From positions 1 through 26,836 of the IMG/VR virus record IMGVR_UViG_3300032053_000432: a DNA stretch of 26,836 nt. One strand, given 5' to 3'. The translations under genes were made by a program, and so were the position numbers. Source of the stretch: a virus. Under the pieces are notes generated by a model. That model was not told where the DNA came from and made no database searches. It saw nothing but the letters and a program-made list of their open reading frames with translations. Below are positions 1-26,836 of the stretch, one piece after another (positions within the stretch are counted from its first letter, which is position 1; every line of letters starts with the position of its first letter).

Positions 1-1
1 G

Positions 2-640
2 CCCCTCATCCGCAGGCTGCGCCAGCGTCAGGACCTCGACCGGTTCTACCTGTACGATGACTTCGCAACCTGCATGGACCCGGGCGAGACCCTCCAATAC
101 TGGGGTACGGCAAAGTCGGCAAGCTCGACGGTGCTGCCCATATCCGACGGGTCGCTGGAATTCCACGTGGCCAACGGGGACGCCGCTGGGTTTGCGACCC
201 TCCACAAAATGCACAAGGGTCAGTACTCCGTCGCCAAGCGCGCCCAGATGAGAGGGCGGTTCAAGCTCAGTCGCACCACGGACATCAATTGCCAGATCTC
301 GTTCTACGGGACCGCCGCCAACGCCATTGTGATGCTGACCTATGACACCCAGATCAGCGTAGTGGACCCGACCCACTGGATCTTCATCACGGACAACGCC
401 TCCGGCAACGAGAAGCACGACAGTGGGGTTGTGGCGACCCCCACCGTCTGGCACGAGTTTGAGATCAAGTGCCTGGCGTCGAACAAAGCGGAGCTGTGGC
501 TCGACGGAGCGTTGATCTGCACGAACACCACGTACATCCCGACCCAGGTCATGGAGCCGTCGTTCGCGGTCAGCACCTACACGACCACGGGACCGTACAT
601 GTACTTGGACTGGATAGAGTTGGAAGGGGACAGGCTCTAG
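2..640 (+). CDS. Lectin-like (LamG/jelly-roll) virion protein, 5' partial
   Basis: The frame is open from the left edge, so the true start lies outside the window; the first internal ATG is at 74. The visible 212 residues are beta-rich and end with a pattern typical of LamG/concanavalin-type jelly rolls: a WHEFEI strand, then a LWLDG hairpin, then a terminal DWIELEG strand. A DDF motif near the visible start matches the same family. Such domains bind glycans or form virion appendages. The next gene, one base downstream, has the same strand order and looks like a paralogue. Because the pair precedes the head-tail connector genes, it could decorate the head or neck rather than the tail tip; that is inference. 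Fold call moderate, role uncertain. Confidence 0.7.
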   Translation, partial: PLIRRLRQRQDLDRFYLYDDFATCMDPGETLQYWGTAKSASSTVLPISDGSLEFHVANGDAAGFATLHKMHKGQYSVAKRAQMRGRFKLSRTTDINCQISFYGTAANAIVMLTYDTQISVVDPTHWIFITDNASGNEKHDSGVVATPTVWHEFEIKCLASNKAELWLDGALICTNTTYIPTQVMEPSFAVSTYTTTGPYMYLDWIELEGDRL

Positions 641-641
641 C

Positions 642-1250
642 ATGCCCCTCCGTAAGTTCGACCCCGCCTCCGCCGTGGGCGGTCACCAGTGGATCACCGA
701 TGACTTTGGCGGGGCCCTGTATGATTGCTACATGTGGGGCTTGGTTGGGGGCTCTGGGTCCATTCCGGTTGTGGCCTCCGCCGTCGGCGGGCTGATCGTG
801 GTCAGAGCGGACGCCAGCAACTACTACGAGCTGGCCGCGCTGTACCCGCAGTTCACGGTGGCCAGGAACTTCCAGATCACCTGGCGGGGCAAGCTCGAGT
901 CCCTCACGACCAGCCGGGCGGCTTGGGGGTTGCAGACGGACGTTAACAACCGGGTCGAGTGGATCTACGAGGCGGCGCTAGGGGCGAACTGGCGATGCCG
1001 ATCCGTGGCCAGCTCAACGGGCACGGTCGTGGCGTCCGCCGTTGCTGCGGATACCGCCTTCCACGAGTTCACGATGGTGAGCGCCACGGGCTTGGTTCAC
1101 TTCGCCCTGGACGGCGTTCCCATCACCACTATCACGACCAACCTCCCAACGGGGGCCCTTGGTCCGTTCATCCGCTCGACCAGCACTGCGGCCGGGACGC
1201 GGGACGTGACGACGGACTGGGTCGAGGCTTTCTGCGACAGGACGGCGTGA
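642..1250 (+). CDS. Lectin-like (LamG/jelly-roll) virion protein
   Basis: This 202-residue protein starts at ATG 642, just after the previous TAG. It repeats the upstream protein's architecture: a DDF motif near residue 25, a mid-protein strand-rich core, then FHEFTM, a FALDG hairpin and a terminal TDWVEAF strand. The shared HEF...LDG...DWVE series suggests gene duplication. No signal peptide or membrane segment is seen, as expected for a virion part assembled in the cytoplasm. The likely role is glycan binding or surface decoration of the particle; the ligand cannot be told. A 122-base gap follows, the first break in the gene run. Confidence 0.72.
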   Translation: MPLRKFDPASAVGGHQWITDDFGGALYDCYMWGLVGGSGSIPVVASAVGGLIVVRADASNYYELAALYPQFTVARNFQITWRGKLESLTTSRAAWGLQTDVNNRVEWIYEAALGANWRCRSVASSTGTVVASAVAADTAFHEFTMVSATGLVHFALDGVPITTITTNLPTGALGPFIRSTSTAAGTRDVTTDWVEAFCDRTA

Positions 1251-1259
1251 CAAGACCTA

Positions 1260-1289
1260 TTGCCTGGGAAGACCTCCGTATCGTATGGT
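1260..1289 (+). promoter_or_regulatory. Candidate promoter before the enzyme cassette
   Basis: TTGCCT (1260-1265), an 18-base spacer and TATGGT (1284-1289) resemble a sigma70-type promoter, four of six matches in each box. It sits in the only sizeable gap in the first 9 kb and would drive the mini-ORF and the cassette from 1375. The match is weak and based on eye alone. Confidence 0.3.
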
Positions 1290-1320
1290 ACCTTCGAGTG
1301 GACACAACACCGAGGAAATC

Positions 1321-1368
1321 ATGCTGCTATTGATCCTGGTCTTGCTGCTCGGGTTCGGGCATAGGTAG
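1321..1368 (+). CDS. Hydrophobic 15-residue mini-ORF
   Basis: ATG 1321 to TAG 1368 encodes MLLLILVLLLGFGHR. It is preceded by GAGGAAATC, a plausible ribosome site with suitable spacing, and sits alone in the gap between the lectin pair and the glycosyltransferase. Its stop lies seven bases before the next gene's ATG, so it could act as a coupled leader peptide that places ribosomes at the glycosyltransferase start, or as a tiny membrane peptide. The hydrophobic run is too short for a confident transmembrane helix. The peptide may also be chance. No function assigned. Confidence 0.35.
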   Translation: MLLLILVLLLGFGHR

Positions 1369-1374
1369 GTCGTG

Positions 1375-2505
1375 ATGTTCCGATTCCACGTGGTAGGGTT
1401 CCCGCACACCGCAACGTCCAAACACGCGTTCCTGCACTGCGGCTACACACAGAAGGTCCTCAACTTCTGCAAGATGATGCTCGCCCGAGGGCACACCGTT
1501 TATCACTACGGTGGGGAAGGCTCGGATGTGGAGTGCACCGAGCATGCCCAGATCGCAACCAGGGCAGAGCGGGAGGGGTGGTTCAAGTCCGACTGGGACA
1601 AGGGCGAGTTCCCGGACATGGAGTTCAACCCCGGCAAGCCCTACTGGCAGACCTTCAACTCCCGTGCGGTCATGGCCATCCATGACCGAATCCAGCCGCG
1701 TGACTTCATCTGTTTGATCACGGGCGGCACTCAGAGGTCCATAGCGGATGCCTTCCCCAAGAACCCTTCCGTCGAGTACGGCGTCGGGTATGAGGGCATC
1801 TCTCTCCCGTTCAGGTGCTTTGAGAGCCGTGCATGGCAGCACCACGTCTATGGACTCTACGGCATCAGGAACGGGGTTTGGTACGACACGGTGATCGGCA
1901 ACTACTACGACCCCACTGACTTCCCGATGGGCAAGCGACAAGGTGACTACTTCCTCTTCCTGGGCAGACTGATCCAGCGCAAGCTCCCTCATGTCGCTGC
2001 CGACGTATGCAAGCGGATCGGTGCAAGGCTCCTCATCGCAGGCCAGGGCGTGACCCTCAAAGAGCCGGGGAAGATCTACTCGCGGGAACTGTGCGTGGTC
2101 GGGGACCACGTGGAGCACGTGGGGGTCGCCAATGTGGAGCGCCGGGCTGAACTGTTGGGCAACGCCAGGGCGTTGTTCGTGATGACCCAATACATAGCAC
2201 CGTTCGAGGGCGTCCACATCGAAGCCAACCTGTGTGGCTGCCCTGTCATCACAACCGACTGGGGCGTGTTCCCGGAGACCGTGGAGAACGGGGTCAACGG
2301 CTATCGTGTTCGCACGATGGGCGAGGCTATGTGGGCCGCCCAGAACGTGGCCAAGCTCAACCCTGACAGGATCAGGGAACGGGCGATAACCCGGTTCTCG
2401 CTCGAGGCTGCTGCTCCGCAATACGAGGAATGGTTCCGCAGGATCGACGGGTTGCATGTACCCGGTCACGATTGGTATGACCAGAGCGCAGGCAGGTTCG
2501 AGTGA
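1375..2505 (+). CDS. GT4-like glycosyltransferase (GT-B fold)
   Basis: About 376 residues. ATG 1375 is preferred over GTG 1372 because AGGTAGGT (1363-1370) is better spaced for it. Residues below count from GTG 1372. The C-terminal half has the GT-B donor-site pattern: FLGR (196-199) opening the second Rossmann domain, LLIAG (220-224), and APFEGVHIEANLCGCPVI (276-293) followed by TTDWGVFPETV. This matches the GT4 EX7E region, but the first Glu is Ala276; Glu284 is kept. The family transfers a sugar from a nucleotide donor with retention of configuration; donor and acceptor cannot be read. The stop overlaps the radical SAM start (GTGA), so the two are probably translated together. A role in glycosylating virion proteins or host envelope is inference. 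Confidence 0.85.
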   Translation: MFRFHVVGFPHTATSKHAFLHCGYTQKVLNFCKMMLARGHTVYHYGGEGSDVECTEHAQIATRAEREGWFKSDWDKGEFPDMEFNPGKPYWQTFNSRAVMAIHDRIQPRDFICLITGGTQRSIADAFPKNPSVEYGVGYEGISLPFRCFESRAWQHHVYGLYGIRNGVWYDTVIGNYYDPTDFPMGKRQGDYFLFLGRLIQRKLPHVAADVCKRIGARLLIAGQGVTLKEPGKIYSRELCVVGDHVEHVGVANVERRAELLGNARALFVMTQYIAPFEGVHIEANLCGCPVITTDWGVFPETVENGVNGYRVRTMGEAMWAAQNVAKLNPDRIRERAITRFSLEAAAPQYEEWFRRIDGLHVPGHDWYDQSAGRFE

Positions 2506-3740
2506 GGGTCCTGCTGGTCAACCCGCCCTTCTTCCGCTTCAGCGGCCTGGAACAGGACTACGTCCCTTTGGGCTTGCAGGCCGTCGGCTCACAGTTGGCC
2601 GAGGACGGCCACGAGGTAGCGGTCAAGAACCTTGAGGTGGGCTCTGGCCTCGGTTACCAGGGTTATGAGGCCCGTGCCAGCGGGTTCGACCGCTACCTCG
2701 CGGCCCTCACCGACCCCGAGCACGCGGTATGGCAGGAGCTACGCCAGACGATAGAAGCTTGGAAGCCGGACAAGCTTGGCGTGAGTGTCCTCAACGTCAA
2801 GCACCGTGCATTCCGGGTCATCCATCACATCGCCGTGGGGTACGGGCTGCCTGTGTTCGTTGGAGGACCCCACACGGTCATCGACCCTGGAGCATACCCG
2901 CCCGGGGTTGAGGTGATGCCTGGGGAGTTCGAGTCACACGGGGGTCGGCTCGCGAGTCTCGACCAGACTCCAATGCCAAACTTCGATATCCTGCTGGATA
3001 GTTACTCGCCAGACGCCCACGCCCACTTGATGACTTCCAGGGGCTGCCCGTTCCGTTGCAGGTTCTGCTCCTCGAAGGCTCTGTGGAAGCGGCGGGTCAC
3101 CTACAAGTCCGTGGATCGCATCCTGGCTGAGATGCAACAGGTCCACGACCGCTATCGACCCGAGTGGTTCACCTTCTGGGATGAGACCTTTACCGCCCAC
3201 AAAGGCCGGTTGCAGGAATTCTGCTCCCGTTACTTCCTGTCCACGGCCTGGCGATGCGACACCAGGGCAGACCGCCTTGACGACCTGACGGTGAAGATGA
3301 TGGTTGCCGCAGGCTGCGGTCAGATGAGCATTGGCATCGAAAGCGGGGTTGACCGCATCCTGAAGTACGTTTGGAAGGACGAGACCACGACACACCTCAG
3401 GCGGGCGGCCGAGGTGTTGAACAAGCACCGCGTGAGATGGAAGGCATACCTCATCATCGGGTTCCCCGAGGAGACGGAGGAAGACATCCGGGAGACCGTC
3501 GCGTTTGCCAAGAGCCTACAGCCGTTCCGCATCACCCTCAGCTTGTTCACGCCCTACAAAGGGACACCGCTGTTTGGTGAGTGTGTGGAGCGGGGGCTCA
3601 TCACGGACAACTATGATGTCAACGACCTGTTCCACCAGCGGTCCAGCGGGTTCTGCCCTGACCTGACACCAGCCTTACGAGAGGAAGCGATGAAGGATGT
3701 GGACGAGTACAATGCGGAAGCGGTGCTGACATGGAAATGA
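2502..3740 (+). CDS. Radical SAM protein with B12-binding-like N-terminus
   Basis: 412 residues from GTG 2502, overlapping the upstream stop by four bases. Residues 1-150 match the cobalamin-binding Rossmann domain of class B radical SAM enzymes: LLVNPP at 4-9, PLGLQAVGSQL, LGVSV, VFVGGPHT (118-125) and MPGEFE (139-144). The cluster motif CX3CX2C is at Cys182, Cys186 and Cys189, binding a 4Fe-4S cluster that cleaves S-adenosylmethionine. WDETF (226-230), GIESG (278-282), LIIGFPEET (317-325) and FTPYKGTPLF (349-358) complete the usual radical SAM core. Members with this layout often methylate unreactive carbon or phosphorus atoms; the substrate here is unknown. The N-terminal domain has no obvious DXHXXG, as is normal for this class. 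It is flanked by a glycosyltransferase and a methyltransferase, which points to a sugar or modified-residue pathway. Confidence 0.88.
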   Translation: MRVLLVNPPFFRFSGLEQDYVPLGLQAVGSQLAEDGHEVAVKNLEVGSGLGYQGYEARASGFDRYLAALTDPEHAVWQELRQTIEAWKPDKLGVSVLNVKHRAFRVIHHIAVGYGLPVFVGGPHTVIDPGAYPPGVEVMPGEFESHGGRLASLDQTPMPNFDILLDSYSPDAHAHLMTSRGCPFRCRFCSSKALWKRRVTYKSVDRILAEMQQVHDRYRPEWFTFWDETFTAHKGRLQEFCSRYFLSTAWRCDTRADRLDDLTVKMMVAAGCGQMSIGIESGVDRILKYVWKDETTTHLRRAAEVLNKHRVRWKAYLIIGFPEETEEDIRETVAFAKSLQPFRITLSLFTPYKGTPLFGECVERGLITDNYDVNDLFHQRSSGFCPDLTPALREEAMKDVDEYNAEAVLTWK

Positions 3741-4888
3741 CCTGGGATGACCACCAGCGGTGGGAGTTGGACTGCTGGAACAACCTGTACAACCGATGCT
3801 GTGCTACCTTCGACGAGGAGCAGAAACAGCAAGCCTACGCCCCGCTGATGGGTCTCACGTTGGACCGGCTCTACCGGGTGACAGGGTGCGAGGGCAAGAC
3901 GATCCTGGACCTCGGTGGAGGGCCGGTATCCTTGTTGCTGAAGACCCCCGGGGTGCTAGGTGTTGTTGTTGACCCGTGCCTCTACCCAGACTGGGTGAGG
4001 TCAAGGTACGCCGCCCTAGGCATCGAGCAGGTCGTTCTCCCAGCGGAGGGGTACACCGGCAATGGCTTTGACGAGGTGTGGATCTACAACGTGTTGGCAC
4101 ACGTGAAGGACCCTGAGGCAGTCATCCACACCGCGAGGCGGGCAGCCAAGGTGCTGCGGCTGTTTGAGTGGGTAGGGTATGGGCCAGGCCCTGGCCACCC
4201 TCATGCGTTGTCGGCTGAGGTGTTGTCGCAGTGGGTTGGGCACGTGTGTGAGGCGACACTTGTCACCCATTCCACGGGCTCAGGGAATGCCGTGCACGGC
4301 CATTGGGAGGTGACCCCGTCTACCCACCTGGGCGGCTATCTGGCCAAGGATGATGCCCACCCCAACGGAGACCCGTGGACCTGGACCCCAGACCTGTGGC
4401 AGTTCCTGCTAGACGCCCTGCGGCCTAAGACATTGCTCGACCTCGGGTGCGGCGAGGGGCACTCGACCAAGTGGTTCTACGACCATGGCGTGGACGCGTT
4501 TGGAGCGGACGGGTGCCCGTCCGCTAAGGCCGCCACGGTACTCCCCTCTGGACGCTTTATTCTCCTCGACCTCACGACCGAGACGCTTCACAGCCAGGTG
4601 GACATGGTCTGGTGTTGCGAGTTCCTGGAGCACGTGGAAGAGAAGTACCTCGGCAACGTGCTGGAGGCGTTCAGCCGATCGAACGTGGTGTGCCTCACCC
4701 ACGCCTTCCCTGGGCAACAGGGGCACCACCACGTCAACTGTCAGCCCCGGGAGTACTGGGTGGCCAAGATGGCGTCCATTGGGTTCAAGTTGGACGAGCG
4801 GTTGACGCTGGGTTCCCGGGTCTTCACCCCACCTCCCATGCATTGGGGCAGAAGTGGTATGATCTTCCGAAGGGCTTGGGATGGCTGA
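3731..4888 (+). CDS. Fused double SAM-dependent methyltransferase
   Basis: 385 residues. The start at 3731 overlaps the radical SAM stop by ten bases; GGAAG at 3716-3720 supports 3731 over the ATG at 3737. Two class I methyltransferase domains lie in series. Domain 1 (about 50-195) has motif I ILDLGGGP (58-65), a VVVDP acidic-loop strand, and DEVWIYNVLAHV. Domain 2 (about 225-385) has motif I LLDLGCGEG (235-243), GADG, and DMVWCCEFLEHV, then HHHVNCQPREYW (332-343). Both glycine-rich loops look intact, so both halves may bind SAM. Fused or paired methyltransferases of this kind are known in phage virion gene clusters and near sugar-modifying genes; targets are generally not known. The last eight bases overlap the next gene. 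Confidence 0.88.
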   Translation: MEMTWDDHQRWELDCWNNLYNRCCATFDEEQKQQAYAPLMGLTLDRLYRVTGCEGKTILDLGGGPVSLLLKTPGVLGVVVDPCLYPDWVRSRYAALGIEQVVLPAEGYTGNGFDEVWIYNVLAHVKDPEAVIHTARRAAKVLRLFEWVGYGPGPGHPHALSAEVLSQWVGHVCEATLVTHSTGSGNAVHGHWEVTPSTHLGGYLAKDDAHPNGDPWTWTPDLWQFLLDALRPKTLLDLGCGEGHSTKWFYDHGVDAFGADGCPSAKAATVLPSGRFILLDLTTETLHSQVDMVWCCEFLEHVEEKYLGNVLEAFSRSNVVCLTHAFPGQQGHHHVNCQPREYWVAKMASIGFKLDERLTLGSRVFTPPPMHWGRSGMIFRRAWDG

Positions 4889-5111
4889 CCCTTCGTACAA
4901 AGCGGTACGGGAGTTGTTTGCCCAGCTTCTGGAGAAGCTGTCGGTCATCGAGGAACGGCTGGTCATGCTGGAGACCAACGGGACGCTAGTCCAGAATGCG
5001 TTAGCTAGGCATGGTCGGAGGATTGAGGAGTTGAATAGCAGGTGTATTGAGCGCCTGGGCAAGCTCTGTCCTATGAACGGCATGGACGAACCAAAGGGCG
5101 AGGGGCAATGA
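4881..5111 (+). CDS. Small coiled-coil protein
   Basis: 76 residues from ATG 4881, overlapping the methyltransferase end by eight bases. Residues 8-58 show leucine/isoleucine-rich heptad spacing (LFAQLLEKLSVIEERLVMLE and onward), so a coiled coil or trimeric stalk is likely. The tail is charged and short. It ends in an ATGA overlap with the next gene. I do not recognise a named family. A linker or oligomerisation subunit for the beta-rich proteins that follow is possible. Confidence 0.65.
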   Translation: MADPSYKAVRELFAQLLEKLSVIEERLVMLETNGTLVQNALARHGRRIEELNSRCIERLGKLCPMNGMDEPKGEGQ

Positions 5112-5788
5112 GCGAGATTGAGACCGGAAGTACCGAACCTATCGTGGCCTTCGTCCTCGACCAGCTAGGCGCCCCCTTGACCGGACAGGCTGACCTCAAG
5201 GCGAAGGTCTGGCGTACCTCCGACGGCGAATACCTGGACTGGGCTGACATGACCTTCCGCCCCGCTGGTGCGGTTGTCAGCATGCTACGGACCTTGGCAG
5301 AGGTCAGCTCCACAGCTTCGCCGGGCGAGTACCGGCTTGACTTCGATACCTCAGCCATCGTCAACCCGACTGCTGATGACACCTACGAGGTGACTGTGGT
5401 GCAGGACGGACCACTCCTTGCCTCCAACCTACCCCAGGTCGGCGAGGTCCGGGTCGGGCAGTGGGTTGACAAGGTCGCCCTGCGATCATTCCTCGTGATG
5501 CAATCCTACAGCTACGACCCATTGACCGAGACCATCACGGGGCTTGTGTGGCTCGAGCACGGCACCCTTGTCTACGCCGCACCGACCTCGTGTTCGGTGT
5601 CGTGGTACAACGATGCTGGTGTCCTGCAATTCACGGTCACCGACGCGATCCCCGACACCCAGGGCTATTTCAAGGTCACGCAGGTGATTCCCCTCTTGAC
5701 CAACTGTTCCTACTACACGGTGGCGCACGTGGTCGTCCCTGGTATCGGGACTGTCTCTGGTGGTAAGGGCATATTCACGGTGGGCTGA
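5108..5788 (+). CDS. Two-domain beta-rich (Ig-like) virion protein
   Basis: 226 residues, start overlapping the previous stop (ATGA) with GAGGGG just upstream. Residues 10-115 look like an Ig-like or carbohydrate-module sandwich: FVLDQLGAPLTGQ, LKAKVWRTSDGEYLDW, GEYRLDFDTS and a closing YEVTVVQDG strand. A QWVDKVALRSF linker leads to a second sandwich of about 100 residues that reads like another extended-sheet domain. No enzyme motif is seen. The neighbourhood of small structural genes before the neck suggests a head or neck decoration or baseplate-type accessory. Function not assigned beyond structural. Confidence 0.6.
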   Translation: MSEIETGSTEPIVAFVLDQLGAPLTGQADLKAKVWRTSDGEYLDWADMTFRPAGAVVSMLRTLAEVSSTASPGEYRLDFDTSAIVNPTADDTYEVTVVQDGPLLASNLPQVGEVRVGQWVDKVALRSFLVMQSYSYDPLTETITGLVWLEHGTLVYAAPTSCSVSWYNDAGVLQFTVTDAIPDTQGYFKVTQVIPLLTNCSYYTVAHVVVPGIGTVSGGKGIFTVG

Positions 5789-6105
5789 TGCAGCTGGCGG
5801 CCTACGAGGACAGGTCGTCGCAGGCCCTTCATCTGACCAGGGCCCGCCCGAGGTTCATGGTCACAGACCGTGGCCCTCAGCCCCTGTGGGCCGTGGAGCG
5901 CACCTACGACGCCTGCGCGGTAGTTGTGTTAGGGCTGGAGGGCGAGGTATCCTTGGTGCTAGCCAATGAGGCGCAGGCAGAGATGGCTATCTCTACCGAA
6001 GCAATGGCGGAGGTAGTCATCCTTTCGGAAAGCGAAGCCACGCTGGAGGTCAAGTCCGAGGCCGCTGTAACCCTGGACATCCACCGTTGCTTGAGGAGGC
6101 TTTAG
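5788..6105 (+). CDS. Small structural protein with decapeptide repeats
   Basis: 105 residues. The ATG shares one base with the upstream stop (TGATG). Residues 1-50 are a basic, mixed N-terminus. Residues 51-100 are five exact ten-residue units, each starting with Glu (51, 61, 71, 81, 91) and carrying alternating hydrophobic residues at unit positions 4-8, ending in Ser, Thr or Asn in four of the five. Such short regular strands suggest a beta-helix or beta-prism stalk, perhaps trimeric as in phage fibres. No family recognised. Upstream of a BppU-like gene. Confidence 0.6.
   Translation: MQLAAYEDRSSQALHLTRARPRFMVTDRGPQPLWAVERTYDACAVVVLGLEGEVSLVLANEAQAEMAISTEAMAEVVILSESEATLEVKSEAAVTLDIHRCLRRL
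5938..6087 (+). repeat. Five tandem decapeptide-encoding units
   Basis: Thirty-base units encode five consecutive ten-residue repeats with Glu first and the pattern E-x-x-A-x-h-x-h-x-S/T (h hydrophobic), with deviations in units 1 and 5. The register is exact, without gaps. The DNA units have diverged more than the protein pattern, so selection on structure is likely. Confidence 0.6.
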
Positions 6106-6525
6106 GTGAGTATAGACTACGACATCACCGCAGAAGCCTTGTCCGGCCTGAACTACCGTCGTCTCCACGCTGGGGACGACTATGACTTCCGCTTCAACCT
6201 CATCCGCAACTCCGTTGCCTTCCCGCTGACCGGCGTCGGTGTCAAGGTCTGGTTGACAATCAAAGAGGCGTCACTGAAGGCCGACGCGGACGCCAAACTC
6301 CAGCTCACCTCGGCGGTCAGCGGTGAGGTGGAGATCACCGACGCCACCAATGGCCGGTTCGTGGTGAAGTTCAGGGCTGGGGGCAGCAAAGGGACAGACG
6401 ACCTGGAGGGGACCTGGCGGTACGACCTTCAGGTCAAGGCATACGTGGATGGTGTCCTGAAGGTCGTCACGGTAGCCGAGGGGTTGATCGAGTTCCTTCC
6501 AAACCTGACCAGGGCCATTGCCTAG
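6106..6525 (+). CDS. BppU N-terminal-like virion protein
   Basis: 139 residues from GTG 6106, one base after the upstream stop, with GAGGAGG at 6093-6099. The layout resembles the N-terminal domain of phage baseplate upper proteins: a GDDYDFRFNLIRN strand, then FPLTGVGVKVWLTIK, VSGEVEITDATNGRFVVKF, and a WRYDLQVKAYVDG closing sheet. In BppU this domain docks a receptor-binding module onto the baseplate. Here it stands alone, before the head-tail connectors, so it may be an attachment adaptor on another part of the particle. Family match by motif memory only. Confidence 0.55.
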   Translation: MSIDYDITAEALSGLNYRRLHAGDDYDFRFNLIRNSVAFPLTGVGVKVWLTIKEASLKADADAKLQLTSAVSGEVEITDATNGRFVVKFRAGGSKGTDDLEGTWRYDLQVKAYVDGVLKVVTVAEGLIEFLPNLTRAIA

Positions 6526-6534
6526 GAGACGCTG

Positions 6535-6954
6535 ATGAACAATTCACAACTCAGGAGCAAGCCGTTCTACATTCGCCACCGCGAAGTGGATGGGGCCCCG
6601 GTCGCAGCCGACAGCGCAACCCTTGCCACTGTCCTCGCTGCTAACCCAAGGAGCACGGCTGACTGTGCGGGGTACAAGACGATCAAGGGCTTCGTCCGGC
6701 TCACAGGAGGGGCAGCGCCGACCGTGGTGCTCCAACCGCTGGAACTGGTGAAGTACCCGGAGGGGACCGACTTCCTCGTGGTAGCCGGGGCAAACACTGC
6801 TGCGCTTGCAAGCGGCGACGCTTTTGACGTGACGGTCAATGGGGCCTTCCTGTTCCTCCGGCTCAACACCATCGCCAACAACCCGACGAAGGTGGAGATC
6901 TTCCTTGCGGGGGCCGAGACCATGTGCGGCATGCCGGGAGCTGGAAGGAGTTAG
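6535..6954 (+). CDS. Small beta-rich structural protein, unknown
   Basis: 139 residues from ATG 6535, with TAGGAG just upstream. The N-terminus carries KPFYIRHREVDG; the core alternates strands (TIKGFVRLTGG, PTVVLQPLELV, FDVTVNGAFLFLRLN) and suggests a jelly roll or beta sandwich. No catalytic motif, membrane segment or known family. Its position immediately before the head-tail connector fits a head decoration or neck accessory protein. Could equally be a minor tail component. Confidence 0.55.
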   Translation: MNNSQLRSKPFYIRHREVDGAPVAADSATLATVLAANPRSTADCAGYKTIKGFVRLTGGAAPTVVLQPLELVKYPEGTDFLVVAGANTAALASGDAFDVTVNGAFLFLRLNTIANNPTKVEIFLAGAETMCGMPGAGRS

Positions 6955-6957
6955 GCC

Positions 6958-7671
6958 GTGGGCAACTACGCCACAGAGGCCGAGGTGAGGGCAGAAGGGG
7001 CGACCGCCACGTCTGCCCGGATCAACGCCAGGATCGAAAAGTGGGAAGCCATCGTGGAGAAGGTCACGGGCAACTACTTCCGCGTCCTCGCCCCAGGTGA
7101 GTTGATCTTTGATGGCAACAACATGACCACACTATTCTTCAGCCTCGCCCTTGTTGCGGTCACGTCGGTCAAGATCAACGGTGAGACCGTGGCGCTTACG
7201 GCTGACGAATACCGGACGTTCGCGGGGCGGGTCCCGCCTGCCGACGACCGATACAACCCCAAGATCCAGCTGACACCAACTGGTATCATCAGCACCATCT
7301 TCCGTCCGGAGCCTGCCATTTTCCTCAAGGGCTACGACCAGCGGATCACGGCTACATGGGGCTTCGTGGATGACGACGGCGTGGGCGGGTTCAAACCCCC
7401 ACGCCCCATCAAGGACGCGGTCATCCAGCTGGTCGTCATGGACTTGGAAGGCTACCTGGATCGCGGGGCTAGTGCTGGACGTGTCATTGCCAGCGAGACC
7501 ACGGATGGGCACTCCGTTACCTACGAACAATCCAGCGGGGGCGGTGGTGCGCGGACAGCTATCCCTGACCAGATCATGGACGTGTTGAAGTTGTACCGCC
7601 GTCCGTGGAAGATCACGATGCCCGACTCGGTTGTGTTTGAGGACCCCTCTGCCGCTATCGCGGGCTGGTGA
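6958..7671 (+). CDS. Head-tail connector protein (gp6-like adaptor)
   Basis: 237 residues from GTG 6958, with GGAAGGAG at 6943-6950. The N-terminal helix pair (YATEAEVRAEGATATSARIN then ARIEKWEAIVEKVTGNYF) followed by a beta segment (GNNMTTLFFSLALVAVTSVKING) matches the adaptor family that binds the portal ring and extends the DNA channel. A second helical stretch, RPIKDAVIQLVVMDLEGYLDRG, and DQIMDVLKLYRRP near the C-terminus are also family-like. It opens a block of neck genes. Confidence 0.75.
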   Translation: MGNYATEAEVRAEGATATSARINARIEKWEAIVEKVTGNYFRVLAPGELIFDGNNMTTLFFSLALVAVTSVKINGETVALTADEYRTFAGRVPPADDRYNPKIQLTPTGIISTIFRPEPAIFLKGYDQRITATWGFVDDDGVGGFKPPRPIKDAVIQLVVMDLEGYLDRGASAGRVIASETTDGHSVTYEQSSGGGGARTAIPDQIMDVLKLYRRPWKITMPDSVVFEDPSAAIAGW

Positions 7672-8108
7672 TCGTGCTCCCCAATCTCATCCATCCCGTC
7701 CCGGTCTTTCTCCGCAAGGCGGAGAAGGCATTGACGGCTGTACAGGACGACAACCTGCACGAGCCAGTGGGTCAGGTCAGGCGCCAGCAAGCCCCCACCC
7801 GTTTCCTCGCCCAGGTGTCATGGGGCAAGGACCAGAGGCAGGACCAAGTGGCTGGGGGTGCCGCCTCGGCGTCGGACGGCTACCTGCTGTTCAGGCCAGC
7901 TGACCTTCGTGGCAGGCACTTTGAGATAGAGGTCGGGGACTGCGTCGTCCAGATTGGTGAAGGCAACGCGGCTCGATCAACCGATCTTTACGTGGTGGCC
8001 CTGACGTGGATGGGGCACTACCCTGACCAGAATGGCGCCTCGTTGGTCAGGGCCTACTTCGAGGACCGCTCCCCGTCTCGGGCTAGCAGGGGCAGCACAT
8101 GGGGATGA
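7668..8108 (+). CDS. Head closure/neck protein candidate
   Basis: 146 residues from GTG 7668, overlapping the adaptor stop (GTGA), with no clear separate ribosome site, so translation is probably coupled. A beta-rich core (GYLLFRPADLRGR, FEIEVGDCVVQIG, TDLYVVALTWMGHYPD) fits the small beta-barrel stopper or head-closure proteins found right after the adaptor in many tailed phages. Identity rests mainly on order and size. It overlaps the following gene by ten bases. Confidence 0.55.
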   Translation: MIVLPNLIHPVPVFLRKAEKALTAVQDDNLHEPVGQVRRQQAPTRFLAQVSWGKDQRQDQVAGGAASASDGYLLFRPADLRGRHFEIEVGDCVVQIGEGNAARSTDLYVVALTWMGHYPDQNGASLVRAYFEDRSPSRASRGSTWG

Positions 8109-8677
8109 AGCTCATCCTGACCGGGTTCAAGAAGTTGGCGAGCATTCTCGACCCGGCCAAGACCAACGCCAGGATGCGGAAGCATGTCCAGGTGGCCACG
8201 AATAGGAACGCGCTCCTTGGGGCGAGCGAGGTGGTCCGAGCAATCTACAGCGGCCGCTTCCAAGCCAACTCCCCGTTGACCGTGGCGCTCAAGGGTAGCA
8301 GCCGCCCTCTGGTAGACACCGGGGCGCTGGCTAGCTCCGTGTCAGGCAAGGCGACAAGCTGGAATGAAGCGGTGATCAGCGCCAATCGCAACCGCCAGCG
8401 GACAGGCCGCGAGAAGGGCAGGAAGAGGCAGCCAGCTACCAACATAGCCTTGCTCCTCTACCGTGGAGCTACGATCAAGGTCACCGAGCCCATGCGAAGG
8501 CTGTTCTACGCCATGTCCAGGGAGAACCCGCAGGTCCGGCCGCTGAAGAAAGGGACCACGGTCATTGTTGTCCCGCCACGCCGTTACATGGACGCGGCAT
8601 TGACCCCGCCACTTCTGGCGAAGTACAAGGAGAACTGGGAAGGTGCTATCCGTTTGGTCATGCTAGGGGTCGCCTGA
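8099..8677 (+). CDS. Tail completion protein (HK97 gp10/Mu gpG-like)
   Basis: 192 residues. ATG 8099 is favoured over ATG 8105 by CAGGGG at 8087-8092. The pattern is that of the virion morphogenesis/tail-completion family: basic N-terminal helix, PLTVALKGSSRPLVDTGALASSV, then a basic linker, and a C-terminal PPRRYMDAAL followed by a helix. These proteins form a neck ring that lets heads join tails. It ends in TGATG with the next gene. Confidence 0.7.
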   Translation: MGMKLILTGFKKLASILDPAKTNARMRKHVQVATNRNALLGASEVVRAIYSGRFQANSPLTVALKGSSRPLVDTGALASSVSGKATSWNEAVISANRNRQRTGREKGRKRQPATNIALLLYRGATIKVTEPMRRLFYAMSRENPQVRPLKKGTTVIVVPPRRYMDAALTPPLLAKYKENWEGAIRLVMLGVA

Positions 8678-9957
8678 TGGGCCGCGAAAAACTGACCATC
8701 CCATTCGTATTCGAGGAGGCGAACCGCTCTAGGCTTACCTTCAGCGATACAACCAAGGTTCGACTCAACCCAATCACGAACAGGATCGAGCTTCGCAGCC
8801 AGGGTTATGACCTGGTCACTGGGCTGCCAACGTACCCCGTCTTGCCTGCTCGGCCGTGGGTCAGGACGTGGGCGGTCACCCCGGAAGCGATGCGCCAGTG
8901 GCTTTCGTTCTGGTGCGAGGCGCAGCTCCCTACCGGCACCTCTGTGATGTTCCGGCTCAACAACGGAACGGCTGACTACTTTTGGAACACCACCCCGCCA
9001 ACCCCAGCTTGGACGGTGGTCGTCACCGAGGCGACCGACTGGAGCACCCATGATGCGGTGGCGGAGCACATAGCAACCTTCCCTGTCACGTCAGGCAAGA
9101 TAGCGGTCGTGGTCGGGCTAGGCACAACCAATGCATCGGTTACTCCGCAGGTCCAGTACGTGGATGTGCTGATGGATTGTGAGCTGGAGTGGTTCTACAG
9201 CATCCTGGCCGCGACCGTCCTGCCCGAGCTGAGGGAACATCTCCAAGTCCCCGTGGACTTCTCCCTGAACGCCCCTGGCGGGCTGCGGGTGTCCTTGCTG
9301 GATGTGGAGACCCCGTTCAACATCCTGTCGGTTGGGGCGGTGTACGATCACCAGGCTGACCCTCACCACCGCACCAGCCTGCTATCGACCTACGATGCTA
9401 CCAGCCGAAGCATCCTCTTGACGGTGAGCGTGGCACGCGGCGTTCCACTGTGGATCGTCTTCATTGCGGAGCCCGAGGTCGTTGTCAATTGGGCTAGTCA
9501 GGACTACGTGGAGGTGGAGAAGATTCCGGCTGTGGTCATAGACGGGATTGAGCCCACGATCTACCAGAACTTCGCCGAGCAGCACACCAAGAACATCCAC
9601 ACCAAGACAGCGGTCGTCCGCAGGAGGCCGCTTAGACTTACCGTGCGCTTTGAGGTAGTATTGCTGGCAGAGAAAACCCGGACCTTGCTGGCGATGATGG
9701 GACAGGCGCTGAAGTTCATTTCCAGTCACCCCGTGCTACGGTGGAGAGACCTAGACCAGGACGTCTCCCTGCATGGGTTCGGGCCTGCCTTATCTGGGCG
9801 CCCCAACCTGAGTGACAAGCACGAGGCCGTGGCGAAGTTCGCGCTGGAGAACCTGTACCTCTGGGTGGCACCCGAAGAAACACCGCACCTTGTCGAGCGG
9901 CTCAACCTTTCTCTCAGCCACACGGCACAGAGTGGTCCGCTCTGGCCTGGGGCATAG
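8677..9957 (+). CDS. Large unknown protein in tail-terminator slot
   Basis: 426 residues from ATG 8677 (TGATG overlap; TAGGGG upstream). No named family recognised. The N-terminus has strands and a tryptophan-rich stretch (WVRTWAVTPEAMRQWLSFW). Residues 135-290 are beta-rich, and 291-400 look mixed, with a KIPAVVIDGIEP loop and a helical LAEKTRTLLAMMGQALKF segment. Position between tail completion and sheath is where tail terminator or sheath-cap genes usually sit, but terminators are usually under 200 residues. It may be a terminator with extra domains or a neck-whisker protein. Structural role likely, precise role open. Confidence 0.6.
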   Translation: MGREKLTIPFVFEEANRSRLTFSDTTKVRLNPITNRIELRSQGYDLVTGLPTYPVLPARPWVRTWAVTPEAMRQWLSFWCEAQLPTGTSVMFRLNNGTADYFWNTTPPTPAWTVVVTEATDWSTHDAVAEHIATFPVTSGKIAVVVGLGTTNASVTPQVQYVDVLMDCELEWFYSILAATVLPELREHLQVPVDFSLNAPGGLRVSLLDVETPFNILSVGAVYDHQADPHHRTSLLSTYDATSRSILLTVSVARGVPLWIVFIAEPEVVVNWASQDYVEVEKIPAVVIDGIEPTIYQNFAEQHTKNIHTKTAVVRRRPLRLTVRFEVVLLAEKTRTLLAMMGQALKFISSHPVLRWRDLDQDVSLHGFGPALSGRPNLSDKHEAVAKFALENLYLWVAPEETPHLVERLNLSLSHTAQSGPLWPGA

Positions 9958-9971
9958 CGAAGGAGAAACAG

Positions 9972-12900
9972 ATGGCCCAGAAACGGTTTGGACCAACTCA
10001 GGATGCAGGCACGGTCATTCTCGAGAAGGAAGCCGAGAAGACGATCCAGGCGCATACCCTAGGGTCGACGGCCTACGCGGGTATCCTGGAACGCGGGGCG
10101 GTGGGCAGCCTCATCATCACGTCCGGCAAGCGGGACCTGCTGGCCAAGACCGGAGGACTTATCCCTGACAGTCTACTGCCGGACGCGGCACAGCACTTCT
10201 GGGATCACTCCAAGGGCGCGGGCATCCTGTTCCTATACCGCGTGGACGACGGCTCAGGGGTCCGTTCCAGCTTGACCTTGTGGGACCGCAAGAACCCCCG
10301 CAACAAGGTCATCCGTGTTGACGCCAACAACGTCGGCAAGTGGGCGGGGAAGAGGGACACGGTTGTGGTCGACCTGACAGCGGTGCCAGGTGACATCACG
10401 GCTACCGTCATCACCCTGCCGATGGGATACCTCGTCCCGAAGAACAAATGGAAGGGTGGCCTCCTGAAGCTGACAGGCTCGGGGGTGTCCTATTCCATCG
10501 TCTCCAACACAGCCGGGACGGCTGGCGTCCGTGCCACGGTCACATTGGCAGGCGACAGCCGGGCCCTGACGGACTTCGGGCTCGCCACGGACAGGGAGTG
10601 CACCCTCACCCTGGACAACCTGAACGAATGGGGCCTCGAGAAGAAACTGGCGGTGGAGGTCCTGGATGGTCAGCTTCACCCGACCACGGAGTGGGGGCTC
10701 AAGGTCTACGTCAACGATGAACTGGTAAGGAACTACCCCGACCTCTCTTCGGACCCGAATGCTGCCAACTACTACGTGGGCGTGATCAACAAGGACACGT
10801 CCAACGTGTTCATCACGGTCACCGACCTGTGGACTGGAGCCAACACGGCAGACGTACGCCCGGCCAACTGGTTCGGGGCGGTCGCGTCCACGGCCATCAC
10901 CGCGCTAGCGGCTGCGCTCAACACCTTGTGTGTGCGCGTGGACAGCAGCCTGGCTGGGCCGAACACCATCGCCCTCTTCACCTACGGCACCGAGGTCATC
11001 CCAGACACCTACGAGCTGGAGGTGATGTCGACAGGCCCGACGGTCTGGCGACTGAAGTCCCTCGACAAGCAGGCGACGCACACTTTCACCGCACCAGCGG
11101 ACACCGTCGCCTACGCGGCAGACAACCCCAAGTCCATCGGTTTCACGGTGACAGGGGGTGGCGTCGCGGCCGCGACCCTGCTCGGCACGCTGCCGGGCCC
11201 GTGGAACCTGGCCCCAGGTGACACCCTCGTAGGCGCGGTCGACAGGGCGGCAGACCAGACCGCTACGTTCACGGCGAGCGGGGCAGCCCGGGAGAACGCA
11301 CCCGCCGAGACCTACCATATCGACAACCTCTGGACGCTTCTGGTGAAGGTCGACGGGGGCGCGGTTCAGACCATCGTGTTCACCGCTGCCACGGACTTCG
11401 TCGACCACGCTGCGGCCACAGCGGAAGAGGTGGCCGCTGCTATCAACCGCCAGATCGTCGGAGCGAGCGCAACCGCTACCACGGCCGGGACCAAGGTGAC
11501 GATCACCAGCGACAAGAAGGGCTACGGCTCCTTCATCGAGGTCACGGGCGGTACGTCCAATGGCGTCCTTCTGTTCAACACGGCTGAGACCCGGGGCATC
11601 GGGAATGACGGAGCTGGACACAACTTCCTCGATATCGATGCCGTCTCCTTCGCCGAGTTGAAGCCCATCCTCGAGACCGCCTTCAGCAATACCGGAGGTG
11701 TGGTATGCACCGAGGTCGCGGGCTGCCTCCGCATCACGACCCATGGAACAGGCGCTGGGATGTACCTCCAGGTCCAGGCGGGGTCCAGTTGTGAGGGCAT
11801 CTTCGGGCTCTCCACTGTCGAGGTCGAGGGTTCCGGTGGCGTGCCGACACCAGGGGAGAAGTTCACCATATACGTCCTCCCACTCCTGGAGGACGAGGCG
11901 ATCAACGGGCGAATCTTCTACCCGGACGTTGCCCTGGCGCCGAAGGCCGGTTGGATCGTTTCCGACAACACGGAGGTCGGGGTCTCCATCGCAACCGGGG
12001 ACCTGACCATCGGCGGGACCATCGGTGGAAACGTGAAGGTCAGACTCCAGTACCGCCAGACCCTGATGGGTGGGTATGACGGGATCCATGACCTGGCGTC
12101 CCATGACTTCAGCCCTGCTTACGACCCGAGCACCTCTCCGTTCAACCAGACGGAGGGGCAGGGGTACGGGCTGATCAAGCACGCCACGCCGGGCATCTGG
12201 AAGATCGGCGGGAACGTGGACGCGACCACGGTGCAGAAGGCTGGCCAGGCGTACGCCGACCAAAAGAACCACCAATTCCGTTTCGAGTTCCAGGACACGA
12301 TCACCGACGAGTTTGTCGCCAAGGCGTACCTCGACACGATCGGGAGGAGCGATTACGAGAAATGCATATTCCCGAGTTACGCCAGCATCGCTGACCCTGT
12401 GAAGGACGGGGTCCTCAAGCTGGTGTCGGTCACGGGCATGGTTCATGGGGTCGAGGCAAGGACGGCGAAGGACTACGACGGCTACCACAAGGTGGCGGCT
12501 GGCATCTACGCCCAGCTACCACTCATCAAGGAACTCCCGATTGGGGACGTCAAGCTGAACGGCGAGGTGCTCAACCCGGCAGGAATCCCGAGGATCGAGC
12601 GCAAGGGTGGCAACTACATCATATGGGGCGCTCGGCTGCCGTCGCTCGACCTCGGCTGGAAGTGGTGTCAGCAACGGGAACTGATGTCCTACTATGAGCA
12701 CGTCCTGTCCGAGTCCTTCGACTGGATCATCTTCGCCATCAACGATGAGTTGGAGCAACCTGCGGCTGTGGCTGCTCTCCAGAGCTTCTTCCAGCCGGAG
12801 TGGAGGAAGCGGGCGCTTCGAGGCGCCACGTTCGAGGAGGCGTGTGAGATCAAGATGGATGCGGAGAACAACACCAACGCCACCAGAGCTGCCGGGGACA

Positions 12901-12998
12901 TGAATGTGGAGATCAAGCTGAGGCTCCCCGATACCGTGGAGCGGTTCATCATCACCATGTCCAAGATGGGCATCTTTGAATCCACGGCGGCAGCGTAG
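9972..12998 (+). CDS. Contractile tail sheath, oversized
   Basis: 1008 residues from ATG 9972 with GAAGGAG upstream. The C-terminal third (about 690-1008) is the conserved sheath core: QFRFEFQDTITDEFVAKAYL, a GVEARTAKDYDGYHKVAAGIYAQLP stretch, NYIIWGARLPS, the helical FDWIIFAINDEL, and an EIKLRLPDTVERFIITM final strand used to link neighbouring subunits. The N-terminus (LGSTAYAGILERG) also fits. Common sheaths run about 380-700 residues; the excess lies in the middle (about 370-660) and includes two related modules: TAEEVAAAINRQI near 482 followed by KVTITSDKKGYG, then a weaker second copy, FAELKPILETAF and LRITTHGTGAG. Such insertions project from the sheath surface in other phages. It contracts at infection to drive the tube through the cell envelope. 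Confidence 0.93.
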   Translation: MAQKRFGPTQDAGTVILEKEAEKTIQAHTLGSTAYAGILERGAVGSLIITSGKRDLLAKTGGLIPDSLLPDAAQHFWDHSKGAGILFLYRVDDGSGVRSSLTLWDRKNPRNKVIRVDANNVGKWAGKRDTVVVDLTAVPGDITATVITLPMGYLVPKNKWKGGLLKLTGSGVSYSIVSNTAGTAGVRATVTLAGDSRALTDFGLATDRECTLTLDNLNEWGLEKKLAVEVLDGQLHPTTEWGLKVYVNDELVRNYPDLSSDPNAANYYVGVINKDTSNVFITVTDLWTGANTADVRPANWFGAVASTAITALAAALNTLCVRVDSSLAGPNTIALFTYGTEVIPDTYELEVMSTGPTVWRLKSLDKQATHTFTAPADTVAYAADNPKSIGFTVTGGGVAAATLLGTLPGPWNLAPGDTLVGAVDRAADQTATFTASGAARENAPAETYHIDNLWTLLVKVDGGAVQTIVFTAATDFVDHAAATAEEVAAAINRQIVGASATATTAGTKVTITSDKKGYGSFIEVTGGTSNGVLLFNTAETRGIGNDGAGHNFLDIDAVSFAELKPILETAFSNTGGVVCTEVAGCLRITTHGTGAGMYLQVQAGSSCEGIFGLSTVEVEGSGGVPTPGEKFTIYVLPLLEDEAINGRIFYPDVALAPKAGWIVSDNTEVGVSIATGDLTIGGTIGGNVKVRLQYRQTLMGGYDGIHDLASHDFSPAYDPSTSPFNQTEGQGYGLIKHATPGIWKIGGNVDATTVQKAGQAYADQKNHQFRFEFQDTITDEFVAKAYLDTIGRSDYEKCIFPSYASIADPVKDGVLKLVSVTGMVHGVEARTAKDYDGYHKVAAGIYAQLPLIKELPIGDVKLNGEVLNPAGIPRIERKGGNYIIWGARLPSLDLGWKWCQQRELMSYYEHVLSESFDWIIFAINDELEQPAAVAALQSFFQPEWRKRALRGATFEEACEIKMDAENNTNATRAAGDMNVEIKLRLPDTVERFIITMSKMGIFESTAAA

Positions 12999-13012
12999 GA
13001 AGGAGTTGACCT

Positions 13013-13456
13013 ATGTCGATCAAGAACGTGGTACAGCCCAACCGGGTGCAGGTGAACAAGTACCAACTCATCGTGCAGCCTGGGGTCGGCTCTGTCCTCC
13101 TCGTGTCGATCGGCGGACTGGAGGAAGAGCTGGACAAGGTCGACCTCCCCGACCGAACCTCCCGCAGTGGTGGGAGGGAGAAGCAGGGCGAGACGGAGAT
13201 CGTCCAGCCGATGCACCATGACCTCGAGGTGCTGGCGATGGAGACGTGGTATCGGATGTGCAAGAACACGCTCCCGCTCTACCTCAAGCTGGGCATCCTG
13301 ATGATCTTTGACGAATGGGGTAGCCCACGCAAACGCTACACCCTGCCCAATTGCTGGCTGAGCAAGCGCAAGCACGCTGACCTCGAGCTGGACAACGACG
13401 GAGAGATGGCGACGATCACCTGGACGATGAATTACGACCAGATCATCCCCATGTAG
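13013..13456 (+). CDS. Tail tube protein
   Basis: 147 residues from ATG 13013, with AGGAAGGAG upstream. The gene follows the sheath directly, as the tube does in contractile tails. Family features are the N-terminal YQLIVQPGVGSVLLVSIGGLEEELDKVDLPD strand-loop, a QGETEIVQPM hairpin, the helical LEVLAMETWYRMCK, and NCWLSKRKHADLELDNDG with ATITWTMNYDQI at the end. It forms stacked hexamer rings inside the sheath. The stop codon lies in the left arm of a strong hairpin, which may set the level of downstream expression. Confidence 0.88.
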   Translation: MSIKNVVQPNRVQVNKYQLIVQPGVGSVLLVSIGGLEEELDKVDLPDRTSRSGGREKQGETEIVQPMHHDLEVLAMETWYRMCKNTLPLYLKLGILMIFDEWGSPRKRYTLPNCWLSKRKHADLELDNDGEMATITWTMNYDQIIPM

Positions 13457-13480
13457 GATGCTCAAAGTCTGAGCATCCTA
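13454..13480 (+). terminator. Perfect 11-bp hairpin after tail tube gene
   Basis: TAGGATGCTCA (13454-13464), a five-base loop AAGTC and TGAGCATCCTA (13470-13480) form a perfect stem that includes the tube stop codon. There is no clear U-run after it, so it may be a partial or U-less terminator, or an RNA-stabilising hairpin protecting the abundant sheath-tube message. Confidence 0.6.
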
Positions 13481-13505
13481 TCTACCGCCCCTCCGTTCTT
13501 CACAA

Positions 13506-13518
13506 ACGCCGCTGGCGT
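13506..13518 (+). other. Small hairpin before chaperone ribosome site
   Basis: ACGCC, loop GCT, GGCGT form a short 5-bp stem ending a few bases before the GGGAGGA ribosome site (13523-13529). It may tune translation of the chaperone; short enough to be chance. Confidence 0.3.
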
Positions 13519-13535
13519 AATTGGGAGGACGACCA

Positions 13536-14360
13536 ATGAATCGCACCACCATCAAGGAACAGGGCCTGCGGCTTCCCATCGGGGAGCTGAAGGACGGGAA
13601 GCTGGTCAAGGAGTTCACCCTCCGCTCCTACAAGGGCAAGGTGGACCGCCTCCTCAACACCTACCGGGAAGCCAACGAGGGCCGGAGCATCGCCTACCTC
13701 GCTGCCAAGTACCTCAGCATGATCGTGGAGACCGCCGGGGGAGTAGCCTACCCCTTGCTGGAGACAGGGGATTCGTCGCCGGAGCAGGAGAGCCGGATGC
13801 ACGGTTGGTTCTTCGCCGACTTCCTCTATGCCTATGTCTACTCCCGGATCGTCAACGTCTCGGAGTGGATCGAGGTGCCAGCGGTCTGCCCTTCTCCCAG
13901 GTGCAATTACAAGGGCACGCCACGTGCCGACCTCTGGACGACCGACGTAACCGTCTTTGATGACCCCGGGGAGCTGCACACCTGGATCAACCTTCGCGAT
14001 GGCATCAGGGTTGGGGACAGGGTGTCCAAGCGGATCAAGCTGCAAGCTGTCCGCTACCGCGCCATGCTGTTGAGCGGGGCACAGGATGTCAACAGCGTCT
14101 CCTATTCCCAGCTACGGGAGGCCATCGTGGAGATCGAAGGGGTGCAGCCCGGCTACGTCCCAACCGACACTGACCTGGACGCGTTATCCAAGTTCGACCT
14201 TCTTCGCATTGACAGGCAGGCTGGGGTCGTTGCTGCCGGACTGGACCTGCGGACGGTCATCCAGTGCCCCAAGTGCGGTATGGACATCCGTGGCGTGTTC
14301 AGCTGGGCTTTCGACCCTTTCTTCGATACTTCAGTTCCGTTGGACATCCTGACCGCCTGA
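13536..14360 (+). CDS. Tail assembly chaperone, zero-frame product (T4 gp26-like)
   Basis: 274 residues from ATG 13536, chosen because GGGAGGA (13523-13529) sits just upstream; an in-frame TTG at 13521 overlaps that site and is unlikely. Four cysteines form a probable zinc site: Cys118-x4-Cys123 and Cys244-x2-Cys247 (CPKCGMD). The C-terminal CPKCG...FDPFF pattern is that of T4 gp26-like base-plate/assembly proteins, and the gene lies between tube and tape measure, where chaperones sit. The product ends at TGA 14358-14360 unless ribosomes slip at CCCTTTC (14315-14321), which gives a 321-residue form. These chaperones coat the tape measure during tail assembly and are absent from the finished virion. 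Confidence 0.8.
   Translation: MNRTTIKEQGLRLPIGELKDGKLVKEFTLRSYKGKVDRLLNTYREANEGRSIAYLAAKYLSMIVETAGGVAYPLLETGDSSPEQESRMHGWFFADFLYAYVYSRIVNVSEWIEVPAVCPSPRCNYKGTPRADLWTTDVTVFDDPGELHTWINLRDGIRVGDRVSKRIKLQAVRYRAMLLSGAQDVNSVSYSQLREAIVEIEGVQPGYVPTDTDLDALSKFDLLRIDRQAGVVAAGLDLRTVIQCPKCGMDIRGVFSWAFDPFFDTSVPLDILTA
14315..14321 (+). promoter_or_regulatory. Predicted -1 ribosomal frameshift site CCCTTTC
   Basis: In the zero frame it reads C CCT TTC, i.e. X XXY YYZ with X=C and Y=T. Both tRNAs (Pro, Phe) can re-pair after one step back, to CCC TTT. The -1 frame is then open to TGA 14498-14500. Programmed -1 shifts between two chaperone frames just before the tape measure are well established in tailed phages. 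Confidence 0.8.
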
Positions 14361-14500
14361 GGGAGGACATCCACACCCTCATGTACTTTGGGCACGGCTT
14401 CACGTTTTCGGATATCCTAGAGCTGACGGAGAAGGAACGAGCGTGGTTTATGAAGCGTCTTCTCCGTCAGCTCAGGACTGAGGCAAAGAAGAGGACGTGA
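14315..14500 (+). CDS. Tail assembly chaperone, -1 frameshift extension
   Basis: Read only after the slip at 14315-14321, this adds about 60 residues to the chaperone (total 321). The segment LREDIHTLMYFGHGFTFSDILELTEKERAWF has the helical composition and the L-x-x-EI-x-x-L, E-R-x-W-F pattern typical of chaperone C-terminal extensions, which are thought to grip the tape measure. No good ribosome site precedes a start in this frame; the internal ATG at 14381 lacks one, so independent translation is unlikely. It ends in TGATG with the tape measure gene. Confidence 0.75.
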   Translation, partial: PFLRYFSSVGHPDRLREDIHTLMYFGHGFTFSDILELTEKERAWFMKRLLRQLRTEAKKRT

Positions 14501-16932
14501 TGGCAGACCAACTTGGGTTGAACGCCAGGCTGACCTTCGACGGCACCCAGGCTATCACTGGGATGGCGAAGACCAACACGGCGTTTACCGCAATGCAGGC
14601 TCAGATGGGGAAGGTGCGGGCTGGTTTCGGGCAGGTGAAAGCGGGGCTAGGCGGGTTGAGGATTGGCGGGATCATCGCGGGCGTTGGCATCGGGGCGGCT
14701 ATTAGAGGGTACGCCAAGTTCGATTCCACGATGGCGGGCGTCCGGGCACAACTTGGGATAGAGGCTAGCAAGGACTTCCCACGACTAGAGACGGCTGCGC
14801 GATCCATGGCCGCCGAGACGGGGAAGGCGGGTGGGACAGTAGCCGAGGGGATGAAGGCGCTAGCGGAGAAGGGGCTTGACGCCAACGAGATCCTGCAAGC
14901 CATCAAGCCGACCCTAAACGGCATGACCGCAAGTGGTACGGACGCGAACACCTCCGCTGTCATGCTTGTGGATACCTACCGAAAGTTCGGACTGGGGGCG
15001 GACCAGGCCGGGAAGTCCATGGACACCATCGTCCAAGCGGCCCGGCTTGGGGGCAAGGGTGGGGCTGTCCCTGAATTTGCATCGGCTCTGCAATCAATAG
15101 GAGGAACCGCTCAACTCCTGCACCTGGACATGAAGGACGCGGCTGCGGGCTTAGCACTGTTCACTAAGGGCGGGCTGGACTCTGGGTCTGCTGCCATGAA
15201 CCTCAACATGGCGCTCCTCAAGATGTCCAGGGCGAGCAAGGACGGGTACCTCTCCATCGCCGGTCTGGGCAAGGTAGCGATCCCGACCAAGAACGGGGCG
15301 ATGGACCTCCAGGGGACAATGACCAACATCGCCGTCGCCTTGAACTATGTGAAGGACCCGATGGAGCGGGTCAACCTCGCCATGTCGCTGTTCGGGATGC
15401 GAGGCAGGGAATCGGCGGCAGCCTTGGAGAAGCTGACTAAGGACCCCACGGCCCTGCCCAAGATGTTCGCCGACATCCGCAACAAGTCGGATGGTGCTAC
15501 CGCAGCGATGGCGAAGATGAAGACGGACACGTTGGAGGGGCGGTTCAAGAAGTTGCAGAACGCCCTGGCCAACGTGTCCATGGAGATTGGTTCTGCCTTC
15601 CTCCCGTTCGTGGAACGTGGAGTCAAAGCCATCGTGCCGATGGCCCAGCAATTCGCCACGGCGTTCAGGTTCTTCACCACAACGCCAGGTGCCGTGGAGA
15701 AGATGGGTACCACCATTGCTGGGGTCAGCCCTACGATCACGGCGATGTCCCAGGGGCTCATTGCGGGCTTTGCTGGAGTAAAGGAGGCGGCTAACTGGGT
15801 GATCGGCGGTGTCCGCACCATCGGTGGGTTGTTCGGCGGGGGCGGGCCTGGTTCATCAGGCATCAAGACGACCATGGAGTGGGCCGTCAAGCTGGCTGCC
15901 GTTGCGGGTGCCTACAAGCTCCTTGGGCCGGTGATCAAGTCCGCTATGAACATCGGCATCGGCGCAGGCAAGATGCTGGTTGGCTCCCTGTCTGCCCTTG
16001 GCACCGCGTCTACCGGGCTACTCGGTCTCATTGGCAAGCGATTCCCGGCTGTGGCCAAGATGCTCCCACGAGGAGCGGGGGCTCTTGGGAAGGTGCTGGG
16101 TGCGGCGGAGAAGATCACGGCACAGCCTGTCCGCATCGTGAACTGGGACGAGGCGGGTATGGCGGGGACGGGTGGGACCTCGCCTGGCGCGCTACCAGCT
16201 CCTGGGGCCACCCCCGGCAGTCCGCAGGGCTGGAGGGCGCGGGCATCCGGTAAGCTCGGCTCGCTGGGTGGTGGGGTTGCCATGGCTGTGGGCGGAGGCA
16301 TCGCTCTTAACATGCTCCAGGGCGAGATGACCGGGCCGATCAAGACGGTGGGCAACACCATCCTGGGCATCTCGGCGATGTTTGGGCCGGCTGGCATGGC
16401 CGTCGGTGGCATTGCAGCGGCCACGATGGCGTTCGGCACCAAGATAGACGAGTGGACGGGGGCCAGCACCTTCGCTGCCAATTCCATGTTCAACTTCGCC
16501 CAGTCCATCAGTGCCGAGGCCAGGGCAGCGGCCATGCGGGCGTACACAGGCAACGTGGCGTTCGAGGAAGCCATGCGGACAGCCAAACAGATGGTGGGCA
16601 TTGCTGGGCGCGGCGGGACCGTCGGGCTTGAGGGCGGCGTACGAAGGGGCGTCACTTCGGAGTTGATACAGGAGAGGATCGCCAAGTCAGCGGCCCTGGC
16701 AGCCAAGTCATCAGGCGCAACCGTTGAGGAGCAGAAGGCCATGGTCCAAGCCGTCATGCGTGAGATGGGCCCACAATTGGCTGCGGCGATCAAGAACAAC
16801 ATCAAGGTCGAGGCGACCCTGCTCCTGGACAGCCGCCCGGTGGCCAAGGGCGTAGCCGGGGCTGAGCAGGAGAAGAAGGAGCGGCGCGGTGAGAGCCAAG
16901 CTCCAGGTTCCCGCAGAAGGGCAGCAAGCTGA
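14500..16932 (+). CDS. Tail tape measure protein
   Basis: 810 residues from ATG 14500, sharing a base with the chaperone stop; an in-frame GTG one codon earlier is possible. Residues 55-300 resemble the PhageMin_Tail core: a GYAKFDSTMAGVRAQLG stretch, ETAARSMAAETGKAGGTVAEGMKALA, and DKDAAAGLALFTKGG-type helix (MKDAAAGLALFTKGGL). The middle and C-terminal parts carry several long hydrophobic, Gly/Ala-rich segments (for example 54-70 and several after 460), suited to membrane insertion after ejection. By the usual rule of about 1.5 angstrom per residue the tail would be near 120 nm. No muralytic domain is visible. The end overlaps the LysM gene (TGATG). Confidence 0.9.
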   Translation: MADQLGLNARLTFDGTQAITGMAKTNTAFTAMQAQMGKVRAGFGQVKAGLGGLRIGGIIAGVGIGAAIRGYAKFDSTMAGVRAQLGIEASKDFPRLETAARSMAAETGKAGGTVAEGMKALAEKGLDANEILQAIKPTLNGMTASGTDANTSAVMLVDTYRKFGLGADQAGKSMDTIVQAARLGGKGGAVPEFASALQSIGGTAQLLHLDMKDAAAGLALFTKGGLDSGSAAMNLNMALLKMSRASKDGYLSIAGLGKVAIPTKNGAMDLQGTMTNIAVALNYVKDPMERVNLAMSLFGMRGRESAAALEKLTKDPTALPKMFADIRNKSDGATAAMAKMKTDTLEGRFKKLQNALANVSMEIGSAFLPFVERGVKAIVPMAQQFATAFRFFTTTPGAVEKMGTTIAGVSPTITAMSQGLIAGFAGVKEAANWVIGGVRTIGGLFGGGGPGSSGIKTTMEWAVKLAAVAGAYKLLGPVIKSAMNIGIGAGKMLVGSLSALGTASTGLLGLIGKRFPAVAKMLPRGAGALGKVLGAAEKITAQPVRIVNWDEAGMAGTGGTSPGALPAPGATPGSPQGWRARASGKLGSLGGGVAMAVGGGIALNMLQGEMTGPIKTVGNTILGISAMFGPAGMAVGGIAAATMAFGTKIDEWTGASTFAANSMFNFAQSISAEARAAAMRAYTGNVAFEEAMRTAKQMVGIAGRGGTVGLEGGVRRGVTSELIQERIAKSAALAAKSSGATVEEQKAMVQAVMREMGPQLAAAIKNNIKVEATLLLDSRPVAKGVAGAEQEKKERRGESQAPGSRRRAAS

Positions 16933-17681
16933 TGTCCGACACAAAGATCAAGGTCGATTGGGAGCTGAAGAACCTGGACACGGGCGAGGTGCTGCGCCCG
17001 CCATACCCCGTGAGTGAAGACGGGGTGAAGTACCCTGTTGGAGGGACCTACACAGACCAGCCCCGTTTTGGGATGGACCCGGTCTCGAGCTGGATCGGGG
17101 GCAAGTCAAGGCCATACCAGTTCTCGACCGTACTGTTCGCGGAGACCACGGCTGACGACATCCGTGGCAAGTTCAACGCCATCAAGCGGCTGGCTGAACC
17201 TGACGAGGCGCTAGGGCGCCCGCCCATCTGTGTCTTCAGCTACGCGGGCTTCGATGCGATGGTGCTGGTGGAGAACGTGGATGTGGAGATCAAGCCACCA
17301 CGTGAGGACGGCTCGCCTCGTCTCATCACACTGTCCTTCACCCTCAAGCGGTACAAGCCGTTCTCCCAAGTCCAGATCGACCCAACGAAGCCGAGCAAGG
17401 AGAGTTATTACCTGGTCGTTGCTTCGCCCGAGGCTTGTTACGAGCAGATCGCTAAGCGGTACTACGGCTCGGCACTCGCGGGGGATCGCATCAGGAAGCG
17501 GCATCCAGCCATGCCGATGCAGCCAACGGTAGGGTCCAAGGTTGAGCTGCCGTCCCGCTCGATCATCCTCCGAGAGGTGGTGCAGCCGTCTTACCACGCC
17601 TTCTGCCCTACGGACGTGGATGCCACCAAAGCATTCCAGGACCTGCTTAACCGTAGAGCAGGGCACAAGGTGGTCCTCTAG
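16932..17681 (+). CDS. Baseplate-tube adaptor with LysM domain
   Basis: 249 residues from ATG 16932, overlapping the tape measure stop by one base. The N-terminal part (1-145) has the contractile injection system tube-protein pattern: FGMDPVSSWIGGKSRPYQFSTVLF, a helix, and PPICVFSYAGFDAMVLVENVDVEIK. Residues about 159-208 look like LysM: EACYEQIAKRYYGSALAGDRIRKRHP, then GSKVELPS. In this family the LysM module is a structural clamp between tube and hub or binds peptidoglycan. A LysM protein right after the tape measure is typical of myovirus baseplates. It is followed by a hairpin-rich gap. Confidence 0.8.
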   Translation: MSDTKIKVDWELKNLDTGEVLRPPYPVSEDGVKYPVGGTYTDQPRFGMDPVSSWIGGKSRPYQFSTVLFAETTADDIRGKFNAIKRLAEPDEALGRPPICVFSYAGFDAMVLVENVDVEIKPPREDGSPRLITLSFTLKRYKPFSQVQIDPTKPSKESYYLVVASPEACYEQIAKRYYGSALAGDRIRKRHPAMPMQPTVGSKVELPSRSIILREVVQPSYHAFCPTDVDATKAFQDLLNRRAGHKVVL

Positions 17682-17706
17682 ATGGCGGGTACGATGCCTG
17701 AGCGCC

Positions 17707-17719
17707 CGCCCAGTGGGCG
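17707..17719 (+). other. Small hairpin after LysM gene
   Basis: CGCCC, loop AGT, GGGCG form a 5-bp GC-only stem just ahead of a stronger hairpin at 17721-17739. It is part of the structured 125-base gap between the LysM and hub genes. Confidence 0.4.
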
Positions 17720-17720
17720 T

Positions 17721-17744
17721 TGCATGGGGTCCCCATGCAGTTTT
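17721..17744 (+). terminator. Likely rho-independent terminator
   Basis: TGCATGGGG, a central T, and CCCCATGCA form a near-perfect palindrome (in practice about 7 bp with a GGTCC loop), followed by G and TTTT. This is the best intrinsic terminator in the window and would end or weaken the transcript from the neck, sheath and tape measure genes. Confidence 0.65.
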
Positions 17745-17774
17745 GACGCCTCCCCACCTGGGGCGCTCTACGGT
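17743..17774 (+). promoter_or_regulatory. Candidate promoter for hub and baseplate genes
   Basis: TTGACG (17743-17748) starts inside the terminator's T-run; TACGGT (17769-17774) lies 20 bases later, longer than the usual 17, so the match is weak. The -10-like box is 33 bases before the hub ATG, nearly the same distance as TATGGT before the mini-ORF at 1321. Two further GC stems (CCCC/GGGG at about 17752-17764 and GTCC/GGAC near 17773-17785) overlap it. Confidence 0.3.
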
Positions 17775-17806
17775 CCTCTGGGGACGTTACAGGAGGCATC
17801 CCAAAA

Positions 17807-19297
17807 ATGCCTATGATTCCGGCATCCCAGTTTGAGCCTGGGGATGAGCTAGGGCCGTCCTTTGACATCTTCATTGAAGGGAAGGACGCCAGCTCCTCCA
17901 GCCCGGCGTTTGAGGCCATCCGCCCTCTCATTGCAGGCGTGACCTACGAAGAGGATGAGGAGATGACCGCCCTATTCGAGCTTCAGGTCATCAACCAGCC
18001 TGACATCCGGATGGGTGAGGGCTCGAAGGTTGACTGGCACGCTGTTCTGGACTGCAAGGCGTTTCAGGAGGGCAACGGCATCGACCTTTTCATGGGCTAC
18101 GCTGGGGCCAAGACGTACATGGGCAGGGTGGAGATCGTGAAGTGGTTGCCCAAGTTCGGAGCACAAGGACCAACAGAGTTCTTGATCAAGGGCTTCGATG
18201 GGCGTCACAGGATGATGCAAGGCAACCAGGTCAAGGCCAAGGCGCCAAAAGAAGACAAAGCAAGCGGTGGGGCGAAGGGGAAGCAAGCCTCGTTGGCTGG
18301 AAAGGCGCCGAAAGCATCGAAGGGGTCTGCCAACAAGCAACGCCATGTCTACCGCAGCATGACCGATGACCAGGTGGTTAAGAAGGTCGCGGCAAAGTAT
18401 GGGTTCGCGGTGGACTGCGACACCCCGGAGAAGGGGTTGGCTGCTAAGTCTGGGGGAAAGAAGAAAGGCGTGGTCATAAAGGAGGGCGCGGTGCAGAAGG
18501 AGACGCCAGCAAAGTCCAAGCGCCGTACTGCCGCCACCCCTACCCGTGTCCAGGTTGCTGATCAGACCGACTGGCTCTTCCTGCAACGCCTTGCCACGAT
18601 CAACCGCTTCGACCTCTGGGTGGACTATGACCTGGAGGCAAAGCGGTGGGTAGTCCACTTCAAGAAACGCCGGGACATCGGCGATCCGTTGATGACCTTC
18701 ACCTACAATGGAGAGGACGGTAGCCTCCTTGAAGCGGAACCTGACTTCTCGGTCAAGGAGCAGAGTACCAGCGTTGAGGTCCTCTACTTCGACCGCAAGA
18801 CAAGGACCATCGAGCTGACCTCCCTGGAAGACCAGACGAAGGAAGAGGACGTGAGCTTTGGCACTGCCATGCCGGGGAGCTTCACAGCCAAGAAGACGAC
18901 AGGGGTTGGTGCAAGGGTCCGGTTCACGGCCTTCGGTCAGAGCCTGGAGGCCATCTCCAACAAGCCCTTCCGCAGCAGGAAGGACGCCGAGGCGTTCATC
19001 GCGGACTGGCTCAAGGAGAAGGAGCGCGACCTGGTCGTCCTCAAGGGGAAGGTGGTGGGCATGGAGTCGCTGCGCCCACGGCAGGTGCATGAATTCCTCG
19101 GCATGAACACGCGGCTTGACGGCGTGTACCGCCTCACGCAGGTCAAGCATGTTATGCAGCCGGGTAGCCCTTACGTTGTGGAGTTCATCGCTCACAAGGT
19201 ACTCTCTGAGGACATCAGCCGCCGCAAGGCCACGACCAAGGCCAAGGTGAAGGCGAAGGGCATCGTGGTTGAAGGCGGGAAGGTATCCAGTAAATGA
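17807..19297 (+). CDS. Baseplate hub protein (gp27/gpD-like)
   Basis: 496 residues from ATG 17807, ten bases after AGGAGG (17791-17796). The N-terminal TALFELQVINQPDIRMGEGSKVDW stretch and GRVEIVKWLPKFGAQGPTEFLIKGFDGRHRMMQ form the first hub sheet; after the insert, TDWLFLQRLATINRFDLWVDYD and a WVVHFKKR strand begin the second, as in late-control gpD and T4 gp27. Residues about 143-235 are Lys/Ala/Gly-rich and low in complexity, an apparent insertion or flexible linker. LDGVYRLTQVKHVMQPGSPYVVEF near 440-465 is a usual hub ending. It forms the trimer that joins tube and spike. It couples to the spike gene (ATGA). Confidence 0.82.
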   Translation: MPMIPASQFEPGDELGPSFDIFIEGKDASSSSPAFEAIRPLIAGVTYEEDEEMTALFELQVINQPDIRMGEGSKVDWHAVLDCKAFQEGNGIDLFMGYAGAKTYMGRVEIVKWLPKFGAQGPTEFLIKGFDGRHRMMQGNQVKAKAPKEDKASGGAKGKQASLAGKAPKASKGSANKQRHVYRSMTDDQVVKKVAAKYGFAVDCDTPEKGLAAKSGGKKKGVVIKEGAVQKETPAKSKRRTAATPTRVQVADQTDWLFLQRLATINRFDLWVDYDLEAKRWVVHFKKRRDIGDPLMTFTYNGEDGSLLEAEPDFSVKEQSTSVEVLYFDRKTRTIELTSLEDQTKEEDVSFGTAMPGSFTAKKTTGVGARVRFTAFGQSLEAISNKPFRSRKDAEAFIADWLKEKERDLVVLKGKVVGMESLRPRQVHEFLGMNTRLDGVYRLTQVKHVMQPGSPYVVEFIAHKVLSEDISRRKATTKAKVKAKGIVVEGGKVSSK

Positions 19298-19947
19298 ACC
19301 GAGAACAGACCCTGGCCGTGGTCACCAACAACAAGGACCCCGCGAAGGGCGGGGCGATCAAGGTGGCCTTAGCCTCGATGGGAAGTGAGGAGTACCCTGA
19401 GTGGGTCGAGCCCATCCACCCAGCTGGTGTCTTCTTCCACCCCGAGCCTGGTGACACGGTTCACATGGATATCCCAGAGGGCGCGGACATAACGGAGTTC
19501 TCAGAGGAGGTCCGCTACCACGGCAAGGTCACGTCCGAGACCGAAGCGTACCCGGACGAGTTCCAGACCAACTACCCTGACCGCAGGGGCTTCCAGACCA
19601 AGAAGGGGCACACCCTCATCCTGGATGACAAGACCGGCGACTGGCTGATCAAGACAGCCGAGACCGGGCACGAGATCAAGCTGGAGGGTGAAGGGACCGT
19701 CACGATCAAGAACGGCAAGACGGGAGACACGGTTGTGATGGGGTCTGGTGGGGTTTGTGTTACGTCGGCGACCACGAAGCTGGGAGGGGCTGCGGCTGTT
19801 GACGCCCTGGTCAAGGGGACCACGTTCAAGGCGTCGTTTGCGGCTATGGTAGCTGCTTCCAACCCAGCGGAGACCATGGCGCTGGTCAACGCCATCCTCA
19901 CTGCCCTCAAGGCAACCGCCCTTTCAACCAAGGTCACGACGGAGTGA
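19294..19947 (+). CDS. Baseplate central spike (gpV/gp5-like)
   Basis: 217 residues from ATG 19294, overlapping the hub stop by four bases, with GGAAGG upstream. Residues about 18-80 are an OB-fold typical of gpV: GGAIKVALASM, WVEPIHPAGVFFHPEPGDTVHMDIP. After a linker comes GHTLILDDKTGDW (106-117), a hallmark of spike proteins, and then alternating short strands (HEIKLEGEGTVTIKNG, TVVMGSGGV) that build a trimeric beta-helix needle. KLGGAAAVDALVKGTTF (162-178) followed by a helix closes the protein, as in related spikes. No lysozyme domain and no visible HxH iron tip. It punctures the outer surface on contraction. Confidence 0.88.
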   Translation: MNREQTLAVVTNNKDPAKGGAIKVALASMGSEEYPEWVEPIHPAGVFFHPEPGDTVHMDIPEGADITEFSEEVRYHGKVTSETEAYPDEFQTNYPDRRGFQTKKGHTLILDDKTGDWLIKTAETGHEIKLEGEGTVTIKNGKTGDTVVMGSGGVCVTSATTKLGGAAAVDALVKGTTFKASFAAMVAASNPAETMALVNAILTALKATALSTKVTTE

Positions 19948-19950
19948 ACG

Positions 19951-20322
19951 ATGGCCAGAGGTATCCAGGTTCCTCTCGCGGTCAACAACGGTCGGCTCCG
20001 CAAGCTGACCGGGGATGACTACATCGACCAACTCATTCGTGTGGCACTCAAGGGCATGGACAGCGACAACCCATTCCAGACGGTCGGACTGGGCGAGTGG
20101 ATGATCTTCGGTATCAACGACGGCATGGACACAGGCGAGATCAAGCAACGGGTTGTTGCCATCTTTGCCTCCCTGAAGGCCGACCAGTTAGCCCAGTTAA
20201 AGGACCCGGATGACGACCTCGTCTTCACCACACGAGGCGAGGAGCTGTGGCTGGACCTCACATACGTCAACATGGAGACCCAGGAGCGTATGGAGTTGTC
20301 CGTTCCCATCCCAGGAGAATGA
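19951..20322 (+). CDS. Baseplate wedge protein, gp25-like (tentative)
   Basis: 123 residues from ATG 19951, with GGAGTGA upstream. Position between spike and J protein, and size, fit the gp25/W-type wedge. Sequence support is partial: PLAVNNGRLRKLTGDDYIDQLIRVALKG, then a helix with GEIKQRVVAIFASLKADQLAQLKDP, and a C-terminal strand pair LWLDLTYVNMETQERMELSVPI. The usual EWR core of gp25 is not clear (GEWMIFGINDG is the nearest stretch). It would bind the hub and begin the sheath at the baseplate. Confidence 0.6.
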   Translation: MARGIQVPLAVNNGRLRKLTGDDYIDQLIRVALKGMDSDNPFQTVGLGEWMIFGINDGMDTGEIKQRVVAIFASLKADQLAQLKDPDDDLVFTTRGEELWLDLTYVNMETQERMELSVPIPGE

Positions 20323-20325
20323 CCT

Positions 20326-22764
20326 ATGACGTCGGTGATCAAGGTTCCATCGTGCGAATTCAGCGCCTTCTACTACCCGGAAATCCTCAAGGAGCTGCTC
20401 TACTACTTCCGGCGCAACCGGGACGCCATGGGGCTCACGGACGAGAACGAATACGAGGTCCACGTTCAGATCCTCCGCGCCTTCGCCCTGGTGGGGCATC
20501 TCAACAACTGCCGCACCGACCTCATCGCGCAGGAAACGCTGGTGGACACCTTGGTGCTACTGGAGAGCCTCAAGCGCCTAATGAAACTGATTGGCGTCCG
20601 GCTCAACAGCGCCTCGCCAGCGAAGGCGAATCTGCTACTCAAACTGTCAGAGGTGACGACAGCCGACGTCACTGGCTTTATCCCAGAGCTATCGGAGTTC
20701 GCAACCGAGTCCGTCCCGCCAATCCCTTACGAGGTCTTGGAGGCAGGTGGTGTTGACCTCACCCGTACTGACCGACCCGCTCATGTGTTTGGTCTGGAGA
20801 CGGTGAAGACGGGTATTGGATCTGTCAGTACGACCGGTCCGGACCAGTTTGCACGCACAAGCGGAGACACCTTCACCTCGGCCGCGGTCTCTCAACACCT
20901 CTTCATCCTGCAAGGTGTAAGTGGCAACGGGGGAGAGTTCCGTGTCACCGAGTATATTGATGCCGACCATGTTCGGGTTGTGCGGGTGCCTGGCTCAGGG
21001 AGCCCGGGGTTTCAGACCGAGGCGAACCTGACCTGGGTGCTCAAGGCGTTCACCGCTGACTTCGCCGTCGAGAACTATACTCCTGGGTCTACCTACGTTC
21101 CTTGGGCGACCCCGATCGCTGGGGACGCCCTCCTCGTCGGCCATACCCAATGCTTCCCGGGGCAGGTCGATGTGGATGTGACAGCAGGGTCGGTCGGGAT
21201 CACGGGGTGCTGGGAATACTACGATGGAATCCTCTCTGCCCTGCCACCAACATTGGTGACCGACAACCATGATGGGACCATGACCTTCAACGTCAACTCC
21301 CTGCTGGGTACGCCCGACAGGCATGGAGCCGACGTGGTTGTGGAGTACATTCCGACGGGCCAGAAGGAGCGATTGGTCTCCACGTTCTCCACCGTCAACC
21401 GTGTCATAACGGTAGGGCTCCTCGGTCAGGTTACGCCGTCGGAGGACGTGGATGATTACGCGGTGCGGGCTGACTGGGTGCCGTTCGAGAACCAGGACGA
21501 CGGCTCGATCAACTTCACGGTGGATGGGTCGGTCTCGTTCAATTTGCCCCAAGATCAACAGAGGAGTTGGAACGAATACGAAGCAAACACCTTCGTGGGA
21601 TGGTGGACACGTTACCGTGTTGTTGCCGTCTCCACTCCCACCTCCCCTACCATCGAGGAGGTCTCCATCGACCAGGGCGACCAGTTCATCATGGTCACGG
21701 CAACCCAGGGCGAGACCATTGGACCCCAGGTTGTCGGGAGCAGTGTTGGTACCCCAAGTCAGTCCTTCGTCTTGCCCGAGACGCCGTTCCTGGATGATAG
21801 CGACGAGGTGGAAATAGACGAGGGCAGTGGGAACTGGGTGACGTGGGTCAGGGTCGAGAACTTCCTCAACAGCACCGAGACCAGCCGCCACTACATGATA
21901 GAGACGGACGCGAGTGACAAGGCGACCATCATGTTCGGGGATGGGATGACGGGGAAGATCCCACCGACTGGGACAAGCAACGTCCGGGTGGCTTACCGCG
22001 TAGGTGGGGACCTAGACGGGAACGTGGGGGCGGAGGAGATCACGACCAACGCCGACGGTGTCAATGGCATCTCGGAGGTGACGAATCCACGAGCGGCTTA
22101 CGGCTGGAGGATGAAGGACGGCGGGTCGGAGCAGGACATTGAACGAGTGAAACGGGACGCTCCAGCTGGCCTCCGCACGAGGGACACGGCTGCCACTGGC
22201 CCGGACTGTGAGCGGCTGGCAGTCAAGAAGTTCGTGGATGCGGATGGCGTCAAGCCTGTGGCTAGGGCGAATGCGGTAGAGGAGGGGCTAGGACCAAAGA
22301 CAGTCAAGCTCATGGTCGTTGGCAACGGGGGCATCACGCTAACCCAAGATCAGCGGGAGCAGCTGGAGGAATACTTCAACGGCAACCGCTACGCTTCCCC
22401 GCCGACCGCTGGGGTGTTGGTGGTCAACCATCGCGTCGGCGTCTTCAACTTCGAACCAAGGGTCATCACGATCCAAGCGACGGTGGCTTGGGCTGGAGGC
22501 AACGCGGAGGCTATCCGCAACGCCCTACTGGTCCTACTGACGCCTCTGGCGATAGAGGAGGACGACGGCGTGACTTGGGTCTGGGACTACGGCGGGTGGG
22601 TAAGCCAGTCGAGGATCCTATCCGAGATCCACGCTGTGGACCCTGGTGTCACGGACGTGTCATCATGGCTGATCAACGGGGTACACGCCAGCCTGAAGCT
22701 GGGGGCGCATGAGTTGCCGGTGTCCTCGGCGGCAAGCATCACGATCAACATCCAAGAGGCGTAG
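20326..22764 (+). CDS. Baseplate J-like wedge protein
   Basis: 812 residues from ATG 20326, with AGGAGAA upstream. The diagnostic block is GNWVTWVRVENFLNSTETSRHYMIE, then IMFGDGMTGKIPPTG (FGDG at 537-540) and YRVGGDLDGNVGAEEI (Asn566 in GNV), the pattern of baseplate J / T4 gp6-type proteins. A helical N-terminus (YYPEILKELLYYFRRNRDAM) precedes about 250 residues of extra beta structure (150-400), so the protein is longer than small J proteins. The C-terminal third (590-810) has the usual AVKKFVDADGVKPVARANAVEEG and GPKTVKLMVVGNGG strands. It makes the baseplate ring that triggers sheath contraction and holds the fibres. Confidence 0.85.
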   Translation: MTSVIKVPSCEFSAFYYPEILKELLYYFRRNRDAMGLTDENEYEVHVQILRAFALVGHLNNCRTDLIAQETLVDTLVLLESLKRLMKLIGVRLNSASPAKANLLLKLSEVTTADVTGFIPELSEFATESVPPIPYEVLEAGGVDLTRTDRPAHVFGLETVKTGIGSVSTTGPDQFARTSGDTFTSAAVSQHLFILQGVSGNGGEFRVTEYIDADHVRVVRVPGSGSPGFQTEANLTWVLKAFTADFAVENYTPGSTYVPWATPIAGDALLVGHTQCFPGQVDVDVTAGSVGITGCWEYYDGILSALPPTLVTDNHDGTMTFNVNSLLGTPDRHGADVVVEYIPTGQKERLVSTFSTVNRVITVGLLGQVTPSEDVDDYAVRADWVPFENQDDGSINFTVDGSVSFNLPQDQQRSWNEYEANTFVGWWTRYRVVAVSTPTSPTIEEVSIDQGDQFIMVTATQGETIGPQVVGSSVGTPSQSFVLPETPFLDDSDEVEIDEGSGNWVTWVRVENFLNSTETSRHYMIETDASDKATIMFGDGMTGKIPPTGTSNVRVAYRVGGDLDGNVGAEEITTNADGVNGISEVTNPRAAYGWRMKDGGSEQDIERVKRDAPAGLRTRDTAATGPDCERLAVKKFVDADGVKPVARANAVEEGLGPKTVKLMVVGNGGITLTQDQREQLEEYFNGNRYASPPTAGVLVVNHRVGVFNFEPRVITIQATVAWAGGNAEAIRNALLVLLTPLAIEEDDGVTWVWDYGGWVSQSRILSEIHAVDPGVTDVSSWLINGVHASLKLGAHELPVSSAASITINIQEA

Positions 22765-25212
<2,448 letters not shown>

Positions 25213-25230
25213 GTTTGTTGGTAACTGCAA

Positions 25231-26836
25231 ATGGCTTACACCATCACCCAGCGGTCACGGATAACGGCAGCGGATGGCGCTGTTCTAGACCAATTTGGTT
25301 GTTCGATAGGATTAAACGCCAACACTCTTATCGTAGGCGCTCAAGGCGTTGACGGTGCGGGGCACCCATACTGTGGCGCAGCGTACATCTATACTAGGCC
25401 AGCCATAGCCGGTGTTTGGTCGCTACAGCAAAAGTTGCAGGAGACTTTCCCGGCATACTTCGAGGAGCCCCTCCCTGTCCCTGGCGGGTATTGGCCGTAC
25501 AATCTTCCGTTCAGGAGAAGCTACAAGAACCCATACTATGGCTGTTTGGTCGGCCTGTGGCAGGCAAACATTGCGGCGGTTGCGGTCCGTCTACCGTGGG
25601 ATGCCGCGTGGGAGCCACTGTATGAATCATGGGCCAGCCACTATCACCCAATGGATCCTTTCGGCACTTGTACGTTTGGCTACTGCGGTGGTCCGTGGCA
25701 GGTGATTACCTATGCACGGGCGGCCGGTGTGTGGAGCCAGTTGGCCATTGGGAAGTTGGACCCTCTGGACTATTACGCCTACACGGCACCTGCTAATCCT
25801 TGGCCAGACCCCAGCGGAGTGCCCACGTCCATCCGCGCGTTTCCGTATTCCATCTCCTCCCTTGCTGTGGGCGATGGAATTGTAGCTGCGGGTTGCATCC
25901 AGCGGAGTTGGAACGAGTCCGTGTTTAGTTACTACGGGGTAAATTCCCACCACGGGTCCGGTGCGGTTACGGTGTTCAGCGGAGGGTCGGAGGTTTGTTG
26001 CATCGATGACCCGGACAAGCACCCGGGGGAGTTTGTCACTCCCTTCCCCTACTACGATAACCGCTTCGGGTCAAGTGTCTCCATTTGTCCGTTGACTGGG
26101 ACAACGATGGTGATTGGTGCCATCAAGGCGCTGGGTGGTTCTGGTCGAGGGCGGGTGTATGTCTTCACAGGTTCTGGTGGCAGCTGGTCCCTTCAACAAA
26201 CCATATCCCCTGCCACGGGGTCTTGTTCGACCTTTGGAACGAGTGTGGCGGTCTATGGCGACTACCTGGTTGTCGGCGCCCCCACGCTGGTCCGTGGGGA
26301 GGTCCATATCTATAAGCGAACGGGCGTGGTCTGGGCTGAGCAGGCGTTGCTTACAGACGCCGCTGGGGCTCGTTTCGGGTCCACAGTTGGCATTGACAAA
26401 AACACCGTGCTCGTCGGCGACCCAATGGTGGGCGCCGGGGCCTACGGACAGATCTCCGCCTACTACCGGGCTGGGACAACCTGGACCCTGGTCGGTAGAA
26501 AATACTCCACCCCAACAGGCAACAGCGAGTACATGACCCAGCAAGGCGTGGCCGCCCTTGGAGATGGCGTACCGACCTACATGGCTGCGGTGCAGAGGTA
26601 TTCCGCCGGGGCTAACACAGGGGCGGTAGTTGAGTTCTATGTGGCCAGTCCAGGACCGGGCTACCCGAGCATCACCAACAATTCCCCGCTGTGGTCGGGG
26701 GTGCTCCCTAACGTGGACCTTACCTTCCAGTTGATAGACCCAGACCTGCGCGCCGACTTGGACCCCACCAAGACCCGGGTATGGGTCAACGGCGCCGTGA
26801 TCTACGAAAACGAGGTGCCGGTCAGTGGCTGGTTTG
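25231..26836 (+). CDS. FG-GAP (integrin-like) beta-propeller tail protein, 3' partial
   Basis: Read by hand: ATG 25231 begins a frame open to the window edge (535 codons, no stop). An in-frame TAA at 25222 and a weak ribosome site (TAGGT, 25210-25214) mean it may depend on coupling to the collagen gene. Seven units of about 45-70 residues can be seen (near 20-69, 100-170, 203-257, 276-325, 333-378, 381-425 and 432-474). The clear ones have the FG-GAP form: FGCSIG...LIVGA, FGSSVS...MVIGA, FGTSVA...LVVGA and FGSTVG...VLVGD, each followed by a Gly-x-V/I-x-h-Y/F strand and often a W-S/A-x-x-Q turn. This is the fold of integrin alpha heads. After 475 an Ig-like segment starts (LTFQLIDPDL, TRVWVNGAVIYEN). 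Ten cysteines are unusual for a tail protein. Likely an adhesin. Confidence 0.85.
   Translation, partial: MAYTITQRSRITAADGAVLDQFGCSIGLNANTLIVGAQGVDGAGHPYCGAAYIYTRPAIAGVWSLQQKLQETFPAYFEEPLPVPGGYWPYNLPFRRSYKNPYYGCLVGLWQANIAAVAVRLPWDAAWEPLYESWASHYHPMDPFGTCTFGYCGGPWQVITYARAAGVWSQLAIGKLDPLDYYAYTAPANPWPDPSGVPTSIRAFPYSISSLAVGDGIVAAGCIQRSWNESVFSYYGVNSHHGSGAVTVFSGGSEVCCIDDPDKHPGEFVTPFPYYDNRFGSSVSICPLTGTTMVIGAIKALGGSGRGRVYVFTGSGGSWSLQQTISPATGSCSTFGTSVAVYGDYLVVGAPTLVRGEVHIYKRTGVVWAEQALLTDAAGARFGSTVGIDKNTVLVGDPMVGAGAYGQISAYYRAGTTWTLVGRKYSTPTGNSEYMTQQGVAALGDGVPTYMAAVQRYSAGANTGAVVEFYVASPGPGYPSITNNSPLWSGVLPNVDLTFQLIDPDLRADLDPTKTRVWVNGAVIYENEVPVSGWF

What the first reader, a model, noticed from the sequence alone, without database searches (positions are those of the whole stretch)
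1375..4888. Glycosyltransferase / B12-type radical SAM / double methyltransferase cassette among virion genes
Three enzymes are coupled by overlaps and sit between structural genes, not with nucleotide or DNA-modification genes. The combination could build a methylated sugar or modified residue on virion proteins. The Thr-rich collagen tract in the same cluster is a plausible target: spore BclA collagen repeats carry O-linked glycans that include a methylated sugar, and some mycobacteriophages glycosylate their virions. This would be a radical SAM-dependent virion modification, which I do not know to be described.
Basis: inference. Interest (0 to 1): 0.72.

Follow-up and report, generated by a model that had tools for sequence, protein, structure and literature searches.

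The report
Phage collagen-fibre glycosylation gene cassette
This virus of bacteria carries three overlapping enzyme genes that most likely attach and decorate sugars on its own collagen-like fibre proteins; the sugar-attaching gene family repeatedly sits beside collagen-like genes in unrelated phages and bacteria, while the added radical enzyme seems peculiar to this virus.

Summary
The cassette is real: a GT4 glycosyltransferase (1372-2505), a radical-SAM enzyme with a B12-type N-terminal domain (2502-3740) and a two-domain methyltransferase (3731-4888), coupled by 4- and 10-base overlaps inside a myovirus structural module. The GT family (phrog_3408) neighbours Gly-X-Y collagen-like genes in cyanophages and other phages, and in 20 of 23 non-actinobacterial genome loci, almost always just upstream. 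The window's methyltransferase halves are the usual partners: the N-half family (phrog_3603) adjoins or is fused to this GT in most of its loci; the C-half is fused to the GT in 23. A near-identical longer contig carries a 1760-residue Gly-X-Thr protein upstream, and 69-75% of Y positions in this virus's two collagens are Thr. Best reading: O-glycosylation of collagen-like fibre Thr, methylated by the MT. The radical-SAM step is the new part: its nearest solved fold is AprD4, a sugar-acting diol dehydratase, so deoxygenation rivals C-methylation, and only one close homologue was found. Against: actinobacterial members and some marine phages carry the GT without nearby collagen. No biochemistry; donor, linkage and acceptor are inferred.

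The parts
1372..2505 (+). GT4-type glycosyltransferase, phrog_3408 family
   Evidence: Pfam 4e-14; phrog_3408 2e-78; AlphaFold pLDDT 89 and best Foldseek matches UDP-sugar GT4 enzymes
2502..3740 (+). Radical-SAM enzyme with B12-binding-type N-terminal domain; CxxxCxxC intact
3731..4888 (+). Two-domain methyltransferase: N-half phrog_3603 (residues 15-192), C-half Methyltransf_11 (from about residue 224)
4881..5111 (+). 76-aa ORF overlapping the methyltransferase by 8 bases; no family match
74..640 (+). Lectin/concanavalin-like ORF, cut by the contig end (weak, below cut-off)
   Evidence: 3keto-disac_hyd 0.0075, Polysacc_lyase 0.0049
642..1250 (+). Second lectin-like ORF, no family match
   Evidence: resemblance to the first judged by eye
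22768..25212 (+). Collagen-like fibre protein, 147 Gly-X-Y triplets, Thr in 75% of Y positions: candidate acceptor
   Evidence: Pfam Collagen 3.7e-11; composition

Best explanation
The cassette is a virion-protein modification operon. The GT4 glycosyltransferase transfers a sugar, probably from a UDP donor, to Thr hydroxyls at the Y position of Gly-X-Thr repeats in the phage's collagen-like fibres (the 1760-aa protein beside the cassette in the sister contig and the 814-aa protein at 22768-25212). The two-domain methyltransferase O-methylates the sugar. The radical-SAM enzyme makes a further change on the sugar or its precursor: C-methylation if it uses cobalamin, or AprD4-like deoxygenation if not. 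The likely use is to stiffen or hydrate the low-proline triple helix and vary the outer surface. Shown by computation: gene identities, overlaps, conserved association of GT and MTs with each other and with collagen genes, Thr-rich Y positions. Inferred: acceptor, donor, order of steps, virion location, benefit, and everything about the radical-SAM substrate.
For: GT relatives lie beside collagen genes in cyanophages ACG-2014f and S-CAM7, in other environmental phages and in bacteria: 20 of 23 non-actinobacterial loci have a Gly-X-Y tract within 1 kb, 3.5 expected by random placement. Dereplicated viral loci: 16 of 29 within 3 kb, 6.3 expected. Viral records of 30 kb or more with the GT encode Pfam Collagen in 26 of 29, against 2 of 29 control records; within one phage lineage, 3 of 4 GT+ against 3 of 27 GT- records. 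Partners recur: MT C-half fused to GT in 23 loci, phrog_3603 beside or fused to GT in most of its loci, 2OG-FeII_Oxy_3 hydroxylase family immediately upstream in about 13. Thr is 379/548 and 111/147 of Y residues; published means are 31.6-48.3% (PMC8968730). Precedent: SgtA, encoded beside bclA3, puts GlcNAc on Thr of the BclA3 collagen region (PMC7157674). The rSAM's nearest solved fold, AprD4, acts on a sugar.
Against: No biochemical or mass-spectrometric data. Thr at Y is common in bacterial collagens, so it is weak evidence. Actinobacterial members mostly lack nearby collagen: 2 of 13 within 1 kb. At least three phages carry GT + phrog_3603 beside a dCMP deaminase, one also near a C5 DNA methylase. 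At 1 kb the viral adjacency is not significant: 4 observed, 2.4 expected. The window GT lacks the first Glu of the usual EX7E motif, although a Glu appears three residues on. The rSAM has no other close homologue, so its tie to the cassette rests on overlaps in two near-identical contigs.
Confidence: 0.6

Rival explanations
1. The cassette modifies a host surface polysaccharide or glycolipid during infection, for example to exclude other phages; the nearness to collagen fibres reflects a shared host-interaction region.
For: GT4 enzymes mostly make polysaccharides, glycolipids and small molecules; phage GTs near tail fibres have been read this way (PMC7029224); actinobacterial members are not near collagen.
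Against: Does not explain why the same GT sits directly beside collagen genes in bacteria, or the hydroxylase partners.
Confidence: 0.2
2. The GT and MTs modify phage DNA bases.
For: In at least three phages GT + phrog_3603 lie beside a dCMP deaminase, in one also near a C5 DNA methylase.
Against: No base-modification gene was recognised in the window; nearest solved folds are sugar and small-molecule GTs; most GT and phrog_3603 records carry collagen.
Confidence: 0.06
3. The GT and MTs act on collagen, but the radical-SAM gene is a passenger or acts on another substrate.
For: Close rSAM relatives are absent elsewhere; no other viral B12-type rSAM found lies beside this GT family or a long collagen gene.
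Against: It overlaps both neighbours, has matching GC and GC3, and its catalytic cysteines are intact.
Confidence: 0.2

Closest known systems
Clostridioides difficile SgtA / BclA3
   Same: A GT gene beside a collagen-like gene; the enzyme puts GlcNAc on Thr of the collagen region (PMC7157674)
   Different: The SgtA product is beta-linked (inverting), whereas GT4 enzymes are retaining (own knowledge), so probably another GT family; spore, not virion; no rSAM described there
Mimivirus L230 collagen lysyl hydroxylase-glucosyltransferase
   Same: A virus encoding its own collagen-modifying GT (PMC9614988)
   Different: Acts on hydroxylysine with a different domain architecture; no MT or rSAM described; eukaryotic virus
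Bacillus BclA glycosylation
   Same: Thr-rich collagen repeats carrying O-glycans that include methylated sugars (methylation from own knowledge)
   Different: Spore protein with host-encoded sugar pathways
Cyanophage ACG-2014f / S-CAM7 collagen-GT-hydroxylase loci
   Same: Same GT family beside collagen; in ACG-2014f also the phrog_3603 protein
   Different: 2OG-Fe(II) oxygenase present and no rSAM annotated there; function unreported in what I found
AprD4 radical-SAM diol dehydratase and MgmA glutamine methylase
   Same: Nearest solved folds of the rSAM (Z 29.5 and 27.2)
   Different: 22-26% identity; substrates differ; no AprD3-like reductase recognised in the window

Membership tests
phrog_3408 GT4 glycosyltransferase | Full-length profile match | tested here: met
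   E 2.3e-78, residues 3-370 of 377
phrog_3408 GT4 glycosyltransferase | EX7E motif of retaining GT4 enzymes | tested here: inconclusive
   Second Glu (E284) kept; the first is Ala276, with a Glu at 279, as in a subclade with GPFE in place of EPFG
B12-dependent radical-SAM methylase (class B) | CxxxCxxC and radical SAM domain | tested here: met
B12-dependent radical-SAM methylase (class B) | Cobalamin-binding domain | tested here: inconclusive
   Pfam B12-binding above cut-off; cobalamin binding was not tested
B12-dependent radical-SAM methylase (class B) | Methyl transfer activity | not testable with these tools
   The nearest fold is a dehydratase, close to methylases
AprD4-type radical-SAM diol dehydratase | NCBIfam AprD4 equivalog cut-off | tested here: not met
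   88.4 bits against a cut-off of 500; fold nearest to AprD4 all the same
Collagen-directed protein glycosylation system | GT encoded next to collagen-like genes | tested here: met
   1760-aa collagen upstream in the sister contig
Collagen-directed protein glycosylation system | Glycan on the collagen protein | not testable with these tools
   Needs mass spectrometry

The most novel reading that the evidence does not exclude
A phage-encoded radical-SAM-dependent modification (C-methylation or deoxygenation) of sugars O-linked to a virion collagen fibre, as one variant of a broad phage and bacterial collagen-modification module (GT, MTs, hydroxylase).
Probability: 0.38. Interest if true: 0.78.

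Novelty: new variant of a known kind. Interest (0 to 1): 0.63.

Why it matters
It gives a phage glycosyltransferase family with hundreds of viral members (545 related stretches) a concrete, testable substrate. Phage GTs have usually been read as DNA- or LPS-modifying. If right, collagen triple helices in phage fibres are modified proteins, with consequences for how fibre stability and surface are understood and for recombinant collagen engineering, and bacteria with the GT-collagen pair share the pathway.

Tried and rejected
Close rSAM relatives in IMG/VR and GTDB: only the near-identical contig was found, so family context could not be used for it. rSAM-first neighbour search: none of 79 viral rSAM loci carried this GT or a long collagen neighbour. 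Streptomyces phage SF3 rSAM (28.5%): beside a thymidylate kinase and a NUDIX gene, not comparable. Caulobacter phage Cr30 MT hit: no collagen annotated nearby, early region. Single-linkage dereplication at 65% collapsed 59 loci into one group and gave a weak test; replaced by greedy 75% and DNA-tract placement. Clostridia genome-level test: only 3 GT-positive genomes, all with collagen, against 97 of 288 others. First phage-lineage control query was too specific. No paper found that links phage collagen to a dedicated GT.

Full report
Observation. The window is one IMG/VR virus record of 26,836 bases. The three genes are present at the stated place, on one strand, overlapping by 4 and 10 bases. 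The first is a GT4-type glycosyltransferase, the second a radical-SAM enzyme with a B12-binding-type N-terminal domain, the third two class I methyltransferase domains in a row. GC and GC3 match the neighbouring structural genes, so the cassette does not look recently foreign. The right-hand part of the window is a myovirus structural module: head-tail adaptor, sheath, tape measure, then collagen-like and FG-GAP proteins (the sheath match is weak, 0.0065).

A wider view of the same virus. A near-identical contig of 34,931 bases (IMGVR_UViG_3300037137_001020, locus L002) extends the locus upstream. There, just before the lectin-like pair and the cassette, lies a 1760-residue ORF whose bulk is 548 Gly-X-Y triplets. 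Thr fills 69% of Y positions, and 75% in the 814-residue collagen of the window. Reported means are 31.6% for bacterial collagens and 48.3% for Gram-positive ones (PMC8968730), so these are high, but Thr at Y alone is not specific. The pieces of the operon and a plausible acceptor are therefore neighbours.

Comparative test in viruses. The GT family phrog_3408 has hundreds of viral relatives (545 related stretches). In cyanophage ACG-2014f the order is collagen repeat protein, hypothetical, phrog_3603 (the window's MT N-half), GT, 2OG-Fe(II) oxygenase, hypothetical, tail fibre. In S-CAM7 two Gly-X-Y proteins precede the GT, a second GT-like gene and the oxygenase. Many of the top 80 IMG/VR loci show the same picture, with an oxygenase-family gene (Pfam 2OG-FeII_Oxy_3 in the representative tested) immediately upstream in 13 and the window's MT C-half fused to the GT in 23. 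phrog_3603 loci, sampled independently, have this GT adjacent or fused in most cases. So the window's GT and both MT halves form a recurring set; only the arrangement differs.

Comparative test in bacteria. Of 36 GTDB loci, 23 are not actinobacterial; 20 of these have a Gly-X-Y tract within 1 kb of the GT, 19 of them upstream, against 3.5 expected when the GT is placed at random in the same loci. Most are Clostridia and other Bacillota, where Thr again dominates the Y position (378 of 650). Actinobacterial members mostly lack collagen nearby (2 of 13); in one of them the neighbours are cyanophycin-synthetase-like and acyltransferase genes.

Controls. Viral records of at least 30 kb with the GT encode Pfam Collagen in 26 of 29 cases; 29 records chosen for carrying a B12-type rSAM do so in 2 (Fisher p about 1e-10). 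That control is not matched for lineage, so I took records sharing a gene found downstream of the GT (neck-like; the name is my guess): 3 of 4 with the GT have collagen, 3 of 27 without it do (p 0.016). Two of the GT-positive records look like near-duplicates, so this is weak. After dereplication at 75%, 16 of 29 viral GTs lie within 3 kb of a tract against 6.3 expected; at 1 kb the excess is not significant. Records are fragments and related, so the p-values are indicative. The p of 5e-14 for the bacterial loci treats loci as independent and used an expected rate averaged over them.

Counter-evidence. In phages L216, L222 and L274, GT + phrog_3603 sit by a dCMP deaminase, and in L216 a C5 DNA methylase lies about 3.5 kb away. 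Of 16 phrog_3603 records tested, 12 still encode collagen, L222 among them but not L216. So the family may have other targets in some phages.

The radical-SAM enzyme. No NCBIfam model among those shown reaches its cut-off. AlphaFold gives pLDDT 84.5 with weak stretches in the N-terminal domain. The best VIA matches are AprD4 (Z 29.5, 371 residues, 3.1 A), MgmA (27.2), TsrM (26.0) and OxsB (25.6). AprD4 removes a sugar hydroxyl together with a reductase, AprD3 (PMC5461906); the others include C-methylases and a ring-contraction enzyme (OxsB, own knowledge). Both C-methylation and deoxygenation of a sugar fit the setting, and fold does not decide. In the two cyanophage loci an oxygenase lies next to or one gene from the GT; whether the rSAM replaces it functionally is speculation.

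The glycosyltransferase. AlphaFold pLDDT 89; the best solved relatives are UDP-sugar GT4 enzymes (tll1591, tetrahydrobiopterin glucosyltransferase, BshA, AviGT4). The window protein and a subclade carry A/GPFE where most members have EPFG in the EX7E motif: one glutamate seems to have moved. This may alter the donor or, less likely, impair activity.

Knowledge. Collagen glycosylation by a gene next to the collagen gene is established for SgtA/BclA3 (PMC7157674), and a virus-encoded collagen GT for Mimivirus L230 (PMC9614988). I found no report of a phage system of this kind in the open library searched, which does not hold most subscription journals.

Verdict. New variant of a known kind.

Noticed in passing
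window ~1349; L002 8720-8871: The window lacks roughly 100 bp just upstream of the GT that the near-identical contig keeps; the extra stretch encodes a short hydrophobic ORF (ATGCTGCTATTGATCCTGGTC...).
   Followed up: partly
window:1372-2502, residues 276-284: Correlated EPFG to A/GPFE change in the GT EX7E motif, shared with L004, L005, L016-L018, L056, L058 and L169.
   Followed up: partly
L175, L183, L197, L204 and other Bacillota loci: A conserved gene pair, collagen-like protein then phrog_3408 GT, in Clostridia; a possibly undescribed collagen glycosylation pair in bacteria.
   Followed up: partly
L216, L222, L274: GT + phrog_3603 placed beside a dCMP deaminase (near a C5 DNA methylase in L216), away from fibre genes.
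   Followed up: partly
window 25231-26836: FG-GAP repeat protein (FG-GAP_2, 1.4e-28), open at the contig end, directly after the collagen fibre gene.
   Followed up: no
window 10905-12488 and 22869-24278, minus strand: Long antisense ORFs (527 and 469 aa) opposite the sheath and collagen genes, probably a by-product of GC-rich codon use and repeats.
   Followed up: no

Follow-up and report, generated by a model that had tools for sequence, protein, structure and literature searches.

Tail assembly chaperones and their frameshifts

The tail assembly chaperone frameshift that is conserved among long-tailed phages is typified by lambda gpG/gpGT (Xu, Hendrix and Duda 2004, as described in PMC5009743), and T4 has been named as an exception to it (PMC5009743). 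In T4, gp26 and gp51 are both listed as hub assembly chaperones; gp51 is required for assembly, although it is absent from the particle and its function is unknown, and earlier genetics had put gp26 in the hub (PMC3004832). Shifts in the other direction have been described as well. The annotated shifted tail chaperone of the haloarchaeal myovirus HSTV-2 (L101:14982-15813), which carries AAG TCC TTT CGC AGA in its overlap, has been called very likely +1 (PMC5009743), and influenza PA-X, a eukaryotic virus gene unlike the phage chaperone family studied here, shifts +1 at UCC_UUU_CGU (PMC3498833).

The stretch of DNA analysed here, referred to as the window, is a 26.8-kb viral contig with contractile-tail genes in the order sheath, tube, chaperone gene, tape measure and baseplate genes. 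As in lambda, the chaperone gene lies between tube and tape measure, and a short form and a -1-shifted long form are predicted around a slippery heptamer. Unlike in lambda, the short form falls in the T4 gp26/gp51 (T4_baseplate) homology group and has a Cys4 site, and the likeness to gpG/gpGT is one of layout.

Organisation of the locus and the slip site

The features of the locus are as follows.

9972..12998, + strand: tail sheath gene (context, family scans)
13013..13456, + strand: tail tube gene (context, family scans)
13523-13529, + strand: RBS-like GGGAGGA ahead of the zero-frame ORF
13536..14360, + strand: zero-frame ORF, 274 aa, probable divergent homologue of T4 gp26/gp51 (predicted short form)
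13887..13904, + strand: first Cys pair, C118 and C123 (CPSPRC)
14265..14276, + strand: second Cys pair, C244 and C247 (CPKC)
14315..14321, + strand: putative slippery heptamer C_CCT_TTC for a -1 frameshift
14321..14500, + strand: -1 frame extension after the slip, 59 codons and TGA (predicted long form, 321 aa)
14360..14383, + strand: SD-like GGGAGG and in-frame ATG 14381, a possible separate start of the -1 ORF, poorly conserved
14500..16932, + strand: tape measure gene (context, family scans)

The zero-frame ORF runs from the ATG at 13536 to the TGA at 14358-14360. It has two characteristics of a G/GT-type gene, namely its place directly before the tape measure gene and after the tail tube gene, and a shifted overlapping downstream ORF that is conserved as protein. 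This -1 frame is open from 14213 to 14497, and its TGA at 14498-14500 overlaps the tape measure ATG at 14500. Within the overlap, CCCTTTC stands in register (gaC CCT TTC) 36 nt ahead of the zero-frame stop codon and is the sole in-register X_XXY_YYZ heptamer of the 274-aa gene; across the window genes such heptamers average 0.0018 per codon, with about 0.09 expected in the 49-codon overlap. The P-site codon would be that of Pro261, 14 residues past Cys247. A shift at this place adds 59 residues, giving a transframe product of 321 aa whose predicted junction peptide is GVFSWAFDPFLR. An earlier note on this DNA had proposed just such an arrangement, with the heptamer in register 37 bases before the stop, a slip 14 residues after the last cysteine and a -1 frame of about 60 residues ending at the tape measure start; the figures given above bear this out to within a base and a residue, and translation returns the 321-residue product that it had named. 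The RNA 3' of the slip is predicted to fold no more stably than shuffled sequences (z +0.05 to +0.94), and no stimulatory hairpin was found there.

At the sequence level, the observation of a putative programmed -1 frameshift site in the chaperone gene is confirmed. We propose that a -1 slip on C_CCT_TTC lets the gene at 13536-14500 specify both members of a G/GT-type pair of tail assembly chaperones, a reading to which we give a probability of roughly 0.9.

Conservation of the slip site in the -1 clade

Scans with the window protein alone matched nothing but a near-identical contig (L001/L127), which is 100% identical to the window over 13911-14513; being identical at the slip, it is uninformative and lends no independent support. 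No homologue was found in bacterial genomes scanned with single proteins, nor among annotated phages for the chaperones of the window, L105 or L106. Relatives were found by scanning with the baseplate-J proteins and then with the chaperones. These are L105, L106, L107, L108, L129 and L131, all of them metagenomic; L131 is near-identical to L105, and the other five are divergent phage contigs from other metagenomes with 40-58% identity.

In all of these relatives the extension lies in the -1 frame and the heptamer sits at an F-D-x-F-F motif at the same place in the alignment. The heptamer itself is CCCTTTC in the window, L108 and L129 and TTTTTTC (T_TTT_TTC) in L105, L106 and L107. Hence an in-register slippery site is kept in 6/6 distinct proteins, a count of sequences that are kin and non-independent; with protein and codon usage fixed and the proteins treated as independent, the product of the probabilities for a heptamer in all six is 5.7e-5. 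Furthermore, in L108 and L129 a TGA in the -1 frame abuts the heptamer, as the codon just before it, and therefore the shift must take place at or after the heptamer and not upstream.

A homologous family with the extension in the +1 frame

Similarity of the sheath led to a second group, the +1 clade, made up of the Streptomyces phages BRock, GiJojo, LuckySocke and pSt2308 and many IMG/VR contigs. The Streptomyces phages encode, between tube and tape measure, a Cys4 protein with matches to PF12322 (T4_baseplate) and phrog_150 (baseplate hub), and next to it a small helical ORF in the +1 frame. From 334 candidate stretches found in a scan with this family, the best 80 contigs were taken further; every one of these 80 that was examined has the small ORF in the +1 frame. 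In 74/74 distinct, though related and non-independent, proteins from the same best 80 contigs of the 334 stretches, TTT followed by C occurs two to three codons before the stop and exactly 14 residues past the last Cys, the codon after TTT being CGN (55) or CAR (19). Elsewhere in the genes of this clade, Phe is encoded by TTT 305 times and by TTC 167 times. We infer that a +1 shift occurs at UUU_C, a -2 shift being another way into this frame. The sites of HSTV-2 and PA-X resemble this motif, and neither is a -1 shift; as a homologue the HSTV-2 chaperone was rejected, as it shows no similarity to the window family by HMM.

The +1 clade and the window have in common the homologous chaperone and extension, the gene order, the Cys4 site and a frame change 14 residues past the last Cys, and they differ in that the former has an invariant TTT_C and, beyond it, the extension in the +1 frame. 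By hhalign profile comparison, in which P-values are pairwise and remote profiles rest on small alignments, the two clades match over 207 columns of the chaperone part (P 5.8e-6), in the extension (P 3.4e-6) and as whole fusions (P 8.1e-10). In column-shuffle controls of the extension comparisons, the observed score was reached in 0/300 cases. As a blind check, HMMs of the +1 clade were run against all 586 stop-to-stop ORFs of the window; weak as the matches are, the zero-frame ORF ranked first for the chaperone part (E 0.88) and the -1 ORF ranked first for the extension (E 0.046). Two other candidates tested for relationship were set aside, namely the chaperone of mycobacteriophage cluster C (Alice), whose homology was unsupported, and DUF6760 and phrog_634 as the family of the extension, which gave weak matches only.

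The sequences L005-L100 (e.g. L005:11183-11422, L020:2020-2190) form a large T4_baseplate chaperone family with the invariant TTT_C and the +1 extension, and we put the motif forward as a candidate conserved +1 frameshift site, apparently unannotated. In the deposited genomes the extension appears as a separate small hypothetical gene in GiJojo (gp83, L005), BRock (gp135, L008) and LuckySocke (gp91, L009), and in pSt2308 (L007) it is not annotated. In practice, the annotation of BRock-type phages either lists the extension as a small gene of its own or overlooks it.

The Cys4 site and the relationship to T4 gp26 and gp51

Both Cys pairs are invariant in alignments of 28-30 sequences, and two CX2-4C pairs are present in 74/74 proteins of the +1 clade and 6/6 of the -1 clade. 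The residues are those listed by the earlier note (118, 123, 244 and 247) for a predicted zinc site, and the site may bind zinc. An invariance of Phe263, seen in one alignment, did not hold in others and was dropped.

Taken alone, the window proteins gave no significant Pfam or PHROG match. The gathering score of PF12322 was not reached by this clade, the window giving no match and the best relative, L108, scoring 21.0 bits against a cut-off of 24.5; L108 matches phrog_150 with an E of 2.7e-6. Homology to T4_baseplate is reached through intermediates, given the profile P of 5.8e-6 to the +1 clade, which itself passes PF12322. An AlphaFold2 model of the zero-frame protein (pLDDT 83.6, pTM 0.81, the last 11 residues of low confidence) retrieved T4-like baseplate hub assembly proteins from BFVD with E down to 1e-14, and a search of PDB folds with the same model gave no match. 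The profiles and the model support the window protein as a divergent homologue of T4 gp26/gp51 that is not filed as a Pfam member; the earlier description of it as T4 gp26-like holds by way of intermediates and fold, without a direct Pfam match.

T4 gp26 and gp51 both match PF12322 over the whole length of the Pfam model (8.8e-64 and 3.9e-52), hence they are paralogues. gp51 is the longer by about 48 residues, and gp26 aligns with the gp51 family up to the last residue of gp26, which falls on gp51 residue 203 (P 1.9e-14). Residue 203 corresponds to the place of the slip, and in gp51 the extension follows in the same frame. The tail of gp51 is similar to the extension of the -1 clade (P 9.4e-6) and to that of the +1 clade (P 1.4e-4), and the gp51 family aligns through the junction of the -1 fusion over 176 columns with a P of 6.5e-7, compared to 0.0018 without the extension. 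T4 gp26 alone matches the window clade weakly (P 0.007-0.01). T4 and the window thus have the homologous domain in common, as well as the C-terminal segment in gp51, but T4 has two divergently oriented genes and no frameshift where the window has one gene with a putative slip.

In our reading of these alignments, the short form would be gp26-like and the long form gp51-like, T4 using two genes. Neither the gp51 counterpart nor the sister clade with its +1 extension figured in the earlier note. It seems fairly probable that genes 26 and 51 of T4 correspond, as a pair, to one frameshifting G/GT gene; T4 would then be no true G/GT exception, and phages of one homologous family would arrive at the two products by shifting -1, by shifting +1 or with two paralogues. 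A link of gp26 and gp51 to short and long forms was not found in the literature searched, which covered few subscription journals.

The same relationship raises the question of function, as PF12322 and phrog_150 are named for the baseplate hub and T4 genetics had placed gp26 there. The slip could be real and its product have another role than that of a G/GT-type chaperone, for example as a low-copy structural part of the hub. This we consider unlikely, given that the gene stands directly before the tape measure as G/GT genes do, that gp51 is needed for assembly yet missing from the finished T4 particle, and that gp26 and gp51 are both listed as hub assembly chaperones (PMC3004832).

Whether the extension is translated separately

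The earlier note had offered a test on homologues, a conserved slip site as opposed to a separate gene with its own ribosome site, and when run this test favours the frameshift. In the window, the -1 ORF could be read as a separate small gene of 39 aa, the GGGAGG at the zero-frame stop letting ribosomes reinitiate, or start by translational coupling, at ATG 14381. The GGGAGG (14361-14366) lies about 14 nt ahead of this ATG, a long spacing, and the conserved LT..ER motif is downstream of it. An ATG is found here in L129 too, preceded by a GGAGG-like stretch; apart from L129 the ATG is common only to the near-identical L127, and it is missing in L105, L106, L107 and L108. L105 and L107 have no ATG, GTG or TTG in the -1 frame from the slip site to +53 past the zero-frame stop. 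Moreover, protein conservation among the relatives begins at the slip, upstream of ATG 14381. The +1 clade agrees, in that 23/70 distinct extensions lack a start codon as far as +60 and an SD-like motif of any kind is seen in only 6, and in T4 gp51 both parts are in one chain. Independent translation of the extension is in our view very improbable. That the two frames come from a mistake in assembly or sequencing, or from a disrupted gene, the intact protein being one continuous chain as in T4 gp51 homologues that encode both parts in one frame, can be dismissed, since the same split and heptamer recur in the five divergent contigs from other metagenomes, besides the near-identical one, and both parts are conserved as proteins.

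Proposed expression of the two forms

According to the proposed -1 slip, most ribosomes would stop at 14360 and yield the 274-aa Cys4 protein, the short gp26-like form. On C_CCT_TTC a minority would move back by one base, so that tRNA-Pro pairs anew with CCC and tRNA-Phe with UUU, and would produce the 321-aa long gp51-like form, ending in a helical segment with the LT..ER motif. With lambda G/GT and T4 gp26/gp51 as models, one would expect both forms to work on the tape measure or the baseplate hub while the tail is assembled, and the virion to lack the long form. The slipping and its rate, the tandem tRNA-Pro/tRNA-Phe slippage, the scarcity of the long form, the chaperone function and the binding partners are all inferred.

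Tail-chaperone frameshifting as such is known, while this gp26/gp51-related family, its switch between -1 and +1 and the link to T4 appear new. Within the family, the same protein pair would be obtained from a -1 slip, from a +1 slip and from two separate genes, which makes it a natural experiment. If the short and long forms correspond to gp26 and gp51, T4 falls under the general scheme and a role of gp51 as a GT-like chaperone of the tape measure can be put to the test; the two-gene arrangement would also explain why T4 seemed to be without a G/GT frameshift.

Variation along the contig

The window sheath (9972-12998) includes a stretch of about 220 residues (residues ~396-620) that is absent from the sheaths of L105-L108 and matches phrog_15814, whose function is unassigned. 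Over 9300-14770, the identity of the window to L004 (IMGVR 3300037137_001020) alternates between blocks of 100% (e.g. 13911-14513) and blocks of 81-93%, and these block-wise jumps suggest recombination or mosaic assembly.

Follow-up and report, generated by a model that had tools for sequence, protein, structure and literature searches.

What does the propeller-coding gene at the right end of this viral record do beside the collagen-like tail fibre that precedes it? The window, that is the whole stretch of DNA analysed here, is the entire virus record of 26,836 bases, and its last open reading frame starts with the ATG at 25231 and remains open over 535 codons to the record end, just as the earlier note had read it. 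That note, made from the sequence alone, saw in this gene an FG-GAP propeller lying directly after a collagen fibre and proposed it as a tail adhesin, with the pairing as a mimicry of animal matrix. The adjacency is borne out by the open reading frame of the fibre, and the interval is laid out as follows.

20326..22764, + strand: J-like baseplate-wedge protein upstream of the fibre (phrog_219, E 1.6e-18; Baseplate_J only at E 0.12)
22768..25212, + strand: collagen-like tail fibre, 814 aa (PF01391, E 3.7e-11; PHROG tail fibre families)
25231..26836, + strand: putative propeller adhesin gene, 535 aa, 3' end beyond the record (PF14312, AlphaFold2 model)

The assignment of the protein to the FG-GAP_2 family follows from the match of PF14312 to its whole length (E 1.4e-28, 99.2 bits against a curated cut-off of 23), which is distributed over four stretches and thus combines a score above the cut-off with several repeats. 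When placed singly, with E values for one record, the units at 25246-25392 (E 5.1e-14), 26185-26307 (E 1.0e-7) and 26059-26166 (E 2.3e-7) pass this cut-off, and the unit at 26332-26436 (E 1.1e-5, 21.2 bits) alone falls under it; the number of units therefore does not drop below the four that the earlier note had set as a minimum. Of the two FG-GAP models that the note had named, PF14312 fits and PF01839 yields no candidate in the protein. PHROGs contain no family for it at E 0.1, its comparison by sequence with the PDB returned a single irrelevant match (E 0.34), and a motif search found no DxDxDG-like, RGD or DxSxS motif. A scan of bacterial genomes with the same protein, able to reach only close relatives, found none among its 38 pattern matches, and six plasmid records match it with 29-36% identity over 16-36% of its length; FG-GAP_2-like proteins are present on both bacterial and archaeal plasmids.

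The structure of the window protein (P0001) was predicted with AlphaFold2 on an alignment of 24 rows, which comprised 21 of 38 viral loci (L006-L043) together with P0001 itself, its counterpart P0003 and part of locus L002. The resulting model has a pTM of 0.71 and a mean pLDDT of 63.7, with values mostly of 70-93 in the strand-bearing blocks and under 50 in the long loops of one face, hereafter called top, and in nearly all of residues 474-535. Its strands group into seven blades, the last of which we take to be completed by the N-terminal strand in an integrin-like manner.

25240..25266, + strand: N-terminal strand, residues 4-12, taken to close blade 7 (DSSP of the model)
25291..25437, + strand: blade 1, residues 21-69 (model; FG-GAP_2 match 25246-25392)
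25546..25758, + strand: blade 2, residues 106-176, with a 35-aa loop between strands B and C (model; without its own HMM match)
25852..26007, + strand: blade 3, residues 208-259 (model; without its own HMM match)
26065..26205, + strand: blade 4, residues 279-325 (model; FG-GAP_2 match 26059-26166)
26242..26355, + strand: blade 5, residues 338-375 (model; FG-GAP_2 match 26185-26307)
26383..26505, + strand: blade 6, residues 385-425 (model; FG-GAP_2 match 26332-26436, the one under the cut-off)
26551..26646, + strand: blade 7, residues 441-472, inner strand weakly defined (model; without HMM match)

Since four of the seven blades are recognised by the HMM, blades 2, 3 and 7 depend on the structure prediction. 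Integrin entries take ranks 1-10 in a Foldseek search of the PDB (best E 1.6e-11), and in a second structural comparison, with 973 chains aligned, they fill all of the best 50 of 973, the foremost match having a Z of 33.3 over 375 residues at 3.4 A and 18% identity. The integrin alpha propeller (PDB 4wk0 chain A, with this Z over this length) has, like the model, seven four-stranded blades closed by an N-terminal strand, and the start of an Ig-like segment after the propeller is a further likeness; it differs by carrying PF01839 instead of FG-GAP_2 and by the calcium-type FG-GAP/DxDxDG loops that the phage protein lacks, and identity among the best 50 of the 973 structural matches is 14-18%. 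Lacking PF01839 and the integrin calcium loops, the window protein is integrin-like and not an integrin. The FG-GAP propeller gene that the earlier note had recognised at the record end is confirmed in this way, and its complete seven-bladed, integrin-alpha-like architecture holds as a prediction. In a viral structure library several of the best matches are giant-virus proteins and others are nameless; matches to phage proteins occur as well, one annotated as FG-GAP in an uncultured member of the Caudovirales (E 3.2e-16) and another a virion structural protein from cyanophage S-TIM5 (E 1.3e-12), so that the propeller fold as such has precedents in phages.

A scan of viral contigs recovered one close relative, IMGVR_UViG_3300032397_000005 (G001; 105,443 bases), a tailed phage by its terminase (E 1.7e-65), portal and head genes, which carries the propeller gene at both of its ends. 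The copy at its right end (P0003, hereafter copy A) covers residues 1-528 and is 96% identical to the window protein, whereas that at its left end (P0002, copy B) runs from residue 89 onward with 89% identity; the two ends overlap at 85% nucleotide identity, which implies at least two alleles or copies of the gene. The features defined by comparison with this relative are listed here.

1..1351, + strand: second block common with the relative, at the left record end (96% nucleotide identity overall, about 99% over 1-1200)
22984..24318, + strand: collagen-like GXY stalk of the fibre, residues 73-517, not common to the relative
24343..25212, + strand: fibre tip, 295 aa, 98% identical to that of a non-collagen fibre (sequence comparison)
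24343..26836, + strand: shared block of fibre tip and propeller (95.4% nucleotide identity with the relative, to 26814)
26665..26835, + strand: start of the Ig-like segment, residues 479-535 (inspection and weak self-similarity; low pLDDT; continued in P0002 of the relative)

The Ig-like segment that the earlier note placed after the propeller indeed starts in the window, where it is only begun. Extension past 26836, which the note had asked for, could not be direct, the window being the whole record, and is provided by P0002, which runs about 390 residues beyond the window's end before reaching a stop. These extra residues are called Ig-like domains by inspection, Pfam offering no more than a TIG match at E 0.046 elsewhere in P0002. 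One stretch of P0002 matches a free-standing protein of 159 aa in the same interval of locus L074 (28% over 82 residues, E 7.6e-6). In locus L002, an 80-aa open reading frame directly after the propeller gene (2517-2759) repeats the final 77 residues of the propeller protein at 58% identity, and its start overlaps the stop of the propeller gene (TGATG).

The matched tail genes of the relative follow the order of those in the window at 25-49% identity in the matched stretches, with the baseplate-wedge protein at 37%. The shared block begins inside the fibre gene: the relative's fibre has 527 aa and no collagen match in Pfam, and its last 295 residues are those 98% identical to the tip of the window fibre. 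Between window and relative, 6 of 660 positions differ over nucleotides 24385-25044 and 13 of 180 over 25045-25224; in the comparison of the window with copy A, the tip (98%) is about as conserved as the propeller (96%). From 24343 on, the G+C content is 58.4%, as against 61.3% for window 1-22767 and about 64% for the relative's pieces. On this sequence evidence, fibre tip and propeller look like one exchangeable module that is indifferent to the collagen stalk, and the module appears to have been exchanged between distantly related phages, its two parts being nearly identical while the other matched tail proteins retain 25-49% identity. Downstream of the propeller, the relative has a Tail_P2_I-like gene (E 0.0042, 17.4 bits, under the cut-off of 20.6). 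The propeller gene is thus found, as phage receptor-binding proteins are, in the tail-fibre interval of a tailed phage, after the J-like gene and the fibre and before this weakly matched gene. A beta-helix was considered for the fibre tip and set aside: DUF1565 leaves only a weak trace in the relative's fibre (E 0.027), and a structure prediction from two sequences reached a pLDDT of 33. The N-terminus of the relative's fibre (L001 6399-7982) is 38-44% identical to two proteins of L074 (12485-13378 and 17867-19708), which lie in the fibre interval of a phage of the other lineage, and is likely a common tail anchor by this similarity.

The second shared block contains two genes of at least 212 and 202 aa, with 12 differences in 1,200 nt over window 1-1200, and it lacks the low G+C of the first (60.9 and 66.0% for its two genes). 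Window 1-1250 corresponds to G001 81957-83206 (L066 1957-3206), and these two small genes are nearly identical, like the fibre tip, amid divergent tails; the first of them shows a weak polysaccharide-lyase/disaccharide-hydrolase-like trace. The first 126 nt of the window are identical to the relative from position 81957, and the left end of the relative is an exact repeat of 127 nt from its right end. De Bruijn assemblers with a k of 127 leave overlaps of such length. These overlaps fit that value, and we infer from them that window and relative come from one assembly, in which both contigs were broken at branch points between variants. The right ends show shorter stretches of identity to the third copy, 83 nt for the window and 61 nt for the relative.

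Further contigs were found with the relative's terminase and the window's baseplate protein as queries. Identity of the latter protein is 62% with its counterpart in G018, 55% in G019 and 68% in G020; these three in turn are 36-38% identical to the relative's, which groups with that of G015 (68%). Terminases follow suit, those of G018 and G020 being 34% identical to the relative's and that of G015 79%. FG-GAP_2 matches in none of the six further records, of which G015 and G020 alone are informative in this respect: G016 lacks a match to the baseplate protein, the G017 record stops within the baseplate gene, and those of G018 and G019 stop shortly behind it. In G015 and G020 the interval from J to I holds other proteins, fibre-like in part. 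The window phage may belong to the relative's kind and have acquired another tail; whether or not this is so, the sequences indicate that tip and propeller stayed together on two tails. The terminase matches of G018 (52815-54164) and G020 (63605-64975) cross in-frame stops (TGA in the former, TGA and TAG in the latter), which could reflect an intervening sequence, an error or recoding.

Variation in the propeller was evaluated with three copies that are not independent of each other, namely the window (W) and copies A and B of the relative. They form a mosaic: W is identical to A over 26245-26664, and of the 120 positions in 25705-25824 one separates it from B and 34 separate it from A; part of this mosaic could be due to assembly phasing. 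We assigned the two faces of the propeller from the predicted model, in which loops longer than 8 aa occur on the top face only, with up to 36 aa, and bottom loops have 2-8 aa; the top loops between blades 1 and 4 have 36, 35, 31, 22 and 19 residues. In integrins the face with the long loops is the one that binds ligands. Relative to synonymous differences, nonsynonymous ones are more frequent in the top loops than in the rest of the protein for the pairs A/B (p 0.019) and W/B (p 0.004), with no such excess for W/A (p 1.0), and counts of changed residues alone are significant in no pair (p 0.12 for A/B, 0.82 for W/A and 0.25 for W/B). Bottom-loop codons change about as often as top-loop ones, with 5 of 32 against 28 of 181 in A/B and 6 of 32 against 23 of 181 in W/B. 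Variable sites that involve F, W or Y make up 12 of 31 in the top loops and 0 of 24 elsewhere (p 0.0005, in a test chosen post hoc), a result tempered by the expectation that aromatics buried in strands are conserved anyway. A diversity-generating retroelement may be less likely as the source of this variation: many of the differences among the copies are synonymous, and PF00078 (reverse transcriptase) was found in none of nine records, window and G001 included, all of which may be fragments.

How common such propellers are in other viruses was assessed in a search that started from the FG-GAP protein of Vibrio phage nt-1. This protein matched 53 viral loci, 36 of them (L008-L043, several being near-duplicates) in the propeller region; the remaining 17 match, by their best segment, at the N-terminus or close to it only. 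For 25 of the 36 loci, near-duplicates again included, no more than 45 residues separate the end of the match from the C-terminus of an open reading frame of 577-1016 aa. A PHROG scan of ten related propeller proteins detected tail-fibre N-termini in two, L008 (E 4.5e-19) and L037 (E 2.3e-21), and no tail family in the other eight. Among 69 of the 87 listed neighbour proteins (all those of L025, a near-duplicate of L023, of L027 and of L033 were left out, as were some of L037, L039 and L041), one baseplate wedge family and two tail fibre families are among the commonest with four members each, and ribonucleotide reductase has three, in the best 25 of 133 families. The nt-1 protein itself (VPFG_00309; 36% identity over 170 aa) and two proteins of Sinorhizobium phage Phosso (XYS97288 and XYS97289) belong to the Pfam family of the window propeller; they measure about 390-400 aa, that of nt-1 has an N-terminus unlike the window's, and their records are labelled 'FG-GAP repeat protein' or 'hypothetical protein', not adhesins.

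The reading that we favour, with a probability of roughly 0.57, is that the gene encodes a virion tail adhesin for host recognition working together with the fibre tip. Its N-terminal seven-bladed FG-GAP_2 propeller, with the topology of integrin alpha, would expose the long and aromatic-rich loops of one face as the surface that recognises a bacterial ligand, and the C-terminal Ig-like part, whole in the relative, would likely anchor the adhesin to the tail, as suggested by the resemblance of a P0002 stretch to the free-standing protein of L074. The propeller would contact the C-terminal tip of the neighbouring fibre whatever the stalk, and the two would be passed on jointly as a single module, flanked by the J-like and I-like baseplate genes. 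Its place in the tail cluster upholds the gene as the candidate for receptor recognition or fibre partnership that the earlier note had seen in it. The common inheritance of tip and propeller would also suit a structural or assembly role, in which the propeller caps the fibre or joins it to the baseplate as a hinge or collar and the tip touches the receptor; the likeness of part of the Ig-like region to a small protein of the L074 fibre interval fits this role too. The turnover of aromatics on one face, like the long loops it carries, is more in keeping with a recognition surface than with a connector, a counter-argument that is not strong, given that the tip could be compared only between the window and one copy, in which it is about as conserved as the propeller; on balance we consider a connector rather unlikely. 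Further down the Foldseek list, other propellers include polysaccharide lyases, sialidases and fructosidases (E about 2e-6 to 1e-5), as expected for a carbohydrate-active lyase or glycosidase degrading surface polysaccharide, but integrin entries precede them by about five orders of magnitude in E and fill the best 50 of 973 structural matches, and Pfam finds no enzyme family in P0001-P0003, which makes such an enzyme improbable.

That the assembler joined the block of tip and propeller to the window phage would account for both record ends lying in blocks nearly identical to one other contig, which the left end overlaps exactly over 126 nt and with which the right block shares uninterrupted identical runs as long as 493 nt. 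Yet the fibre frame is uninterrupted across the junction, the block and its other copy are about 5% apart in sequence, and the tail part 14658-22239 recurs at 98.9% in another record, which ends before the junction; a chimeric contig is accordingly very improbable. As to the earlier idea of animal-matrix mimicry, by which the collagen fibre and the integrin-like propeller would serve to engage animal tissue or the phage's own collagen stalk, the adjacency of collagen repeats and integrin-like fold was its attraction. We reject it and hold it to be scarcely credible: the relative has the same propeller and tip on a fibre lacking a collagen match, the window protein has none of the motifs searched for, and FG-GAP_2-like proteins on bacterial and archaeal plasmids make an animal origin unnecessary. 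In animal integrins, moreover, collagen is bound by the I domain and not by the propeller. The collagen stalk is incidental to the adhesin that we propose.

In most environmental phages, the parts that bind the receptor are difficult to identify from sequence. With more doubt than conviction, we put forward the wider idea that FG-GAP_2 propellers are widespread, unnamed receptor-binding heads of phages with the architecture of integrin alpha, diversifying on the integrin ligand face, and that in the present phage group the cassette of head and tip moves between lineages with unrelated tails, setting host range independently of them. If the propeller is a recognition head, FG-GAP_2 would become a marker for host-range modules, the nearly identical module on two divergent tails would make it possible to test if the host is determined by tip and propeller alone, and an integrin-type ligand face would be in use by bacterial viruses with no animal connection. 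Among open-access papers, judged largely by title, we found none on FG-GAP propellers as phage tail adhesins; in the sections consulted, the FG-GAP passage of one concerns the plasmid FG-GAP_3 (PMC9600348) and another, on Ig-like phage adhesins, mentions no propeller, FG-GAP or integrin (PMC13370021). Tail propellers have been proposed as recognition domains in the receptor-binding protein (RBP) of the S. aureus phage phi11, with five blades, and in PhiKZ gp131C, with seven; for that of phi11, glutamine cyclotransferase is the best DALI match and the pertinent section gives no relation to integrins (PMC4901313). The phi11 propeller lies inside a trimeric RBP, whereas that of the window has a separate gene beside the fibre, a comparison made by description only. 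Beta-propeller lectins are combined with collagen-like shafts in the eBAP3 fibres of eCIS, a phage-tail-derived injection machine (PMC12923769, in the part considered), there in one fibre and here in two genes. Collagen-like proteins of E. coli O157:H7 prophages form trimers with a likely role in phage side tails, and have terminal domains other than the window's, with no propeller in the domain list consulted (PMC3368898).

Some minor observations concern the wider tail region and the repeats. Ahead of the tail genes, window 1372-4888 carries genes for a glycosyltransferase, a B12-binding radical SAM protein and a methyltransferase in a row. The tail sheath proteins of about 1,000 aa (window 9972-12998 and L066 7706-10738) match in permuted order in their N-terminal parts, with 110-342 of the window corresponding to 345-572 and 399-617 to 118-330, a pattern that a shuffling of inserted domains would leave. 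The 42-kb record of locus L035 (G007) holds 40 FG-GAP_2 units in at least five open frames of 603-2515 aa, and the 34-kb record of L007 (G003) holds 14 units and an open frame of 7,146 aa containing FG-GAP_2 units.
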